From Streptomyces sp. NBC_01750 (GTDB lineage: Bacteria > Actinomycetota > Actinomycetes > Streptomycetales > Streptomycetaceae): a DNA stretch of 64,000 bases. The stretch's first letter is position 1, and each line of letters starts with the position of its first letter. A program made the translations under genes and the position numbers. The notes under the pieces were generated by a model. It had not been told where the DNA came from. It searched no databases and saw only the letters and a program-made list of their open reading frames with translations. The stretch spans positions 7,876,001 to 7,940,000 of the forward strand of contig NZ_CP109137.1 in the NCBI RefSeq assembly GCF_035918095.1. The letters run 5' to 3'. Below, one piece after another: positions 1-64,000 of this stretch.

Positions 1-317
1 CCCAGAATCACACCGGACATGGCCCTCGCGGACAAGGCGTACTCGTCCCGCGCGATCCGTACACATCTACGACGGCGCTGGATCCGCACGTGATCCCGCA
101 GCCCGCCGACCAAGCTGCGAACCGCAAACGTCTGGGCAGCCACGACGGCCGTCCGCCAGCCTTCGACCGCGAGGCATACAAGCGACGCAACACGGTCGAA
201 CGCTGCATCAACAAGCTCAAACAGTGGCGCGGCCTGGCCACCCGCTACGACAAGACCGCCACCATCCACCTCGCTGGACTCCACATCGCAGCCATCTTCA
301 TCCGGCCGGCGAGGTGA
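1..317 (+). pseudogene. IS5-family transposase, C-terminal fragment with frameshift
   Basis: This is the end of a DDE transposase cut by the window edge. The frame open at base 1 reads PRITPDMALADKAYSSRAIR and runs into TGA at about 91. The following part (VIPQPADQAANRKR, then RRNTVERCINKLKQWRGLA, ending near 317) is in another frame. Restoring one G between bases 89 and 90 (ACGTGATC to ACGGTGATC) joins the halves into the familiar Streptomyces IS5-type C-terminus, so a 1-bp deletion inactivated it. The catalytic Asp region lies outside the window. The family is confident; the exact IS name is not known. Confidence 0.85.
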
Positions 318-331
318 TCCGAAAAAACGGC

Positions 332-757
332 CTAGAGCTTTGCGATGTCCTTGTGGATCACTTCCATTCCGCCGTCGTGGTAAGCGGCCAGCCGCACCTT
401 GAGCTGATGGCCCTTGGGCGCCTTGATGATCCGGTTGAGCGTCTCCGCCATGCTGCCGCCGTAACACGGAGGCTCGGAGTTGAGGGCGGTCCAACCGTCC
501 CCCACGTCCTTCGGGTCGTTCCACTCCACCCAGACGCAGTCGGGCTCGCCGGAGAAGGCCTGCAGCGAGATGATCTTGACCGAGTTCACCGCGCCGTCGA
601 CGCGCTCATAGGTCACAGTCGCGGAATTGTGGTGGAGGCCGGCACCGGCCTCCAGGTTGACCGTGCTGGCCGCGGTGTCGGCAGCGGCTGGAGCCGCTCC
701 TCCCGCTACCGTCGCGGCCACGACCGCGACGGTGACAGCCAGGGCAGGTAAGCGCAT
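332..757 (-). CDS. secreted protein of unknown function
   Basis: A 141-residue protein with an N-terminal export signal: MRLP, a hydrophobic Ala/Val core of about 18 residues, then a likely signal-peptidase site near APAAADT. The mature part is about 110 residues and contains two cysteines (near DCVWVE and PPCYGG) that could form a disulfide. The start is placed at the ATG at 757 because GGAG lies 7-8 bases upstream; a longer frame exists but would put a polar extension before the signal. I do not recognise the family. It is monocistronic between the transposase remnant and the disrupted DUF4184 gene. Confidence 0.6.
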   Translation of the reverse strand: MRLPALAVTVAVVAATVAGGAAPAAADTAASTVNLEAGAGLHHNSATVTYERVDGAVNSVKIISLQAFSGEPDCVWVEWNDPKDVGDGWTALNSEPPCYGGSMAETLNRIIKAPKGHQLKVRLAAYHDGGMEVIHKDIAKL

Positions 758-886
758 GATCCGTCTCCACGAAGCTAGTTGAGGAAGACTCACCTTGTGA
801 GATTGACTTCCGTGGGAAACGCGAAGCCTCCGGCTCCGCCGTCACACGACGAGAGCCTCGGAATTGTCCCGCCTCCCAGAACGCCC

Positions 887-1530
887 TCACCCTCTCGCAG
901 AGTAACGGCCGAGCGCATCGGTGAAACCACTTAGTTCGACTACGTAAGCGCGCGTTGACCTCGGCATTTCATGACGGTCCGTCGGGTGTTCGGCGGGCCG
1001 TTTCGGCTGTTCAGGCTGGAATCCGATCAGCATGGAGGCCGTGTGCAGTGCGACCCACCACGATATGACGGGCACCACGGGTCTGCCGAGCATCGCGAAG
1101 CCCAGTGACGTCCCGGCCGGCCCGTCGTGGGTGACGTCGTCCCAGAGCCGGTGTGTGACCGCTCCGGCCCACGCCGAGATCACCGTGACGTACCAGCGAT
1201 GGCGCACCTGCCGTACTCACGCCACCATCCCGGCAGGAGCGCGGCGACGGTAGGTGCCGACTGCCAGATGAGCAGGGTGGCGACAACGCTCAAGGGGACT
1301 CCCCACAGGGCGAGTCCGGCCCAGGTGTGTCCGTACGTAAACAAGGGCGCGCCCACCGCGTAGGGAAGATCCGGCGCGGTGGACTCGACCACTGGCGCGA
1401 CGCCGTCGAACCAGTCAGGCCGCCGTATCTTCAACGGCGTCACGGCGGCGGCATGAGACGGAAAGGTCAGCGGCACGGGGTTCGTTACCTGCTTCTCACC
1501 GTTTTCAGAGGCCAGTGCGAGCTGCCTCAA
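887..1530 (-). pseudogene. DUF4184-family membrane protein, frameshifted
   Basis: Two consecutive frames together make one DUF4184 protein. The first (about 1530 to 1180) carries the N-terminal signature with FPSHAAAV and STAPDLPY plus a membrane segment. The second (about 1207 to 887) carries the middle with GAVTHRLWDDVTHDGPAG and a further membrane segment. The two frames meet near 1195-1215, where the first reads GRCAIAGTSR and stops. DUF4184 proteins are actinobacterial multi-pass membrane proteins, possibly related to metal-dependent membrane hydrolases. No good ribosome-binding site is visible; the first frame could begin at TTG 1530. A sequencing error could give the same picture. Confidence 0.6.
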
Positions 1531-1597
1531 ACATCAAGCTGACCGATGGCGACATCGCTGTTTCCCTTCGTCGCGTCGCGTGATGCCGTGGCGGCGC

Positions 1598-2152
1598 TCA
1601 GAGGGTCGGGAAGAGCACTGCGAAGAAGAGCCACAGCAGCACGGCCCAGAAGACCGCCGCAGCCAGCGACACGAGCAGGGAGCTGCGCCACCTCAGCACC
1701 AGGAACGGGAAGAGCACCAGGGCCGCCCAAAGACCGGCCACGTCGATCGACATGCGGGCGGCCTGGCCAAGGGTTCCCGCGCGCCCCGCGGCGATACGGC
1801 GCAGCAGCCGCTGGGAGACGAAACCGTACAGGCCGAAGACGATCGGGAAGAGCCACAGCGGGGTGATCGTGACCAGTTCGGACTCGGAGAGCTCGTTGAA
1901 CATGACCAGGTAGACGAGGGCGGCGCCCAGCACACCGGCCATCAGCGCGGTCACGTAGAGGGCGGTCAGGGCGGTCGGCTCCGCCGCACCGGCCGGCGCG
2001 AGCACGGGCGAGGCGTATGGAACATCGGCCGACGGGGCCCGGACCACCTGGTGGCAGTGGGGGCAACGGACCTCCTGCTCGGCACGGTCGGCCGGAGCCG
2101 AGATCAGGTGCCCGCACGAGGCGTGGAATTCCACTTGCTGACGCTGGTTCAT
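1598..2152 (-). CDS. membrane protein with N-terminal zinc ribbon
   Basis: A 184-residue protein. Residues 10-35 hold a CGH and a CPHC motif spaced like a one-knuckle zinc ribbon, followed by a Pro/Ala linker. The rest has four hydrophobic stretches: ALYVTALMAGVLGAALVYLV, LWLFPIVFGLYGFVS, VAGLWAALVLFPFLVL and SLAAAVFWAVLLWLFFAVLF. The start at ATG 2152 is supported by GGAAGG about 6 bases upstream; the frame runs further upstream but that part looks like read-through of non-coding DNA. Function unknown. Small actinobacterial proteins of this build are usually annotated only as hypothetical membrane proteins. Confidence 0.7.
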   Translation of the reverse strand: MNQRQQVEFHASCGHLISAPADRAEQEVRCPHCHQVVRAPSADVPYASPVLAPAGAAEPTALTALYVTALMAGVLGAALVYLVMFNELSESELVTITPLWLFPIVFGLYGFVSQRLLRRIAAGRAGTLGQAARMSIDVAGLWAALVLFPFLVLRWRSSLLVSLAAAVFWAVLLWLFFAVLFPTL

Positions 2153-2553
2153 GCGTTGCCTTCCCTGTACCGCTCCCATATTGCTCGACGCCGGTGACGC
2201 GTCGGTCGACCGAAACAGCTCCGACCCAAGGGAGACGAACGCCAGAGAGCATCCAGCCTGCCCCGACGCACGGCTCGTGGAGCGATCTTCACAGCGGCGA
2301 GCCTCCCCGGCATCCGGGAAACTGCGTACTCGCACACGTAGTCGCGCGGACCCGTAGCCGGTACGGCTGGGCGAAGAGTCCCGGTTGCCGTTCCGAGACG
2401 GCTTTGGAGGGCCGACCCCCATCTCCGTGCCGGCTCAGCCGTCATGACTCCGCCCCCGTGCCGTGTTCATGCTGAGCGAAGCCTACGCCCGGGCGGTCCG
2501 CCCGGGCGCCTAAGCTGCCGTCCGGCACCGGCCTCGACCCAGGAGCGCGCATC

Positions 2554-3096
2554 ATGTACGACCCCGCCCAGAAGCCCCCGTATCCCGACGCCCTGCGATC
2601 GGACGAGGCACCCGCACCGCACGCACTGCTCGCGCCGGTGATCGGGCTGCTGGGTACCTGGGCCGGCCGGGGCCGGGGCGGATATCCGACGCTCGACGAG
2701 GAGTTCACGTACGCGCAGGAGGTCACCTTCAGTCACGACGGGCGGCCCTTTCTCCACTACGAGGCGCGCGCCTGGCTGCTCGGCGCGGACGGTACCCCGC
2801 TGCGGCCGTCGGCCCGGGAGAGCGGCTGGTGGCGGCTCCAACCCGATGGATGTGTGGAGGCATTGATCACCCAGCCCACCGGCATCGCGGAGATCCTGGT
2901 CGGCAGCGCCGACGCCGGCACGGTCGACCTCACCACCCACGAGGTGGCTCTCACTCCCACAGCCAAGGAGGTGAACGCCACCCGCCGCCGCTACACCGTG
3001 ACGGACGAGGACACGCTCGCCTTCGTCCATGACCTCGCGGCGGTTGGTCAACCCCTGCAGCACCACCTTTCGGCACGGCTTCGACGGAACCCCTGA
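2554..3096 (+). CDS. nitrobindin-like heme-binding beta-barrel protein
   Basis: A 180-residue protein of the nitrobindin/FABP-like family (heme-binding domain once called DUF1794). Visible signatures are [15 protein letters not shown] at about residues 33-47, the family hallmark, [15 protein letters not shown], and a C-terminal [10 protein letters not shown] in the place of the conserved heme-ligand histidine. Characterised relatives bind ferric heme in a beta-barrel and act on peroxynitrite or nitric oxide; that role is inferred here. AGGAG lies 8 bases before the ATG. It stands alone: upstream DNA is non-coding and the downstream gene is on the other strand. Confidence 0.85.
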
Positions 3097-3103
3097 CCAG
3101 GCG

Positions 3104-3631
3104 TCAGGCGTGCGGTGCTCGCGGTTCGATCCGGAAGTCGCAGGCGAGCGTGCCGGGGTCGAGGGCGGTCACGCCGCCGTCGAAGATGAGGACGGCTCCG
3201 TTGACGAAGGAGGAGGCGGGCGAGAGCAGCCAGGCGACGGCCTCGGCGACCTCGCGCGGCTCACCGGGACGCCCGGCGGGCAGGACGAGGGTCACCTCCT
3301 CGTACGCCGCGTCGACACCGCCCGCACCCAGCCCCGCTTCGTCGGCGAACCGGCTCATCCGGCGGTCCGCCATGTCGGTGCGCACCCAGCTCGGGCATAC
3401 GGTGTTGGCGCGCAGGCCCGCGGCCCCGTAGTCGACCGCGAGCGAGCGGCAGAGCTGGACCAGCGCCGCCTTGGAGGTGGCGTAGGCGGCACTGCCCACG
3501 CCGTTGCGCAGGGCCGACACCGAGGCGACCGCGACCACCGCGCCCCGGGCGGCATCGGACGCCGCCGCGATCTCCCGGAGCATGGCGGCCTGCTTCTCCG
3601 ACAACGCGTACTTCGCGCCCCCGCACTCCAC
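3104..3631 (-). pseudogene. short-chain dehydrogenase, N-terminally truncated
   Basis: The readable part covers the C-terminal two thirds of a classical SDR: VAVASVSALRNGVGSAAYATSKAA with the catalytic Ser and the YxxxK motif (YATSK), then ANTVCPSWVRTDM and a C-terminal NGAVLIFDGG. The Rossmann start (TGxxxGxG) and about 90 residues that should precede it are absent; before MLREIAAASD the sequence stops resembling an SDR at about 3600. No ribosome-binding site supports an internal start. I take it as a decayed gene. It ends only 8 bases from the convergent nitrobindin gene. Confidence 0.6.
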
Positions 3632-3776
3632 TCGACTTGCCGCAGGTGGATGGCCAAGATAGAGGCGGGTCCGGTCTCGCCCACGTGCGGGTTCCTCTAC
3701 CCGGTCCTGGGCTCACCGAGGTCGGCTGTTGGCGTAGGTGGCACACCTGCGACGAGTGGTCACGGTGTATCGGCCG

Positions 3777-4047
3777 TGACGCTCACTTGACGCGCCGGGC
3801 GCCTGGCAGCGCGCTCCCGACGGGTCGAGAGAACCTCACCTGACCTGCTGTTTTCCTAGATCACGCCCGCTCCAACGTGATTCCGATGACCCACCACGTT
3901 GAATGCGTCGCGATCCTTGAGCCTGCCGAGAAGGCACGCTGACCTGCGGTTTCGCCAAGTGTGCGTTATGCGCGCTGTGGGCGTTACGGGCGATATCTTG
4001 ACGCTGAAATGACGCTCTCCGAGGCGTCTTGACGCTCATTTGACGCT
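3777..4047. repeat. cluster of TGACGCT direct repeats in a gene-poor gap
   Basis: The 590-base gap between the SDR remnant and the 481-aa gene holds no convincing gene. It does carry TGACGCT at 3777-3783, 3999-4005, 4010-4016, 4030-4036 and 4041-4047, with a near copy (TGACGCG) at 3788-3794, all in the same orientation. In the last group the 7-mers start 11, 20 and 11 bases apart, about one or two helical turns. Iterons or arm-type sites of an integrase look like this; no replication or integrase gene is adjacent, so the role is unknown. Confidence 0.5.
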
Positions 4048-4219
4048 CGTTCTGATGGGTCGTCAGGTGAGATTAGGTGCAGGTCAGGCGGGCCTGGAGG
4101 GTCGGTCTTTCGCAGCTGTCCGGTCGGCAAAGTGCTCGTCTTGTGTCCAGGTTGTGGTGGTATCGGTGAGCCCGATGTGTGCGCCCGGGCTTCGTCCTTG
4201 CGGGTTGGGGGCGCTGCGC

Positions 4220-5665
4220 TCAGTACGAGGGGCCGTACGGGCTCCAGCCGTGCAGGAAGGGTTTCAAGTCCTCGGGTCGCGGCTCTGGGATCTTCGGGAG
4301 GCGTGGCGGGGTGTTCACGGGGTTGAGGCGTTGGAGGTGCGCATCGGCCCATCGGGTCCATGTCTCTGCATGGTCTTTTGTCTGTCCGGCGGGCAGCTCC
4401 TCCGTCTGGAGGCGGATGGCGCTGAGGTACTCGCTGAGGCTGGTCGCGTGACGCCATGCTTCCGCTTGTGCTTCCAGGTGCTTCACGCGGTATGACTCGG
4501 CGTACGCGATGCGGGCCTGCTGCATCGCGGCTTCCCAGCGCAGGCGCTTCTGCTGAGCGGCCTCCAGGTCGGCCAGTCGTTTACGCTCCGCGGCTTCCCC
4601 GCGAAGATCCACCTCCTGCACGATTTCCGCGAGCTGGTCCTCAAGGGTGCGGTCCGCGGTGTCTGCCCACTCGCTGGCCCGGTGCGGCTGGCCGCCGCTC
4701 AGGATGATCCGCAGGCGGCCGGACGAGGTGTAGTCGAACTGGGGGATCCTGACCCAGGAGTACTTCTTGGCCTCCGCGAGTTCCTTCTCTGTAGGTGTGT
4801 GATCGCGGCGATCCTGCTCCTGGAGCAAGAGGAAGCCACATTCTTGTCCCTGCGCGGTCACCGTGAAATGGGGAGGGGCGCTCCGACGTCGGTGTGGTCG
4901 GGGCGCGCCGCGTGTGGCACCGATTTTGCTCGTATGCCCCCGTCTCTCGGTTGCGGTGATGAGTGCCTGGATGAGGCGCAGGGCCCGCGCTTGCACGGCC
5001 TTGGTCAGTCCCATGGGCTGGGACTCGGTCTGCAGCGTTCTCACCAGTGCGTGGGGTTGTGTGAGCCTGGCAGGTACGGGGACGGGCTCAAGCACCGCCA
5101 AGCGCCAGGCGGGGATGTCCGCCAACCGGATCTCGTACCCCTCGCGGCACCAGTTTCCGTAGAGTTCCTTCGTCTTGGGCATCCACTTGGACCTACGCGC
5201 TGCGCTCACCCGGGACGGCCAATTGATGGTGCGCGGGCCGCGGGCGCTGCTCTTGACAATCCTGCCTCCTGCTGCGGCTAGCTCCTCCAATAGCTCTTCC
5301 GTGACCGTCTTGCGGGTCTGCCCTGCAAGGGGCGCCTTCCGAGGCGCGACTGGCCTATCCGGCTCTGAAGCCGCAATGCGCGGAGCGGGCACGGTAGAAG
5401 TCGACGATGTCGCCTTCTGCGTTGATGTGGCGCGTGTCTGCCGCGGTTGGCTGGGCGGGTAGTTTCCGTGATTCAGGTAGTGCTGGCCGGCGTTGGTCAG
5501 AGTGGCGTTCCACTGCCCTCGCCGTTTGGAGATCCTTACGAGGCCCCGGTTCTGGAGAGCCTGGCAGCTGATTTTGTGTGAGCTGTCCTTCCACGTGCCC
5601 TCGGGGCATCCCTGCCCCACCCACTGCAGCACAGTTAATTGACGCTGGTTGAGCTGCTGCTTCAC
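4220..5665 (-). CDS. 481-aa protein with possible N-terminal winged helix, unknown
   Basis: The first 70 residues (LNQRQLTVLQWVGQGCPEG, then LQNRGLVRISKRRGQWNATL, T..G..YL) have the size and pattern of a winged helix-turn-helix. A Ser/Thr/Pro-rich linker follows (about 70-130), then a mixed domain (about 130-330), a charged helical stretch with coiled-coil character near residues 340-400, and a Pro-rich C-terminus. ATG 5665 is the natural start. The codon usage is typical of the host. I do not recognise the family. A DNA-binding role is inferred from the N-terminus only. It sits in mobile-element debris with no partner gene. Confidence 0.6.
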   Translation of the reverse strand: MKQQLNQRQLTVLQWVGQGCPEGTWKDSSHKISCQALQNRGLVRISKRRGQWNATLTNAGQHYLNHGNYPPSQPRQTRATSTQKATSSTSTVPAPRIAASEPDRPVAPRKAPLAGQTRKTVTEELLEELAAAGGRIVKSSARGPRTINWPSRVSAARRSKWMPKTKELYGNWCREGYEIRLADIPAWRLAVLEPVPVPARLTQPHALVRTLQTESQPMGLTKAVQARALRLIQALITATERRGHTSKIGATRGAPRPHRRRSAPPHFTVTAQGQECGFLLLQEQDRRDHTPTEKELAEAKKYSWVRIPQFDYTSSGRLRIILSGGQPHRASEWADTADRTLEDQLAEIVQEVDLRGEAAERKRLADLEAAQQKRLRWEAAMQQARIAYAESYRVKHLEAQAEAWRHATSLSEYLSAIRLQTEELPAGQTKDHAETWTRWADAHLQRLNPVNTPPRLPKIPEPRPEDLKPFLHGWSPYGPSY

Positions 5666-6502
5666 GCAGACCCCCCTTGGAGGTAACTGTCGGCAGAGAG
5701 TGGGCTGATGATGGCAGGCACAGCCGAGATCGAGGCGGGCGGTCGATCACTTTGACCAGTCGAGGGAGCGCTTGACGATCTGTCGATCGTGTGGCCTAGG
5801 GGGTACTTCTCAACGGATGAATAAGCGGACCGAATTTGAACGCATTTGATCAACCGGTCATCGGGCCGCTTATGCCAGTGGCCTTCCCTGTCGTTCGGCA
5901 GACGGACACTCCGACTGCGGATCCAGGCGCCCTCTCCGGCATTCAGATCCGCTACATGGTGCTGCAGGCTGCCGTGATGGCCGCCCACGCGCTCACCAGT
6001 ACCGAGCAGCCGCCTGAACACCGCCTCTCGCAGCTCATTGACGCTCACGGCCGCCCCTTGGTGCCCGTGGCCCCTCCTGTCCCTTGCCGTTCTCTGCCCT
6101 GCGCACCCTGTTGTGCGGCGACGCAGCTTGTCTGCTGCCCGAGGGCACTTCGGCGGACGAGATGGCAAGCGTTCGACTGATCGGGAACGACGGCGAGTTC
6201 AACGACGACGCCGACGACCTCGAACAAGAGCTGCGTTCCGTAATGCGGGCGGTGAAGTCGACCACCTGGAACGGGAAGTTGACCCAGGGGCGCGAAGGTC
6301 GACGCCGAGATGGACCAGGACCGGTTCTATCTCGCGCTGACCAAGAGCGGACGCCAGGACGACTACATGCATGGCCGACGGTCGGTCATCTCCACCAGCT
6401 CAGGGTTCGACACCGAGATCCGGCGTGTGAATGCAGCTCCAGGGCGTCGTCCTCGGCCCCTCCGGCTGTGGCGAGACCACCCTGGTGCGCAGCATCGCCG
6501 AG
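5666..6502. other. degenerate intergenic stretch, gene fragments only
   Basis: No intact gene can be supported here. On the + strand short runs look protein-like but cannot be joined into one frame: from 5836 (IQIRYMVLQAAVMAAHALTS), from about 6162 (MASVRLIGNDGEFNDDADDL, then ELRSVMRAVKSTTWNGKL), and from 6310 (MDQDRFYLALTKSGRQDD). Each is in a different frame from the next. The picture is of decayed or rearranged genes beside the zinc locus. The first 170 bases also contain the promoter region of the minus-strand 481-aa gene. Confidence 0.4.
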
Positions 6503-6529
6503 TTACTGCGCGCCGACGCGGGCAGCGTA
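6431..6529 (+). pseudogene. ABC-type ATPase fragment with mutated Walker A
   Basis: About 33 codons read LQGVVLGPSGCGETTLVRSI, then [11 protein letters not shown], which is the Walker A region of an ABC ATPase with the essential Lys replaced by Glu (GPSGCGETT for GPSGCGKTT). Nothing of the ATPase follows: the homology stops where the oppositely oriented rpsR ends, overlapping its last codons. A tiny remnant left by a rearrangement. A chance match is possible given its length. Confidence 0.4.
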
Positions 6530-6751
6530 TGGCAGGAGGGCCATCTCCCGGGCGTTCTTGATTGCTGCGGTGATCTGCCGCTGCTGCTGGGCGGTGACGT
6601 GGGTGACGCGTCGGCTGCGGATCTTGCCGCGGTCTGAGATGAACTTCCGCAGCAGGTTGGTGTCCTTGTAGTCGATGTACGTGATCCCGGCTGCGTCGAG
6701 GGGGTTGGGGCGGGACTTGGGGGGCTTGCGGGGGTCGTGGCGGCGGGCCAT
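6503..6751 (-). CDS. rpsR: ribosomal protein S18, zinc-limitation paralogue
   Basis: An 82-residue bS18 protein: [37 protein letters not shown], and [20 protein letters not shown] are diagnostic. It contains no cysteine, as expected for the zinc-independent form. AGGAG precedes ATG 6751. The C-terminus (YAARVGAQ) differs from the usual short basic tail and overlaps a foreign ATPase fragment, so a recombination breakpoint may have replaced the last few residues. It is the last gene of the minus-strand run rpmG-rpmE2-COG0523-rpsR, 49 bases after the COG0523 gene, and so probably under the Zur site at 8424. Zinc-free S18 would replace the housekeeping copy during zinc starvation. Confidence 0.9.
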
Positions 6752-6800
6752 GAGTGCTCCTGTTTCGGTGCTGACTTGGGATGGGTGTCTGGTGCTGGGG

Positions 6801-7955
6801 CTATGAGACGGGATCGAGGAGGGAGTCGAACGCGGCCGGCAGGTGCTTCCACGCCTCGGGGCCGGCGGCGTACTCGTCGTCGGTGAGCAGGCAGGATTCG
6901 AGAAGCTGTGCCAGGCCGTCGCGGTCGAGGCCGGGGGAGGTGAAGACGAGGTGCTGGCAGCAGTCGCCGTGCTCGGGGTGCCAGTCCAGAGCGGCAGCGG
7001 CTTGGCGCATCGGGGGCACCATGTCCCAGGCGGCGTCCGGCAGGGATGCCAGCCACGGGCCGGCGTTCTCCACGCACAGCGCGCCGCCGGCGGCGTCCCA
7101 GGCGAGCAGGGTGTCGGGGCGGTCGGCGAGCCAGAACCGGCCGCGACTGCGGGCGGCGGCGCAGCACAGGTCTTCCAGTGCCTGGTAGAGGCGTTCGGGG
7201 TGGAAAGGGCGGCGGCGGTGCCACACGAGGGTGGCGACTCCTGCTTCGTCTGCTTCTTGGGGCAGCAGGGCGCAGGCCGGGTGCTGGGCGGCGGCTGCCG
7301 TTTCCACGTCGAAGCCGGCGAAGGCCAGTTGGGCGAGTTCACCGGATCCGGCGGGCACCTGGCGGGCGGTCGGGTGGAGTTGGGCGAGCAGTGCGCGGTC
7401 CTCGTCGTCGGCGTCTTCGCTTTCGACGAGTGCGAGCACGGGCGGGTACTCCAGCTGGCGGGCCCAGGTGTCGCCGACCGTGCGCTGGTCGGTGGCGGCA
7501 GCGGCGAGGCCGACTTCGGCCAGGTCGTCGCCGTTGGCGAGGTAGGGCAGTACGAGCGCGGGGTCGACGGCGGTCATCACGTTGGTGAGTTCGAGGGCGT
7601 CGCCGCCGTGCGCGACGATGACTTCCGCCATCGCCTTGGGTTCGACGGAGTCCCACAGTTCGACGATCGCGAGCCGGGTCAGACCGTCGGCGGCCAGGCG
7701 CTCCAGCTCGGGGACCAGGTCTTCGCGCAGCGCGCAGCAGGCGCAGTCGTTGACGAGCGGGGCATCGCCGTACGACAGCTCGCCCGTCGAGTCGCGCACC
7801 AGGCGCCGCAGGGCGCCTTCGGTCGCTGTGGCCAGATCGTGGTGGAGGGCGACGCTACCGGGGACGGTCCGCAGGAGGCGTTCCACGACTTGCTTGCGGG
7901 CGTCGGAGTGGAGCCCGCCGACGATCACGACGGGCAGTCGGGGCTGGTTCTGCAT
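6801..7955 (-). CDS. COG0523 (CobW-type) protein with degenerate P-loop
   Basis: A 384-residue COG0523 member. The metal-binding CxCC motif is present as [12 protein letters not shown] near residue 75, and the C-terminal CobW domain is present ([35 protein letters not shown]). The P-loop, normally GxxGxGKTT, here reads [10 protein letters not shown] at about residues 13-22, with no Lys-Thr/Ser pair, and I see no NKxD guanine motif. GTP hydrolysis is therefore doubtful. Its start overlaps the rpmE2 stop as ATGA, so it is translationally coupled within the Zur-type operon. COG0523 proteins in Zur regulons are thought to deliver zinc to client enzymes; this one may be a zinc store or regulator instead. 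Confidence 0.85.
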
Positions 7956-8209
7956 CAGTTCGCCTCGCGGCGGCCGTAGCGGCGCTCGAATCGCTCGACG
8001 CGGCCGGCGGTGTCCAGGACGCGGGCGGTGCCTGTGTAGAAGGGGTGGCTCACGTTCGAGATCTCGACGTCGACGACGGGGTAGGTGTTGCCGTCCTCCC
8101 ACTCGATCGTCTTGTCGCTGGTCATGGTGGAGCGGGTGAGGAAGGCGGAGCCGGCGGCCTTGTCGCGGAAGACAACGGGGCCGTACGGGGGGTGGATTCC
8201 GGGCTTCAT
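7955..8209 (-). CDS. rpmE2: ribosomal protein L31 type B (zinc-independent)
   Basis: An 84-residue type B bL31: [20 protein letters not shown], then [20 protein letters not shown] and [17 protein letters not shown]. Type A L31 carries a Cys-based zinc ribbon; this copy has no cysteines, so it is the C-minus form made when zinc is short. It lies between rpmG and the COG0523 gene, overlapping the latter by one base (ATGA). In Bacillus and Streptomyces, type B L31 displaces the zinc-containing form and releases ribosomal zinc. Regulation by Zur through the 8424-8444 palindrome is inferred. Confidence 0.95.
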
Positions 8210-8245
8210 GGCGTGGTCCTTCAGGTCGGGGGCAGGGCGGTGGGG

Positions 8246-8410
8246 TCAGCGTTCTTCGCGGAAGTCGACGTGCCTGCGGGCGATCGGGTCGAACTTGCGC
8301 AGGACCATCCGGTCGGGATCGTTCCGCCGGTTCTTGCGGGTGACGTAGGTGTAGCCGGTCCCCGCGGTGGAGCGGAGCTTGATGATCGGGCGTACTTCGT
8401 TGCGGGCCAT
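8246..8410 (-). CDS. rpmG: ribosomal protein L33, zinc-independent paralogue
   Basis: A 54-residue bL33: [20 protein letters not shown], then [20 protein letters not shown] and [14 protein letters not shown]. Normal L33 has two CxxC pairs; both are absent, so this is the C-minus form. It is the first gene of the minus-strand operon, starting 14 bases from the Zur-like palindrome, which would lie over its promoter. The 36-base gap to rpmE2 contains the ribosome-binding region of that gene. Confidence 0.92.
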
Positions 8411-8423
8411 GGGCGCTAGTATA

Positions 8424-8444
8424 TGACAATGGTTTCCATTGCCA
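8424..8444. promoter_or_regulatory. Zur box between divergent ribosomal-paralogue operons
   Basis: A 9-3-9 palindrome with arms TGACAATGG and CCATTGCCA around TTT; the arms are complementary except at one position pair. It matches the AT-rich Zur operators known from Streptomyces (TGANAATNNNNATTNTCA type). It lies 14 bases from the rpmG start and 35 bases from the rpmB start, so one dimer or dimer pair could silence both operons when zinc is plentiful. Confidence 0.85.
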
Positions 8445-8478
8445 AAAAGAAGCCGTCTGAAGAGAGGCAGGTAACACC

Positions 8479-8715
8479 TTGTCCGCCCACTGCCAACTGA
8501 CCGGCGCCCAGCCGGGCTTCGGCAACACCATCTCCCACTCCCACCGGCGCACCTCGCGCCGCTTCGACCCCAACATCCAGCGCAAGCGGTACTGGCTTCC
8601 GAGCGAGGGCAGGCATGTACGCCTGACGCTGAGCACCAAGGCGATCAAGACGATCGACAGCATCGGTATCGAGGCGGCCGTGGCCCGTATCCGCGCCCGG
8701 GGAGTGAAGGTCTGA
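8479..8715 (+). CDS. rpmB: ribosomal protein L28, zinc-independent paralogue
   Basis: A 78-residue bL28: [20 protein letters not shown], then [20 protein letters not shown] and ending [10 protein letters not shown]. It keeps only one of the four zinc-ribbon cysteines of ordinary L28 and so cannot form the site. The start is TTG 8479 with AGAGAGG upstream; residues before SAHCQLTG are not expected in this family. It is the first gene of the plus-strand operon under the shared Zur box and overlaps rpsN by one base (TGATG). Confidence 0.93.
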
Positions 8716-9020
8716 TGGCCAAGCAGAGCAAGATCGCCAAGAACGAGAGGCGCAAGGCGATCGTCGAGCGGTACGCCGCCCGTCGGGCCGAGTTGAAGGA
8801 GCTCATCCGCCGCCCGGGCACCCCGGAGACGGAGCGGGCTGCTGCTCTGGCGGAGCTTCGGCGCCAGCCACGCGACGCCAGCGCGACCCGGGTACGCAAC
8901 CGGGACAGCGTCGACGGCCGGCCCCGGGGACACCTGCGGCGGTTCGGGCTGTCACGCGTCCGTATGCGCGAGCAGGCCCACGCCGGATTCCTCCCCGGAG
9001 TCACCAAGTCGTCCTGGTGA
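8715..9020 (+). CDS. rpsN: ribosomal protein S14, zinc-independent (long) form
   Basis: A 101-residue uS14 of the long, cysteine-free class: [20 protein letters not shown], then [20 protein letters not shown] and [20 protein letters not shown]. The short zinc-binding S14 of about 61 residues carries two CxxC motifs; this one has none. It is coupled to rpmB by a TGATG overlap and is followed by a strong hairpin terminator. Expression under zinc limitation is inferred from the Zur box before rpmB. Confidence 0.95.
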
Positions 9021-9047
9021 TCGTCCCCGCCCTCGCGGCGGATGAAC

Positions 9048-9081
9048 TGCCGGCCGTGACTCGGCGGAGTCACGGCCGGCA
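9048..9081. terminator. hairpin terminator between convergent rpsN and P-type ATPase genes
   Basis: A perfect 14-bp stem (TGCCGGCCGTGACT with its complement) around a 6-base loop CGGCGG. It lies 28 bases after the rpsN stop and 72 bases beyond the ATPase stop on the other strand, so it can serve both directions. No T-run follows, as usual in Streptomyces. Confidence 0.85.
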
Positions 9082-9152
9082 ATGTGTCCGAAGCCACCCG
9101 GTGGATGCCTCGGTGCGGCCCGCCGCGGGGCGCTTGTCCGTGCGGGCTTGAG

Positions 9153-11339
9153 TCAGTGCACCCGGCGGTCTTCCAGAGGGGCCGCCTTCAGCTCCTCGTC
9201 GGTCGCGCGTGGCAGATGCGGGGTGTGGTTGACCAGCCGGGCCGAGTTTCCGACGACGGCGATGCTGCTGGTGTTGTGGAGCAGGGCCGCGAGGACGGGG
9301 TTCATGGACCCTCCGGCGCCGGCGAGCAGGCCGACGAGGTTGACGCCGATCGCGAGGCCGTAGTTCTGCCGTACGACGCGCAGGGTGTGGCGGCTGAGTT
9401 CGACGACGGCGGCGACCTGGCGCAGATCGTTGCCGGCCAGCGCGATGTCGGCGGTCTCCAGGGCCACGTGCGAGGAGTGTTCGCCCATCGTGATGCCGAC
9501 GTCCGCGAGGGCGAGGGCGGGGGCGTCGTTGGTGCCGTCCCCGACCATGGCGACAGTGTGCCCCTCGCCCTGCAGGTCGCGGATCAGCTGGAGCTTGCCC
9601 TCGGGGAGGGCATGGGCGTGGACTTCGCTGATGCCGAGCGTGTCGGCTACAACCTGCGCCGTCTCGGGTGCGTCACCGGTGAGCAGCACCAGGCGGGAGA
9701 CGCCGAGGTCTCGCAGCTGCTGGATGACCGTTTCGGCACCGGAACGTACGGCGTCGGAGACCCCGAGCATGCCGATCAGGTCCTCGTCGTGGGCGATGCA
9801 GATGACGGTCTCGCCGCCTCCTCGTAGCCGTTCGGTCCAGCCCTGCGCCTCGTCGGTCAGCTCGACGCCGTGCTGGCGGAGCAGGGCGGGGCTGCCGACC
9901 AGCAGTCGGGTGCCGTCGAGTTCGGCGCGCATGCCCATGCCGAGGACGACCTCGCAGGCTTGGTGGATGGGCACGTGCAGGTGCTGTTCCGCGGTGCGGG
10001 CGACGATGGCCTGGGCGAGCGGGTGCCGGGCGTGCAGCTCTCCGGAGGCGGCCAGGCTCAATACTTCGTCGGCGGTGAACGCCTCGCTGAAGGTGACCAC
10101 GCTGGTGACCAGGGGCCGTCCGAAAGTGAGCGTGCCGGTCTTGTCGAACACCACGGCCGTGACCCGGCCGATGCCCTCCAGGTGGGTGCCGCCCTTGATG
10201 AGGGTGCCGCGGCGTGCCCCGTTGCCGATGGCGGCGCTGATGGCGGTCGGCGTGGCGAGGCCCGCGGCGCAGGGGCAGGCGATCAGCAGCATGGTCATCG
10301 CGCGGCGCGCGTCGCGCGTGAACACGTAGGTCAGCGCGGCCAGCGCGAAGGAGACGGGGACGAAGCGCCGGGTGAAGCGGGCGGCCACGGTCTGGATCGG
10401 TGCCCGGTCGGACTGGGCCTCCTCGACCCGGCTGATGATGCGGCCCACGGTGGTGTCCCGGCCGACCGAGTCGGCCCGGACGGTGAGGGAGCCGGAGGTG
10501 ACGATGGTCCCGGCGTAGACGTGTGTGCCGGCCCGGGCGTAGATGGGCAGGGCCTCGCCGGTGATCGCGGCCTGGTCCACCAGGGCCTCTCCGGAGTCGA
10601 CATGTCCGTCGACCGGGATGCGGTGGTGTTCGTAGACGGCGACAACGTCCCCGGGCCCGACGTCCTCGAGCGCCACCTCGACCTCGACGCCCTCGTCCCG
10701 TACGAGCCAGACCCGCTCCTCGCCGATGGAGAGCAGCTCCTCGATGGCGCGGCGGGTACGGCGCAGCGTCAGCGTCTGGAGGAACTCACCGATGTTCAGC
10801 AGCCAAAGGACGGTGAGGGCCACCACGTTCTCGCGCAGGATCAGCGAGATGACCGTCGCTGCCGTGACCAGGGTGTCCGTCCCGGGAGAACTGCGGCCGC
10901 GGAGCGAGCGCAGTGCGCCGCGGAAGAAGGGCAGACCGGTGAAGACCGTGACCGCGCCGAGGAGACCCGAGGAACCGAGCGTGATCCGGGGCCTGCGCAG
11001 CAGGCGGCGCAGTGCCACGAGCGCAAGGACCGCACCCCCCACGACAAGCCGGGCCACCTCGCCGGTGGAGGAGTCGGGCGTGGAGCGGGTGGGCTTGGCC
11101 GGTGCGGACGCCGGAGGGGCTTCCTCCAGTACGGCGACCAGCCGGTCGACATCGAGGAGGTCCGGCGCCACCCAGATCACGATGCTCCCGGTACGGGGGA
11201 AGATGCGCAGTGCACGGAACCCTCTGATGCCGGTCAGCCGCTCGTCGACCAGACCGGCGCTGCCGGGACGGGCCCGGACCCAGGGGACGGTGAGACGAGC
11301 GCGGCCTGCGGCTACGGATCGGACGACAACTCCGGACAT
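9153..11339 (-). CDS. ctpC: CtpC-type heavy-metal P1B ATPase
   Basis: A 728-residue P1B ATPase, an inner-membrane metal efflux pump. Seen in order: an N-terminal ferredoxin-like region of about 80 residues without a CxxC motif, several membrane segments, the actuator TGEA (about 250), CPC in CPCAAGLATP (about 355), the phosphorylation motif DKTGTLTFG (about 400), the HP motif in LHARHPLAQ, and GDGTNDAPAL (about 600). The last membrane part reads MNPVLAALLHNTSSIAVVGN, which resembles mycobacterial CtpC rather than copper or ZntA/CadA pumps. CtpC of Mycobacterium tuberculosis confers zinc resistance; earlier work proposed manganese. It lies 2 bases after a PacL-like gene, the same pairing as in mycobacteria. 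Confidence 0.85.
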   Translation of the reverse strand: MSGVVVRSVAAGRARLTVPWVRARPGSAGLVDERLTGIRGFRALRIFPRTGSIVIWVAPDLLDVDRLVAVLEEAPPASAPAKPTRSTPDSSTGEVARLVVGGAVLALVALRRLLRRPRITLGSSGLLGAVTVFTGLPFFRGALRSLRGRSSPGTDTLVTAATVISLILRENVVALTVLWLLNIGEFLQTLTLRRTRRAIEELLSIGEERVWLVRDEGVEVEVALEDVGPGDVVAVYEHHRIPVDGHVDSGEALVDQAAITGEALPIYARAGTHVYAGTIVTSGSLTVRADSVGRDTTVGRIISRVEEAQSDRAPIQTVAARFTRRFVPVSFALAALTYVFTRDARRAMTMLLIACPCAAGLATPTAISAAIGNGARRGTLIKGGTHLEGIGRVTAVVFDKTGTLTFGRPLVTSVVTFSEAFTADEVLSLAASGELHARHPLAQAIVARTAEQHLHVPIHQACEVVLGMGMRAELDGTRLLVGSPALLRQHGVELTDEAQGWTERLRGGGETVICIAHDEDLIGMLGVSDAVRSGAETVIQQLRDLGVSRLVLLTGDAPETAQVVADTLGISEVHAHALPEGKLQLIRDLQGEGHTVAMVGDGTNDAPALALADVGITMGEHSSHVALETADIALAGNDLRQVAAVVELSRHTLRVVRQNYGLAIGVNLVGLLAGAGGSMNPVLAALLHNTSSIAVVGNSARLVNHTPHLPRATDEELKAAPLEDRRVH

Positions 11340-11341
11340 GA

Positions 11342-11653
11342 TCAGTGCTCGTGTCCGTGATCGTCGTCCTCGATGCTGACCGCGGAGGGTGGCGGTGCCT
11401 CCTCGCCGAGCGTGGTCCTGGCCTCCGCGACCATGTCACCGGCCTTGAGCCGCGCTTCCTCGGCCGCTGATGCGAGCCAACGGCTGGCGACGATGCCGTT
11501 CGCGATACCGCCGACGAGCGCCTTGCGGGCGACCGGTTTGGCCTCAGGAAGGCGCTTCGAAACCCCTCGGATGATCAGCCCGCCCACCACTCCCGAGACT
11601 GCGTAGTGCGTGAGACGCCCAGCTGCTGCACCTGCGAGAGCGAGGGGATGCAT
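11342..11653 (-). CDS. PacL-like (DUF1490) metallochaperone of the P-type ATPase
   Basis: A 103-residue protein with an N-terminal hydrophobic segment (about residues 1-30, including HYAVSGVVGGLIIRGVSK), a helical, Ala-rich middle, and an acidic, His-rich tail (DDDHGHEH at the C-terminus). This is the DUF1490/PacL layout. In M. tuberculosis PacL1 binds zinc through a C-terminal Asp/His motif, sits in the membrane and stabilises CtpC. Here the gene precedes the CtpC-type ATPase by 2 bases, so the two are surely co-transcribed. GGAAGGAG lies 6 bases before ATG 11653. The function is transferred from the mycobacterial pair. Confidence 0.85.
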   Translation of the reverse strand: MHPLALAGAAAGRLTHYAVSGVVGGLIIRGVSKRLPEAKPVARKALVGGIANGIVASRWLASAAEEARLKAGDMVAEARTTLGEEAPPPSAVSIEDDDHGHEH

Positions 11654-11755
11654 GAAATGCTCCTTCCGTCTCCGCCGAAGACGAACCTCCCTTCAAGTGT
11701 GCGCCCGTGCGGTGACCCTGGTCGAACCGGCGCGGGCTCGACGAGCGGGGTCGTG

Positions 11756-12676
11756 TCAGACGCGTGCCGCGGGCTGTTCCGGAGCGGAGCGCACGGTCCG
11801 GGGCGTCCCGTCGCCCCGGACCGTGGTCGCCAGACGGCACGCGAGGTAGATCACGAAAGAGATGGTCGTGACGTACGGACTGATGGGGACCGTGCTGCCG
11901 AGGGCGAGCAGGATCCCGCCCTCCATCGAGACGAGCGCGAAGACGACGCTCAGCACGGGAAGCAGGACGGTCGAGGCCGTGATCCGCGCGGCGGCCGCCG
12001 CCGGCGTGACGAGGAGCGAGAGCACCAGCAGCGCTCCCACGATCTGAACGCACAGGGCGACCGCCAGGCCGAGGACCAGCATGAATGCCAGCGACAGCGC
12101 GCGTACCGGGACACCTCGCGCGTCGGCCACTTCCGGATCGACGCTGGCGAAGGTCAGCGGCTTCCACACGATCGCAAGCGCGACGAGCACCACCACGGAC
12201 GTACCGACGAGCCACGCCATCTGAGGAGTGTCGACGGCGATGATCTGGCCGGTCAGAATGCCGAACTTGTTCGCCGCCCGCCCCTTGTAGAGAGACAGGA
12301 AGAGCACACCGAGTCCGAGACCGAACGGCATGATGACGCCGATGATCGAATTGCGGTCGCGGGCCCGGACGCCCAGTAGGCCGATCGCCGCGGCCGCCAG
12401 CAGGGAACCCACGATGGACCCGGCCACGAGGTTCACCCCCAGCAACAACGCCGCCGCGGCGCCGGCGAACGACAGCTCACTGATCCCGTGCACAGCGAAC
12501 GGCAGGTCGCGCATGATCACGAACACCCCGACCAGACCGCCGACCAGGCCCAGAAGGGCCCCGGCCACCAGGGAGTTGTGGACCAGACCGAGGAGTTCGC
12601 CGTAGTTGTCGAAATTGAAGATCTGATGCCAGACACCGGCGTCTTCCCCCTCGGCGAGCAGCCTCTGTCCGATCAC
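11756..12676 (-). CDS. znuB: zinc ABC transporter permease (ZnuB family)
   Basis: A 306-residue ABC-3 family permease with about eight hydrophobic segments. Family marks are the MRDLPFAVHGISELSFAGAA region (cytoplasmic coupling segment with conserved His), NSIIGVIMPFGLGLGVLFLS, and VQIVGALLVLSLLVTPAAAA. It starts at GTG 12676, overlapping the znuC stop by 4 bases. It forms the membrane channel of the ZnuABC importer. The gene order znuA-znuC-znuB on the minus strand, with a possible Zur site before znuA, points to zinc rather than manganese. About 100 bases without features separate it from the PacL-like gene. Confidence 0.9.
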   Translation of the reverse strand: MIGQRLLAEGEDAGVWHQIFNFDNYGELLGLVHNSLVAGALLGLVGGLVGVFVIMRDLPFAVHGISELSFAGAAAALLLGVNLVAGSIVGSLLAAAAIGLLGVRARDRNSIIGVIMPFGLGLGVLFLSLYKGRAANKFGILTGQIIAVDTPQMAWLVGTSVVVLVALAIVWKPLTFASVDPEVADARGVPVRALSLAFMLVLGLAVALCVQIVGALLVLSLLVTPAAAAARITASTVLLPVLSVVFALVSMEGGILLALGSTVPISPYVTTISFVIYLACRLATTVRGDGTPRTVRSAPEQPAARV

Positions 12677-13554
12677 GAACGACCGCCCCCGTTCGCCCCG
12701 CCCGCATGGTTGTGCACGGTGGCTGCGTCGGGTGCCCCGATGACGACGATGCGACCCCTGACACGGACGACGTCGACCTGCGTCCCGTACAGCTGCGACA
12801 ACGTGGACGAGGTCATCACCTCGTCCGGCGTCCCGATCCGGAACCCCCCGTGAGCCAGGTACAGGACCCGGTCCACCAGCCCAAGGACGGGGTTGATCTC
12901 GTGGGTCACAAAGACGACCGCGGTGCCGGCAGCGCGGCGCCGTCCGTCCACCAGGTCGGTGACCGTGCGCTGGTACTGCAGGTCCAGAGACAACAAGGGC
13001 TCGTCGCAGAGCATGATCCGCGGGTCGGTGGCGAGAGCCTGCGCGATACGGATGCGCTGCTGCTCACCGCCGGAGAGCCTGCCGACGGGAACATCCGCGA
13101 AGGGCATCGCCCCGACCGACGCCAGAATGCCGTCCACACGGCGGTGGAGGGCACAGTGGGTGAGCGACAGCCCCCACCGATGCCCATCCAATCCGAGCTG
13201 CACCAGGTCACGGGCCCGCAGCATGGTGTGTGCCGGCAGGGACTTCTGCTGGGGGACATAGCCGATGTGCGTGCCGCCGCGTCGGGGAGCCCGGCCCAGG
13301 ACCATGAGCGATCCCGCGGTGAGCTGTTGCCGGCCGAGAATCACCCGCAACAGGCTGGTCTTGCCGGAACCGTTCGGGCCCAGCACCGCGAGGAACTCCC
13401 CCGGCCGTACATCGAGGTCCAGGCCGCGCCAGAGCACGCGGTCGCCATAGGCAAGCGCGGCGCCCCGCAAGCTGATCAGCGGCGCGGTCGGGGCGCTCTC
13501 GCGAGCACTCGGGCCCGGTCGGAAGAGCGGTGTAACGGCCTCGGTGCGGTCCAT
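12673..13554 (-). CDS. znuC: zinc ABC transporter ATPase (ZnuC family)
   Basis: A 293-residue ATPase subunit. Walker A is GPNGSGKTS (about residues 60-68), the Q-loop is GYVPQQKS, the signature is LSGGEQQR (about 160), Walker B is IMLCDEP with the catalytic Glu shifted in the usual metal-transporter way, and the H-loop is VVFVTHEINPV. A 25-residue Pro/Ser-rich N-terminal extension precedes the ABC core, and the C-terminal 30 residues end in a Gly/His-containing tail. It starts 11 bases after the znuA stop and overlaps znuB, so the three are one operon. Confidence 0.92.
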   Translation of the reverse strand: MDRTEAVTPLFRPGPSARESAPTAPLISLRGAALAYGDRVLWRGLDLDVRPGEFLAVLGPNGSGKTSLLRVILGRQQLTAGSLMVLGRAPRRGGTHIGYVPQQKSLPAHTMLRARDLVQLGLDGHRWGLSLTHCALHRRVDGILASVGAMPFADVPVGRLSGGEQQRIRIAQALATDPRIMLCDEPLLSLDLQYQRTVTDLVDGRRRAAGTAVVFVTHEINPVLGLVDRVLYLAHGGFRIGTPDEVMTSSTLSQLYGTQVDVVRVRGRIVVIGAPDAATVHNHAGGANGGGRS

Positions 13555-13565
13555 TGGTTGTCCAG

Positions 13566-14501
13566 CTACTTGTCCATTGCCCTCTTCAGTGCGTCGACGT
13601 TGGCGGTCATCCAGCTGATGTAGTCCTCGCCCGGGGGCAGGGTCTCGGTGACGGGGACCACCGGGATTCCGTTGTCCTCTGCGGCCTGTTGGACCTTCTG
13701 AGTCTGGGGACCGGAGGTCTGCTCGTTGTACACGAGTGCCTGGACCTGCTTGCCGGTGAACAGGTCGAGGGTCTGCTGAAGCACCCTGGGAGACACCTCG
13801 TCACCCTCCTCGACGGCTTCGCTGAAGTCCGCGGGCGTGCGGTTGTGCAGCCCGCTCGCCTCGATCAGATACAGCGGCACCGGCTCCGTGACGGCAACCG
13901 CCGTACCCGCGTGGTCCGCCTTGATCTGCTCCTCCTCGGCCTGGAGCAGCGTCAGCTTGTCCTTGAACGTCTTGGCGTTGCTCCGGAAGACGTCGGCGTC
14001 CGCCGGGGCGGCGCCGGCCAGGGCCTCCGCGATTCGGTCGGCCAGCTTCCCCACCGTGGGCAGGTCGTACCAGACGTGCTCGTTGAATTCCCCGCCCGCT
14101 GCGGGGGCCTTTCCCGAGACGTCCACGGCGTTGATGACGTCGGCTGAGGAGTTCTTCGCGGTGCGGAGCATCCTGGAGACGAAGTCGTCGTAGCCGCCAC
14201 CGTTCTCGACGACGACCTTCGCTCTGGAGAGCTCCAGCTGGTTCCGCGTGCCCGCCTCGTACGAGTGGGGGTCCTGCGCGGGGTCGCTGATGATCGAGAC
14301 GACCTTGACCTTGTCGCCGCCGACCTCCTTGACGATGTCTCCGTACACGTTCGTCGAGGCGACGACGGGGATGACGGAGGTCGCGCTCCCGCTCGCCGGA
14401 CCGCCGGGGGGACCGGCGCCCGAGGAGCTGCCACAGCCACAGATCAACGCCAGCGCGACACCGGTGATCAGGGCCGGGCCGCGGGCCGAGGAGACGCGCA
14501 T
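13566..14501 (-). CDS. znuA: zinc-binding lipoprotein (ZnuA family)
   Basis: A 311-residue cluster A-I solute-binding protein. The lipobox is LICGC at about residues 19-23. Metal-site regions are DPHSYE (about 80), NEHVWYD (about 140) and YNEQTSGPQT near 255. The third ligand region reads VAVTEPVPLYLIEASGL, where many ZnuA proteins have a His, so coordination may differ; this variant occurs in other actinobacterial relatives as far as I recall. No long His-rich loop is present. First gene of znuACB. A Zur-like half palindrome lies 20-39 bases upstream. Confidence 0.9.
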   Translation of the reverse strand: MRVSSARGPALITGVALALICGCGSSSGAGPPGGPASGSATSVIPVVASTNVYGDIVKEVGGDKVKVVSIISDPAQDPHSYEAGTRNQLELSRAKVVVENGGGYDDFVSRMLRTAKNSSADVINAVDVSGKAPAAGGEFNEHVWYDLPTVGKLADRIAEALAGAAPADADVFRSNAKTFKDKLTLLQAEEEQIKADHAGTAVAVTEPVPLYLIEASGLHNRTPADFSEAVEEGDEVSPRVLQQTLDLFTGKQVQALVYNEQTSGPQTQKVQQAAEDNGIPVVPVTETLPPGEDYISWMTANVDALKRAMDK

Positions 14502-14520
14502 GTGCGTCCTCCGAGCGAAG

Positions 14521-14540
14521 CGAAACCGAAACGGTTATCA
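14521..14540. promoter_or_regulatory. weak Zur-like site upstream of znuA
   Basis: On the minus strand the site reads TGATAACCG followed by TTTCGGTTTCG. The inner 13 bases (AACCG-TTT-CGGTT) are a perfect palindrome, but the outer positions are not complementary, so it is a poorer match than the three strong boxes in this window. The position, 20-39 bases before the znuA start, and the biology of znu operons are the main support. Confidence 0.45.
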
Positions 14541-14587
14541 CTTGGATTATCGCCCGGCCGGTTCGTGTCTTCCACCGGAGCCGGCTT

Positions 14588-15346
14588 TCAGCCGACGGAA
14601 GGTGCCCTGTCGATGTACGGGATCCGCGGCTCCGGGATTTTCTGGGTTGTTGCGACGTCGAGTGCCAGGGCCGCCGAGGCGGTACCCAGAGCACCGCCCG
14701 GGTGCCAGGTGCCGGTCACCTTCACCCAGGTGTCGGCAGGCGGTGCTGTCGCACCGTGCATCGTGACGGTCAACGACTGGGAGTCGGCGGCGCAGCAGGC
14801 GACCAGGAGCCGGGTGAGCTCCCAGGTCCCGTTCCTGCCCGGGGTGACGAATCCCTGCATGAGTAGGGTGCTGCCCTTGAGGCTCTGTTTGTCGTCCTGT
14901 TGAGCCCGGGCGATGAACTCGGTCAGTGACAGTGGGGCGGGGCCGTGAGCGGGGAGTGGCTCGAAGCGCTCGTAGTCCTCGACGATCTTCGGATTGTCGC
15001 GTGTCGCGGTGTAGGAGCCCAGGGCCGGTGGTGCGAAGAGGAGCAGTACGAGCGCGGGCGGCAGCAGAATCCAGGCGATGCGAGGCCCATGGGTGTGGTC
15101 GTGCCTATGCCCCGACTCCATGGCGGCGTCGTCGGGGGACCCGCCGGGCCCCTGGCGGTCTCCGAGGCGCAGCCCGTCGCGCCGAGCACCGATCAGCCCC
15201 GCTGCGCAGAGGATGATCCCGGACACAACGAGGAAGGGCTGCAGCCCTTGCTTGACGTAGCGCAGGCAGATGTCGCTGAACAGGGACACGCGCAGGACCC
15301 CGGCTCCGGTCAGCAGAAGCAGCAGCGTCTGGAAGGTGCGTCTCAC
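14588..15346 (-). CDS. TIGR03943/DUF1980 permease subunit (YcgQ-type)
   Basis: A 252-residue protein with two N-terminal membrane segments (FQTLLLLLTGAGVLRVSLFS; FLVVSGIILCAAGLIGA), a short His-rich cytoplasmic loop (ESGHRHDHTHGP), a third segment (ILLPPALVLLLFAPPALGSY) and a C-terminal beta-rich domain with the conserved CCAAD motif (VACCAADSQSLTV). This matches TIGR03943, represented by Bacillus YcgQ, which is Zur-regulated with the permease YcgR. The GTG start at 15346 overlaps the permease stop (GTGA), so the two are coupled. A role in zinc or zinc-chaperone movement is inferred. A second copy lies at 30213-30947. Confidence 0.85.
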   Translation of the reverse strand: MRRTFQTLLLLLTGAGVLRVSLFSDICLRYVKQGLQPFLVVSGIILCAAGLIGARRDGLRLGDRQGPGGSPDDAAMESGHRHDHTHGPRIAWILLPPALVLLLFAPPALGSYTATRDNPKIVEDYERFEPLPAHGPAPLSLTEFIARAQQDDKQSLKGSTLLMQGFVTPGRNGTWELTRLLVACCAADSQSLTVTMHGATAPPADTWVKVTGTWHPGGALGTASAALALDVATTQKIPEPRIPYIDRAPSVG

Positions 15347-16413
15347 AGCAGCCACCACCCGACGAGGGCACTGCACACGATGGCGACCACCGCGGTGGCC
15401 GCCGAGAACCGGACCGCGAAGGACCGGCCGAACGTTCCGGCCTGCAGGGCGATCAGTTTCACGTCGACCATGGGGCCGACCACCATGAACGTCAGGCGGG
15501 CGGTGGGCGAGAAGCCGGTCAGCGAGGCGGCGACGAAAGCGTCGGCCTCCGAGCAGACGGCGAGAACGATCGCGAGCCCGGCGAGGAACAGCACCGACAT
15601 CCAGGGCGATCCGGAGAAGGTCTCCAGCACCGATCGTGGCACGGTGACATTGAAGGTGGCCGCGGCCATGGCGCCGAGTACGAGGAACCCGCCGGCGTGC
15701 AGGAAGTCGTGCTGGAAGCCGAGCCGGAACTCCTCCCACCGGCTGTGCCCGTCCTCGTGCCCGGTGTGCCGGTCCGGCATCCGCAGCCACTCCGAGCGCC
15801 CGAGCTTCAACCACAGCCACCCCATCGCCGCGGAGACGGCGAGCGAGGCAATGAGCCGCGCTGCAACCATCTCCGGACTGCCCGGGAAAGCAACGGCAGT
15901 TGCGGTCAGCACGATCGGATTGACGGCCGGCGCGGACAGCAGGAACGCGAAAGCGGCAGCCGGCGTCACACCCCGACGGATCAGACTCCCGGCCACAGGT
16001 ACCGACGCGCACTCGCAGCCCGGCAGCACGATCCCGGCCACGCTCGCCACCGGCACCGCGAGGGCAGGATTGCGCGGGAGCCCCTTACTGAACGCATGCG
16101 CCGGTACGAAGGCGTTGACCGCTCCGGAGATGAGCGTGCCCAGGATGAGGAACGGCAGGGCCTGGACGGTGACGGCCACGCAGATCGTCTGCCAGGCGCG
16201 GAAGCCGGGGTGACTCAGCCAGTCCGCCGCTCCTCCAGCCCAGGCGAGCCCAACGACGGCCAGGACCGAGGCTGCGCCTGCGACGAGGACGGACGGCGGG
16301 GCGGGGCGACCCGGGCCGTTGCCCGTGGCGGGCTGCCCGGGTGCGTCGACCCGCACGTCTTTCACCAACCCGTCCGCTTCGCTCACGATCGGCTCCGGTG
16401 TCTGGGGAGGCAT
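15343..16413 (-). CDS. UPF0718/YraQ-type permease (YcgR-like)
   Basis: About 356 residues with roughly eight hydrophobic segments. The hallmark is VLPGCECASVPVAGSLIRRG, with a conserved Cys pair in the membrane, followed by PAAAFAFLLSAPAVNPIVL. The loop HTGHEDGHSRWEEF is His-rich. Relatives such as B. subtilis YcgR are Zur-regulated. I chose ATG 16413; an in-frame ATG at 16524 would add a polar 37-residue leader, and neither start has a clear ribosome-binding site. I find no strong Zur box in front. It is separated from the upstream cobW-like gene by a strong terminator, so it needs its own promoter in the 16413-16574 region. Confidence 0.8.
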   Translation of the reverse strand: MPPQTPEPIVSEADGLVKDVRVDAPGQPATGNGPGRPAPPSVLVAGAASVLAVVGLAWAGGAADWLSHPGFRAWQTICVAVTVQALPFLILGTLISGAVNAFVPAHAFSKGLPRNPALAVPVASVAGIVLPGCECASVPVAGSLIRRGVTPAAAFAFLLSAPAVNPIVLTATAVAFPGSPEMVAARLIASLAVSAAMGWLWLKLGRSEWLRMPDRHTGHEDGHSRWEEFRLGFQHDFLHAGGFLVLGAMAAATFNVTVPRSVLETFSGSPWMSVLFLAGLAIVLAVCSEADAFVAASLTGFSPTARLTFMVVGPMVDVKLIALQAGTFGRSFAVRFSAATAVVAIVCSALVGWWLL

Positions 16414-16573
16414 CACGATAGCCGTGGAATCCGTTGCTCCGGCGGATTCGTCGCCGCTCGCCGTCGTCGGACAAACGGTCGGGCCGGCATTGCAGTTCGC
16501 TGCCCCCGCGACTGCGTGCCGCATGCCGCGAGTCTGCCGATGTCCGACCCGGATTCCGCGCCGAGCAGGGGTT

Positions 16574-16616
16574 CCGGGGCGGGCAGTGCCGTGGCTGCGA
16601 CCACTGCCCGCCCCGG
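16574..16616 (-). terminator. terminator after the rpmF-cobW operon
   Basis: A perfect 15-bp stem (CCGGGGCGGGCAGTG with its complement) with a 13-base loop, 6 bases beyond the stop codon of the COG0523 gene on the minus strand. It separates the rpmF-cobW transcript from the downstream permease pair. Confidence 0.85.
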
Positions 16617-16621
16617 AGTCT

Positions 16622-17791
16622 TCACCTCTGCGGTACGAGTTCGGGGTGCTCGTGCTCGCAGGCGTCGTCGATTCCGTAGGTGTCCCACGCGGGAAACGGA
16701 TCGACGTCCGGCAGGCTTTCGCCCTCCTTCATAAGGCAGCCGGCCAAGGCAGCCTGAAGTGGCTCGACGCGCAGGTCGGTGCCGATGAAAACCAGTTCTT
16801 GGCCCTGCGCGCTGTCCGCGTCCCGGGCGCCGGAGGGTTCGAAGCGGGCGACGGAGCCGGCCTGTGACCACAGGCCGGTCACGTTGGGCCGGTTGGCCAG
16901 CCAGAAGAAGCCCTTGGAGCGCAAGACGCGCCCGAAGGCCCCGCTGTCGAGTCCCTCGGTGACGAATGTCCACAGGCGTCCCGCGTGGAACGGCGCCTCG
17001 GAGCGGAAGACCGTGCTGGAGATGCCGTACTCCTCGGTCTCCGGCACGTGATCGCCGTTGAGTTCCATCACCCAGCCCGGGGCCTGCTGTGCACGCTCCA
17101 GGTCGAACAGACCGGTCCCAAGCACATCGCTGAGGTCCACGCGCCCGCGGGTGGCCGCCACGATCCGGGCCACCGGGTTGAGGCGGGTCAGGGCGGCCCG
17201 CAGCCGGTCGGCGCTCTCCGTGTCGACGAGGTCGAGTTTGTTGAGCACGATGACGTCGGCGAACTCGATCTGGTCCATCAGCAGGTCGCTGACGGTGCGT
17301 TCGTCGTCCTCGTACTGGTCGAGTCCCCGCTCGGCGAGCCCGTCCCCGCCTGCCAGTTCCGGCAGGAAATTGGCGGCGTCGACGACCGTGACCATGGTGT
17401 CGAGGCGGGCCAGATCGCCGAGCGTGGCGCCGTCGTCGCGAGGGAAGGCGAAGGTCGCTGCGACAGGCATCGGTTCGGAGATGCCGCTGGACTCGATGAG
17501 CAGGTAGTCGAAGCGGCCCTCGCGGGCGAGACGGTCCACCTCCTCGAGCAGGTCGTCGCGCAGGGTGCAGCAGATGCACCCATTGGTCATCTCGACCAGG
17601 CGTTCCTCGGTCCGCGACAGGACGGCCTCGCCGCCGCGCACCAGTGCGGCGTCGATGTTGATCTCGCTCATGTCGTTGACGATGACCGCGACGCGCATGC
17701 CCTCGCGGTTGCTCAACACATGGTTGAGCAGAGTGGTCTTGCCCGCCCCGAGGAAACCGGACAGGACGGTGACAGGCAGTTGTTCCGTCAT
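16622..17791 (-). CDS. COG0523 GTP-dependent zinc chaperone (CobW/ZNG1 family)
   Basis: A 389-residue protein with every COG0523 motif intact: P-loop [13 protein letters not shown] (about residues 9-21), the metal site [11 protein letters not shown] (about 70-80), Walker B-like [11 protein letters not shown], guanine motif LNKLDL (about 185), and the C-terminal domain ending in a His-containing tail ([12 protein letters not shown]). It follows rpmF by 4 bases, behind a strong Zur box, so zinc-starvation expression is likely. Such proteins use GTP to load zinc onto client metalloenzymes. Its contrast with the P-loop-less paralogue at 6801-7955 is notable. Confidence 0.92.
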
Positions 17792-17795
17792 TCCC

Positions 17796-17966
17796 TCAGC
17801 CTTCGGGGCGCAGCAGACCGCGCTCGTACGCCTTGGCCAGCCGCTGCGGCACCAGATAGGCGACGCCGTCAACCGTGATCGGCACGAGCTGCGGCGTGGT
17901 GGCCTTCCACTGGGCGCGGCGGTGGCGGGTGTTGCTGCGGGACATCTTCCGCTTGGGTACGGCCAT
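17796..17966 (-). CDS. rpmF: ribosomal protein L32, cysteine-free paralogue
   Basis: A 56-residue bL32: [20 protein letters not shown], then [20 protein letters not shown] and [16 protein letters not shown]. Ordinary L32 often carries four cysteines in a zinc ribbon after the conserved N-terminus; here none is present. It is the first gene after the Zur box at 18007-18027 and is followed 4 bases later by the COG0523 gene. It belongs to the same C-minus ribosomal set as the genes at 6.5-9 kb, but has its own operator. Confidence 0.93.
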
Positions 17967-18006
17967 GGTTCGGGTCCTCTCCGGTTGGCGCGACGCAGAC
18001 GCTACA

Positions 18007-18027
18007 TGAAAATGGATTCCATTTCTA
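18007..18027 (-). promoter_or_regulatory. Zur box upstream of rpmF-cobW
   Basis: A 9-3-9 palindrome with arms TGAAAATGG and CCATTTCTA around ATT; seven of nine arm positions are complementary. Located 41 bases before the rpmF start, where it would cover the promoter. It closely resembles the site at 8424-8444, sharing the AATGG and CCATT inner arms. Confidence 0.82.
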
Positions 18028-18041
18028 ATGCAGGCTTCGCG

Positions 18042-18605
18042 TCACCGAGGCATCGGAATTTCGAAGTGCACCGTGCCGACACCGGGACCGTGCTCACCGG
18101 TCGTCCGGGCGTCGAAGACCTCCTTGGCCATGCTCCGCCAGAAGGCTTCGGCTCCCTCCACATGGACATTGGTGTGCAGGTAGATGCTGTCGTAGCCCGG
18201 GGTGGTGGCGGCGAATTCGCATGCCCTGCGCACCAGGGTCCGCGCCAGACCGTGCCGCCGGTGCTCGGCTTTGACGTAGACACGGACGATCTGCGCGGTC
18301 GTGCCCGGCGGGTAGCGCTCGGCGAGCCAGCGTGGGTGTGGCGGATGTGCCGGACCGACCGATCGCACGCCGGTCGTGGCCACCACCTCGCCGCCGCGCA
18401 CCGCCACCAGCAGCAGATGCCGGGGGTTGTCCAGGTAGGTGCCCATGATGTCGACGACGTCCCGGTGCCATTCGGGTACGTAGCCGTACCCGAAATCCCG
18501 GTAGAAGGTGTCGAGCATCACGCGGCGCGCTCCTTCCACGTCGGCGACCGTGGCGGGGCGCACGGTGTACGAGGGGTGCGGTGCGTCCTGCGGGGTGTCG
18601 GTCAT
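18042..18605 (-). CDS. GNAT-family N-acetyltransferase
   Basis: A 187-residue GNAT enzyme. Motif A is visible as AQIVRVYVKAEHRRHGLARTLVRRA (residues about 104-128, with the acetyl-CoA pyrophosphate loop RRHGLA), preceded by beta strands LLLVAVRGGEVVATTGVRSV. The substrate is unknown. AAGGAG lies 7-8 bases before ATG 18605. The gene sits between rpmF and the metallophore-like operon, and its stop is 15 bases from the rpmF Zur box. Nothing in the sequence ties it to zinc, though an acetyltransferase near a metallophore cluster could be relevant. Confidence 0.85.
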   Translation of the reverse strand: MTDTPQDAPHPSYTVRPATVADVEGARRVMLDTFYRDFGYGYVPEWHRDVVDIMGTYLDNPRHLLLVAVRGGEVVATTGVRSVGPAHPPHPRWLAERYPPGTTAQIVRVYVKAEHRRHGLARTLVRRACEFAATTPGYDSIYLHTNVHVEGAEAFWRSMAKEVFDARTTGEHGPGVGTVHFEIPMPR

Positions 18606-18671
18606 GGCGTAACTCCTTTTCGCTGAGAACTCATTCGTTGGGGCTCTGGGTGTCGGCAGACCTGGGCCGCC

Positions 18672-18785
18672 GCAATGGACATCCGTCTCGGGGACGGTCC
18701 CGTCGACCAGATACGCAGCGGCGGCGCTGTCCACGCACGTGTTGCCGCGGCCGGCAAACACGCCGTGCGAGTAGGCGGCCGGGAT
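18672..18785 (-). pseudogene. C-terminal fragment of a TAP-like alpha/beta hydrolase
   Basis: About 38 codons read YSHGVFAGRGNTCVDSAAAA followed by YLVDGTVPETDVHC. This matches the C-terminal end of secreted tripeptidyl-aminopeptidase-like hydrolases of Streptomyces (His of the triad in the SHGVF segment, then NTCVD...YLVDGTVP). Nothing upstream of it belongs to the hydrolase. It lies between the GNAT gene and the Zur box at 18880 and is evidence of rearrangement at the left edge of the metallophore-like operon. Confidence 0.55.
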
Positions 18786-18879
18786 CGGGCGGCGGTGGTC
18801 ACGAGCGCGCACGGCGCCCCCCGGTGCCACACGGCGGGAGTCACGGGTCTCGCATTCAGAGAATCGACACTGGATCAGA

Positions 18880-18900
18880 TGACAATGAAAACGATTGTCG
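18880..18900 (+). promoter_or_regulatory. Zur box upstream of the metallophore-like operon
   Basis: A palindrome with outer arms TGACAAT and ATTGTCG separated by seven bases (GAAAACG). Six of the seven arm positions are complementary, and the TGACAAT...ATTGTC core equals the best Zur operators. It lies 90 bases upstream of the ATP-grasp gene, leaving room for a promoter and leader. No comparable site stands before the GNAT gene on the other strand. Confidence 0.85.
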
Positions 18901-18989
18901 ATACCGTGTGGCTGCGTCAAGCCGAGCAGCCCCGGACGGGTGCCGCCGACGCCTCATGAGTCCAACCCGCGTTCTGAGAAGGGGAAGCC

Positions 18990-20246
18990 GTGGCCCATCT
19001 GCTGATGGTCGAGAGCTGGGTCGGATCGATGAGCAGGCTGCTGCCAAGAGCGATCCGCGAGGGCGGGCACGAGTTCACCTTCCTCACCCGTGATCTGCAC
19101 CATTACTTGCGCTCCGCCCCTGAGGGCACCGCGCACCCGCTGCTCGCCGCGCACAACGTGCTGACCGCCGACACCAACGAAGTCGAGACGTTGCTGCCCC
19201 TGGTCGAGCGCGCCCACGGTGCGCTGGGCTTCGACGGGGTGATCACCTCCTGCGACTACTACCTCCCGACGGCCGCACGGATCGCCGGCCGCCTGGGGCT
19301 GCCGGGCCCCTCCTCTGCAGCGGTCGAGAACGCCTGCCGCAAGGACGCGACGCGCCGTGTCCTGGCCGATGCCGGAGTGCCGGGGCCCCGCTTCGCGGTC
19401 TGCGGGGACTGGGCCGAGGCCGCCGATGCGGCGCGGGAGATCGGGTACCCGCTCGTGCTCAAGCCCGTGGACCTGTGCGCCGGGATGTTCGTACGCCGTG
19501 TCGACGACGAGTCGGGGCTGGCCCGCGCCTACAGGGCGCTCGCCGACTTCCCCGTCAACGCGCGAGGCCAGCGCCGCGAGCCCGTGGTGCTGCTCGAAGA
19601 ACTGCTCCAGGGGCCGGAAGTCAGCGTCGAGACCGTGTCGTTCGCCGGAACGGCGCGGGTGGTCGGGGTGACCGACAAGAGCGTCGGTGGGGCGCCGGCC
19701 TTCATCGAGACCGGCCACATGTTCCCCGCGGCGCTCGCTGCCGCAGACGGCGAGGCGGTTGCGGAGACGGCTGTTCAGGCGCTGAAGGCCCTCGGTCTGG
19801 ACGGGGTCGTGGCGCACACCGAGATCAAGCTGACGGCCGACGGGCCACGTGTGGTCGAGGTCAACCCCCGCCCCGCCGGTAACCGCATCACCGAACTGAT
19901 CCGTCATGTGGCGGGGATCGATCTCGCCGCCGCCTGTGTCGACGTGGCCCTGGGCTGCGAACCGGACCTGCGCCGACGAGCCACCGGTCTGCGCAGCGCC
20001 GCCATCGGGTTCCTGGTGCCGGACACCGGGGGAGTGCTGGAGGCCGTCGACGGAGCCGACGACGTGCGCACGGCAGTGGACCTGTTGGAGATCCAGCTCG
20101 CCGAGCCCGGCAAGGTCGTCACGGCGGCGGGCAGCAACAACGAGTACCTGGGCCACGTCATGGTCGGTGATGCCGAGGGCCTCGGGGCTCGCGACCGGGT
20201 CGAGACGCTGCTCTCGGCGCTCTGTCCGAAGGTGGTCGGCCGATGA
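18990..20246 (+). CDS. ATP-grasp ligase of a putative metallophore pathway
   Basis: A 418-residue ATP-grasp enzyme. The fold is visible in GYPLVLKPVDLCAGMFVRRV (ATP-binding Lys at about 157), VVLLEELLQGPEVSVETV (adenine-contact region) and EIKLTADGPRVVEVNPRPAG, with Glu and Asn of the metal site at about 290. The layout is like that of L-amino acid ligases and similar carboxylate-amine ligases that form amide bonds through acyl-phosphates. It would join two small building blocks, perhaps amino acids; the substrate is unknown. First gene of a ten-gene unit behind the Zur box. The next gene overlaps it by 4 bases. Confidence 0.85.
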   Translation: MAHLLMVESWVGSMSRLLPRAIREGGHEFTFLTRDLHHYLRSAPEGTAHPLLAAHNVLTADTNEVETLLPLVERAHGALGFDGVITSCDYYLPTAARIAGRLGLPGPSSAAVENACRKDATRRVLADAGVPGPRFAVCGDWAEAADAAREIGYPLVLKPVDLCAGMFVRRVDDESGLARAYRALADFPVNARGQRREPVVLLEELLQGPEVSVETVSFAGTARVVGVTDKSVGGAPAFIETGHMFPAALAAADGEAVAETAVQALKALGLDGVVAHTEIKLTADGPRVVEVNPRPAGNRITELIRHVAGIDLAAACVDVALGCEPDLRRRATGLRSAAIGFLVPDTGGVLEAVDGADDVRTAVDLLEIQLAEPGKVVTAAGSNNEYLGHVMVGDAEGLGARDRVETLLSALCPKVVGR

Positions 20247-21094
20247 CCGCCATCACCCACACGAACATCACCGCGGCCTCGTACGACGAACTCGTCGACC
20301 GTGTGCTCCGCGGTGGCTTCGGACCCGACCCGAGGACTGAGCGGATCGCCGTGGCGTTCACCACGCGCCAGGCTGTACGGCATGCCGGGCGCAGCGGCGG
20401 CTACCGCAACGAAGTGCTGAGCCTGCGCCTGGCCGAGGCCGTGGGCTCGTGCGCGGTCGAGCCCGGTGGGCTCCCCGACAGCGCGGTCGACGACTGTGTC
20501 GGCGCGGACATCGCCCGGCTGCTGGCGCACGATCTGCTGCCTGTACGGGTGGCCGCACTGGACGCCTACCTGATGCACGTGCTTCCCCACGGTTCCGCGA
20601 GCGGCGCACGGCCGTGTCCGCTCCCCGCCGGGAGCTCGCTGGAGAAGTCCCGGGCCAGGGCCAAGGCCGTCACCGGTCTGCTCGATGTCCGCCCAGGGCG
20701 CACTGTCCTCGTCGTCGGCGTGGTCAACTCGCTGCTGGAGGCCCTACGGGCGCGTGGGCTTGCGTACATACCCTGCGACCTCAAAGGCGGCACAACGGAG
20801 TGGGGCGAGCCGGTGCGCACCGACGCACTCGCGGAACTGGAACGCTGTGACGCCGTCCTCGCCTCGGGCATGACACTCGGCAACGGCAGCTTCGAGCCGT
20901 TGCGCGAGCACGCACTGCGGCACGGCAAGCCGCTGGTGATGTTCGCCCAGACCGGCAGCGCGGTGCTGCCGCGCCTCATCGGCGCCGGAGTCAGTGCGGT
21001 GTCCGCCGAGCCGTATCCCTTCTTCTGGCTCGACGGCGGGCCCGGAATTGTCCACCGCTACGGCGGCAGCGAGTGCTCCGGAGCCGCCCTGTGA
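20243..21094 (+). CDS. DUF4213/DUF364 Rossmann-like protein (putative heavy-metal chelation)
   Basis: A 283-residue protein. The N-terminal part (about 1-100) fits DUF4213; the C-terminal part (about 115-275) fits DUF364, with GRTVLVVGVVNSLLEALRAR resembling a Rossmann strand and LERCDAVLASGMTLGNGSFE typical of the family. Pfam describes this pair as putative heavy-metal chelation; biochemical evidence is slight. It lies between the ATP-grasp and PLP-enzyme genes with 4-bp overlaps on both sides, so it is made with the biosynthetic enzymes. It may be a biosynthetic enzyme of unknown chemistry, or handle the metal complex in the cytoplasm. Confidence 0.75.
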   Translation: MTAITHTNITAASYDELVDRVLRGGFGPDPRTERIAVAFTTRQAVRHAGRSGGYRNEVLSLRLAEAVGSCAVEPGGLPDSAVDDCVGADIARLLAHDLLPVRVAALDAYLMHVLPHGSASGARPCPLPAGSSLEKSRARAKAVTGLLDVRPGRTVLVVGVVNSLLEALRARGLAYIPCDLKGGTTEWGEPVRTDALAELERCDAVLASGMTLGNGSFEPLREHALRHGKPLVMFAQTGSAVLPRLIGAGVSAVSAEPYPFFWLDGGPGIVHRYGGSECSGAAL

Positions 21095-22182
21095 CCACGG
21101 CCGTCCTCAGCCCCGCGGGCAACCGCGAACTGCTCGCCCTGCTAGGCCGTACCCCGCTCGCCCGCATCACCGTCGACCTGCCCTGCCCGCAGCCCGGCTT
21201 CTGGGCCAAGCTGGAAGGTCTCGGCGTCGGCGGCATGAAGGCGCGGGCGGCCGTCTCCATGCTGCTCGGGGCCAAGGAGCGCGGCGAACTGCGGCCCGGC
21301 GCCCCGGTGGTGGAGTCCACCTCCGGAACGCTCGGCATCGGGCTGGCCTTCGCTGGTCAGGCCCTGGGGCATCCGATCGTGCTGGTCGGCGACACAGAGC
21401 TGGAGCCCTCGATGCGACAGCTGCTGCGCACATACGGGGCCCGGCTGGAGCTGGTCGACCGCCCAGCGACCGAGGGCGGATGGCAGGCCGCCCGGCTGGC
21501 CCGGTTGCGGGATCTGCTGTCGACGCTGCCGGACGCCTACTGGCCCGACCAGTACAACAACCCCGACAACATCATCGGTTACGCCTCCCTCGCTGCCGAG
21601 CTCACGGCTCAGTTGGACCACCTCGACGTACTGGTGTGCAGCGTCGGCACCGGCGGCCACAGCGCCGGCGTGGTCGGACCGCTGCGGCGGCACTGGCCCG
21701 GGCTCCGGCTGATCGGCGTGGACGCCACCGGCTCGACGATCTTCGGCCAGCCCGCCAGGCCCCGCCTGATGCGCGGACTGGGCAGCAGCATCCATCCACG
21801 CAACGTCGCCTACGACGCCTTCGACGAGGTCCATTGGGTCGGCCCGGCCGAGGCCGCGGACGCCTGCCGGAAGCTCGCTGTCGGCAACTTCGTCAGCGGC
21901 GGCTGGAGCACCGGAGCCGTAGCGCTCGTGGCGGCCTGGGCCGCTCGCGTCCACCCGGGAGCCGTCGTCGCCACCATCTTCCCCGACGGACCGCATCGCT
22001 ATCTCGGCAGCGTCTACGACGACAACTTCGCCGCCGCCCATGGGCTCGACCTGGCCACCGCGGCAAGGCGCCCCGTCGAGATCCCGCATCCGCGGGCCGT
22101 GGAGGCCACCGGCTGGGCCCGGTGCCACGCCGTCACCGACCCGCTGCACAGCCGAACCCCACGCTGGGAAGAGAGCCCGTGA
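21091..22182 (+). CDS. PLP-dependent cysteine-synthase-family enzyme
   Basis: A 363-residue fold-type II PLP enzyme. The PLP Lys lies in GVGGMKARAA (about residue 49; compare SVKDR in cysteine synthase). The substrate loop is ESTSGTLGIGLAFAGQALGH, the PLP phosphate loop is VGTGGHSAGVVG, and QYNNPDNIIGY is present. SbnA and related enzymes of this family make 2,3-diaminopropionate precursors for siderophores by beta-replacement; that type of reaction is inferred here. The start is GTG 21091, overlapping the preceding stop (GTGA). It likely supplies an amino-acid building block for the ATP-grasp ligase. Confidence 0.85.
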   Translation: MTTAVLSPAGNRELLALLGRTPLARITVDLPCPQPGFWAKLEGLGVGGMKARAAVSMLLGAKERGELRPGAPVVESTSGTLGIGLAFAGQALGHPIVLVGDTELEPSMRQLLRTYGARLELVDRPATEGGWQAARLARLRDLLSTLPDAYWPDQYNNPDNIIGYASLAAELTAQLDHLDVLVCSVGTGGHSAGVVGPLRRHWPGLRLIGVDATGSTIFGQPARPRLMRGLGSSIHPRNVAYDAFDEVHWVGPAEAADACRKLAVGNFVSGGWSTGAVALVAAWAARVHPGAVVATIFPDGPHRYLGSVYDDNFAAAHGLDLATAARRPVEIPHPRAVEATGWARCHAVTDPLHSRTPRWEESP

Positions 22183-23228
22183 AGGTCAGTCAGCGCACCG
22201 TGCGTCTCCAACTCACCGAGCCGCTGCGCATATCCCGCTCGACGATGGCGGCCCGCGACGCCGTCTGGCTCTTCATCGAACACGAAGGCCGGCTCGGCCG
22301 CGGAGAGGCCGTCACCAGCGTGTACTACGGCCTCGACGCCGACACCCTCGGACGACTGCTGCACACGGAATCCCAGTGGCTGGCCCGCTTCGCCGAACCG
22401 GAGAGCGCCCTGGTCGCCCTGCGCAACGGAGGCCGGGAGAGCACCCCGCCCGCCGTGATCGCGGCCGTCGAGTCCGCGCTGCTCGATCTCGTGGGCAAGC
22501 GCGCAGGCATCCCGGTCCACGAACTGCTGGGTACCTCCGCCCGGCCGTCCGCCGCGACTGCCCGCACCATCGGCATCACCTCGCCGAGGCAGGCCGAAGC
22601 CCAGGCCGCCCGCCTGGTACGGGACGGTTTCTCGGTCCTCAAGATCAAGGCCGGTGCCCCTGAACCCGAGGACGACCTGAAGCGTCTACAGGCCGTGCGG
22701 GCCGCGGCTCCCCACGCTCGGCTGCTCCTGGACCCCAATGGAGCCTGGACCGTTGCCACGACGGAACGACTCCTGCCCCGCCTCGCGGAGCTGGGAATCG
22801 AGGCCGTGGAGCAGCCGATCGCACCCGGCGACCCCGAGGCGCTGGCAAACCTCGCCGAACGCTCGCCGCTGCCAGTCATCGCCGACGAGGACGCGGTCGG
22901 TTACGAGGACGCCCGCCGTCTCGCCGGGCGGGTGCAGGGCATCAACGTCAAGCTCGCCAAGTGCGGCGGCGTCACCGCGGCCCTGCGGATCGCCGAACTG
23001 ATCGCCGGCACCGGTACCGAGCTGATGCTCGGCTGTCTGACCGCCAGCACGCTCGGCATCGCCCCCGCCGTGCATCTCGCCGACCGCGCCCGGTGGATCG
23101 ACCTCGACGGGCATCTACTGCTCGCCCACGACCCGTGGACCGGCATCGGCGGAACCGACGGACACATCCGGACAAGCCCGCGCCCGGGTCTCGGCGTGCA
23201 CCCGCGCACCGAGGAGAACCGCGAGTGA
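22179..23228 (+). CDS. enolase-superfamily epimerase (dipeptide epimerase-like)
   Basis: A 349-residue mandelate racemase/enolase-superfamily enzyme. The KxK pair is in VLKIKAG (about 155-157), the metal ligands are in DPNGAW (Asp, about 185), VEQPIAPG (Glu, about 211) and ADEDAVG (Asp, about 235), and the second catalytic Lys is in KLAKCGG (about 258). This layout with a late Lys fits L-Ala-D/L-Glu and other dipeptide epimerases rather than mandelate racemase. In the operon it would epimerise a residue of the amide made by the ATP-grasp ligase. GTGA overlaps on both sides. Confidence 0.85.
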   Translation: MKVSQRTVRLQLTEPLRISRSTMAARDAVWLFIEHEGRLGRGEAVTSVYYGLDADTLGRLLHTESQWLARFAEPESALVALRNGGRESTPPAVIAAVESALLDLVGKRAGIPVHELLGTSARPSAATARTIGITSPRQAEAQAARLVRDGFSVLKIKAGAPEPEDDLKRLQAVRAAAPHARLLLDPNGAWTVATTERLLPRLAELGIEAVEQPIAPGDPEALANLAERSPLPVIADEDAVGYEDARRLAGRVQGINVKLAKCGGVTAALRIAELIAGTGTELMLGCLTASTLGIAPAVHLADRARWIDLDGHLLLAHDPWTGIGGTDGHIRTSPRPGLGVHPRTEENRE

Positions 23229-24487
23229 AGACGTGGCACGAGATACGCGGCTTCCCCCTCGCGATACGGCTCCTCCTGGTCAACCAGCTCGGCGTCAACA
23301 CCGGCTTCTATCTGCTCATCCCCTACCTCGCCGTGCACCTGAGCGAGGACCTTGGGCTGTCGGCCGCTGTCGTCGGCATCGTGCTCGGCGTGCGCAACCT
23401 GAGCCAGCAGGGCCTGTTCCTCATCGGCGGATCGGCATCGGACCGGCTGGGAGCGCGCGGAGTCATCATCGCCGGATGCGCGCTGCGCACCGTCGGCTTC
23501 GGGCTCTTCGCACTGGGCGACGGACTGACGGTTCTGCTGGCCGCCTCCGTGCTCAGCGGACTGGCCGGGGCGCTGTTCAACCCTGCCGTACGCGCGTATC
23601 TCGCCCTGGAGGCGGGGGAGCGCAAGGCCGAGGCGTTCGCCCTGTTCAACGTCTTCGCGACCACCGGCGCCCTGATAGGGCCGCTGCTCGGCAGCGCCCT
23701 GCTGCTGGTCGACTTCCGCGCCTCCGCACTCACCGCGGCCGGGATCTTCGCGGTGCTCACGGTCGCCCAGGCCATGGTGCTTCCGGCACGCGAGGTCACA
23801 CCGTCCGCGAACAGCGTCCTCGGGGACTGGCGAGAGGTGATCGGCAACCGCAGCTTCCTGGCGTTCGCCCTGGCCATGGTCGGCATGTTCACCCTGGAGA
23901 ACCAGCTGTATCTGCTGCTGCCGGCCGGCGCGCGCCGGGCCACCGGCTGGGATGGCGCGGCAGGCATCGTCTTCCTCGTCGGCACCCTCACCAACCTCTC
24001 GCTGCAACTGCGCATCACGCGGGCGCTGAAGAGCCGGGGCAGCCGGGCGAGATGGATCAGCGCGGGGCTCACGCTGATGGGGCTGGCCTTCCTACCGCCG
24101 ATGGCGGTGGCGGGGGCCGGGACAGCGCACGGCGGCGTCGGCGACGCGGTGCTCGGCGCGCTGCCTGTCCTGGCCGGGGCGCTGCTGCTCTACCTGGGCG
24201 TCATGATCGCCCAGCCCTTCGTGATGGAGCTGATCCCCCGCTTCGGCCGCCCAGAGCTCACCGGCACGTACTTCGGGCTGTTCTACGTGGTCTCGGGCAT
24301 CGCGGCGGCCCTGGGCAACACGGTCGTCGGCTGGTCCATGGACGCCGGTGAGCGCGCGGGGGCCCAGTGGCTGCCCTGGGCGTGCTGCCTGGCCTTCGGA
24401 CTCGCCTCCGCCACCGGCGTCGCCTGGCTCCACCGCCGGCGAGTGCTTCCCGCCCAAGTGGCGCCCCCCGTACCGGTGCCGGCATGA
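23225..24487 (+). CDS. MFS exporter, probable metallophore efflux
   Basis: A 420-residue major facilitator protein with about twelve hydrophobic segments. The motif after TM2 appears as GGSASDRLGARGVIIAGCAL (GxxxDRxGxR, motif A). TM5 includes FATTGALIGPLLGSALLL, the motif C-like pattern of drug:H+ antiporters, which supports export. The start is GTG 23225 within a GTGA overlap with the epimerase gene. The location between biosynthetic and uptake genes suggests it exports the finished ligand. The methyltransferase gene begins 12 bases downstream. Confidence 0.85.
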   Translation: MKTWHEIRGFPLAIRLLLVNQLGVNTGFYLLIPYLAVHLSEDLGLSAAVVGIVLGVRNLSQQGLFLIGGSASDRLGARGVIIAGCALRTVGFGLFALGDGLTVLLAASVLSGLAGALFNPAVRAYLALEAGERKAEAFALFNVFATTGALIGPLLGSALLLVDFRASALTAAGIFAVLTVAQAMVLPAREVTPSANSVLGDWREVIGNRSFLAFALAMVGMFTLENQLYLLLPAGARRATGWDGAAGIVFLVGTLTNLSLQLRITRALKSRGSRARWISAGLTLMGLAFLPPMAVAGAGTAHGGVGDAVLGALPVLAGALLLYLGVMIAQPFVMELIPRFGRPELTGTYFGLFYVVSGIAAALGNTVVGWSMDAGERAGAQWLPWACCLAFGLASATGVAWLHRRRVLPAQVAPPVPVPA

Positions 24488-24498
24488 GGAGACCGAGA

Positions 24499-25290
24499 AT
24501 GAGAAACGCAAACCTGCTGACCGACAACCCGGCCCTGTACGAGGCCCGTTTCCCCGACGAGGCACGGGTGGCGGGGCGCTGGGCGGAGGACTGTCTGCGG
24601 CGGTACGGGGCCGGTCCGCGGGTTCTGGACATCGGCTGCGGCACCGGCCGTGACGCCGCGTATCTGCACGCGGCCGGTCGCACGGTCGTCGGCGCGGACC
24701 TGTCCGAGGCGATGCTGGAGCACGCGCGCGTGCACTACCCCGGTCCGGAGTACGTCCTGACAGACCTGCGCGGATTCGACCTCGCCGAACGGTCCTTCGA
24801 CGCCGTGGTGTGCCTGGACAGTGCCTTGCTGTACTGCCACACCAACGAGGAGCTCGACGGGTTCCTGGGCTCGTGCCGCACTTCACTGGCACCCGGCGGG
24901 TTGCTTGTTGCGGAGATGCGCAACGGGGCCTTCTTCCTTGGTCGTACGGATCTCCTCGACCGCCCGTCCGTCAACGGCTTCACCTGGCAGGGCACCGCCT
25001 ACCGGTCCACCACCACCTTGCGCGTGGACCGGGCCGCGCAATTGCTGCGCCGCACGCGGGTGTGGACCTCCGACGACGGTTCGCCACCGGTCGAGCAGCG
25101 CTCCGCTTGGCGGCTGCTCTTCCCCCAGGAACTTCGCCACCTCCTCGCCGTTCACGGCTTCGAGGTGCTCGCCCTGTACGACGGGCCCGGTCCTCGTACG
25201 GAGCCGCCGTGGCGTGAGGGCGACCTGCCGGCCGCTACGGCCGATGCCGACCGGCTCCATCTTGTCGCCCGCCTCACGCGCGCCCGCTGA
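24499..25290 (+). CDS. class I SAM-dependent methyltransferase
   Basis: A 263-residue enzyme with the SAM motif VLDIGCGTGRDAAYLHAAG (about 42-60), acidic residue at the end of strand 2 (VVGADLSEAML), and post-I/II regions FDAVVCLDSALLYC and LAPGGLLVAEM. GAGGAG sits 8 bases before ATG 24499; an upstream in-frame ATG at 24484 overlaps the MFS stop but has no ribosome-binding site. It may methylate the product or a precursor. An aminobutyrate-transferase role as in nicotianamine-like synthases is not suggested by the motifs. It precedes the ABC uptake genes by 57 bases. Confidence 0.85.
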   Translation: MRNANLLTDNPALYEARFPDEARVAGRWAEDCLRRYGAGPRVLDIGCGTGRDAAYLHAAGRTVVGADLSEAMLEHARVHYPGPEYVLTDLRGFDLAERSFDAVVCLDSALLYCHTNEELDGFLGSCRTSLAPGGLLVAEMRNGAFFLGRTDLLDRPSVNGFTWQGTAYRSTTTLRVDRAAQLLRRTRVWTSDDGSPPVEQRSAWRLLFPQELRHLLAVHGFEVLALYDGPGPRTEPPWREGDLPAATADADRLHLVARLTRAR

Positions 25291-25347
25291 ACCCCACATT
25301 CCGTCGCCCCCCGCGCCAACATCCGCTCGCACAGCAAGGAAACCCTC

Positions 25348-26940
25348 ATGAACGACGTCCCCGTCAACGACTCCCGCTTCCCCGGCCTGCGCCGCCGGGG
25401 CTTCCTCGCCGCAGCCGGAGGCGCGGCCGGGCTCGGCGCGCTCGCCCTCGCCGGCTGCGCCGGCTCCGGCACCGCCGCTGACCCCGCCAAGGCAGACGGC
25501 AAGCCCAAGCGCGGCGGACGGTTGCGCGCCGCCTTCGCAGGCGGTGGTGCGAGCGAGACCCTCGACCCGCACTTGGCCAACCTCTTCGCTGATGCCGCCC
25601 GCGCCAAGGCCCTCTTCGACAAGCTCGCCGACTACGGGCCGGACCTCTCCGCGCAGCCCCGGCTCGCCTCGTCCTGGGAGCCGAACGCGGGACTGGACCG
25701 CTGGAAGGTCACCCTGCGCAAGGCCGCCTTCCACGACGGCAAGCCGGTGACCGCCCAGGACGTCCTCTACAGCTACCGCCGCATCGCCAACCCGGCGAAG
25801 GCGTTCCGGGCCAAGGCGTCGCTGGAGCCCATCGACCTGAAGGCCAGCAGAGCCCTCGACGCTCGGACCATCGAGTTCGTCCTCAAGCGCCCGACCGCCG
25901 AATTCCCCAACGTGCTCGCGGCGTTCGGCGCGTACATCGTCCCCGAGGGTGCTCAGGACTTCGACAAGAAGCCGGTCGGCAGCGGCCCGTTCCGCTTCGT
26001 CTCTTTCGCGCCCGGCAAGTCGGCCGTCTTCAAGCGCAACGACGCCTACTGGGACGGCGCCCCCCACCTCGACGAGCTGGAGTTCGTCGTCGCCAACGAG
26101 GAATCGGCGCGCGCCAACGCCCTGCTCGGCGGGCAGGTCGAGTACGCCCACGAGCTCAACCCCGCCACCGCCCGCGCCCACGAGAACAAGGGGCAGATCC
26201 AGATCGTCCGGCTCCGCAACAGCGCCATGCAGGGCTTCGTCATGAAGACCGACCGGCCTCCGTTCGACGACAGGCGGGTCCGCGAGGCGTTCTTCCTGAT
26301 CGCTGACCGCAAGGAACTGGTCGACGGCGCCCTGTCCGGCGCCGGAGAGATCGGCAACGACCTGTTTGGCAAGGGCTACGAGTACTACGCCGGCAGCCTG
26401 CCGCAGCGTGAACAGGACCTCGACCGGGCCCGCAAGCTGCTGAAGGAGGCCGCGGCCGACAAGCTGAAGGTCACTCTCGACACCTCCCCGGTCGCCTCCG
26501 GCTTCACTGAGGCCGCGGCGATCTTCCGCGACCAGGCGGCCAAGGCCGGAGTGAGAATCGAGATCAAGACCGGCAGCAAGGACAGCTACTGGAAGGACAT
26601 TCTCGACTCCGGGACCCTGGCGTCCTACCGCTCCGGCGCCATGCCCATCGAGTCCCACATCTCCCAGCGCCTGCTCACCGGGTCGACCACCAACGCAACT
26701 CACTGGCGCCACAAGGACTTCGACGCCCTGTACCAGCAGGCCCAGTCCACCAAGGACAAGAAGGACCGCGCCGCCGTCTACGAGCGCATGCAGCGCCGCC
26801 TGCACACCGAGGGCGGCTTCTTGATCTGGGGCTTCGCCGACTGGATCCTCGGCACCGCCCGGGGCGTCCGGGGCGTCGAGCAGAAGGCGCCCGCCAACTC
26901 CCTCGACTGGGCGCGCTTCGACAAGGTCTGGCTGGCGTGA
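25348..26940 (+). CDS. Tat-exported lipoprotein, SBP family 5 (DppA/NikA-like)
   Basis: A 530-residue extracytoplasmic binding protein. Residues 15-40 hold a Tat signal (RRRGFLAAAGG, hydrophobic stretch) and lipobox LAGC. Family 5 features are GGRLRAAFAGG...TLDPHLAN, DVLYSYRRI, GSGPFRFVSFAPG and VREAFFLIADRKELV. This family binds peptides, nickel chelates and metallophores (for example CntA). With the neighbouring permeases and ATPase it forms a complete importer, here likely for the zinc-loaded ligand. The next gene overlaps its stop by 4 bases. Confidence 0.9.
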   Translation: MNDVPVNDSRFPGLRRRGFLAAAGGAAGLGALALAGCAGSGTAADPAKADGKPKRGGRLRAAFAGGGASETLDPHLANLFADAARAKALFDKLADYGPDLSAQPRLASSWEPNAGLDRWKVTLRKAAFHDGKPVTAQDVLYSYRRIANPAKAFRAKASLEPIDLKASRALDARTIEFVLKRPTAEFPNVLAAFGAYIVPEGAQDFDKKPVGSGPFRFVSFAPGKSAVFKRNDAYWDGAPHLDELEFVVANEESARANALLGGQVEYAHELNPATARAHENKGQIQIVRLRNSAMQGFVMKTDRPPFDDRRVREAFFLIADRKELVDGALSGAGEIGNDLFGKGYEYYAGSLPQREQDLDRARKLLKEAAADKLKVTLDTSPVASGFTEAAAIFRDQAAKAGVRIEIKTGSKDSYWKDILDSGTLASYRSGAMPIESHISQRLLTGSTTNATHWRHKDFDALYQQAQSTKDKKDRAAVYERMQRRLHTEGGFLIWGFADWILGTARGVRGVEQKAPANSLDWARFDKVWLA

Positions 26941-27890
26941 TCGGATTCCGGTCCTGGGTCGCCCGGCGGCTGCTGCTCGGCGTGGCGCAGACGGCAGCCG
27001 TCGTGCTGCTCGTCTTCGCCCTCACCGAGGCGCTGCCGGGCGACGCCGCCGTGGCACTCGCCGGAGACCAGCCCGACCCGGAGCGGATCGCGGCCATCCG
27101 CGAGGCGATGCACCTGGACCAGCCCGCCCACGAACGCCTGGCGCACTGGGCGGCCGGGCTGCTGCACGGCGACTTCGGCACGTCCCTGGCCTCGGGGCGG
27201 CCCGTCAGCACGTACATCGAGGGCGGATTCGGGCCGACCGTGCTGCTCGCCGTGCTCACGATGGTGCTGCTGGTACCGGCCGGGGTCGGCCTCGGTGTGC
27301 TGTCCGCCCGCCACGAGGGGCGGCTCGTGGACCGGCTCGTCAGTTCGGTGACGCTGGGCGTGTACGCGGTCCCGGAGTTCGCCTTCGGCGTGCTGCTGGT
27401 CACTGTGTTCGCCCTACGTCTTGGCTGGCTGCCGCCGACCGCCGTCGGATACGGCACCGATCTGCTCGCCCACCCCGCGGCGCTGGTCCTCCCCGTGCTC
27501 GTCCTGCTGTCGCGGCCGGTGTGCTCACTGGCGCGCCTGGTACGGGCAGGCATGATCGACGCGCTGGCCTCGCCGTATGTCGCCCAGGCCCGCCGCTACG
27601 GAATCTCCGGCGCCCGCATCCGTTACACGCATGCACTGCCCAACGCCATTGCGCCTGCCGCCCAGCAACTTGCCCGCACGGTCGACTGGTTGCTGTGCGG
27701 AGTGATCGTCGTGGAGGCGCTGTACGTGATCCCCGGGCTCGGAACGGTGCTGATGAATGCTGTCGCGGAAAGGGACGTTCCCGTGGTGCAGGGCCTCGCG
27801 GTGATCTTCGGGCTGACCGCTGTCGTCCTCAATCTGGGCGCCGACCTGGTCGCCCACCGCTTCGCGCCCCGGGCGGGGGTGGCCGCATGA
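26937..27890 (+). CDS. ABC permease, DppB/OppB type
   Basis: A 317-residue membrane permease. The N-terminal segment (LLLGVAQTAAVVLLVFALTE) and LPGDAAVALAG match the DppB pattern, and the EAA loop reads VAQARRYGISGARIRYTHALPN near residue 215. Six membrane segments are seen. The start is GTG 26937 overlapping the SBP stop; the next permease overlaps its stop (ATGA). It pairs with the DppC-type gene product to form the channel. Confidence 0.9.
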   Translation: MIGFRSWVARRLLLGVAQTAAVVLLVFALTEALPGDAAVALAGDQPDPERIAAIREAMHLDQPAHERLAHWAAGLLHGDFGTSLASGRPVSTYIEGGFGPTVLLAVLTMVLLVPAGVGLGVLSARHEGRLVDRLVSSVTLGVYAVPEFAFGVLLVTVFALRLGWLPPTAVGYGTDLLAHPAALVLPVLVLLSRPVCSLARLVRAGMIDALASPYVAQARRYGISGARIRYTHALPNAIAPAAQQLARTVDWLLCGVIVVEALYVIPGLGTVLMNAVAERDVPVVQGLAVIFGLTAVVLNLGADLVAHRFAPRAGVAA

Positions 27891-28672
27891 GGCACCGCGC
27901 CATGCTCGGTGCGCTGATCGTCGGCGTACCGCTCGCCCTCGCCCTGCTCGGACCGCTGTTCGCCGGAGCCCCTGGCCCACGGGCCGCCTCCTTCACCCTC
28001 GGCGGCGAACACTGGCTCGGCACCGACTTCGTCGGACGGGACGTCTGGCGGCACGTGCTGCTCGGCGGACGGTCCGTGGTCCTCGTGGCCCTGACCGCGA
28101 CTGCCCTGGCCTACCTGGTGGCCGTGCCGCTCGGACTCATCAGCGCGCTCACCCATCGGACGTGGCTCGAAGAGCTGCTGATGCGGCCCGTGGACGTGCT
28201 GCTCGCCGTGCCGTCGCTGCTGCTGATCCTGCTGGTGGCCGCCGTCTTCTCGCCGGGATCGGTGGGCCTCGCACTGCTGGTGGCCCTGGTCAACTTCCCG
28301 GACGCCGCGCGGATCGTCCGCGCGGCCGCGGCCGAAGCGGCCTCACGCCCGGCCGTAGAAGCACTGCGCATGCAGGGCGAGACCTGGTGGCGCATGGCCA
28401 TCGGCTATGTCGGCAGGTCGATCGCGCGCACACTCGCCGCGGACGCGGGCGTACGGCTCACAGGCGCGCTCTACCTGGTGGCCACTGCGGCGTTCCTCGG
28501 CGTGGGAGTCGCGCCGGACGCCTCCGACTGGGCGGTGATGGTGGACCGCAACCGTACGGGCCTGTTCGTCCAGCCCTGGGCCGTGGTCGTCCCGGCCCTG
28601 CTGATCGTCGCCCTGACCATGGGCGGCAACCTGCTCTTCGACGCCGTACTGGAAAAGAGGAAACGCACGTGA
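27887..28672 (+). CDS. ABC permease, DppC/OppC type
   Basis: A 261-residue permease with the DppC features EHWLGTDFVGRDVWRHVLLGGR near residues 45-66, six membrane segments, and an EAA-like loop VEALRMQGETWWRMAIGYVG near 160. It is shorter than typical DppC, with a reduced N-terminus before TM1. It overlaps both neighbours by 4 bases, so synthesis of the whole importer is coupled. Confidence 0.9.
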   Translation: MRHRAMLGALIVGVPLALALLGPLFAGAPGPRAASFTLGGEHWLGTDFVGRDVWRHVLLGGRSVVLVALTATALAYLVAVPLGLISALTHRTWLEELLMRPVDVLLAVPSLLLILLVAAVFSPGSVGLALLVALVNFPDAARIVRAAAAEAASRPAVEALRMQGETWWRMAIGYVGRSIARTLAADAGVRLTGALYLVATAAFLGVGVAPDASDWAVMVDRNRTGLFVQPWAVVVPALLIVALTMGGNLLFDAVLEKRKRT

Positions 28673-30207
28673 CCGCGGTCGCTGAGATCAAGGACCTACG
28701 CGTCGAGATCGACGGCCGCGCGATCGTCGACGGCGTCAGCTTTCAGGTCCGGCCGGGGAAGGTCACCGCGCTCGTCGGCGCGTCCGGCAGCGGCAAGACG
28801 ACCACGGGCCTCGCGCTGCTGGGCGAGTACCCGGCGGGTGCCCGCGTGACCGGCGACGTACGCGTATCCAACGGCCTCGTCGGATACGTACCCCAGCACC
28901 CCGGCGCCGTTCTCAACCCCGTACGCCGGGTCGGCGCACTGCTGCGGGACATCGCCCGCGACCAGGTGCGGAGCCTGCCCAGGCGCGAGCGCCGGGCCGC
29001 CGCCCGGACGCGCATCCTGCACGCCCTCTCCGCCGCACAGCTCCCGGAGGGCGAGTCCCTGCTTCGGCGCTATCCGCACCAGCTCTCGGGCGGCCAGCAG
29101 CAGCGCGCCGTCCTGGCACAGGCACTGCTGCTCGGCGCCAGGGTGGTGGTCGCGGACGAACCGACCACGGGGCAGGACGTGCTGACGAAGCGGCGCATCG
29201 TCGACCAGCTGGCTGCGGTCGCCCGGCAGGGCATCGCAGTGGTCCTGCTGAGCCATGACCTGGACGTCATCCGGGCCCTGGCCGATGAGGTTCTGGTCAT
29301 GCGTGCCGGCCGAGTGGTGGAGGCAGCTTCCGCGGAGCAACTGTGGCTTGCACCGCAGCATCCCTGGACCGCCGAACTCCTGGCGGCAGACGAGAAGACG
29401 GGTGACACCCCGCCGACGCGCGAAGGACAGACGGCACTCCAGGTACGTGGCCTCACCGCCCGGCACCGCGACGGTACCGCTAGCAGGGAGGTGTTGCGCA
29501 TCCCCGAACTCACCCTCCGCGCCGGCGAGTGCCTGGCCGTCGTCGGCCGCTCCGGCAGCGGCAAGACAACCCTCGCCCGCTGCCTCGCCGGACTCCACCG
29601 GGACTACGAAGGCGAAGTCCTCCTCGACAGCACCCCGCTCCCGCGCAGCCTGCGCGCCCGGACCCGTGAACAACTGGCCGCGGTCCAGTACGTCTTCCAG
29701 GACGCCAACGCCGCGTTCGACGAACACCGACCGGTCCTGGACCAGGTGGCGCGCACGGCGGTGCGGCTGCGAGGAGCAGACCCGCGAGAGGCTCTTGCCG
29801 AGGCCCTGAACACCCTGACCGGACTCGGCCTCACGGAGGAGCTGGTACGCCGCAGACCCGGCCGACTGTCCGGCGGCGAACTCCAACGGACCGCGCTCGC
29901 CCGGGCCCTGCTCGCCCGGCCGCGGGTGCTGATCTGCGACGAGATCACCTCCGGCCTCGACACAGTCACCCGACGTGGCCTCCTGGACACGCTCGCCGTC
30001 CTGCTGCGAGACCGACCCGAACTGGCCCTGGTCCTGATCACCCACGACCTCGACACCGCAGCGACTGCCGCCCGGATCGCCGTACTGGACGCCGGTGAGC
30101 TCATCGAGCAGGGACCGGCACAGCAAGTGCTCACAGCGCCGCGGCACCGGTTCACCGCTTCACTCGTGGCAGGCTCGGCCCGCCTGGCAGCGGATGTGCG
30201 TCCCTGA
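28669..30207 (+). CDS. fused ABC ATPase (DppD-DppF tandem)
   Basis: A 512-residue protein with two complete ATPase domains. First: Walker A GASGSGKTT (about 37-45), signature LSGGQQQR (about 143), Walker B VVVADEP, H-loop LLSHDLDV. Second: Walker A GRSGSGKTT (about 287-295), Q-loop YVFQDANAAF, signature LSGGELQR (about 402), Walker B VLICDEI, H-loop LITHDLDT. In most Dpp/Opp systems these are two proteins. The second Walker B ends in DEI rather than DEP, which is harmless. It completes the importer and is the last gene of the operon, 5 bases from the convergent YcgQ-like gene. Confidence 0.9.
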   Translation: MTAVAEIKDLRVEIDGRAIVDGVSFQVRPGKVTALVGASGSGKTTTGLALLGEYPAGARVTGDVRVSNGLVGYVPQHPGAVLNPVRRVGALLRDIARDQVRSLPRRERRAAARTRILHALSAAQLPEGESLLRRYPHQLSGGQQQRAVLAQALLLGARVVVADEPTTGQDVLTKRRIVDQLAAVARQGIAVVLLSHDLDVIRALADEVLVMRAGRVVEAASAEQLWLAPQHPWTAELLAADEKTGDTPPTREGQTALQVRGLTARHRDGTASREVLRIPELTLRAGECLAVVGRSGSGKTTLARCLAGLHRDYEGEVLLDSTPLPRSLRARTREQLAAVQYVFQDANAAFDEHRPVLDQVARTAVRLRGADPREALAEALNTLTGLGLTEELVRRRPGRLSGGELQRTALARALLARPRVLICDEITSGLDTVTRRGLLDTLAVLLRDRPELALVLITHDLDTAATAARIAVLDAGELIEQGPAQQVLTAPRHRFTASLVAGSARLAADVRP

Positions 30208-30212
30208 CTACT

Positions 30213-30947
30213 TCAGTCTCCGTACTGGTTGTGTGGGGCCGGGACCGGTCTGGCCTGGCTGATGTTGATGAAGGGGATGACGCCGTCGTTGACGGGGTCT
30301 TTGGTCTGCTTGCTGGTGTAGGTGCCGGTGACTTCGAGCCACGCGTCGGGTTGCATGACGGGGGGAACCTGTCCGGTCAGGCCGACCTTGATGGGCTGGG
30401 CGTCGGCAGCACAGCAGTTGAGGACCATGCGGGTCAGGTAGGGCGCGCCGTTGCGGTCGAGGGTGATGAAACCAGTGATCTTGATCTGCCGATCGTCGAG
30501 TGAGCGTCCGTGGTCGTAAACGGCTCGGCCGGCGTAGTCGGCGACGCTGAGCTTGAGGGGGTCGCCGGCGGGGAGGGCTGAGAAGCCCCAGGGCTTTTGC
30601 AGGGCCGTGCCGGTACGCATCGCGCTGTAGGAGCCCAGTGCGGGTGGGGCGACCAGGATCAGAGCGAACAGTGGCAGGACCAGGAGCCAGGAGATTCGTG
30701 GTTCGTGGTGGGCGTGGCCGTGCTCGGCCTGGTGCTCATGCTCGGGCTGGTGCTCCTGGGTCGCTCGTGGCCGTCGTATTTCGTACCAGACAGTGGCAAT
30801 GGCGGCGGCGATCAGGACGATGCCGGCCACGATCAGCAACGGGCGCAACCCGGCCTTGACGTAGCGCAGATAGAGGTCGGTGAAGCCGGCGCGCAGCACC
30901 GCCACTCCGACGAGGAACAGCACGGCTGCTTGGGCCTGCCGGTTCAC
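30213..30947 (-). CDS. TIGR03943/DUF1980 permease subunit, second copy
   Basis: A 244-residue paralogue of the protein at 14588-15346: two N-terminal membrane segments, a very His/Glu-rich cytoplasmic loop (EHQPEHEHQAEHGHAHHEPR, about 70-90), a third segment ending APPALGSYSAM, and the conserved NCCAADAQPI motif. The His run is longer than in the first copy. The GTG start overlaps the permease stop. It converges with the ABC ATPase gene across a 5-bp gap, so the two operons share a terminator region without any obvious hairpin. Confidence 0.87.
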   Translation of the reverse strand: MNRQAQAAVLFLVGVAVLRAGFTDLYLRYVKAGLRPLLIVAGIVLIAAAIATVWYEIRRPRATQEHQPEHEHQAEHGHAHHEPRISWLLVLPLFALILVAPPALGSYSAMRTGTALQKPWGFSALPAGDPLKLSVADYAGRAVYDHGRSLDDRQIKITGFITLDRNGAPYLTRMVLNCCAADAQPIKVGLTGQVPPVMQPDAWLEVTGTYTSKQTKDPVNDGVIPFINISQARPVPAPHNQYGD

Positions 30948-31954
30948 AGCAGCACCGCCCCGACCAGGGCCGATATCAGGACGGCCACAGTGAAGGTGGC
31001 AGGAGCGAACCGCAGCGCGAACCCGCGGCCGAACGTGGCGGCCTGCATGGCGAACAGTTTCAGGTCGATCATCGGTCCGACGACGAGGAAGGCCAGCCGG
31101 GCGGTGAGCGAGAACTGGGACAGGGACGCGGCCACGAACGCGTCGGCCTCGGAGCAGATCGACAACAGCACCGCAAGGATCGCCAGGGCGAGGACCGACA
31201 CCACGGGGTTGTTGGCCGCGGCATGCAGCCAACCCGCCGGTACCACGACTTTGAGGGTGGCCGCGGCCATCGCGCCGACGACGAGGAAGCCGCCGGCGTG
31301 CATCACGTCGTGCCGTACGGATCCCCAGAACGCCGCCCCCTTGGTGAGGCTGTCGAACGACGGGTGGTCCGGCAGGCGCAGCCAGTCGGTGCGGCCCAGC
31401 CGCTGCCACAACCAGCCCATTGCGCACGCCACGAGCAGACTCGCCACGAACCGGGCGAGGACCATCTCGGGGTTGCCGGGAAACGCTACGGCGGTCGCGG
31501 TCAGCACGATCGGGTTGATCGCCGGGGCGGACAGCAGGAAAGCGAACGCCGCCGCGGGGGTGACGCCGCGGCGCACCAGTGCCCCGGCCACCGGCACGGA
31601 GGCGCACTCGCAGCCGGGCAGGACCGCCCCGGCCATCCCGGAGATCGGCACCGCCAGGGCGGGCTGTCTCGGCAATGCGCGGGCGAAAAACGAGGGTGGG
31701 ACGAACACCGCGATGATCGCCGACAGCAGCACGCCGAGGACGAGGAAGGGCAGGGCCTGGACGAACACCGCGACGAACACGGTCGTCCAGCTCTGCATCA
31801 CCGGCGCGGACAACGCCCGGCGGATCGGCCCCTCCAGCATGACCACGAGGAGCAGCAACATGGTGAGGACGAGGGATGAGTTGAACTGCCAACCCTCCGG
31901 ATCGTCCGCCTCGCGATCGTCAACCCGGGTCGGGGCCGGCTTGGTGGTGGTCAC
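30944..31954 (-). CDS. UPF0718/YraQ-type permease, second copy
   Basis: A 336-residue paralogue of the protein at 15343-16413. It has the same signature, VLPGCECASVPVAGALVRRG, then PAAAFAFLLSAPAINPIVL, and about eight membrane segments. The start is GTG 31954 with GGAGG about 9-10 bases upstream; the open frame continues to 32404 but that part looks like non-coding sequence. No Zur box is visible in the 150 bases upstream. Presence next to the metallophore-like operon fits a zinc role, but this is inference. Confidence 0.87.
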   Translation of the reverse strand: MTTTKPAPTRVDDREADDPEGWQFNSSLVLTMLLLLVVMLEGPIRRALSAPVMQSWTTVFVAVFVQALPFLVLGVLLSAIIAVFVPPSFFARALPRQPALAVPISGMAGAVLPGCECASVPVAGALVRRGVTPAAAFAFLLSAPAINPIVLTATAVAFPGNPEMVLARFVASLLVACAMGWLWQRLGRTDWLRLPDHPSFDSLTKGAAFWGSVRHDVMHAGGFLVVGAMAAATLKVVVPAGWLHAAANNPVVSVLALAILAVLLSICSEADAFVAASLSQFSLTARLAFLVVGPMIDLKLFAMQAATFGRGFALRFAPATFTVAVLISALVGAVLL

Positions 31955-33314
31955 GGGTGAAGTACCTCCGGTATGGAAAGGCTTCGTGGGTTGCCCTCCA
32001 CCCTCAGTACGCCGGTTCAGCCACAACTGCTCACTCCGTGCAGACGATTCAGGTGAACGTGGCCTGTTCTTTGCATGGGTAAGGGTTATGCAGAGGTGCA
32101 CGTGCGCGGAATCGGCGAGTCGCTGCGCTTCGGAGTGTTTCCGGTACAGGGACAGAATGAGATCGATGCCTTCGATCTCGCCGTTCCAGCCTCGCCCTTC
32201 GGCGCGGCCTCGGCGTCGAACGGGCCAAGGCGGCTGGGGTTGGCCTCGTCCCGCAGGTTGCGACGTAGTGGGTGAAGGCTGTGGCGGCGTGCTGAGCGTG
32301 GTGAATCGCAAGCGGCCGGCGGGCGCTGCGTCGAGCAGGTGGGTCCGACCCGACCGGGTCTGGCTTGCTCGCCGGGCATCCGGTTCGACCTGACTGTGGC
32401 TCACCTGGAGGGGTGCCCCATGTTATGGAGGTGTGTTAGTCGAACCGACTTGCCACAACCGCGCGACGTGGGTCGGTCTGCGTCAGGGGCGCGCACGTAA
32501 CGCCCGTACTGCACACGTTTTCGGTGAGGCGCTTTGCGTTTCCACTGCTCTGACCTGGTGTTTTGCTCCAACTGTTTGAGTTGGACCTGTTTCCCGCGAC
32601 GCATCATGTGGAGCGTCCGTGCTCAGGTACCTTGACGGTTGCCCCAACGGAGTTTGGCGGTCACGAAGACGCCGACGGTGCCGCTCTCATGGGAGACATC
32701 AGGGTCGTGTCGACAAAAGGCATCCCATCGGCGTCCACGCGACCGCTACCGCGCGCGTACGCGAGGTTGCGTCGATCTACGTCGAGGCATCGGGTGCCCG
32801 GCTGAGAGAAGACGTCATACCTTCGGTACTCGAACAGGACCGGAGAGGATCACGCCGCCCCGTCCCTGCCGCTGCAAGGGGATTAGATAACAGGGCCTCT
32901 TCACGCAGCGGCCGGAGATCGTCGGAGTCCCCAAGACGCGTCGTCAAGCTGCGAGTTGGATGCGGGCAGCGCGCAACTTGCGACGTTTGCCAATACTGCG
33001 AACCTCGTCACTCGACCGCCGGTAAGGGGCGCGCAACCACCTGGCCGCTGTCGGGCGACGGCGCGATGCACAACCGCCCTGGGACGTCCGGCAGTTGGCG
33101 ACGAGGTATCAGGTCATACGTGAGCACCACGGCTTGATCGTTCCGTCCCCGCACCGTAATGACCACACATCGACTCCGACCTCAAGGCTCAGGCGGTGTG
33201 ACATGCAGCGCGGATCGCAGGCTTGACCGCTACTGACTCGGAAGTAACTATTCCGCTTATTGGTTCGGCACTGTGGAACCGACCTCGAGTGAGGCCTGAC
33301 GTTAGGAACGCCCC
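31955..33314. other. 1.36-kb region with no supported gene
   Basis: No reading frame here has a family signature or a good start. Frames overlapping 32086-32404 on the minus strand (LGPFDAEAAPKGEAG, SFCPCTGNTPKRSD) and 32563-33137 on the plus strand look like random high-GC translation. The first 150 bases must hold the promoter of the permease pair. The stretch separates the zinc locus from the lipase gene and may be mobile-element debris. Confidence 0.4.
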
Positions 33315-34136
33315 ATGCGCCTGCGCGCCGCCCGCCGGATTCTGACCGCTGTCGCCGCTGCGGTAGCCCTCGGCTTCATGGGTCCCCTCATCACTGCTCA
33401 GGCCGACGTCACCGATGTCCCACCGGCCGGCGCGAATGACTGGTCCTGCAAGCCGGACTCGGCGCACCCGGAGCCGGTCGTCCTGGTCAATGGCACCTTC
33501 AAGACCATGGCCGAGAACTGGGCCACGCTTTCGCCGCAGCTCGCGAACACCGGCTACTGCGTGTATGCCTTCAACTACGGGCATGCGGCCACCGACCCCA
33601 TACCCGAGTCGGCGGCCGAGCTGCGCGACTTCGTCAACGCCGTACTTGGTTCGACCGGCGCACGCAAGGTGGACCTCGTAGGTCATAGCCAGGGCGGGAT
33701 GATGCCGCGCTACTACATCAAGTTCCTGGGCGGTGCCTCCAAGGTGGATGACCTTGTCGGCATCGCGCCCTCGAACCACGGCACCTCGAACCCGCTGGCG
33801 CTCGCGGCCGGAGCCACCGTCTGCCCGGCCTGCGTGGACCAGACCGCCGGCTCCGGCCTGCTTCAGAAACTCAACGCCGCCCCCGAGGCCCCAGCAGGTC
33901 CCGATTACACGCAGATCGCCACCAAGTATGACGAGGTAGTCGTCCCCTATACCAGCTCCTACCTCAGCGGCCGGGCAGAGGACGTCACCAACGTCCTGCT
34001 GCAGGACGAGTGCCCGCTCGACATCACCGAACACGACCAAGCCACCAAGGACCAGGTCGTCGCGCAGTGGGTGCAGAACGCCCTGCAGCGCAAGGGTCCG
34101 GCCGATCCGGGCTTCCAGCCGCACTGCCTCGGCTGA
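33315..34136 (+). CDS. secreted lipase/esterase (alpha/beta hydrolase)
   Basis: A 273-residue secreted hydrolase. It has a signal peptide (MRLRAARRILTAVAAAVALG, cleavage near ITAQADV), an oxyanion region PVVLVNGTF, the nucleophile elbow GHSQGGM (Ser at about 123), and a likely acid and His toward the C-terminus (DITEHDQ). Six cysteines (WSCKP, GYCVY, VCPAC, DECPL, PHCLG) suggest three disulfides, as in Streptomyces triacylglycerol lipases. Substrate preference is unknown. AGGA lies 7-8 bases before the ATG. It stands outside the 48-bp-repeat island. Confidence 0.88.
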   Translation: MRLRAARRILTAVAAAVALGFMGPLITAQADVTDVPPAGANDWSCKPDSAHPEPVVLVNGTFKTMAENWATLSPQLANTGYCVYAFNYGHAATDPIPESAAELRDFVNAVLGSTGARKVDLVGHSQGGMMPRYYIKFLGGASKVDDLVGIAPSNHGTSNPLALAAGATVCPACVDQTAGSGLLQKLNAAPEAPAGPDYTQIATKYDEVVVPYTSSYLSGRAEDVTNVLLQDECPLDITEHDQATKDQVVAQWVQNALQRKGPADPGFQPHCLG

Positions 34137-34621
34137 GCGACACCGAACACCCGGCAGTAATCCGGAGATACTGGTCGGCGGTGGGAGCCGGTTGAGACAG
34201 GCTGGGGCAAACGGCACGTCGCGCGATTGCGGTCCGGCGAGGTGATACAGCCCGCAGCAAGAGGGCCTCTGTCCCGCACAGTTGCAGTTCAGAGATCCTC
34301 AACTGCCCCCCAGAGGAACCCCAACTTCTTCGGCGAATAGCCCACCAGGAGATTCTTCGTCTCATGGTGGTACACACGAGGCACCTTGCTCTGGCCTGCG
34401 GAAACGGAACGGCGACCGGCGGCGGATGGCGACCTGGTCCGGGAATGGCCCGGATCTGGGTCTCGGACACAGGACCCAGGCCATCCCGGGGCGTCCAGTA
34501 GCTCAACAACAGGTTTGCCGACACGCCCTGTCGCATGGTTGGCAAGGCTCGGTGGGTGCGGCAAGGGCATTCCCGGTGCTGGCTGCGGCCAGTTGCATGC
34601 CGACGACCGGGAAGTGTTGAG
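34137..34621. other. 485-base gap left of the tRNA-like site
   Basis: No gene can be supported. A minus-strand frame (VPRVYHHETKNLLVGYSPKK near 34320-34380) looks protein-like and could be a transposase fragment, but I cannot place it in a family. No integrase is visible beside the tRNA-like site. Confidence 0.35.
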
Positions 34622-34699
34622 GGGGCGAATTACCTGGTAGAGCAGAGCAGCGGACTCATAATCCGTCGGCCGTGGGTTCGAGTCCCACCCGCCCCACCA
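34622..34699 (+). pseudogene. degenerate CAU-anticodon tRNA (left attachment site)
   Basis: From about 34642 the sequence reads like a tRNA 3' half: anticodon stem CGGA/TCCG around loop CTCATAA (anticodon CAT), T-arm GTGGG-TTCGAGT-CCCAC, and an encoded CCA. The 5' half is abnormal: the D-arm reads AATTACCTGGTAGAGC instead of TAGCTCA...GAGC, and AGAGC is repeated. The acceptor stem pairs only if shifted by one base and still has a mismatch. I read it as a tRNA remnant or recombination product rather than a working tRNA-Met or tRNA-Ile. Confidence 0.6.
34652..34699 (+). repeat. 48-bp direct repeat, left copy (putative attL)
   Basis: These 48 bases, from the anticodon stem to the CCA end of the tRNA-like sequence, recur without a mismatch at 53226-53273 in the same orientation. 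Identity segments at tRNA 3' ends are the classical trace of tyrosine-integrase insertion. The repeats enclose about 18.5 kb of metal-related cargo. Confidence 0.85.
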
Positions 34700-35078
34700 T
34701 CTAGGGCCCTGACCTGCGGAAACGTTACTTCCGAGGTCGGGGCCTGAAACTTTGCCGCAACGGAGAAAATCCGCTGCTCAGGACTTCGGCGCGTGACATG
34801 TCCGCGGTGGGCGGGCCGTGTGCGACCTGCGATGAGGCGCCGCTCCCACCGGTCTTCAGCCTGCTCCCAAGGCCCAGACGCCGTGATGTGTGGACGCTGT
34901 GTGGACACAGGGAATCGCCGGGGCATTCAAGACTCCTGCACCGGACGTCGGTGGCGATCGAGGCCGATGTGGGCTTGATGCGCTTTGACGGACATCCGAG
35001 ATCAGCGGCCTGACCACCACACCGACGGTGTCCGCCAAAGCGGAAGAAGCCGTCCAGACCAGTGCGGGGCCGAACTGC
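34700..35078. other. inner flank of the left attachment site
   Basis: No gene is supported. The first 90 bases after the 48-bp repeat (GCCCTGACCTGCGGAAACGT, ..., AACGGAGAAAATCCGCTGCT) resemble the 80 bases that follow the right copy (53281-53360), so both copies are followed by the same kind of sequence. The PCu(A)C gene on the minus strand ends at 35079. Confidence 0.5.
34887..34909 (+). repeat. 23-bp repeat with internal GTGTGGAC duplication, copy 1
   Basis: Two copies of GTGTGGAC separated by GCT and flanked by T and ACA. The same 23 bases recur exactly at 53090-53112, in the same orientation. Both copies lie inside the segment bounded by the 48-bp repeats, one near each end. They could be integrase arm sites or traces of related elements. 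Confidence 0.6.
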
Positions 35079-35621
35079 TCAAACCTGGGATCCATCCCGT
35101 GGCTCACCGGGCCGGCTCGGACGGACCACCACGGCGACGGTCTCGATCCGCCCGCTGTGTTCGAAGTGCAGCGTGAACGGCACGATGTCGCCGGCTCGCC
35201 ACCCAGACTTCGGCCTCAGGGTGAGGTTCAGGCCGTACTGCGACATGGACTGTTCGCTCCCGGCGGGGACGGTCGCCGAGTTCACTCCGTCCCGGTATGC
35301 CGCACCGCTCCCGATGCTGCTATGACGGGGCACCGTGATCTCCCCGAGCACGGCCGACGAGGTGACGGCGGTCAACCGGTCCTCCGCATTGCCGGAGTTG
35401 GCGATCACGAAGAATGCCGCGGTGTACCTGCTGTCCCCGTCCGGCAGGTACACGCGACCGGGGTCGACGTCGATCCGGGCCGGCGTGCCTGCATTTCCCG
35501 CTCCCACCCATGTGGTGAGGCCGCCCAGCGCGACGCTGCACGCCGCGACGGGTGCCAGCGCAGCCAGGAGGATGTCGGTGAACCGGCGACGGGTCGGCCG
35601 CCAGGGGTTCTGTTCTGTCAT
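35079..35621 (-). CDS. PCu(A)C-family copper chaperone
   Basis: A 180-residue exported protein with an N-terminal hydrophobic anchor or signal (FTDILLAALAPVAACSVALG, about 14-33). The core fits PCu(A)C: AAFFVIANSGNAEDRLTAV, LGEITVPRHSS, TVPAGSEQSMSQYGLNLTLR and GDIVPFTLHFEHSGRIETVA. The copper site of the family uses Met and His residues; here candidate ligands are His in PRHSS and Met in SMSQYG. Such proteins carry Cu(I) outside the membrane to cytochrome oxidase or other targets. ATG 35621 overlaps the copA stop (ATGA), so it is the third gene of a three-gene copper operon. Confidence 0.82.
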   Translation of the reverse strand: MTEQNPWRPTRRRFTDILLAALAPVAACSVALGGLTTWVGAGNAGTPARIDVDPGRVYLPDGDSRYTAAFFVIANSGNAEDRLTAVTSSAVLGEITVPRHSSIGSGAAYRDGVNSATVPAGSEQSMSQYGLNLTLRPKSGWRAGDIVPFTLHFEHSGRIETVAVVVRPSRPGEPRDGSQV

Positions 35622-37873
35622 TCTGTGCGGCTCCGCGTGGGCGACGGCTGCCAGGCGCGCAGCCGCAGGCTGTTGCCGACCACCAGCAGTGAACTCACCG
35701 ACATCGCCACCGCGGCGAGCATTGGGTTGAGCAGGCCGACGATGGCGAGGGGTACGGTCACGGCGTTGTAGCCGAAGGCCCATGCGAGGTTGGCGCGGAT
35801 CGTTCCCAGTGTGCGCCGGGCCAGGCGGACGGCGTCCGCCAGGGCCTCGATGTCGCCGCGCACCAGTGTCACGTCGGCCGCGCCGATGGCCATGTCAGTG
35901 CCAGTACCCATGGCGATGCCGAGGTCGGCCCCGGCCAGCGCGGCAGCGTCGTTCACGCCGTCGCCGACGACTGCGACCCGGCGGCCCTGCTCCTGCAGCT
36001 CCCGTACGAGACCGGTCTTGTCCTCGGGCGTGCAGCGGGCGTGCACTTCCTCGATGTCCAGTGCCGCTGCCACCGACCGGGCGGGCCCCTCACGGTCACC
36101 TGTGGCGAGGATCGGCTGCACGCCGAGCCGCCGCAATCGGTCCACCGCCCGGTAACTTCCGGGGCGGACGACGTCGCCGACTTCGATGAGGGCCTCGGCC
36201 ACCCCGTCCACGCGGACGAGGACAGGCGTGTGCGCGGCGCTCTCGGCCGCGGTCAGCGCGTCTGCCAGGTGTGTGGGCAACTCGCCTTCGGGGGCGCGGA
36301 CTTCGACGAGTCGGTCCCCGACCCGACCGTGTACTCCCCGCCCGACCAGGGTGCCGAAGTCGCGCACGTCCGACAACGGACGTTCCGGCAGGGCCCGCCG
36401 CGCGTACGAGACGAGCGCGCGGCCCAGCGGATGCTCCGAGCCGTACTCGACCGCGCCGGCGAGCCTGAGCACCGCGTCGGTGCCGAGTCCGTCTGGCACA
36501 GCCGTGACCCGGGCGACGGTCATGTGCCCGGAGGTGAGCGTGCCGGTCTTGTCCAGCACGACCGTGTCGATGTGCTGCAGCCCTTCCAGTGCCTGAGGGC
36601 CGCGGACGAGAATACCCAGCTGGGCGCCGCGGCCGGTCGCGGCCATGAGCGCCGTCGGGGTCGCCAGTCCCAGCGCGCACGGGCACGCCACGACCAGGAC
36701 AGCCACGCTCGCGGTGAGAGCGGCCTGCGGGTCGGCTCCGGCGCCGAGCCAGAACCCCAGCGTGGTGACGGCCAGGGCCAGCACGACCGGCACGAAGACC
36801 CCTGCCACCGAGTCTGCCAGCCGCTGCGCTTTCGCCTTGCCGGCCTGCGCCTCGGTCACCAGCCGGGTGATTCGGGCGAGCTGGGTGCCCGTGCCCACCG
36901 CCGTTGCCCGTACCAGCAGCAGCCCGCCCGCGTTGAGCGCGCCGCCGACCACCGCCGATCCCGGTCCGACCTCGACCGGCTCGCTCTCGCCGGTGACCAA
37001 GGACAGATCCACCGCGGAGCTGCCCTCCACGACCTCGCCGTCGGTGGCCACCCGCTCGCCGGGACGGACGACGAAGACCTGCCCGATCGTCAACTCGGCG
37101 ATGGGCACGCGCCGTTCGCCGCAGTCCTCGCGTACCGACACCTCCTTGACGGAAAGGCGGGCCAGCGACCGCAGCGCAGCGCCCGTGCCGTGCCGGGCCC
37201 GGGCTTCCAGGAACCGGCCCGCCAGCACGAACAGCGGCACACCGACGGCTGCTTCGAGGTAGATGTGCGCGGCCCCGTTCGAAGCGGAGGGCACCAGTGC
37301 GAACGGCATCCGCATGCCCGGCTCGCCCGCTCCTCCGAGGAACAGCGCGTAGGCCGACCATGAGAAGGACGCCGCCACGCCCAGCGAAACCAGTGTGTCC
37401 ATGGTCGCCGACGAATGCCGCAGACCGCGCACCGCCCGCACGTGGAATGGCCAGGCTCCCCACACGGCGACCGGCGCGGCGAGTGCGAAGCACAGCCACT
37501 GCCAGTTGCGGAACTGCAGGCCGGGCACCATCGACAGCACAAGCACCGGCGTCGCGAGCAGAGCCGTGATCAGGAGCCGGTCGCGGTCCTGCCGTGCGTT
37601 TTCCGAATTGCCTTCTTCCTCGGGCTGCGGCTTCTTGACGGGCTCGGGGAGAGCAGCTGTGTAACCGGCCTTCTCCACCGCTGAGACGAGTTCCGCGGGC
37701 TGGATCTCCGCTGGGTGACTGACCCGGGCAAGTCCGGTGGCCAGATTGACGGTGGCGGTGACGCCGTCCAGTTTGGCGAGCCGCTTCTCTACGCGCCTGA
37801 CACATGCTGCGCAGGTCATTCCGCCGACGGTCAGATCGGTGGTGAGGAGGACGGTCTCCGTTTCCGCGCCCAT
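35618..37873 (-). CDS. copA: Cu(I)-exporting P1B-type ATPase CopA
   Basis: A 751-residue ATPase. Seen in order: one N-terminal heavy-metal domain with GGMTCAACVRRVE (about residues 18-30), actuator TGES (about 290), CPC in VACPCALGLATP (about 396), DKTGTLTSG (about 440), HP motif SEHPLGRAL, and GDGVNDAAALAGAD (about 640). Copper specificity is indicated by YN in AWAFGYNAVTVP and by MSVSS in the last segment, the P1B-1 ligands. It exports cytoplasmic Cu(I). It is coupled by ATGA overlaps to an upstream small membrane protein and the downstream PCu(A)C chaperone. Confidence 0.95.
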   Translation of the reverse strand: MGAETETVLLTTDLTVGGMTCAACVRRVEKRLAKLDGVTATVNLATGLARVSHPAEIQPAELVSAVEKAGYTAALPEPVKKPQPEEEGNSENARQDRDRLLITALLATPVLVLSMVPGLQFRNWQWLCFALAAPVAVWGAWPFHVRAVRGLRHSSATMDTLVSLGVAASFSWSAYALFLGGAGEPGMRMPFALVPSASNGAAHIYLEAAVGVPLFVLAGRFLEARARHGTGAALRSLARLSVKEVSVREDCGERRVPIAELTIGQVFVVRPGERVATDGEVVEGSSAVDLSLVTGESEPVEVGPGSAVVGGALNAGGLLLVRATAVGTGTQLARITRLVTEAQAGKAKAQRLADSVAGVFVPVVLALAVTTLGFWLGAGADPQAALTASVAVLVVACPCALGLATPTALMAATGRGAQLGILVRGPQALEGLQHIDTVVLDKTGTLTSGHMTVARVTAVPDGLGTDAVLRLAGAVEYGSEHPLGRALVSYARRALPERPLSDVRDFGTLVGRGVHGRVGDRLVEVRAPEGELPTHLADALTAAESAAHTPVLVRVDGVAEALIEVGDVVRPGSYRAVDRLRRLGVQPILATGDREGPARSVAAALDIEEVHARCTPEDKTGLVRELQEQGRRVAVVGDGVNDAAALAGADLGIAMGTGTDMAIGAADVTLVRGDIEALADAVRLARRTLGTIRANLAWAFGYNAVTVPLAIVGLLNPMLAAVAMSVSSLLVVGNSLRLRAWQPSPTRSRTE

Positions 37874-38112
37874 CAGCGGCTTCCTCCGTGCCCGTGCTGA
37901 GTGCCTGATTCGCCTCCACCGTCGTGCTGCCCGCCACCGCTGGTGGTCGCGCCGTGCATTCCGGGCGACACGGGCCCGGCTGCGGCACCCACGACGTACG
38001 ACACCGCGAACACGACTGCCATCAATACAAGGAAGCCGCAGAGGGCCGGCGGCGGCGCCGCCCTCCGGAATGCCCGCCCCGCGCCGGGGGTGGTTTGCAC
38101 GGACTCGTCCAT
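37873..38112 (-). CDS. small His-rich membrane protein of the copper operon
   Basis: A 79-residue protein with one clear membrane segment (PALCGFLVLMAVVFAVSYVV, about 24-43) and a Gly/His/Met-containing tail (GMHGA, GGGQHDGGG, TQHGHGGSR) that could bind copper outside the membrane. ATG 38112 has GGAG 8 bases upstream; a longer frame to 38139 lacks support. It overlaps copA by one base (ATGA) and so is the first gene of the operon. The family is unknown to me; a copper-handoff role is inferred from the operon. Confidence 0.7.
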   Translation of the reverse strand: MDESVQTTPGAGRAFRRAAPPPALCGFLVLMAVVFAVSYVVGAAAGPVSPGMHGATTSGGGQHDGGGESGTQHGHGGSR

Positions 38113-38468
38113 CACCGGTTCTCCAGATCTCATACGCAAGATTCAGATCGCCCCTACCGGCTCAAGAAGTCGCATCCAGGGAAGGCGGGGTTCCGAAGCA
38201 AGCATGTGACACACGTCACGTGACGGGGCGGCCGACTGGCGCCGTCGTTGCGGGCACTTCATCGACGACCATGCGGATGGGTGGTCTACAGGAACCGGGC
38301 CGCCGCGGAATGCGCGTGCAGGCGACGCCTCCCTTCCATCAGTCGGTTGCAGAGCACCAGCGGTTCCCGTCTTTCCGACCCGACCGAAGCACGGGGTTGC
38401 ACGGGGCGCCCACCGGCCGCCGACCACGCTCCAGCATGTGGCGACGGCAGGCGTCTTCCCTCACCGCA

Positions 38469-38481
38469 GGGGGTATCCCCC
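38469..38481 (+). promoter_or_regulatory. CsoR-like operator GGGGGTATCCCCC
   Basis: A perfect 5-3-5 palindrome of G/C runs around TAT. Operators of the Cu(I)-sensing repressor CsoR in Streptomyces have this look (a TA-containing centre flanked by runs of G and C). It lies 63 bases before the Cys-rich miniprotein gene at 38544, at promoter distance. It is also 357 bases upstream of the copper operon on the other strand, too far for a simple operator. Confidence 0.5.
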
Positions 38482-38543
38482 GGACAGTTCCCGCGGTCAC
38501 CGGCTCTGACGCCGGCGGGCCGCACCCACGGAGGTGAAGAAAC

Positions 38544-38759
38544 ATGACCGATATCAGTGCCCTGGAGCCCGTGGCGACGTTCTGCGGAAAGTGCGACTGC
38601 GGCTGTCCCCAGCTGTTCATCGACTCCAGCGCCCCGGCCGAGCGCCGAGTCGTCCTCACCGACGACTTCGGGCAGCGCATTCAGATGAGCGCCGACCAGT
38701 TCTCCTCACTCGTCGACGACGCCAGGGGCGGCAAGCTGGACGGAATCGCCCTGGCCTGA
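38544..38759 (+). CDS. Cys-rich miniprotein, probably metal-binding
   Basis: A 71-residue protein with four cysteines in a tight cluster (CGKCDCGCPQ, residues 14-23) followed by a compact, non-membrane part (VVLTDDFGQRIQMSADQFSS). GGAGGTGAAGAAAC precedes the ATG. The cluster is of the type that binds Cu(I) or Zn(II). I have no named family for it. The gene stands alone between the copper operon and the second metal ABC transporter, behind a CsoR-like palindrome, so copper induction is plausible. Confidence 0.7.
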   Translation: MTDISALEPVATFCGKCDCGCPQLFIDSSAPAERRVVLTDDFGQRIQMSADQFSSLVDDARGGKLDGIALA

Positions 38760-39121
38760 CCCGCCCACCGATCGCCGGGTGCACCGCCCGGCGATCGGAC
38801 CGCCTTCCCTCCACGGTCCCGTGATTCCGCTCGCCGTCGGTTACGCATCGATCCTCGGTAGCCAAGGCACGGGCATCGGTGCATCAGCAGGCTTGCGCAG
38901 CCAAGAGAACGGTGCCTGTCGGTGCCGGATCAATGCGCCCGCCGGCCCACCGGCAATGTCCTGATTCATGCTGCTCGGCCGGCTGTCAGCCACATCACGG
39001 GTACGGGTCCGGCAGTGCGGCGCTGACCACCCGGTGAATTTCCCTCTTCTGCCCGGGAACTCGCAGGGCACCTCCTCCGACTACTGACGCGTGGGACGGC
39101 GGAAGTCAGAAGGGTGCGTGA

Positions 39122-39757
39122 ATGGGTGGGCTGGATGTACGCATGCGGGGGGTCGTCTGCCGTCATGGCCGGGTCCAGGCCGTCGCCGACACGGACCTCG
39201 AGATCGCGGCCGGCGAACGCGTGGCGCTGACCGGGACCAACGGCTCGGGCAAGACCACCCTGTTGCGTGCCGTTCTCGGCATGCACCAGCAGGTGACCGG
39301 CACCATCCTGATCGGCGGTCGCGGCACCCGCTCGGCGGCCGACTGGGCGTGGCGGCGGAAGGCCTGTGCCTGGATCCCCCAGAAGCCGGCGGCCGGACGG
39401 TTCCCGCTACGGGGTGACGAGTTGCTCGCCAGCAGCGGCGCACCGTCCGATGCTGCGAAGGCGGCGGACCGGCTGGGGGTGGGTGCGCTGACCCGACGCC
39501 CTCTCCACACCCTCTCGGGAGGCCAGCTGCAACGCATGTATCTCGCGCGGGCTCTTGGCTGCGTGGCTGCAGGGGCGGAGGTACTGCTCGCCGACGAGCC
39601 CACCGCTGCGCTCGACTTCGCGGGCCAGGAGGAAGCGGCCGACGTCCTGACCTCTCTGCCCATCACGCTCGTCGTGGTGACCCACGACCGGACGCTCGCC
39701 GAACGGTGCGACCGCGTACTGGAGATGGCCGCCGGGCGGCTGAGGGAGGTCCGGTGA
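39122..39757 (+). CDS. metal ABC transporter ATPase (Zn/Mn type)
   Basis: A 211-residue ATPase subunit. Walker A is TGTNGSGKTT (about 38-47), the Q-loop is ACAWIPQKP, the signature is LSGGQLQR (about 133), Walker B is VLLADEP, and the H-loop is VVVTHD. It is short for the ZnuC family, resembling AztA-type subunits. The permease gene starts inside its stop codon (GTGA). No Zur box is seen in the 350 bases upstream, so regulation may differ from znuACB at 11.7-14.5 kb. Confidence 0.87.
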   Translation: MGGLDVRMRGVVCRHGRVQAVADTDLEIAAGERVALTGTNGSGKTTLLRAVLGMHQQVTGTILIGGRGTRSAADWAWRRKACAWIPQKPAAGRFPLRGDELLASSGAPSDAAKAADRLGVGALTRRPLHTLSGGQLQRMYLARALGCVAAGAEVLLADEPTAALDFAGQEEAADVLTSLPITLVVVTHDRTLAERCDRVLEMAAGRLREVR

Positions 39758-40620
39758 ACCTGGCCGCCGCCGACGTCGGTGCGCTCCTGCAGCTCGTTCC
39801 CGTACAGCGGGCCGGGTTCGCGCTTCTGCTCGCGGCGATCGGCCTGCCGGTGGTCGGAGTGATCATCGTTGGGCTGGACATCATGCCGGTGCGTTTCGCG
39901 ATGATGCATGTGGCTCTGCTCGGCATCGCCGTCGGCCTGCTGACCGGTCTCGACCCGATGCTCTGCGCGCTCGTGGCATGCGCTCTGTCAGGCGCAGGTG
40001 TAGCCCCGCTGGCCCGCACCCCGGACGGACTGTCCGGTGCGATGGGCCTGCTGATGAGCCTGGCGATCGCGGCCGCGCTGCTCCTCCTTGCCGTCTCAGG
40101 CGTCAACGCCTCCGGCGCGTTCGCCCTGTTGTGGGGGTCCATCCTCTCGGTGGGCACCGCCGACCTGGTCGTCCTCGGGGTGCTCGCCGTCGTCGTGCCG
40201 AGCCTGTTCTGGTGGCGCCGCAGGGACGTGGCGCTGTTGCTGTACGACCGTGAGCTCGCCCAGTGCTCCGGTGTACCCGTGCGCGCGCTGACCGTCGCGC
40301 TGCTGGTCCTGGTCGCCATCGCGGTCGCCGGGGCGATCAAGCTGACCGGCGCCCTGCTGGTGGACGCCCTGACCCTGCTGCCCGCGCTCGCGGCCCGGCG
40401 CCTGGGCAGCTCACTGAAGTCGATCGCCCTGTGGGCGGTCGGTATCGGCGTCGTCGTCAACCTGACGGGGTTCCTCGTGGCCCTCTGGCTGGACTGGCCA
40501 CCCGGACCGGTCCTCGTCCTGACGGCGGGGGCAGTCGTCCTCGCCGTCCATCTCGTACCTGAACGGAGAAACACCTCATGGCGCGCACCTGCGTCCGTAT
40601 CGCTTCCCTCGTCGCACTGA
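39754..40620 (+). CDS. metal ABC transporter permease (ABC-3 family)
   Basis: A 288-residue permease with about eight hydrophobic segments. Family marks: MPVRFAMMHVALLGIAVGLL with conserved His near residue 49, GAFALLWGSILSVGTADLVV, and KLTGALLVDALTLLPALAAR. GTG 39754 with GGGAGGT upstream overlaps the ATPase stop. The last 43 bases overlap the start of the binding-protein gene, so the three genes form a tight operon. The substrate is a divalent metal, zinc or manganese. Confidence 0.87.
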   Translation: MNLAAADVGALLQLVPVQRAGFALLLAAIGLPVVGVIIVGLDIMPVRFAMMHVALLGIAVGLLTGLDPMLCALVACALSGAGVAPLARTPDGLSGAMGLLMSLAIAAALLLLAVSGVNASGAFALLWGSILSVGTADLVVLGVLAVVVPSLFWWRRRDVALLLYDRELAQCSGVPVRALTVALLVLVAIAVAGAIKLTGALLVDALTLLPALAARRLGSSLKSIALWAVGIGVVVNLTGFLVALWLDWPPGPVLVLTAGAVVLAVHLVPERRNTSWRAPASVSLPSSH

Positions 40621-41384
40621 GCGCGGCGCTCCTCCTGACCACCGGCTGCGGCAGCGACAAAGACGGCGACACGTCGGCCAAGGCAGGAGCAGACGGCAAG
40701 GAGACGCCGGTGGTGGTCGTGACCACCACATGGGAAGGCGCCTTCGCCAAGGCCGCCGGTGCCGAGGACGTGAAGGTCATCGTGCCGCAGTCCGTTCACC
40801 ACGCCCCCGACTACGACCCGAAGCCGTCCGACCTCGCCGCCGTCGCCGAGGCCGACTTCGTGCTGTACGCGCCCTTCGAGCCGTACGCCGCGAAGATCAA
40901 GGAAGCCGCCGGTTCCAAGGCCAAGCTGGTCGAGGTCAACCTCGACAACGACGCCGGCAAGGTCAACGCCGAGGTGGCGCGACTGGGCAAGCTGTTCGGC
41001 ACCGAGGAGGCCGCGGCGAAGTGGAACAGCACCTTCGACACCGAGTACGCCAAGCTGTCCAAGGACGTGAAGGCTGCCTGGCCGGGCGGGAAGAGCCCCA
41101 ACGTCGTCACCCAGGTCTTCACCGCCTGGTCGGCGAAGCTCGCGGGTGCCACGGTGGTCGGAACGTACGGCCCTGAGCCCGTGACCCCGGCGCAACTCGC
41201 CGAGCTGTCGAAGAAGAAGCCCGCCCTCGTCCTGGACAACGCGCACATGTCGACCGGCACGGTGCTGCCGGACTCCGGCGCGAAGCAGGTGAAGATCGTC
41301 AACTATCCGGGGGAGGACCTGGACCTGCTGCCGGTCTACCGCAACGCGGCGGCTGAGCTGAAGAAGGGGATGGGGGCGTCCTGA
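40578..41384 (+). CDS. metal-binding lipoprotein, cluster A-I type
   Basis: A 268-residue lipoprotein: signal and lipobox LLLTTGC (about 18-24), an acidic/Gly linker, then a ZnuA/AztC-like fold with VVTTTWEGAFAKAAGAEDVK, the ligand-like PQSVHHAPDYDPKPSDL (two adjacent His, about 74-75), and TYGPEPVTPAQLAELSKKKP. Compared with znuA of this window it lacks the DPHxY and EHxWYD sites in their usual form, so its metal ligands are probably different. CGGAG lies upstream of ATG 40578. The gene ends before a strong hairpin terminator. Confidence 0.82.
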   Translation: MARTCVRIASLVALSAALLLTTGCGSDKDGDTSAKAGADGKETPVVVVTTTWEGAFAKAAGAEDVKVIVPQSVHHAPDYDPKPSDLAAVAEADFVLYAPFEPYAAKIKEAAGSKAKLVEVNLDNDAGKVNAEVARLGKLFGTEEAAAKWNSTFDTEYAKLSKDVKAAWPGGKSPNVVTQVFTAWSAKLAGATVVGTYGPEPVTPAQLAELSKKKPALVLDNAHMSTGTVLPDSGAKQVKIVNYPGEDLDLLPVYRNAAAELKKGMGAS

Positions 41385-41412
41385 TCAGCCCGCCACGGCA
41401 CTCGTCGTAGCG

Positions 41413-41446
41413 GGAAGGGGCAGCCCCGGCACGGGCTGCCCCTTCC
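41413..41446 (+). terminator. hairpin terminator after the second metal ABC operon
   Basis: A perfect 14-bp stem (GGAAGGGGCAGCCC with its complement) around a 6-base loop CGGCAC, 29 bases after the lipoprotein stop codon. It isolates the ABC operon from the His/Met-rich membrane protein gene downstream. Confidence 0.88.
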
Positions 41447-41658
41447 GGTTGCGTCACCCGTGAAGCCTGTGTGATTCCCGCCACCCGAGGAGCTCCACGT
41501 CCCTTGCGCGCGTCGTTCGCCGTCCGGTCCGCAGGACACAACAGGGCTCCCACAGCGGCGCGTTGACAGCCGACCGGACGAAGCCCCCTTTCATCGGCCA
41601 CGGAATGACTTCTTCCGAACCCGCCGACGCCTCCCCGAGCACTGGCTAAGTTGAGCCG

Positions 41659-42276
41659 GTGCGCAGACCGGGAAGCTGGGTGACACGGACCTCAAGGGGT
41701 CTGCTGTGCGCTTCGGCATGCCTGTTCCTGGGTGCCGTGAGCCATGTCGTCGCCGGTGGCCGGCTACCGGGCCCGGGACCGCTGCTCGCGCTCTTCGCCG
41801 CTCTCACCGTGACGGGCGCCGTGGTCTGCGGCGGTCGTTGGCGCCGCTTCGAGGTGACCACGATGATGCTGGGCGGCATGCAGCTCGCCCTGCACCTCTT
41901 CCTGCACCACCTCTCGATGCCACACGGCGGCGGGCACCCGATGCCTGCCTCGCACAGCGGCCACTCCGCTGCCGGCCACATGCCCGACGCCCACATGACG
42001 GCCGGGCACGAAGCGGCCCCTGCCATGACCGCGGGAACGGTGTCGTCGCATGCCCTCGCCACCCTCGGAACCGCGCTCTGCGTCATCTACGGCGAACGGG
42101 TTCTGACCCGACTGGCCGCGCTGGTCGTGCCGCGCATCTGCCGCCACCCGGCCGTGACATCCCCGGTAGTACCCCGTCCGCATGCCACTCCTCCGGCGGT
42201 GGTGCACGCAGCCTTCGGGGTTCTGCTCGCCCGTTGCCGCCCTCGGCGAGGCCCTCCCATGGCGTGCCCGGCCTGA
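41659..42276 (+). CDS. His/Met-rich membrane protein, copper-locus type (copy 1)
   Basis: A 205-residue protein with membrane segments near residues 12-35, 42-58, 65-90 and 127-150. Between the third and fourth lies a loop loaded with possible Cu(I) ligands: HLSMPHGGGHPMPASHSGHS then AAGHMPDAHMTAGHEAAPAM. GTG 41659 is the start; the ribosome-binding site is weak. A paralogue with the same layout is at 51244-52029. Proteins like this sit next to PepSY and PCu(A)C genes in Streptomyces, as here. A copper transfer or sensing role is inferred. Confidence 0.72.
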   Translation: MRRPGSWVTRTSRGLLCASACLFLGAVSHVVAGGRLPGPGPLLALFAALTVTGAVVCGGRWRRFEVTTMMLGGMQLALHLFLHHLSMPHGGGHPMPASHSGHSAAGHMPDAHMTAGHEAAPAMTAGTVSSHALATLGTALCVIYGERVLTRLAALVVPRICRHPAVTSPVVPRPHATPPAVVHAAFGVLLARCRPRRGPPMACPA

Positions 42277-42449
42277 CGTCCCCTGGCCCTTCTCCTGCGC
42301 CGTACGGTCTCGACCGGCGCCGATAAGGCGTGCGCAGAGGCGAAGTCGGTTCCGGGCCAAGGCCAGCACCCGCCACCGCCGGCCGGCGGAGTCCACTTAC
42401 CGGCTTTGCTTGCCCCGCCCATTGCGGCGGGCACCCATGGGGAGAACCG

Positions 42450-43925
42450 ATGTCGTCCAGACCGCCACAAACATCGCAGCCCGACCACACACCCGTCGCT
42501 GCGCCTCCTGCCGCAGCGGCGTCCGAAGATGCGACGGACACCGCCCGCTCGGGCCGATCCTGGCAGGGCGTGCGTGCTCTGCTGATGCGCCTGCACTTCT
42601 ACGCCGGGGTGTTCGTCGCCCCGTTCCTGCTCGTGGCCGCCTTGACGGGGCTGGCCTACACCTTCACGCCTCAGCTCGACCAGCTCGTCTACGGCGACGA
42701 ACTGCGCGTCGAGCAGGTCGCCGGTGAACCGCGCCCGCTGGCGGAGCAGATCGCCGCCGCCCGCGCCGTCCACCCGGAAGGCACCCTGGCGTCGGTCATC
42801 ACCCCGACCGGCCCCGAGGACACCACCCGGGTGGTGCTGTCGGTTCCGGAGCTGGGCGAGAATCAGCGCACAGTCTTCGTCGACCCCTACACCGCGAAGG
42901 TGCAGGGCGACCTGACCACCTGGTGGGGTTCGACGCCGCTCACCACATGGCTTGACGACCTCCACCGGAATCTGCACCTGGGGGAGACCGGCCGCCTCTA
43001 CTCTGAGGTCGCCGCCAGCTGGCTGTGGGTGATCGTCGCCGGAGGTCTCGTGCTGTGGCTCGGACGCAGCCGCGGGCAGCGCGCCAAGTCGATGCGCGGC
43101 GTCCTGCTTCCGGACCGCTCCGCAAGGGGTGTACGTCGCACCCGCAGCTGGCACGCAGCCACAGGGGTTTGGCTCGCCGTCGGTCTGCTGTTCCTGAGCG
43201 CGACCGGCCTGACGTGGTCCCACTACGCGGGTGACCGCTTCGGACAGTTGCTGGACGCAGTCCGAGGACATGCACCGGAACTCGACACCGCGCTGCCCGG
43301 CGCCGAGGCGGCCCCCGAGGACGAGCACGCAGAGCATGCCGGGCACGGCGCCGAGAAGGAGCCGGCCTCGGCGGATCCTGCCGATTTCGATGCTGCGCTC
43401 GCCGTGGCACGCAAGGCGGGCCTGGGCGGCACTGTGGAGGTGACGCCTCCGGCGGACGCCGCCAGTACGTGGACCGTGGCCCAGGGCGACAACGTGTGGC
43501 CGGTGCATTACGACCAGGTCGCGGTGGACGTGGAGAAGAGCGACGTCACGTCGCACAGCCGGTGGGCGGACTATCCGGTCCTGGCCAAGCTCAGCAAGCT
43601 CGGCGTACAGGGGCACATGGGTGTGCTGTTCGGGATCGTCAACCAGATCGTGCTGGCGGTCATCGCGATCGGCCTGGTCCTCGTGACCTTCTGGGGCTAC
43701 CGCATGTGGTGGCAGCGGCGGCCGACCCGCGACGACCGCAAGGCCACGTTCGGGAAGGCCCCGGCCCGTGGGGTTTGGCGCCGACTGCCACTGCCCGTGC
43801 TGATCGTGGGTGTACCGGCAATCGCGGCCCTGGGCTGGGCACTTCCGGTTCTGGGTGTCACGCTGCTCGGGTTCCTCGTGGTGGACCTGGCTGTCGGGCT
43901 CGTCCGGCGGGGCCGCGCGGCCTAG
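42450..43925 (+). CDS. PepSY-associated TM protein
   Basis: A 491-residue membrane protein of the PepSY_TM family. TM1 follows LMRLHFYAGVFVAPFLLVAA (about 45-65), then a PepSY-like domain (EQIAAARAVHPEGTLASVIT), the conserved DLHRNLHLGETGRLYSEVAA, further TM segments (WLAVGLLFLSATGLTWSHYA), a His/Glu-rich loop (EDEHAEHAGHGAEKE, about 290), a second PepSY-like part and three C-terminal segments. GGAG lies 6 bases before ATG 42450. Relatives are linked to iron-siderophore reduction or copper handling; the copper context favours the latter. A bidirectional terminator follows. Confidence 0.85.
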   Translation: MSSRPPQTSQPDHTPVAAPPAAAASEDATDTARSGRSWQGVRALLMRLHFYAGVFVAPFLLVAALTGLAYTFTPQLDQLVYGDELRVEQVAGEPRPLAEQIAAARAVHPEGTLASVITPTGPEDTTRVVLSVPELGENQRTVFVDPYTAKVQGDLTTWWGSTPLTTWLDDLHRNLHLGETGRLYSEVAASWLWVIVAGGLVLWLGRSRGQRAKSMRGVLLPDRSARGVRRTRSWHAATGVWLAVGLLFLSATGLTWSHYAGDRFGQLLDAVRGHAPELDTALPGAEAAPEDEHAEHAGHGAEKEPASADPADFDAALAVARKAGLGGTVEVTPPADAASTWTVAQGDNVWPVHYDQVAVDVEKSDVTSHSRWADYPVLAKLSKLGVQGHMGVLFGIVNQIVLAVIAIGLVLVTFWGYRMWWQRRPTRDDRKATFGKAPARGVWRRLPLPVLIVGVPAIAALGWALPVLGVTLLGFLVVDLAVGLVRRGRAA

Positions 43926-43933
43926 CGAAGGGC

Positions 43934-43961
43934 GGGAGGGCGCGCACCCGCGCGCCCTCCC
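43934..43961. terminator. bidirectional hairpin terminator
   Basis: A perfect 12-bp stem (GGGAGGGCGCGC with its complement) around the tetraloop ACCC, 9 bases after the PepSY stop and 27 bases beyond the stop of the convergent AMP-ligase gene. Confidence 0.88.
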
Positions 43962-43987
43962 TGTTCCGTCTCGGACGGGCTTGTGTG

Positions 43988-45673
43988 TCAGCCCGCCTGG
44001 ACCAGAGGAGCCGTCGTGGGGGCCGGGTGGGCGCTCTCGGCCACGTCTGCCCGGAGGGCAGCGCGGTCGGGCTTGCCCGCCGGAGTCAACGGAAGCTCCT
44101 CGACGACCAGCAGGTGTTCGGGGTGCTTTCGTTGCTCCAGCCCGCACTGAGTGAGGTGCTCACACAGCGACTCGAGCGTGGGGCCGTCCCCGGATCGCGG
44201 CACCACGCAGACCGCCAGCCGCTCGCCCATCAGCTCGTCCGGCACACCCACGCACACCACGTCACGGACCAGCGGGTGCGAGGTGAGCTCGCGTTCGACC
44301 TCGGCGGGGCTGATGTTCGCGCCGCCGCGGATGACGATGTCCTTGAGGCGTCCGACGACGTGCAGGACACCGTCCTCGTCGAGGAAACCGAGATCCCCTG
44401 TGCGTACCCAGCCGTCGGCCGTGCGGTAGCGGGCGTCGAGTCCGGGGTCGCCCACGTAGCACAGCGGAGTCATCGGCCCGCGCGCGACGATTTCCCCTAC
44501 GCGGCCCTCTGGCAGCGCCTCCTGGGTTTGCGGGTCGGTGATGCGGATCTCGGCCACGCGGTCATCGGGGCGGCCGGCGACCACCCCGTAGTTGTCGGTG
44601 CGCGGTGTCGTGTTGTCCAGCCCTGTATGGCAGTTGACACCGTCAGCCGAGCCGTAGAGGTTGACGACGGGACAGCCGAACGCCTGCGCAGCGGCTGTTG
44701 CCGTCGTCTCGTCGAGAGGCTCCCCGCCCAGCACGAGGGCGGTCGGGGAGGGGAGCTTGTCGCCCGCTTCGCGGAGCCGGTCGAGCATCATGCGGACCAT
44801 GGTGGGCACGCCGAGGATATGCGTGGGCTCGTGCTCCCGTATCGCCGCGAGTGCGGCTTCCGGGGTGAAGTGATCCAGCAGGACAAGCGTGCCGCCGTGC
44901 CGCGCGAGGGTGACCGCGGTGCCATTGGAGCCGAAGGCGGTGGAGAGGGGCACCAGGAAAAGGCAGCGCGGTGGGGTCTTGTCGGGGATGAGTGAGGCGA
45001 GGAAGTTGCCGCGTCCGCCGGCCAGTGCGTTGTGCGAGTAGGCGACCATCTTCGGCTCCGCCTCCGAGCCGGACGAAACGAGGATGCGGGCCGCACTCTC
45101 GGGGTCGGGTCGGGCGGGCACGAAGCCGCTGGGGTCGGAGCGCATCAGCTGCGAGAGCGGAATCGTTCCTTCAGGGGCTGTCCCTGGTCCTGCCGCGATG
45201 ACGTGGGCCAGTGAGGGAAGCGCCGTGGACAGGGTGCGCAGGTCGGCGGCGTGATGCGAGCCCCGGTATTCGCTCGCGGTGATGACCGCGACGGCTTCGG
45301 CGCGGCGCAGCAGACACTCGGCCTCCAGGCTGCCGCGGCCGACCGGGAACGGCAGGGCAACCGCACCCACGGCGGCGATTGCCAGATCGGCGATGACGGC
45401 GCCCCGGTTGTTGGGGAGTTGAGTGCCGACCACATCGCCCGGTCGTATGCCGAGGTTTCTGAGGCCGGTGGCCAGACATCGCACCTTGCGGTCCAGGGCG
45501 GTGTAACAGAGTTTGCCCTTGGCATCGAGGATGGCGGTCCGGTGCAGGTCCGCGATCTGGCGTGCGCGGAACAGGCTGTAGAGGTCGAGGTCGGGGCAGG
45601 TGCCGTCGACCACCCAGGAGCGGCGGAGTTCGGCGGGCAGCAGGTCGTGCAGTGTGTTCGTGCCGGGGGTCAT
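43988..45673 (-). CDS. AMP-dependent acyl-CoA synthetase/ligase
   Basis: A 561-residue ANL-superfamily enzyme. Motifs: the P-loop appears in a modified form, ILVSSGSEAEPKMVAYSHN (usually TSGTTGxPK), LYGSADGVN in place of YGxTE, the hinge TGDLGFLDEDG, GRLKDIVIRGGANISPAEVE, and the catalytic Lys in LTPAGKPDR near residue 535. The altered P-loop and YGSAD are unusual but Lys is kept. It activates an unknown carboxylate to AMP ester and CoA thioester. ATG 45673 overlaps the CoA-transferase stop (ATGA). The gene pair and nearby dehydrogenase recall CaiC-CaiB-CaiA. Confidence 0.85.
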   Translation of the reverse strand: MTPGTNTLHDLLPAELRRSWVVDGTCPDLDLYSLFRARQIADLHRTAILDAKGKLCYTALDRKVRCLATGLRNLGIRPGDVVGTQLPNNRGAVIADLAIAAVGAVALPFPVGRGSLEAECLLRRAEAVAVITASEYRGSHHAADLRTLSTALPSLAHVIAAGPGTAPEGTIPLSQLMRSDPSGFVPARPDPESAARILVSSGSEAEPKMVAYSHNALAGGRGNFLASLIPDKTPPRCLFLVPLSTAFGSNGTAVTLARHGGTLVLLDHFTPEAALAAIREHEPTHILGVPTMVRMMLDRLREAGDKLPSPTALVLGGEPLDETTATAAAQAFGCPVVNLYGSADGVNCHTGLDNTTPRTDNYGVVAGRPDDRVAEIRITDPQTQEALPEGRVGEIVARGPMTPLCYVGDPGLDARYRTADGWVRTGDLGFLDEDGVLHVVGRLKDIVIRGGANISPAEVERELTSHPLVRDVVCVGVPDELMGERLAVCVVPRSGDGPTLESLCEHLTQCGLEQRKHPEHLLVVEELPLTPAGKPDRAALRADVAESAHPAPTTAPLVQAG

Positions 45674-47451
45674 ACGAAGCTCCAGGGGTCGCGGACGGTG
45701 AGGGCGCCGTGCGTGTCGCGGCTGATCGAGCCGGCGAAGCGCGGGTCGTCGTGCAGGCCGGACATGTCGGTCGTGACGGGTGTCGCGGTGAGCCCGTGGG
45801 CGCGGAGCTGCCGCAGGGCCTCGTCCGTGGGCAGGTTGCGCAGGTCGTACGCGGCTGCGTCGGTGGAGCGGTCGTCGCTGGGCGCGATCCAGCCGTCCGC
45901 CGTCGGCAGGGGACGGCGGAATCCGCTCGGTTTCCTGGGGCTCTCGCCCCGAGCTGCCCGGGCCAGGGCGGGTGCGGTCAGGGTGTCGGCGGCGCCGAGG
46001 AGCGAGGAGTCCACGCGAACGCCGTGGCCGGTGCGTTCGCGCAGCAGCAGCCCGGCGAGCACGGCCTCGGTCCCGATCAGCCCGCCCAGCACGTCGAGGA
46101 GGGTCATCAGGGAGGGCGCTGGTGGCTCGCCCTCGGGCCGTACGGCCTCGCCGACACCTGTGCGTGCCTGGACCATGAAGTCCGTTCCCATCGGAGCATC
46201 GGGCAGCCGGTCCGCCCAGCCGCTGGTGTAGGCGTAGACGAGTGCCGGGTTGGCCTCGGCGAGGTCCTCGGCGTCCAGACCCAGCTCGGCCGCCTTGCCC
46301 GGAGCCCAGTTGTGCAGGAAGACGTCGGCCTCCGCCGCCATCTCCCGCAGTCGGCGCCGGTCGCCCGGAGACTTGATGTCGATCTCGACGGCCTGCTTGC
46401 CCCGGTTGAGGGCGAGCCAGCGGGCGGAAATCCCTGAACAGGCGGGTGGCATGCCGCGCAGTGGGTCGCCGCCCGGGGGCTCTATGCGGATCACGTCGGC
46501 ACCGAGCAGTCCCAGCAGGTGTGCCGCGAGGGGAGCCTGGATGCGGCGGCCGGCTTCGAGGACGGTGAGCCCTGCCAGCGGCCGGACGGGGGTCGGGACG
46601 GGCGTGCCGCCTCTGCGGCCGGTGGGCCCGATGAGGTCCAGGGACCACGGCGCGGCGCCGTCGTGCTCCGCTGCCCTGTCGGCGAGCGTGCCGAGAACGC
46701 ACACCTCGGCGCCCGAGACCGATGCGGCCTGCCGGATCCGCTCCAGGGCGTGCGCCTGCGTCGTGGTGTGCAGGACGTGCGGGAAGGGGGCACAGGCAGT
46801 GGCGTACCGGAACTGGAAAGGCCGCCAGCCGGCCCGTATCGCGTCGGCCGGTGCGTCCAGTCCGCGCCAGAAGCCGGCCCAGGCGCCCGGATCGAGGGTT
46901 TCGAGTTCGAAGAGGACACCGTCGGCCGAGGTGAACGGCGGCCCCCCGGGGGCGATTTCGGCCGCCTCCCCCTCGTCGGCGCCGGCGGCGGCGAGGTACT
47001 GGGAGACGGCGAGCAGTCCGGCGTGGTCGGCGCGTGTCGTGAGCCGGGTCGGTGCGTCCACGCCGCGGGCCTGGGCCAGCAGTCCGGCGAGGAGCCCCTG
47101 CACCGTGAGGACAGCGGTGGCCGTGGCCGTGTAGTCGGCGGCCAGGCCCCGCGGTGCGCCGTCCCTTCGTCCGTGCACGGCCATGATGCCGGTGGCCGCC
47201 TGCACAGTGGCCTCGTCGCTGATCCCGGTCCCGGGAACCGACCAGGTCGTGTGCGCCTCTGCCGGTCGAAAGCCCCCGCCGGTGAGCTGGGTGCGACCGG
47301 TTGGCGAGTCGCCGGTGGCGTGGGCGGCCGTCTCGGCGCCGAGACGGCGCAGATGGTCGCCGATCACCTTCATGATCTCCGGCGGTCCCGAGGTATCGAA
47401 GCGCAGAGTGTCGAGTGGCCGGACCGTCCGCGTGGTGACTGGTGACGCCAT
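45670..47451 (-). CDS. CaiB/BaiF-type class III CoA transferase with N-terminal extension
   Basis: A 593-residue protein. The second part (from about 250) is a class III CoA transferase: PLAGLTVLEAGRRIQAPLAA, LLGADVIRIEPPGGDPLRG, SARWLALNRGKQAVEIDI, ADVFLHNWAPGKAAELGL and the catalytic Asp region GTDFMVQARTGVG. The first about 240 residues are extra; they may be a degenerate CoA-transferase half (GLAADYTATATAVLTVQGLL resembles part of one), making a pseudo-dimer. GGAGAGGAG precedes ATG 47451. It moves CoA between acids. It is divergent from the acyl-CoA dehydrogenase gene. Confidence 0.82.
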   Translation of the reverse strand: MASPVTTRTVRPLDTLRFDTSGPPEIMKVIGDHLRRLGAETAAHATGDSPTGRTQLTGGGFRPAEAHTTWSVPGTGISDEATVQAATGIMAVHGRRDGAPRGLAADYTATATAVLTVQGLLAGLLAQARGVDAPTRLTTRADHAGLLAVSQYLAAAGADEGEAAEIAPGGPPFTSADGVLFELETLDPGAWAGFWRGLDAPADAIRAGWRPFQFRYATACAPFPHVLHTTTQAHALERIRQAASVSGAEVCVLGTLADRAAEHDGAAPWSLDLIGPTGRRGGTPVPTPVRPLAGLTVLEAGRRIQAPLAAHLLGLLGADVIRIEPPGGDPLRGMPPACSGISARWLALNRGKQAVEIDIKSPGDRRRLREMAAEADVFLHNWAPGKAAELGLDAEDLAEANPALVYAYTSGWADRLPDAPMGTDFMVQARTGVGEAVRPEGEPPAPSLMTLLDVLGGLIGTEAVLAGLLLRERTGHGVRVDSSLLGAADTLTAPALARAARGESPRKPSGFRRPLPTADGWIAPSDDRSTDAAAYDLRNLPTDEALRQLRAHGLTATPVTTDMSGLHDDPRFAGSISRDTHGALTVRDPWSFV

Positions 47452-47594
47452 GCCTCTCCTCTCCTGGCGCGGCGGCGGTGCCGTCGCCCGGGTTGTTGGT
47501 ACGCGGGAACTCGGGCCGGTTCGCACCCGACCAGTTCCACGTAGGAGCAGTCGGACAGCCGTTCCCATGGGTTCCCATGAACTGGAGGAGAAAA
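47452..47594. promoter_or_regulatory. divergent promoter region with 10-bp direct repeat
   Basis: The 143 bases between the CoA-transferase and acyl-CoA dehydrogenase genes must hold both promoters. Within it GTTCCCATGG (47561-47570) is followed directly by GTTCCCATGA (47571-47580), just before the dehydrogenase ribosome-binding site. This tandem could be a regulator site; no regulator gene is adjacent. Confidence 0.4.
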
Positions 47595-48806
47595 ATGGAG
47601 AGTCGAGACGGCAGGGGCGCCGAACGCCCACAAAGCGGCGATGGCACCGCGCAGTTGCGGAAACGTGTCGAGGACTTCATCCGCGGGTGGGTGATCCCGG
47701 AAGAACCGGTCCTGGACGCGGGCGGGCCCGCAGCCGCGGCGGCCATGGGTGACCTGCAACGCCAGGCCCGGACAGACGGACTGTGGGCCCTGCCGCTGCC
47801 CGGGGAACTGGGCGGCGGCGGCCTGACCCTGGCCGGGTACGCCGAACTCGCCGAAGCCGAAGGCGCGAGCGATCACGGCGCGACGGCACTCGGATCCGCT
47901 TCGCTGCTCGACGTCAGAATGCTGGCGCGGCACGGCAGCGCCCGCGTCCGCGAGGACTACCTGAAACCCCTGGTGACCGGGGACATGCGCAGTTGCTATG
48001 CCATGACCGAGCCCGACGTGCCCGGCACGGACCCGTTCATGACCGGCACGCGCGCCGAGCAACACGCGGACGGAAGCTGGTCCGTCACCGGCCGCAAGTG
48101 GTTCACCTCAGGAGCTGCGGACGCCGACCTGGTCACGGTCCTGGCCCGCACCGACGGGACGACCGGCGACCGTGCCGGGCTCTCCCTGCTGCTGGTACCC
48201 ACCGACTCCCCAGGCTTCCGGCCGGTGCGGGAACTGCCCCTGCTCGGCGCGGCCGGCCAGTGGGAGATCGAACTCGATCACGTCACCGTCCCCGGCGACC
48301 ACATGCTCGGCGAACGAGGGCAGGCGCTTGCCATAGCGGGCGAGCGACTCCAACTGGGGCGCACCCTGCGCTGTCTGCGCTGGCTCGGCCAAGCCCGCCG
48401 GGCGTTCGACCTCATGTGTGAACGGGCCGTCGCCCGGAACGGATCCCGCGGCCCGCTCGCCGGGCACCAACTCGTCCAGCAGCACGTGTTCGACGCACTG
48501 CTGGCCCTGCGCACGACCCGCCCGCTCGTTCACGAAGCCGTGGTGCTGATCGCCGCCGGGCGGGACGCGCACACCGAGGTGGGTCTGGCCAAGGTCGCAG
48601 CGGCCCGCATGCTCCAGCAGGTCACCGATTCCGCGATACAGGTGCACGGTGCGGCCGGCCTCGGACCGGACACCGCGCTGCCGGCACTGTTCCGCACAGG
48701 TCGCGCTGCCCGCATCCTGGACGGTCCGGACGAACTCCACATCACGTCCGTGGCGCGCCGGGTCCTGCGCGGCTACGGGCAGGAGCTCACCTCTACACCT
48801 CGGTGA
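47595..48806 (+). CDS. acyl-CoA dehydrogenase
   Basis: A 403-residue flavoprotein dehydrogenase. Visible: CYAMTEPDVPGTDPF (the FAD/substrate loop, usually AxTEPxxGSD), TGRKWFTSGAADADLVTVLA, a middle beta domain (WEIELDHVTVPGDHMLG), and a C-terminal helical domain with LQQVTDSAIQVHGAAGLGPD and AARILDGPDELHITSVARRV. GGAGGAG lies 5-8 bases before ATG 47595. The substrate is unknown. It overlaps the convergent GH88-like gene by 14 bases at the 3' end. It would oxidise the CoA ester made by the ligase and transferase. Confidence 0.87.
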   Translation: MESRDGRGAERPQSGDGTAQLRKRVEDFIRGWVIPEEPVLDAGGPAAAAAMGDLQRQARTDGLWALPLPGELGGGGLTLAGYAELAEAEGASDHGATALGSASLLDVRMLARHGSARVREDYLKPLVTGDMRSCYAMTEPDVPGTDPFMTGTRAEQHADGSWSVTGRKWFTSGAADADLVTVLARTDGTTGDRAGLSLLLVPTDSPGFRPVRELPLLGAAGQWEIELDHVTVPGDHMLGERGQALAIAGERLQLGRTLRCLRWLGQARRAFDLMCERAVARNGSRGPLAGHQLVQQHVFDALLALRTTRPLVHEAVVLIAAGRDAHTEVGLAKVAAARMLQQVTDSAIQVHGAAGLGPDTALPALFRTGRAARILDGPDELHITSVARRVLRGYGQELTSTPR

Positions 48807-49869
48807 CGTCGACGAGCCCGGAGAGGGCGGCCAGGCCGAGCGCCAGGAAGAAGTCGCCCCAAATCAGTTCGTGCTGCACGGCAATGCCCTTTCCGGCGTC
48901 GTAGCAGCCGTCCAGCAGCATGCCGGCGGGGCGGTCACCGTCGCCCGCGGACAGATGGGCGCAGACCAGACGCCCCAGGATCGCGGCGGCCCTGTCCGAG
49001 AACTCTGTGGACCGGGGCCCACGAAGACGCGCCAGTTTGAGGAGCGCAACAGCAGTGACAGCGGCAGCCGACGTGTCCAGGTGCCCTTCCGGACGGTTCT
49101 CGTCGGCCAGCGGCACGAGTGAGCCGGTCAAGGCAGCGCCATCGGCCACCAGTTGTTCGGCTGCGGCCTCCAGGCGGTCCGGCCGCCACCCCCGGGCCTC
49201 GCGACTGTGCAGGGCGTCAGCGACCGCCAGCAGCAACCACGCCCGGCCACGGCTCCAGCCCGGCGCCGGGTCGTCGCAGGGCTGCCAACCCGTATCTGCG
49301 GCGAAGTGCCAGGCCGGCTGCAGCTGGTCGTCCCTCAGGCAGAGGTCGAGGTGGCGGTACAGATGCTGACCCGCCGCCACGGCTCCTCCGGGACCTGAGG
49401 CAACAAGCAACTGCACCACACCCGGAACGCCGTCAGCACGTGCCAGCATCCGGGGTCCGCCGAGCGCCGATCCCCAAGGCACAAGGCCGAGTTCATGGTC
49501 CATGGCCGTCAGGCAGGCGCGGGCGGCACGAGCGCGAAGTGCAGCCGCCCGGTCGTCCCCGGCAGCCAGAGCGGTGCCGTACCAGAGGATCAGCCCCCGG
49601 GTGGCTGTGTCGGCCTCCGCCCAGGGCGCCAGGCGCGCCGTGCACGCCGATGCAGCGGCCCTGTCGTCGCTCTCGCCGGTCTGCCTCGCCCGCAACCACA
49701 GCAGCCCCGCCCAGAATCCACCGGTCCACGAACCCCGGCCCGTCGCTGTCCACCGTCCGCTCACCGGATCGGCGAACAGCGGAAAACGGGCCCCGACTTC
49801 CGCCTTGGTGACAACCACTCTCTCCAGGACCACAGCCAGTGCCTCGCCGAAGCGTTCCTGCGAACTCAT
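48793..49869 (-). CDS. glycoside hydrolase family 88-like protein
   Basis: A 358-residue alpha/alpha-barrel protein. GH88 features: GSWTGGFWAGLLWLRARQTG near residue 45, GWSRGRAWLLLAVADALH near 205, LDTSAAAVTAVALLKLARLR near 268, and IWGDFFLALGLAAL at the C-terminus. Known GH88 enzymes hydrate unsaturated glucuronyl residues using two Asp; candidates are Asp in the LDTSA segment and the conserved acid near residue 106, which I cannot assign with certainty. The presence of such a protein beside CoA-ester enzymes is odd. Its start overlaps the MFS stop (ATGA). Confidence 0.68.
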   Translation of the reverse strand: MSSQERFGEALAVVLERVVVTKAEVGARFPLFADPVSGRWTATGRGSWTGGFWAGLLWLRARQTGESDDRAAASACTARLAPWAEADTATRGLILWYGTALAAGDDRAAALRARAARACLTAMDHELGLVPWGSALGGPRMLARADGVPGVVQLLVASGPGGAVAAGQHLYRHLDLCLRDDQLQPAWHFAADTGWQPCDDPAPGWSRGRAWLLLAVADALHSREARGWRPDRLEAAAEQLVADGAALTGSLVPLADENRPEGHLDTSAAAVTAVALLKLARLRGPRSTEFSDRAAAILGRLVCAHLSAGDGDRPAGMLLDGCYDAGKGIAVQHELIWGDFFLALGLAALSGLVDVTEV

Positions 49870-51062
49870 GCCGATGCACCCGCCCGCTCACGCCGGTCGC
49901 GTACCGCCCATACGAACGCCACAACTGCCGCTGCCGCGAACTCCGCCGCCACCACCAGCCAGCCCGTCCCGTAGCGGCCGGCCTCCGCAAGCAGACCGAA
50001 GAACGGCGGCCCGACGGCGAAACCGGCGAAGAATCCGGCGGCGACCAGCGCCGAATCCTGCCCCGCCCGGCCGGGTTCGGCCCGCTGCATGACCAGAACC
50101 ATGGAGACGGCGTTGCCCGACACGGCGAACACACCCACGGCCACAGCAGCCACCCATGCGAGCGGAGGAACATAGAGCGCCGCCATGAGAAGCCAGGCCG
50201 ACCCGACCGCACCGGCCGCAAGCCACCCCGGCAGCCACTCGGCGCGCCCTGGCCGGGCCGCCTTGGACCACCCCACCCGGCCAACGATCCCGGCGACACC
50301 CAGCACGGCGACGAGGGCACCGGCCGCGGTAGGTCCCAGGTCGAGCTCCTGGGCCCCGAACAGCGAGAGGTAGGTGTTGACGGAGGCGATGCCGCCGCCC
50401 AGGAGCAGCGAGAAAACGGCCAGCCAGGCGACATGCCCGCGGGGCGCGAGGGACGCACACGTTCCGACTGCCGGCGGTGGCGGATCGAGTGGCATGGCAC
50501 GCAGCGTCCAGAGGGAGGCCAGGACAGCCGCACCAGCGGCCGTCCACACCGCGCCACGCCATCCGATTCCACCGGCAAGTGCCGCAAGAGGCAGTCCCGC
50601 CGCAAAGGCCCCCAGCTGAACCCCCGACTGCTTCATCCCCGTAACCGCCCCCCGCCGCGCGGGCGGAACGGCAGCGAGAATGGCCTTGTTCGTCGCGGGA
50701 TTCGCCAACGCCTGGGGCAGACCGCCCAGCGCCACAGCAGCCAAGAGCAGTCCGGTTCCCGGCGCGGCACCGATCGCCGCCAGCGCGGCCGCCGTCACCA
50801 CCAGCAGCACAACGAGCCCACGCCGGGGGCCGATTCGGTCCACGATCCGCCCACTCACGGGAGACAGCACGGCCGCCGTACCGAAGCCGATCGTCGTCGT
50901 CAGGCCGAGCACCGTGGCGGAGATCCCCAGTTCGTCCACCAGCCGAGGACCGAGCGCACCCAGCAGGAACAGTTGCAGCATCGAGAAGGCCATCGCGCAT
51001 GTGAGCAGAACCGTCAGCCATCGCGCCGTCCGGCCATCCGTATCCGATGTCGACGCCGCCAC
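49866..51062 (-). CDS. MFS transporter
   Basis: A 398-residue major facilitator with twelve predicted segments. Motif A is SGRIVDRIGPRRGLVVL after TM2. The start is GTG 51062 with GGAAGGGGG 7 bases upstream, giving a short cytoplasmic N-terminus before TM1 (LTVLLTCAMAFSMLQLF); a longer frame to 51170 lacks a good site. First gene of a two-gene unit with the GH88-like protein. Transport direction and substrate are unknown; it may move the substrate or product of the adjacent CoA pathway. Confidence 0.83.
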   Translation of the reverse strand: MAASTSDTDGRTARWLTVLLTCAMAFSMLQLFLLGALGPRLVDELGISATVLGLTTTIGFGTAAVLSPVSGRIVDRIGPRRGLVVLLVVTAAALAAIGAAPGTGLLLAAVALGGLPQALANPATNKAILAAVPPARRGAVTGMKQSGVQLGAFAAGLPLAALAGGIGWRGAVWTAAGAAVLASLWTLRAMPLDPPPPAVGTCASLAPRGHVAWLAVFSLLLGGGIASVNTYLSLFGAQELDLGPTAAGALVAVLGVAGIVGRVGWSKAARPGRAEWLPGWLAAGAVGSAWLLMAALYVPPLAWVAAVAVGVFAVSGNAVSMVLVMQRAEPGRAGQDSALVAAGFFAGFAVGPPFFGLLAEAGRYGTGWLVVAAEFAAAAVVAFVWAVRDRRERAGASA

Positions 51063-51243
51063 CGATGCCCCCTTCCACGCCGCGGTCCCTCCGGCGGCTA
51101 TGCAGAGAAGTCGGACAAGCCAACTCCCCAGTTCCAGGAGCATCTTGTGGCGTACACCACATCCCCTCAAGTGAGGCGTCGGTCATTCAATTTCCGTACC
51201 AGCCCGTGCCCATCACGGGAGGAAATGCAAGGATGAGCCAGCC

Positions 51244-52029
51244 ATGACTCCAGGCCGATGTTGCCGCGCGCTACGGGCTGCCACCTTCGCAGCCGCCTGC
51301 GTGCTGCTCGCGGCCGTCGGCCATGCGCTCATGTCGGGGAAATCCGTCCCTTGGTGGGCCATGTCGGCGGCGTTCGCCACCACATGCGCAACCGCTTGGG
51401 CGCTTGCGGCCCGTGAGCGGGGCGTCCTCGTCGTCACATCGGTCACGGTCGCGGCCCAGGCCGTTCTGCACACAGCATTCTCACTGGCCCAGGCGACCGT
51501 GAACCCCGCACTGCCGGAGAGTGCTTCCTTCACCCGACAATGGGTCGCTTACCTGCTGTGCGGATCAAAGAACTTCACCACGCTCCCTACCGCTGAACCA
51601 CTGAGCGTTGCCGGGAGCGCAGGCGGTCACGTGCACGCGTCCCTCCCCACCACGGCCCACATGGTGCTTCCCGACGGGGGCGGCCATATCCACCACGCCA
51701 TGGGGGCGATGGCGGACAGCACGCTCCCGTCTGCCGGAGACGGTATGGCCGCCCACATGTCGCCGACCGGCATGCTCGCAGCCCATCTTCTGGCCGCGCT
51801 GCTGTGCGGCTTCTGGCTCGCGTACGGCGAACGGGGCGCATTCCGCGTTCTGCGATCACTCGCCGGCTGGCTGGTAGCTCCCCTGCGCCTGATCTTCCGT
51901 CTGACCGCGCCACCGCACCGGCCGCGCATCCACGTTCGACGGGTACGCCGAGCAGTCGTGCTGCGGAAACTGCTCCTCATCACCGCCTTCACCACACGAG
52001 GCCCACCACCCGGGATCGCTGTCGTCTGA
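51244..52029 (+). CDS. His/Met-rich membrane protein, copper-locus type (copy 2)
   Basis: A 261-residue paralogue of the protein at 41659-42276. It has the same three N-terminal membrane segments (LRAATFAAACVLLAAVGHAL; AMSAAFATTCATAWALAA), a ligand-rich loop (GGHVHASLPTTAHMV, GGGHIHHAMGAM, GMAAHMSPTGM) and a fourth segment (AAHLLAALLCGFWLAYGERG). It carries a longer basic C-terminus. It is followed by an ECF sigma factor gene 138 bases downstream. The two copies flank the CoA-pathway genes. Confidence 0.72.
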   Translation: MTPGRCCRALRAATFAAACVLLAAVGHALMSGKSVPWWAMSAAFATTCATAWALAARERGVLVVTSVTVAAQAVLHTAFSLAQATVNPALPESASFTRQWVAYLLCGSKNFTTLPTAEPLSVAGSAGGHVHASLPTTAHMVLPDGGGHIHHAMGAMADSTLPSAGDGMAAHMSPTGMLAAHLLAALLCGFWLAYGERGAFRVLRSLAGWLVAPLRLIFRLTAPPHRPRIHVRRVRRAVVLRKLLLITAFTTRGPPPGIAVV

Positions 52030-52167
52030 CAGCTGGTTCCCCGGACGCGCGTCGTCTTTCACCGCGCGCTCCGGGCATCGGCCATGCCGTCCGGCAGGCC
52101 GTACCACTCACCGGCCCTGCCGATCACGCGGGAGCCGGATCCCGAATCGTTCGAAGGACAAGTGGCG

Positions 52168-52866
52168 ATGACCCCTGCCCTGCCCCCACACCACACCGCC
52201 CCTGGCGACACCAAACAGACGCGGACCGTGCACAGCGCCGATGAAGCCGTGACCCAGTGGGCGCTGGCCGCGCGTGGCGGCGACCCCGCTGCCGTGGACC
52301 GCTTCGTACGCGCATTGCACCGCGACATCTGGCGCTATGTGGCCTATCTCAGCGCCGACGCACAGGCCGCCGACGACCTCACGCAGGAGACCTTCCTCCG
52401 GGCGCTGGGCAGTCTCCACCGGTTCGAGGGCCGATCGTCGGCACGGACCTGGCTGCTGTCCATCGCGCGCCGCACGGTGGTGGACAGCCTTCGCCATGCG
52501 GCCGCGCGTCCCAGAGTGTCGGACCGCGACGACTGGCAGGCAGTAGCGGAGCAGGCCCAGCCCCGTGGGGTGCCGGGCTTCGAGGACGGGATAGCACTCG
52601 CAGAACTTCTGGCGATCATCCCAGCGGAGCGCCGCGAGGCGTTCGTGATTACCCAGCTCTTGGGGCTGCCCTACGCCGAGGCGGCCGAGGCCATCGGCTG
52701 TCCGATCGGGACCGTCCGCTCACGTGTCGCGCGCGCCCGCACATCGCTGATCGGCCTGCTCACGGATACCGACACGTCAACCGTCGATCAGACACGAGCT
52801 CCCCTGAACGAACGCCGACGGCGTTCAGCGGCAGCGTCGTTGACCGCCATGGCGGCTGCTGCCTGA
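52168..52866 (+). CDS. ECF RNA polymerase sigma factor
   Basis: A 232-residue ECF sigma factor. Region 2 spans RFVRALHRDIWRYVAYLSAD to DDLTQETFLRALGSLHRFEG (about 50-95); the DNA-melting part is ARTWLLSIARRTVVDSLRH. Region 4 spans LLAIIPAERREAFVITQLLG to EAIGCPIGTVRSRVARARTS (about 150-205). ATG 52168 has GAAGGA 8-9 bases upstream. No anti-sigma factor gene follows; the next 350 bases are non-coding. Its target promoters may include the island's metal genes. Confidence 0.88.
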   Translation: MTPALPPHHTAPGDTKQTRTVHSADEAVTQWALAARGGDPAAVDRFVRALHRDIWRYVAYLSADAQAADDLTQETFLRALGSLHRFEGRSSARTWLLSIARRTVVDSLRHAAARPRVSDRDDWQAVAEQAQPRGVPGFEDGIALAELLAIIPAERREAFVITQLLGLPYAEAAEAIGCPIGTVRSRVARARTSLIGLLTDTDTSTVDQTRAPLNERRRRSAAASLTAMAAAA

Positions 52867-53225
52867 CAAGCGGGGCTTAGCGGTGCCCGGCCTCCTGCTG
52901 AATGCCGTCGGGACGCGCGGCGAGCAGACCCGTCGGTTCGGTAGTCAGATTCGCCACCGGGCTCCACCCATTGTGGGGTGGAGCCCAGTCGCATCGGAAA
53001 GGCTCTCCGCCGCGCGCTGGTACGTCCTCCCCGCGGTTGCCTGTGTCGAGTAGCCGATTGTGTGGCCCACCGAGCGCGTGAAGGGGCGCTGTGTGGACGC
53101 TGTGTGGACACAAGCATCTGCACAGACCTGCAAAGCGTGTTCAAGAGTCACAAGCAATACCGCCACTGACCTGCGTAAGCGCCCAAGATCTGAGCAGAAG
53201 GACAAAGGCCGTCACGATCACCAAA
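52867..53225. other. gap inside the right end of the island
   Basis: No gene is supported. The stretch ends at the right 48-bp repeat and contains the second 23-bp repeat. A short inverted repeat after the sigma gene (CCACCCATTGTGGGGTGG, 52968-52985, with the small near-palindrome CCAC...GTGG) is too weak to call. No integrase or excisionase gene is visible here. Confidence 0.4.
53090..53112 (+). repeat. 23-bp repeat with internal GTGTGGAC duplication, copy 2
   Basis: An exact copy of 34887-34909 in the same orientation, 114 bases left of the right 48-bp repeat. Both copies lie inside the island near its ends. Confidence 0.6.
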
Positions 53226-53273
53226 GGACTCATAATCCGTCGGCCGTGGGTTCGAGTCCCACCCGCCCCACCA
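53226..53273 (+). repeat. 48-bp direct repeat, right copy (putative attR)
   Basis: Identical to 34652-34699. It holds only the tRNA 3' part: anticodon loop CTCATAA, variable region, T-arm and CCA. The bases before it (ACGATCACCAAA) share nothing with the tRNA 5' half, so this is a partial copy of the kind regenerated by site-specific integration. The 80 bases after it resemble those after the left copy. Confidence 0.85.
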
Positions 53274-53762
53274 GTCACGTGCCCTGACCTGCAGAAACGT
53301 CTCTTCGGTGGCTCTGAGTCACAAACTCGGGTCCAACGGAGAGAATCCGCTGCTCACGAGTACCGCTTGAAGTGTTATGGCGGGCGCGTGGGTGCTCCTT
53401 CCGAGGCGCTGACCTGCGGCGATGCAGAACAAGCTCGGCCGCTGGAAGTGACGCAGCGGAGCCGAAAAGCAAGATCCAGTGGACGCTCAGGGGACACGAG
53501 GAAATGGAAGGCTCGCAGGAGGCTGGGCGGCCTGACCGAAGGCGCCGTGGGCGCACGCGCCGTCGGCCATCGCTTGGTCTGGGTGATCCGCCACAGTCGG
53601 CGCGGCTGTTCGCCCTCTTCGAAGGCGTCCACCGGATGCACGCGCAATCGAGAATCGGGGGGCGGCGCCCGTGTGGCGGACGGTGTAGACGAGGAGTCCT
53701 CTGGGGCGCACGCGGGCGATCGCGTCCATCGCTGCCTGGATCTCCTGCGTCAACAGCGCCAT

Positions 53763-53893
53763 GCTCGCCAGCCGACGAGCATCTCCAGCTCGGCGATGGT
53801 TTCGTCTTCCAGTTCGACCGAGCGGAGCGTGTGCGGCATGACGCGGGCATCGGTCTTGGCCTCGCCGGGATAGAGGTCGGCGATCCGCCGCAT
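53763..53893 (-). pseudogene. IS110-family transposase fragment with internal deletion
   Basis: About 44 codons read MRRIADLYPGEAKTDARVMP, then HTLRSVELEDETIAELEMLV. This is the N-terminal DEDD-domain region of IS110 transposases, where the normal sequence has about ten more residues (of the DAFIIADAAR type) between TDAR and MPHTLR. The in-frame deletion removes part of the catalytic domain. No remaining part of the transposase is seen, so it is a relic. Confidence 0.65.
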
Positions 53894-53899
53894 CGTCAG

Positions 53900-54433
53900 C
53901 CCAGCTTGCCGAACACCTCGCGGAGCTTGGGCTCGCTGTTGGGCAGCCGCTTGTCGACCGCGCCGCACCGGCCGTTGCCGCAGAGGGTTATGGTCGCCAG
54001 GTCTGCCGTCGTACGAGAGGGAACCGCGCGATACCGAAGGGCAATCCGCGCCGCACCGGCCGTTGCCCCAAGTCCAGGCCCGGCACGGTGAAGGCTGCAC
54101 CGAGCGCCCGCTCGGCGGCGTCCACCCCGAGCGGCTGAAGGCCAATCACATTCCCTTCGGCACCGTTCCCGGCTATTCGCATGCGATCCGCCGGGCGCAA
54201 GAAGCACGGCGGCGGGCTCCGTAGCCCTCGCCGAAGCGACTCCGAACGGCTCACTCCCTGCTCAGGGACGTTCTTGGAACCCTTGCCCGCGGGATTCAAC
54301 CCTCTCTTCAAAGACCAAGGCCATGAAGTTACGGCGTTGTGCTGACGGCAAGGGCTGTTGTGAGCGGCCAGAGCCAGCAGCAGCGGCAGATCACCGTTCT
54401 CCACACTGACTGCATCCCCCGCACCCAGCGCCC
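53900..54433. other. gene-fragment region without an intact gene
   Basis: Frames on both strands are short and change often. One minus-strand run (TTADLATITLCGNGRCGAVD, then KRLPNSEPKLREVFGKLG, near 53900-54020) looks protein-like but belongs to no family I know. The area lies just outside the right end of the 18.6-kb island. Confidence 0.35.
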
Positions 54434-54547
54434 CTCGCCGACGCCGTCGCCTTCCTCACTGGCCCCGGCTCGCTCTACATCACCGGCACCGACCTCCTGA
54501 GCGACGGCGGCCAGGCAGCCTGGATCCGCTGCCACCGGGCGGCTTGA
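54434..54547 (+). pseudogene. C-terminal fragment of a short-chain dehydrogenase
   Basis: Thirty-seven codons read LADAVAFLTGPGSLYITGTD, then LLSDGGQAAWIRC, ending at TGA. This is the C-terminal end of an SDR (the ADAVAFL...YITGxxLxxDGG pattern). The upstream part of the gene is missing. It resembles, but is not a copy of, the SDR remnant at 3104-3631. Confidence 0.6.
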
Positions 54548-54629
54548 GCGCCGCGCGACCGACCGCCCGGGCAGGGCGTCCCACCCAAGGCCGACAAAGA
54601 GGGCATCAATCAAGCCCGCGGATCCTGGT

Positions 54630-55439
54630 TCAGTACCGCATCGCGGTGACCATGTGGAGGCTCGTTCGCCGGAACATCGCCGGCTGTGACACGGTCACCT
54701 CGTACTGCCGCGCTCGGAGTCGGTTTGCCACGTTCGCCAGTCCGTCGTCGATGTCGTGAACTTCCATGACGATTCGACGAATGCGCGGCCACAACTCGCC
54801 GTTCACCCCATCGAGCACCTCGATCTCGGCGCGCTCGACGTCGATCTTCAGGAGATCGATGGTTCCGACGTTGTGCTCCTTGAACACTTCGGTCAACGTG
54901 GTGGTCGGCACCGAAAAACTCTGTTCGGCAGCATCCCGCAGCCGCAGGAGGTCCAGCGCCTCCTGGGCGTTGCCACCCGTGTTGGTGATGAGTGCCTCGA
55001 TGGTGCGCCGGTCGTCCACGTTGTCCACATGGATCGTCGAAGTGCAGGGAGCAACCGGCGAGTACGTGAGCTTCCGGTTCCCCGGCCTCGCCCCGAGCGC
55101 GTAACGGAAAGGACGGCCGCCCGGCACGTGTCGGGACAGGTTGTCCCGCAGGCACTCGAAGGTCGGCGGCGCGGGCTCGAACGCCAGGATCCTCGCATGG
55201 GGAACGTGATCGGCGAAGAAGACGGCGGCGAGGCCGTAGTGCGCCCCCACGTCCGCGATCAGCGCACCGGAGCCAAGCCCCTGCACCGCCATGAGATACG
55301 CGCTGTTCTGGGTCACGTCTTCCCAGACGGCCAACATTTCCGATGGTGACGTGCACGAAATTGTGCGGCCATCCGGAAGAAAGTCTGTCGATTCATGCGG
55401 GGCACCCGACGTCACGATGCCTCCTCCCCGGTCCGACAT
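54630..55439 (-). CDS. FkbM-family methyltransferase
   Basis: A 269-residue SAM-dependent methyltransferase. The FkbM pattern is clear: LIADVGAHYGLAAVFFADHV (motif I, about 60-79), ILAFEPAPPTFECLRDNLSR, then TLTEVFKEHNVGTIDLLKID and VMEVHDIDDG. FkbM enzymes methylate hydroxyls of sugars and polyketides. It is divergent from the ThDP-enzyme gene across a 300-base gap. Together with the O-methyltransferase, glycosyltransferase and sugar decarboxylase nearby, it fits a tailoring set for a glycosylated natural product. Confidence 0.87.
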   Translation of the reverse strand: MSDRGGGIVTSGAPHESTDFLPDGRTISCTSPSEMLAVWEDVTQNSAYLMAVQGLGSGALIADVGAHYGLAAVFFADHVPHARILAFEPAPPTFECLRDNLSRHVPGGRPFRYALGARPGNRKLTYSPVAPCTSTIHVDNVDDRRTIEALITNTGGNAQEALDLLRLRDAAEQSFSVPTTTLTEVFKEHNVGTIDLLKIDVERAEIEVLDGVNGELWPRIRRIVMEVHDIDDGLANVANRLRARQYEVTVSQPAMFRRTSLHMVTAMRY

Positions 55440-55739
55440 CTGATCCTGTCAGCTGCGCCCGGAATTCTTGTCGCCATTTGTTGCCGGTGTCAAATGATTA
55501 ACCCGAAAGAGTCGCATCAGTTTCACTTGACGCGGGCATGCGGTGCACCGCATGGGGCAGGTCCCGTCGGACCCGCACAGCCCCCGATCGGCTGAACTTT
55601 TTTGAACGTCACCCCTGCTCTCCCTGCTCCGATAAAGGGTCCGCCATGGTCTGAGCGTTGATCCATGCTAGTAAGTACTCCGAATGATGAATCGCCTACG
55701 CGGTGGACTCGCCGTCCATGCCCCTATCCAGAGGAATTC
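55440..55739. other. 300-base divergent promoter region, AT-richer
   Basis: No gene is supported. The stretch between the FkbM gene and the ThDP enzyme gene is AT-richer than its surroundings (for example AAATGATTAACCCG and TGAACTTTTTTGAACG) and must contain the promoters of both operons. No palindrome strong enough to call as an operator was noticed. Confidence 0.45.
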
Positions 55740-57485
55740 ATGCAAAGCGCGGACAGCTTCTCACCGCCGACTGGTGGGATCGCCAACCACAGCACGCGGG
55801 CCGACGTCACCCAGGTCCGGACGGTGGACCGCCTCGTGGGTGAACTCGCATCGCTTGGGGTCACTCACGTGTTCGGTGTGAGTGGCGCCAACATTGAAGA
55901 CCTGTACGACGCGTTGCACCGCAGCGCCACAGTGACCGGGATCCTGGCCAAGCACGAGTTTTCCGCGGGGACCATGGCGGACGGCTACGCCCGGATCGGA
56001 GGCGGCCTAGGTGTCGTCACCACCACATCGGGCGGTGGCGCGCTGAACGTGGTAGCCGCGCTCGGCGAGGCGTACACGTCGCGCATCCCGGTGCTCGCGC
56101 TCATCGGTGAATCCGCGACCCACTTCAACGGGCGCGGCGCCTTCCAGGATTCAAGCGGCTGCAACGGCACTTTGGACGCGGAGCGCATTTTCAGCCCGGT
56201 GTCACGCTATTGCGCCAGAGTGAGCTCGCCGGACGAGGTGGCTTGGCGACTCGGCGAAGCGGTCTCTGCCGCCTTGTCGTCGCCCGGTGGCCCCGCTGTT
56301 CTGCTGTTGCCCAAGAACGTGCAACAGGGGCTGACCGACTCCGTGCCCACCGTGTCCCCCCGGCCGCAGGCCGACCCCGCGCCGCTCGACCGGAACCTCT
56401 CACATGCGTCGTCCGTATTGGAATCGGCCAGCCGCGCCGGTGGAGTCCTCGTCATTGCCGGTGACGGTGTGGCGCGCGCCAATGCGCGCGGTTCACTGGC
56501 CCGGCTCGTGGACAAGCTGGACGCGAAGATCGCGGTGACTCCGGATGCCAAGGACGTCTTTGACAACACCGATCCTCGTTTCGTCGGCGTGTGCGGGGGC
56601 ATGGGGGGACACCCGACGGTCGCCGAGACCCTGGCAGGTTCCTCGGCCTGCCTGCTGATCGGGACCAGGCTGCCGATCGTCGCGCGCGACGGGCTGGAGG
56701 ATCTGCTCGCGAGCCTGCCCGTGGTGTGCCTGTCCCCTGAGCAGCCATACGTCGACGCCGTCGTGGTGACCGGGGTCCTGTCCGAGACGCTGCCCGCGCT
56801 GATCCGGCGGCTGGGCGAAGCGCCCGGCGGCGTCTTCGGTCCGGGCCCGCACGTCAGGCACCTGGAGGCGCCGGCCCGGCCGGGCGGTGGTCTTGGCTAC
56901 CGGGACATCATGGCCGTGATCGAGGAGGCGTTGCCGAGCGACGCGGCCGTGTTCGTCGACGCTGGCAACTGCGGTGCGGCGGCGATTCACCACCTTCCAG
57001 CGCCCCGGCACGGCCGGTTCGTGGTGACCCTCGGAATGGGGGGCATGGGCTACACGTTCGGTGCCGCGATCGGTGCGAGCTTCGCCGCCCCCAACAGGCC
57101 GAGCCGTGTCTACGTAATTGCCGGTGACGGCTCGTTCTACATGCACGGGTTCGAGTTGCACACCGCCGTCGAGTACGGGCTGCCCATCACGTTCGTCATT
57201 CTGAACAATAACGCTCACGCCATGTGCGCGACCCGAGTGCGGGTCTTCCATGGAGACGGCTACAGCAATAACCGGTTCGGGCGGACAGATCTGGCGGCCG
57301 GAATTAACGCGATGTTCCCTTCCCTCGATGCCCGGAACGCCGCCTCGGCGGAAGAACTCACCCGTGCACTCGCCGACGCGCACACCACGCCGGGGCCGAC
57401 GTTCATCTCGGTCGACTGTGACGTCGATGAGGTCCCACCCGTCACTTTGTTCCTGGAAAAGGAGATGGTTCCGTGTCCACGTTGA
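55740..57485 (+). CDS. ThDP-dependent enzyme, acetolactate-synthase-like
   Basis: A 581-residue thiamine-diphosphate enzyme. N-terminal Pyr domain: GVTHVFGVSGANIEDLYDAL with catalytic Glu in AKHEFSAGTMADGYAR (about 62). Central domain: DPRFVGVCGGMGGHPTVAET. C-terminal PP domain: GDGSFYMHGFELHTAVEYGL then FVILNNNAHAM (the GDG...NN ThDP motif, about 450-480). The start ATG 55740 has AGAGGA 5 bases upstream. It would condense an alpha-keto acid with an acceptor; in antibiotic pathways such enzymes add two-carbon units to sugars or make acyloins. The SRPBCC gene overlaps its end by 13 bases, which indicates joint action. Confidence 0.85.
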   Translation: MQSADSFSPPTGGIANHSTRADVTQVRTVDRLVGELASLGVTHVFGVSGANIEDLYDALHRSATVTGILAKHEFSAGTMADGYARIGGGLGVVTTTSGGGALNVVAALGEAYTSRIPVLALIGESATHFNGRGAFQDSSGCNGTLDAERIFSPVSRYCARVSSPDEVAWRLGEAVSAALSSPGGPAVLLLPKNVQQGLTDSVPTVSPRPQADPAPLDRNLSHASSVLESASRAGGVLVIAGDGVARANARGSLARLVDKLDAKIAVTPDAKDVFDNTDPRFVGVCGGMGGHPTVAETLAGSSACLLIGTRLPIVARDGLEDLLASLPVVCLSPEQPYVDAVVVTGVLSETLPALIRRLGEAPGGVFGPGPHVRHLEAPARPGGGLGYRDIMAVIEEALPSDAAVFVDAGNCGAAAIHHLPAPRHGRFVVTLGMGGMGYTFGAAIGASFAAPNRPSRVYVIAGDGSFYMHGFELHTAVEYGLPITFVILNNNAHAMCATRVRVFHGDGYSNNRFGRTDLAAGINAMFPSLDARNAASAEELTRALADAHTTPGPTFISVDCDVDEVPPVTLFLEKEMVPCPR

Positions 57486-58114
57486 CCGCTATTCCCGGCC
57501 TGGTCCGCATCGAGAACTGCCCGCAGCCCGAGGCCCTTGAGAAGATGCAGGGGCTCACGCGTCCGAAATGGCACCACGAAGAGATCTTCGGCAAGTACTG
57601 CTCACTCAGCGAGCACATCGATGCCCCGCCCCGTGAGGTCTACGATTACATGGCCGACACCAGGAGTCTCGCCGAGTGGACGCTCACCCTGCGCAAAGTG
57701 ACCGAGACCGGTGAACCCGGACTGTGCGTCGCCAACGAGATGCTGTGCGACAACAGCACCCAGATCTACGTCCGTACGCTCGCCAACCCCGAGGCGATGA
57801 CGGTGGACTACCACTGCGCGTGGGACCAGGGCGAGCACCTCTGGATGATCTACCTGATGCGCGTCGTGGACGCACAGCTCGTCCTCAACCGTCCGGGCTC
57901 GGTGGTGCTGTGGACGAACTGCCGACACCCCTTCTACGACCGGAATCCGTGGCCGGAACTCTCCCCGGCCCCCAGCCGCCGGTGGGTCGGCGAGTTCTGG
58001 GACCTGTTCTACGCATGTCACTGGATCGAGCTGCAGAACCTGAAGAAGATCTGCGAGTACAGGCACGCCCATGGGCAGCCGATCACTCCCGACTGGTCCA
58101 AGGTGGACGCGTGA
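57473..58114 (+). CDS. SRPBCC-fold protein
   Basis: A 213-residue protein of the START/SRPBCC type. The pattern YCSLSEHIDAPPREVYDYMA, then DTRSLAEWTLTLRKV (about 43-75) is a typical polyketide cyclase/Bet v1-like N-terminus, and the C-terminal helix is FWDLFYACHWIELQNLKKIC. GTG 57473 has AAGGAG 8 bases upstream and lies inside the end of the ThDP-enzyme gene. It may bind the reaction product of the ThDP enzyme or act as a cyclase or dehydratase. A truncated ISAs1-type element follows 24-140 bases downstream. Confidence 0.8.
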   Translation: MSTLTAIPGLVRIENCPQPEALEKMQGLTRPKWHHEEIFGKYCSLSEHIDAPPREVYDYMADTRSLAEWTLTLRKVTETGEPGLCVANEMLCDNSTQIYVRTLANPEAMTVDYHCAWDQGEHLWMIYLMRVVDAQLVLNRPGSVVLWTNCRHPFYDRNPWPELSPAPSRRWVGEFWDLFYACHWIELQNLKKICEYRHAHGQPITPDWSKVDA

Positions 58115-58250
58115 GTACCGCGCCTGGGGTGCGGACAGGGCTGTTGCAAAGTCTTTTGATCTTGGATGAGTGCAGCTCAGGCGGGACCGAGTAGGTCCAG
58201 TGGGCGGCGGAAGCTGTCGTGGGACATGTCGCGAAGCCCGGCCGCGATGT

Positions 58251-59203
58251 TCATGTGGTCTCGAAGGCTCGCAGTGTGTTGATGGCGAAGCTGCGGAGGG
58301 TGGCCATGTTGTCCGGGCCGTGTCCTGTGCGGACCTTGAAGGCGTCCTCGGCGAAGGCGGTGTCACGGACAAAATGGCCGGTTCTCGATCGTCCACTGCG
58401 AGCGGACGATCTTCGCGAGGCGTTCAGGGGACGCTCGGCGGCTGGTCAGGTCGGTGATGACGTAGACGGTCCCGCGGCTGCGTTTGCCGGTCTTGCGCTG
58501 GGTTCGGTGCCGGACAATCTTCGCGACCTGGACCGCGTGGGGAAAATCGACACCGAGTTCGCTCTCGCCTTCTCCAGGGCAGAGCGGCGAGTTGGCGGTG
58601 CAGAGCATCCTCGGTGACTGTGACGCCGGCCAGGTGATAGGGCGCCAACAGGGCGGCGAAGCAGGTGATTTCGTTCCTCTTGTCCGGCACGCGCAGTGGG
58701 CTGACGACTCGGCCCGTCCCGGTGATCGCGGCCAGCAGATGGGCGGCCGGGATCTCGCCATGGCGCGAGCCACGGGCGCTCTTGCCGTCGACCGCCAGGG
58801 TCTCGGCGCCGGCCGGGTCGTGGCCGAGCAGGCTGGCCAGACCGCCAGGGCAGGCGGCGTTCAGGACCCGGCGGATGGTCGCCGCACTCGGCGCGATGCA
58901 CACCTGGAAGGCCGTCGCGGTGCGGGCGCTGAGCCAGACGGGCGTGTCCTGCGGGGCTCTTCGTGCCCACTGGCCGATCGCGGCGAAGGAGCGGGGCCCG
59001 GTCAGTACTGCCGAGCACGCGATCAGCAGCACGCTCACGAACGGGTGACGCTTCCCGCGCCGGTGCCGCGGATCGGCCAAGGTCTGCGGCCGCTGGACCA
59101 GCGGCCTGATCGCCCGGTGCTGACGGGCGCCTTGATCACGCAGACGGTGGCAGACTGACGCACATCGAAGCTGCGGTTTTTCAGGGCGACTTGTCGAAGT
59201 CAC
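58251..59203 (-). pseudogene. ISAs1-family transposase with two frameshifts
   Basis: The transposase is readable in three frames. First (59203 to about 58575): RHPFVSVLLIACSAVLTGPR, ETLAVDGKSARGSRHGEI (the DDE Asp in VDGK) and PDKRNEITCFAALLAPYHLA. Second (to about 58383): ELGVDFPHAVQVAKIVRHRT, TVYVITDLTSRRASPERLA, SQWTIENR. Third (to 58251): HFVRDTAFAEDAFKVRTGHG, PDNMATLRSFAINTLR. GGCTGTTGCAAAGTCTTTTG at 58139-58158 looks like the outer end of such an element. The insertion lies where the N-terminal part of the KAS III-like gene should be. Confidence 0.8.
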
Positions 59204-59337
59204 AACCCCGTCAACCGGAGCTTCGTTGCGTACGGACCGGGCGCCAGTCGAACATCGTCATACCGCCGTGACCTGCACACTCACATGATCACCGGGGCTT
59301 TGAAACCGCCCTGGGGGTGCGGAAGAGACGTGAGGCC

Positions 59338-59853
59338 GCCATTCCGGCGATGGCGCAGCGGTCGCGCTGCTGAGGCGATCCGCGGAATCGCCGATTTTCC
59401 ACGTCGAGACGCCGCCTTCCAATGAACTCGCCGGTCAGATGACCCTCGACTCCAGCGATGGCCGCAAGTACTGGCAACCGGGCATCGGAGTATTGAAGAT
59501 CCGGTTCGCGGAGGACACCACCGAGGACGTACTGCACCACGGAAGCACGGATCCCGGCGGACGTAAGGCGAGCGTGCCGATGAATCGGTGCGGGAACCGA
59601 GGAGCGACCTGCTCGTGACCGGCCAACCCAACCGCATTTTACTGAGTCAATGGCGGGTTGCCCTCTGCCTTCCCGTCGAACGGCATCCTGACAACGTTCG
59701 ACCAGTGCGGCAATCTCTTCGGTGCGGGCATCCCGGTGGCTCTGGACCGCGCTATCTGCGACGGCACAGTCGGCAGCGGGTCGTTGGTGATGCTCTCCGA
59801 CTTCGCGCACCGGCGACTTTGCCGCTGCGGCCGCCGTTCGATGGCGACCGTGA
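59338..59853 (+). pseudogene. KAS III (FabH-like) gene remnant, C-terminal part
   Basis: Three frames join into the C-terminal half of a ketoacyl-ACP synthase III-like enzyme: DGAAVALLRRSAESPIFHVE, then NELAGQMTLDSSDGRKYWQP; next TGQPNRILLSQWRVAL (the QPN segment with the catalytic Asn neighbourhood); then NGILTTFDQCGNLFGAGIPV (with the NLF loop after the His-Asn pair) and finally DFAAAAAVRWRP. At least two frameshifts separate them. The N-terminal half is missing and the ISAs1 remnant lies there. KAS III-like proteins of glycosylated antibiotics often transfer acyl groups onto sugars. The gene is dead, so that step may be lost in this strain. Confidence 0.7.
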
Positions 59854-59876
59854 TCCGGAATCCCCCGTCCGGAACT

Positions 59877-60926
59877 TCAGCGGCGGAATACCTCCATCAC
59901 CGTCGCAGGCATGTCACTCCCGGTGGCGGTTCTCAATACTCGATTGAGCCGAAGGTCCGCAGCGTGAAGAAGAGTCTCATATTGTGACAAAGTGCGGACG
60001 CGCCCATTGACCAGAACCGCTTGCAGGAAGTCGATCGAGTCCAGCGTGACGTCGGACTGATCCGGACGGAGCCAGTCGACGATGACCAGAGGGGTGTCGG
60101 TTCCCATGGCATCATGACAGCAAGAGAGGATCCGCGTGCAGTTTTCGTCGTCCCAGTCGCAGAGAACGCTCTTCAACACATAGAGATCCCCGCCGTCGGG
60201 AACCTCGCGAAGAAAGTTTCCGCCGATGAAACGCACGCGGGAAGTCAGACCCAGGTCGTCCAGGGGCCGGCGTGCTTGCTCGACCACCTCCGGACGATCG
60301 AACAGGATCCCCTTTGCTTCGGAATGGGAAAGCAGGATCCGAGAGAGGAAGACTCCGTGACTTCCTCCCACGTCCACCACCGTGTCGCGTCCCGCGAAGC
60401 TGTAGCCGGCGAGCACGCAGTCCGCCACCGTATTGGTCAGTTCGTGCATCGCACCGGCGAACCACGTGGCTTCTTCGAGATTATCGGCATAGTGTTCCCA
60501 TAGATCCTTGCCCAACGCCTGCTTTGTGGTTGACCGCCCGCTGAGCACCGCGAGGTGAGCCATCTCGGCAGGACGGCTGTAACTGGGAGCAGTGAACGCC
60601 AGCACCGTGTTACGGCAAGATCCGTCCTCCCGGCGCAGCAGGGTCAACATCGGCGTTTCCTCGAATCGGCCGGAATCTGGGCTTCGCCGGACAAGTCCCA
60701 TGGATTCGGCGACTCTCAAGAACCTCACGACGATCTCGGGGTCGGCGGCTCCGAGCGCATCGCTCAGTTCGACCTCATTGTGCGGCCGCTCGGCGAGGTG
60801 ATCGGCGATACCCAGCCTGGCTGTGGCAGACAGCACGTTGACAGCCAAGCCCCCTTCGAAAAAACCGAAGAGCTGTTTCCGTGCCGTCCGCGTAACTTCC
60901 GCATCCATGCTTGCTTTCTCTTCCAT
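59877..60926 (-). CDS. O-methyltransferase (hydroxyneurosporene/O-MT family 2 type)
   Basis: A 349-residue small-molecule O-methyltransferase. It has an N-terminal dimerisation/winged-helix part (LFGFFEGGLAVNVLSATARL, GIADHLAERPHNEVELSDAL), the SAM motif DTVVDVGGSHGVFLSRILLS (about 182-200), FDRPEVVEQARRPL, VRFIGGNFLREVPDGGDLYV, and catalytic-region LKSVLCDWDDENC. Typical for enzymes that methylate phenolic or sugar hydroxyls. ATG 60926 lacks a clear ribosome-binding site; a second ATG at 60908 is an alternative. It converges with the KAS III remnant. Confidence 0.86.
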   Translation of the reverse strand: MEEKASMDAEVTRTARKQLFGFFEGGLAVNVLSATARLGIADHLAERPHNEVELSDALGAADPEIVVRFLRVAESMGLVRRSPDSGRFEETPMLTLLRREDGSCRNTVLAFTAPSYSRPAEMAHLAVLSGRSTTKQALGKDLWEHYADNLEEATWFAGAMHELTNTVADCVLAGYSFAGRDTVVDVGGSHGVFLSRILLSHSEAKGILFDRPEVVEQARRPLDDLGLTSRVRFIGGNFLREVPDGGDLYVLKSVLCDWDDENCTRILSCCHDAMGTDTPLVIVDWLRPDQSDVTLDSIDFLQAVLVNGRVRTLSQYETLLHAADLRLNRVLRTATGSDMPATVMEVFRR

Positions 60927-61299
60927 CGGAGGGGTAATGCTCCATTCGCATGCCGAGGAGCTCGACGGTTGGAAACCCTAAGGCACGGCGGACCGTGAGG
61001 GCCGCGCTCCGTAACTCGTTCGGCGGCGTGGTGTGGTTCGTCCGTCCGACGCATCGTCAAGTTCGTGCGTGAGTAGGCCGCGACCAGCAATCATGACCCG
61101 CACGCGCGATCTGCAAGCGGGGGTATCCGTTGGAGGCCCTGAAGATGACCTGATCGGGTTGAAGTTCATCACGATCGGGGGACTGCGCGTCGCGTGAGTC
61201 CGAAGGCGGGGAACCTTCTGCTCTTCTAAGTTCGGTGATGGGATCGCGAACAACCCGCAGTCCGAGGCTTCCCCGGGGCAGGCAACGAAGGAGATCGCA
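60927..61299. other. divergent promoter region between O-methyltransferase and glycosyltransferase
   Basis: No gene is supported in these 373 bases. They must contain the promoters of the divergent O-methyltransferase and glycosyltransferase genes. AAGGAG at 61289-61294 is the ribosome-binding site of the glycosyltransferase. I noticed no strong palindrome. Confidence 0.45.
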
Positions 61300-62589
61300 G
61301 TGCGCGTAGTCTTCACCGCGCAGACCATCTATTCGCATCTCGTTCCAACGGTGCTGCCGATCGCGGCGCTCACGCAGCGGGCAGGCCACGAGGTGGTGGT
61401 CGCGACCGGAGCCGAGCTGGCGCACCACGTCGAGCGGGCGGGGCTGCGGCCGTTGGTACTGCCGAACGCGATCTCGATGGCGGACATCCTCGGCGATGAG
61501 GAACTGGCCCGGAAGTCGGGCGCGCGCCTCCGGCCCGGGGTCACGACCGCCGGCACGCCGGAGATGTTCGGGCATGCCTTCATCACCCTGATGGGCAGCC
61601 GCGCCGCGGCGGACTTGGTGGAGGCACTGTCGTCTTGGAGACCCGACGTGGTGGTGCGCGAGACAACCGAGTACGGCGGATACCTGGCCGCCGAGTACCT
61701 CGGAGTTCCGCACGCCACGCTCGACGTCATCGCACCCCTCGCGCCCTACGGCCACCCTGTAGTGCTCGCAGAGCTGAACCGTCAACGCGCTGCCTGGCGC
61801 CTGCCGCCGGTCGTCGATCCCTTGGCTCCCCTGCGCGGTTTTCGGGCGTCGGTGGTTCCGGAAGCGTTCCACCCGGACGAACTCCGGCTGCAGAGCGGGC
61901 GTCACTACCGGCCACCGGAGACGGAAACGGAGACACTGGATCCTGCGGTGGCGGAGCTCCCTGCGGACCGGCCGCTGGTGTTGGCCAGCCTGGGTTCGAT
62001 CGCCGGCTGGATGCTGGGGAATGGACCGTCCCCGTTGGACACCATCATCGAGGTGCTGGGGCAGATGCCGGTGACCGGTGTCGTCGCGCTCGGCGCGGAG
62101 CGCGATCCCGCGGAGTGGCAGGGAGCGCGTGCCAGCAACGTTCACCTGATGTCTTTCGTGCAGCAGAGTACGTTGCTGGCGGCGACCGACGTCTTCATTA
62201 CCCACTGCGGATTCAATGGCACGCGCGAAGCGTTCTCCTCGGGTGTTCCGATGGTCGGGTTGCCGCTGTTCGCCGAACAACCCGCCAACGCGGAGCGCAT
62301 CGAGCAGCTGGGTGCCGGCCTTGCGCTGAGGCTGGAGGACCTCAGCATCGACTCGCTGACCTCGACGGTTGAGCGAGTGCTCACCGAACCGGTGTTCCGG
62401 GCGCGCGCCAAGGGAATTCAGCGTCGCATGCTCGCGCTTCCGCCAGCCGAGCACCTCGTCGCCGACATCGAGGAGTTCGTGAACTCGTCGGCCGCAAGAC
62501 TCTCCGGGAAACAGACGGTGCTTCGTCCGGCGTTGGCCGATCCGGATCGGGAAGCGGGAGAACTCGCCTCCGTACGCGAGCGAGGCTGA
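61300..62589 (+). CDS. GT1-family glycosyltransferase (MGT type)
   Basis: A 429-residue glycosyltransferase of the GT-B fold. The N-terminal acceptor domain starts MRVVFTAQTIYSHLVPTVLP with the catalytic-type His after the first strand. The C-terminal donor domain has VLASLGSIAGWMLGNG, LMSFVQQSTLLAATDVFITH, CGFNGTREAFSSGVPMVGLP and LFAEQPANAERIEQLGAG, the typical HCGxNxxxEA...P...xxQ nucleotide-sugar motif. The donor is likely an NDP-deoxysugar. GTG 61300 has AAGGAG 6 bases upstream. A sugar-decarboxylase gene follows. Confidence 0.9.
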   Translation: MRVVFTAQTIYSHLVPTVLPIAALTQRAGHEVVVATGAELAHHVERAGLRPLVLPNAISMADILGDEELARKSGARLRPGVTTAGTPEMFGHAFITLMGSRAAADLVEALSSWRPDVVVRETTEYGGYLAAEYLGVPHATLDVIAPLAPYGHPVVLAELNRQRAAWRLPPVVDPLAPLRGFRASVVPEAFHPDELRLQSGRHYRPPETETETLDPAVAELPADRPLVLASLGSIAGWMLGNGPSPLDTIIEVLGQMPVTGVVALGAERDPAEWQGARASNVHLMSFVQQSTLLAATDVFITHCGFNGTREAFSSGVPMVGLPLFAEQPANAERIEQLGAGLALRLEDLSIDSLTSTVERVLTEPVFRARAKGIQRRMLALPPAEHLVADIEEFVNSSAARLSGKQTVLRPALADPDREAGELASVRERG

Positions 62590-62691
62590 ATGAGCCTCAC
62601 CGTTCCTGGACCTGATGAGGAACGTGCCCGCGACTTCTTTCCCGAACGCGCTTGCCGTCAGTACGCACACAGAAGCGAGACAGGGAGAAAA

Positions 62692-63690
62692 ATGGAACCG
62701 GTACTCGCACCCGGCAACCGGGTGGTCGTCGCGGGCGGTGCGGGGTTTCTCGGCTCGCACCTGTGCGCCGCGCTCATTGCGCGCGGGGTGTCGGTCGAAT
62801 GCCTGGACGACCTGTCCACCGGCCGGCTCGACAACATCGCGGTGTTGGTGGATCATCCACGTTTCCGCTTTCGTCGAATCGACATCTCCGAACCGTTCGA
62901 CATCGCAGATGAGGTTGCCGCCGTACTGCACCTCGCATCGCCGGCTTCGCCCGTGGACTACTACAAGCTGCCGCTCGCCACGCTGCGAGCGGGCAGCGCG
63001 GGAACCTGGAACCTGCTGCGGCTTGCGGAGGCGAAGCGAGCACGGTTCGTGCTGGCATCCACCTCGGAGGTGTACGGCGACCCGAAGCAACACCCGCAAT
63101 CGGAAAGCTACTGGGGCCACGTCAATCCGGTCGGCCCACGGGCCGTTTACGACGAGTCGAAACGGTTCGCCGAATCCTTGACGGCGTGTTTCCGGCGAGA
63201 ACTCGACGTAAACACCGGCATCGTCCGGATCTTCAACAGCTACGGACCTCGGATGCGTCCGGATGACGGGAGAATGGTACCGACATTCATCCGGCAGGCG
63301 CTGACCGGGCAACCGCTGACCATCACCGGTAGCGGCGAGCAGACCAGGTCACTTTGCTTTGTGGACGACACTGTGCGTGGCCTGCTCGCGTTCACAGCCG
63401 CGTCCCATTCGGGTCCGATCAATATCGGCAGCCAGGACGAGAAGACAGTTCGTGACGTCGCCGACGTGATCCGTGAACTCACTGCTTCGACCGTGCCGCT
63501 ACTGTTTCTCCCGCCTTCGGTAGACGATCCGGCCAGGCGCTGCCCCGACACCTCCCTTGCACGCGACCTGCTCGGCTGGCAGACCATGGTGCCGCTGGAG
63601 GAAGGTCTGACGCGCACCGCCGAGGCGATGGCCACGGAACTCGGCTTGCCCCTGCCTACGCGGCTGGAGGCCGGCGTTGGTGGCCGGTGA
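62692..63690 (+). CDS. NAD-dependent UDP-glucuronate decarboxylase-like enzyme
   Basis: A 332-residue extended SDR. Motifs: GGAGFLGSHLCAALIARG (NAD fold, about 14-31), TSEVYGDPKQHPQSESYWGH and VNPVGPRAVYDESKRFAESL with the active-site YxxxK (YDESK), then IVRIFNSYGPRM and SGEQTRSLCFVDD. The segments HPQxExYWGxVNPxGxRxxYDESKR are those of UDP-xylose synthase (UXS) enzymes. ATG 62692 has GGGAG 6-7 bases upstream; ATG 62590, next to the glycosyltransferase stop, would add 34 residues. It would supply a pentose or deoxypentose donor. It ends about 40 bases before a recombinase remnant. Confidence 0.88.
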   Translation: MEPVLAPGNRVVVAGGAGFLGSHLCAALIARGVSVECLDDLSTGRLDNIAVLVDHPRFRFRRIDISEPFDIADEVAAVLHLASPASPVDYYKLPLATLRAGSAGTWNLLRLAEAKRARFVLASTSEVYGDPKQHPQSESYWGHVNPVGPRAVYDESKRFAESLTACFRRELDVNTGIVRIFNSYGPRMRPDDGRMVPTFIRQALTGQPLTITGSGEQTRSLCFVDDTVRGLLAFTAASHSGPINIGSQDEKTVRDVADVIRELTASTVPLLFLPPSVDDPARRCPDTSLARDLLGWQTMVPLEEGLTRTAEAMATELGLPLPTRLEAGVGGR

Positions 63691-63729
63691 GAGGTTGCTG
63701 CTGCCTGGTACTACGGCGGCGGATCTCAG

Positions 63730-63984
63730 TCGACCCGACAGCAGGCTCTTGAGCACGGGGAATCGACCCGATTGCAGTACGCCCTGGTAGATCGCGCGGT
63801 GGCACTCGGCTGACAGGCATCACGCGTGGTGGTGATCGACGACGATCTGGGCCGCTCGGGATCCAGCGCGGTCACCCGTCCCGGGTTCCAACGTCTGGTC
63901 AGCGAGGTCTCCTTGAGACATGTCGGGCTGGTGCTGGGCATCGAGATATCCCGTCTGGCACGCTCGGGGAGAGACTTCTACTGA
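63730..63984 (+). pseudogene. serine recombinase N-terminal fragment with in-frame TGA
   Basis: Reads LEHGESTRLQYALVDRAVAL, G, TGA at 63811-63813, then RVVVIDDDLGRSGSSAVTRP, then GFQRLVSEVSLRHVGLVLGI, EISRLARSGRDFY and TGA at 63982. This is the resolvase catalytic domain of large serine recombinases; family members have Trp where the first TGA stands (LGW), so a TGG to TGA change stopped it. No later part of the recombinase is in the window. The normal start is not found, so this is a decayed copy. Confidence 0.75.
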
Positions 63985-64000
63985 GCTGTGCGCGCTCTCG

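Follow-up and report, generated by a model that had tools for sequence, protein, structure and literature searches.

A ten-gene operon behind a Zur-like box in Streptomyces sp. NBC_01750 is a likely zinc-starvation metallophore system

Gene content and layout of the locus

Analysis of Streptomyces sp. NBC_01750 DNA identified ten tightly coupled plus-strand open reading frames (18990-30207) downstream of a Zur-like palindrome (18880-18900). All positions are those of the window, the whole 64,000-nucleotide stretch that was analysed.

8424-8444, minus strand: third Zur-like box (14/16), between ribosomal protein genes S18/L31 and L28/S14
18007-18027, minus strand: second Zur-like box (12/16), ahead of a COG0523-ArsP permease-DUF1980-ZnuABC minus-strand run
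18042-18605, minus strand: GNAT acetyltransferase (PF00583), divergent from the operon box, candidate eleventh part
18880-18900, plus strand: Zur-like box of the operon, some 90 bases upstream of the gene 1 start codon
18990-20246, plus strand: gene 1, ATP-grasp amide ligase of the L-amino acid ligase type (PF13535, PF18603 LAL_C2)
20243-21094, plus strand: gene 2, DUF364 protein (PF04016, 28.3 bits, cut-off 23)
21091-22182, plus strand: gene 3, SbnA-like PLP beta-substitution enzyme (PALP; TIGR03945)
22179-23228, plus strand: gene 4, enolase-superfamily dipeptide epimerase-like protein (MR_MLE N and C)
23225-24487, plus strand: gene 5, MFS transporter (MFS_1; MdtH-like, below cut-off)
24499-25290, start possibly 24484, plus strand: gene 6, class I SAM methyltransferase (Pfam class I methyltransferase)
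25348-26940, plus strand: gene 7, SBP_bac_5 binding protein (PF00496, 266 bits; lipoprotein signal by eye)
26937-27890, plus strand: gene 8, DppB/NikB-type permease (BPD_transp_1)
27887-28672, plus strand: gene 9, DppC/NikC-type permease (BPD_transp_1)
28669-30207, plus strand: gene 10, fused double ATPase of the DppD-DppF type (two ABC_tran stretches)

Four-base overlaps were found at seven of the nine gene junctions, or at eight with a gene 6 start at 24484, and a 57-base gap separates genes 6 and 7. An earlier sequence-only reading had described ten consecutive genes, mostly overlapping by 4 bases, and this description holds. Its inventory omitted the adjoining GNAT gene, which is present at 41 of the 100 distinct loci (39 divergent, 2 co-directional right after gene 10) and whose protein gave no match in a PDB sequence search. 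Two more Zur-like boxes lie in the zinc island around the operon.

The Zur-like box and conservation of the operon

The operon box, TGACAATGAAAACGATTGTCG, agrees with the Zur consensus used at 15 of 16 fixed positions. The Zur-type pattern, allowing up to 3 mismatches, was found at 4 distinct sites in the whole 9 Mb genome, 3 of them inside the window, with 0 control matches. Elsewhere the genome encodes a Zur-like member of the Fur family, whose best PDB match is 3mwm (E 7.5e-75); both features expected of a Zur regulon, a promoter palindrome with predicted Zur binding and a Zur-like protein, are present. A Zur-like match of at least 12/16 lies upstream in 97 of 100 assessable loci, own locus included, one further region being not assessable. 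At the same score, the reversed consensus gave 0/100 and random sequences of like composition 3/1500 (0.2%). Three upstream regions score below 12, among them one from another family (L078). The genome-wide and random-sequence controls reject a chance match, and the earlier description of a very good Zur palindrome is supported. The operon is probably switched on under zinc shortage, as judged from these sequence matches.

Among 100 distinct related loci, genes 1-3 occur at all 100 and all ten genes at 91; an in-frame start with a 4-base stop overlap is kept at junctions one to four in 95/100, 100/100, 92/99 and 55/96 cases, counts that are non-independent since the loci are related. The ATP-grasp ligase gene was found in 98 of 392 sampled congeners, a quarter. 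Importer and ligase occur together in 92 of the 392, the importer alone in 3 and the ligase alone in 6. A search for co-occurrence of the synthesis families with Zur boxes across actinobacteria had been proposed in the sequence-only reading; the related loci and congeners sampled here show conserved gene order, a conserved Zur-like box and this pairing of importer and ligase.

Predicted synthesis and transport proteins

Gene 1 combines an ATP-grasp domain with the C-terminal domain of L-amino acid ligases (PF18603, 44.8 bits, cut-off 29.4), and its best PDB match is the L-amino acid ligase 3vot (E 4.4e-30). More distantly related are BacD and dapdiamide synthase. Gene 2 occurs at every core locus read. 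It had been labelled DUF4213/DUF364; the DUF364 match stands, and DUF4213 gave no match at E 0.001. A PDB sequence search with the gene 2 protein gave no match. Its AF2 model (pLDDT 72) contains a stretch, 37-76, that is of low confidence though conserved, and fold matches to the model were weak: PLP enzymes took the top ranks (TM ~0.33), and the DUF364 entry 3npg ranked sixth (TM 0.38-0.50).

The best model for gene 3 was SbnA (TIGR03945, 237 bits, below the cut-off of 350), and its best PDB matches were the SbnA structures 5d87 and 5d84 (E 2e-43 and 4e-43). The PLP lysine is invariant across all aligned orthologues. In a tree, gene 3 is not nested among true SbnA proteins, and it carries the motif TSGT where SbnA and CysK have TSGN. 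We rejected Arg132, Tyr152 and Ser185, taken here as functional SbnA residues, as diagnostic positions, because cysteine-synthase-like proteins encoded in the same genome cannot be told apart from gene 3 by them. The Arg and Tyr common to gene 3 and SbnA are also present in one of these proteins (L060), and the Tyr in others too, so that these residues are no proof of nitrogen chemistry. The earlier label was a cysteine-synthase-like PLP enzyme; gene 3 is nearest SbnA by profile, which makes C-N chemistry likelier than C-S chemistry. No SbnB partner was found in the operon with Pfam and NCBIfam models, and the SbnA/SbnB pair of the diaminopropionate pathway is incomplete there. Three SbnA and three SbnB genes score above cut-off elsewhere in the genome, and SbnB may be supplied in trans.

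For gene 4, dipeptide epimerases were among the best PDB matches, and NCBIfam epimerase models scored below cut-off. The KxK, D/E/D, K and DxD positions, which we read as the two catalytic lysines, the metal ligands and the DxD motif expected of a dipeptide epimerase, are conserved in 96-98 of the 100 distinct sequences; the exceptions are 2-3 gapped sequences and single deviations at two metal ligands. The best PDB matches of gene 6 include N-methyltransferases.

The Dpp-type importer with a fused double ATPase reported earlier was recovered, both ABC_tran stretches lying in one protein (Pfam). The best NCBIfam model was of the nikA type for gene 7, far below cut-off, and nikD and CntF/CntD models were best for gene 10, also below their cut-offs. 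SBP_bac_5 importers also transport plain peptides. NikA, of the same family, binds Zn and Ni complexes of aspergillomarasmine, according to an excerpt of PMC11091072.

No NRPS, PKS, IucA/IucC, nicotianamine synthase or opine dehydrogenase family was present among the operon matches listed for Pfam and NCBIfam, in agreement with the sequence-only reading. The operon lacks the NRPS modules and IucA/IucC that mark NRP metallophores and NIS siderophores (Pfam), as well as the nicotianamine synthase-like and opine dehydrogenase genes of opine metallophores (Pfam/NCBIfam).

A proposed metallophore pathway and its alternatives

We consider it likely that the operon forms a full metallophore system for zinc starvation, with Zur control, a synthesis route, export and re-import. 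Zur action, the metal, the product and the step order are inferred. When zinc is scarce, Zur would leave the box at 18880 and the ten genes would be transcribed as one unit. Gene 3 would link the amino group of an amino acid to O-phosphoserine or O-acetylserine as the activated serine. With no SbnB in the operon to cleave it, the conjugate would be kept as an aminopolycarboxylate chelating core, of the N-linked diaminopropionate type and following aspergillomarasmine logic. Gene 1 would add another amino acid by an amide bond, gene 4 invert one centre of the dipeptide-like product and gene 6 methylate, and so cap, it. Gene 5 may export the product, or re-export it once zinc has been released, and re-entry of the zinc chelate would run through the SBP/DppBC/DppDF importer. 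Of the earlier zincophore proposal, the box, the single unit, the lack of NRPS, PKS, NIS and opine machinery, export, Dpp-type import and a zincophore as the likely product are supported.

Known systems offer partial parallels. Staphylopine and pseudopaline are small amino-acid chelators that are made, exported and re-imported by an Opp/Nik-type importer, a sequence the operon appears to share; it differs in having PLP and ATP-grasp enzymes and no nicotianamine synthase-like or opine dehydrogenase match. Coelibactin is made by an NRPS, whereas the operon has no NRPS domain. The likeness lies in the genus and in Zur-type control: an excerpt of PMC6103462 describes the Streptomyces coelicolor cluster as a Zur-controlled metallophore cluster. 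The excerpt of PMC12751119 describes a fungal aspergillomarasmine synthase, from a two-gene cluster, that joins O-phosphoserine to an amino acid and keeps the Ser-amino acid conjugate, with no Dap set free. By analogy, aspergillomarasmine A/toxin A would resemble our proposal in a cysteine-synthase-like enzyme that keeps its conjugate and in a zinc-preferring product, a parallel of pathway logic; the fungal cluster differs in having no ligase, epimerase or re-import.

A metallophore that serves nickel, cobalt or copper no less than zinc, with Zur only timing expression, would agree with the nickel-type NCBIfam models nearest to the importer and with the binding of Ni and Co by aspergillomarasmine noted in the excerpt of PMC11091072. 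Zinc is favoured by the Zur-like box and by the surrounding zinc island, and we regard this alternative as unlikely.

We judge it equally unlikely that the operon belongs, as a divergent member, to the aminopolycarboxylic acid metallophores (EDDS/EDHA). EDDS was compared through an EDHA-like cluster of the same genome (L058). Both routes are non-NRPS and non-NIS; L058 has an SbnA-like PLP enzyme, a type that gene 3 approaches below the SbnA cut-off, and a Dpp-type importer like that of the operon. Zur control is described for EDDS (PMC9252823 and PMC4993170, excerpts). However, the SbnB/OCD-like dehydrogenase and LysA-like decarboxylase present in L058, from which we derived this pair as a criterion, are absent from the operon (Pfam/NCBIfam), which adds an ATP-grasp ligase, a dipeptide epimerase, DUF364 and a methyltransferase. 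L058 also has a VioC-like hydroxylase and iron-type boxes, and no Zur-like box.

Some relatives seem to have lost the synthesis genes, keeping the uptake genes only. Four loci (L180, L182, L183, L184) have the importer behind a Zur-like box and lack genes 1-4; two also keep the MFS gene. L183 still carries a relic in which the beginning of the MFS gene is fused to the end of the methyltransferase gene, which indicates that synthesis genes were deleted and uptake retained. Importer-only cassettes behind the box are what a shared, stealable metallophore would lead one to expect. The two retained MFS genes suggest that gene 5 may serve recycling besides secretion. Conversely, three genomes (G564, G663, G832) carry genes 1-4 without adjacent transporters and gave no match to gene 7 at E 1e-180, and two of them carry a box of at least 13/16. 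The G126 locus (L039) has neither exporter nor importer, and L114 has no intact importer. The three transporter-free sets would suit an intracellular zinc-buffering ligand or internally used dipeptide, the transporters serving separate peptide scavenging under a shared promoter, but the strong co-occurrence of importer and core, together with the core-less cassettes, makes this improbable.

Genes 1 and 4 belong to the families of the bacilysin-type L-amino acid ligases and the L-Ala-D/L-Glu type epimerases, respectively; the known roles of these enzymes are in antibiotics and peptide catabolism, and they are not known to be zinc-controlled. Least probable is an antimetabolite antibiotic, an ATP-grasp dipeptide of the bacilysin/dapdiamide kind released against competitors in zinc starvation: the distant kinship of BacD and dapdiamide synthase, export through the MFS protein and possible self-protection of the producer by the GNAT would allow it, but the dedicated importer under the same box and the core-less cassettes fit nutrition better.

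Returning to the zinc metallophore, it is possible, though short of probable, that the operon represents a widespread undescribed zincophore class. Its product would be an epimerised, methylated pseudo-dipeptide in which the serine-amino acid conjugate is retained, the class would bring its own exporter and importer, and sister genomes would show producers turning into cheaters. No published account describing the ten-gene operon was recognised among the matches listed from open-licence PMC literature. To our knowledge, bacterial zincophores are few, and from soil actinomycetes we can name an NRPS product and EDDS. The system is probably invisible to rules seeking NRPS, NIS or opine genes. A small-molecule system with its ligase gene in a quarter of the sampled genus would change the reading of zinc competition in soil, and producers with importer-only relatives would allow public-goods theory to be tested beyond iron, on another metal. 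The product might be a biodegradable zinc-selective chelator.

A second type of DUF364 cluster (class 2) was also observed. It comprises DUF364, a divergent PALP enzyme, an MFS transporter and a weakly HemK-like methyltransferase, with a GHMP kinase in some cases and a FecCD or Dpp importer; Zur-like boxes lie near several of these clusters.

Operon layout and Zur-type boxes

Gene calls and profile searches within this 64 kb part of an 8.9 Mb contig resolved the following features.

8424, Zur-like box, flanked by S18, COG0523-like and L31 genes on one side and by L28 and S14 genes on the other
18007, Zur-like box, preceding a COG0523 gene and then ArsP-type permease, DUF1980 and ZnuABC genes
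18880-18900, predicted Zur box TGACAATGAAAACGATTGTCG
18990-30207, plus strand, ten-gene operon
gene 1, plus, ATP-grasp ligase
gene 2, plus, DUF364 protein
gene 3, plus, SbnA-like PLP enzyme
gene 4, plus, dipeptide-epimerase-like enzyme
gene 5, plus, MFS transporter
gene 6, plus, SAM methyltransferase
gene 7, plus, SBP_bac_5 protein
genes 8 and 9, plus, two Dpp/Nik-type permeases
gene 10, plus, fused double ATPase

The sequence-only reading had described ten plus-strand genes, most overlapping by four bases, behind a very good Zur palindrome. Both points were borne out: four-base overlaps were found at 7 of 9 junctions (8 of 9 if gene 6 starts at 24484), and the predicted box matched 15 of 16 fixed positions of a Zur-type consensus, one adjusted by eye and without a published source. 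Five bases separate the stop of gene 10 from that of the convergent gene at 30213.

Allowing at most 3 mismatches, the Zur-type pattern occurred at four distinct sites in the whole 9 Mb genome, three of them inside the window; the reversed control pattern gave no match over the same genome. The fourth site lies at G000:C1:5816998-5817018 (contig 1 of this genome), and no zinc gene was recognised by eye within the 3 kb read around it. Of the six matches to the Fur family in the genome, five are strong. The nearest PDB entry to the one at G000:C1:2958490 is 3mwm (E 7.5e-75), which we take to be S. coelicolor Zur.

In the stretch around the Zur-like box at 8424 (6503-9020 of the window), S18 and L31 lie on the minus strand and L28 and S14 on the plus strand, together with the COG0523-like gene. 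A dense zinc island (9153-17791 and 30213-32404) comprises a P-type ATPase, ZnuABC, a COG0523 GTPase and two ArsP-type permease/DUF1980 pairs. Further on (35618-41384) lie a heavy-metal P-type ATPase, which carries an HMA domain, and another ABC set, one that includes an ABC-3 permease and a weak match to ZnuA.

Conservation and spread of the operon

Gene 2, whose nearest named relatives come from Streptomyces and Wenjunlia, was present in 27 of 150 sampled family genomes, own included. In 20 of these its identity was at least 67%, and the same 20 carried gene 1 at 66% or more; the remaining seven had gene 2 at 41-47%, and no match to gene 1 was found in them at E 1e-40. Sampling across the class (394 genomes, some of them shared with the family sample) gave gene 2 in 30, two of them from other families (62% identity). 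Nineteen loci from the family sample, two from other families and 80 from named genomes (the best 80 of 288 gene 2 relatives) made a set of 101, 100 of them distinct.

A search for co-occurrence of the enzyme families with Zur boxes had been suggested, and this co-occurrence was found among these loci. Genes 1-3 were present and co-directional at all 100 distinct loci and all ten genes at 91. Because the loci are related, neither these counts nor the locus counts that follow are independent trials. Contig ends cut seven of the nine incomplete loci; parts are truly absent from two (L039, L114). At junctions 1-4, the downstream gene had an in-frame start with a four-base overlap onto the preceding stop in 95/100, 100/100, 92/99 and 55/96 cases, respectively. 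Of 100 assessable upstream regions, this genome's own among them, 97 held a box of at least 12/16 (L036, L078 and L149 scored lower; L153 was left out of the count). The same score was reached by 3 of 1500 random sequences of like first-order composition and, when the consensus was reversed, by none of the 100 regions.

Taken as a whole, the analysis makes it likely that the proposed zincophore operon is a real metallophore system, conserved, Zur-boxed and NRPS-independent. Part of its mechanism, step order and substrates included, is what we infer.

The operon also occurs on Streptomyces angustmyceticus plasmids and, with all ten genes at 42-58% identity and a 12/16 box, on the mobilizable 926 kb plasmid pRZP2 of Rhodococcus sp. 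ZPP (L195), the record of which gives the operon genes only generic names. On pRZP2 it adjoins a DUF1490 gene. A second DUF364 cluster type, combining DUF364, PALP and MFS genes with a HemK-like methyltransferase, was seen at L041-L047, L080-L084, L087, L181 and L197. Some examples include a GHMP kinase, the importer is FecCD or Dpp, and Zur-like boxes lie near several; the type extends to other families and to a Tsukamurella plasmid.

Importer-only and core-only loci

By the cut-offs used, 98 of 392 congeners (own included) carried gene 1 and 95 carried gene 7; both were found together in 92, gene 7 only in 3 and gene 1 only in 6. Four loci were read, those of the three gene-7-only congeners plus a further one taken from the family sample (L180, L182, L183, L184). 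In each, the importer lies behind a 13-15/16 box and genes 1-4 were not found near it. The MFS gene is retained in L180 and L184, the latter also with a methyltransferase-like gene (43%). In L183, a short ORF matches MFS residues 7-74 and then methyltransferase residues 232-263; this fusion is the scar left by a deletion. Nothing else in the data speaks as strongly for a diffusible product as these importer cassettes.

Four of the six gene-1-only genomes had their loci examined (G649 and G802 were left out). Genes 1-4 stand without transporters in L185, L186 and L188, with boxes of at least 13 in the last two and none in L185; in L187, genes 1 and 7 are fragmented. These core-only loci are the strongest counter-evidence to a strict synthesis-plus-uptake unit.

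Candidate chemistry and a probable second chelator cluster

As far as the searches reach, the enzyme set is new. The best profile for gene 3 was the SbnA model (237 bits, below its 350 cut-off), and its best PDB matches were SbnA structures (E 2e-43), followed by CmnB. In a tree carrying a long-branch warning, it was separate from the SbnA proteins and cysteine synthases of its own genome. The PLP lysine was kept in all aligned orthologues (101 distinct), which carry TSGT, compared with TSGN or SSGN in this genome's SbnA proteins and cysteine synthases. A genome profile search found no SbnB within the operon; three SbnA and three SbnB genes lie above cut-off elsewhere, and SbnB function may therefore be supplied in trans, a type of case discussed in PMC9248904. 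PMC12751119 describes the SbnA product as a serine-glutamate conjugate cleaved by SbnB, and a fungal aspergillomarasmine synthase that condenses O-phosphoserine with aspartate without free diaminopropionate. With this synthase as precedent, gene 3 could yield a serine-amino acid conjugate that is retained. Aspergillomarasmine binds zinc with a Kd of 0.2 nM (PMC8319579).

The nearest PDB entry to gene 1 is the L-amino acid ligase 3vot. In gene 4, the KxK motif, second catalytic lysine, three metal ligands and DxD are kept in 96-98 of 100 sequences. Ligation and then epimerisation of the dipeptide would be a coherent pair of steps. NikA, of the same family as gene 7, binds Zn and Ni aspergillomarasmine complexes (PMC11091072). 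A caution comes from EppA, also of that superfamily: its ligands are aminopolycarboxylates in free form, and it does not bind metal-EDTA complexes (PMC7312458).

EDDS is described in PMC4993170 and PMC9252823 as Zur-controlled and discovered via Zur boxes. The genome also contains L058 (G000:C1:7795000-7814000), which precedes the window by about 68 kb. Its nine genes span 11 kb and encode an importer of SBP_bac_5/Dpp type, in which a double ATPase is fused, along with a VioC-like hydroxylase, SbnB-like, LysA-like decarboxylase and SbnA-like proteins and a MATE exporter. Against the VioC model the hydroxylase scored 209 bits (cut-off 419); a guanitoxin-pathway hydroxylase model gave a higher score, 253. 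Two boxes of iron type, scoring 17/19 and 16/19, were seen in L058, and none of Zur-like type reached 11/16. L058 fits the description of the 11 kb S. scabiei EDHA cluster in PMC8914351, and we infer that it is an iron-boxed, EDHA-like aminopolycarboxylate cluster. Unlike L058, the ten-gene operon has neither the SbnB-like nor the decarboxylase step. The difference suggests that two amino-acid chelator systems run in parallel, one iron-type-boxed and one zinc-type-boxed.
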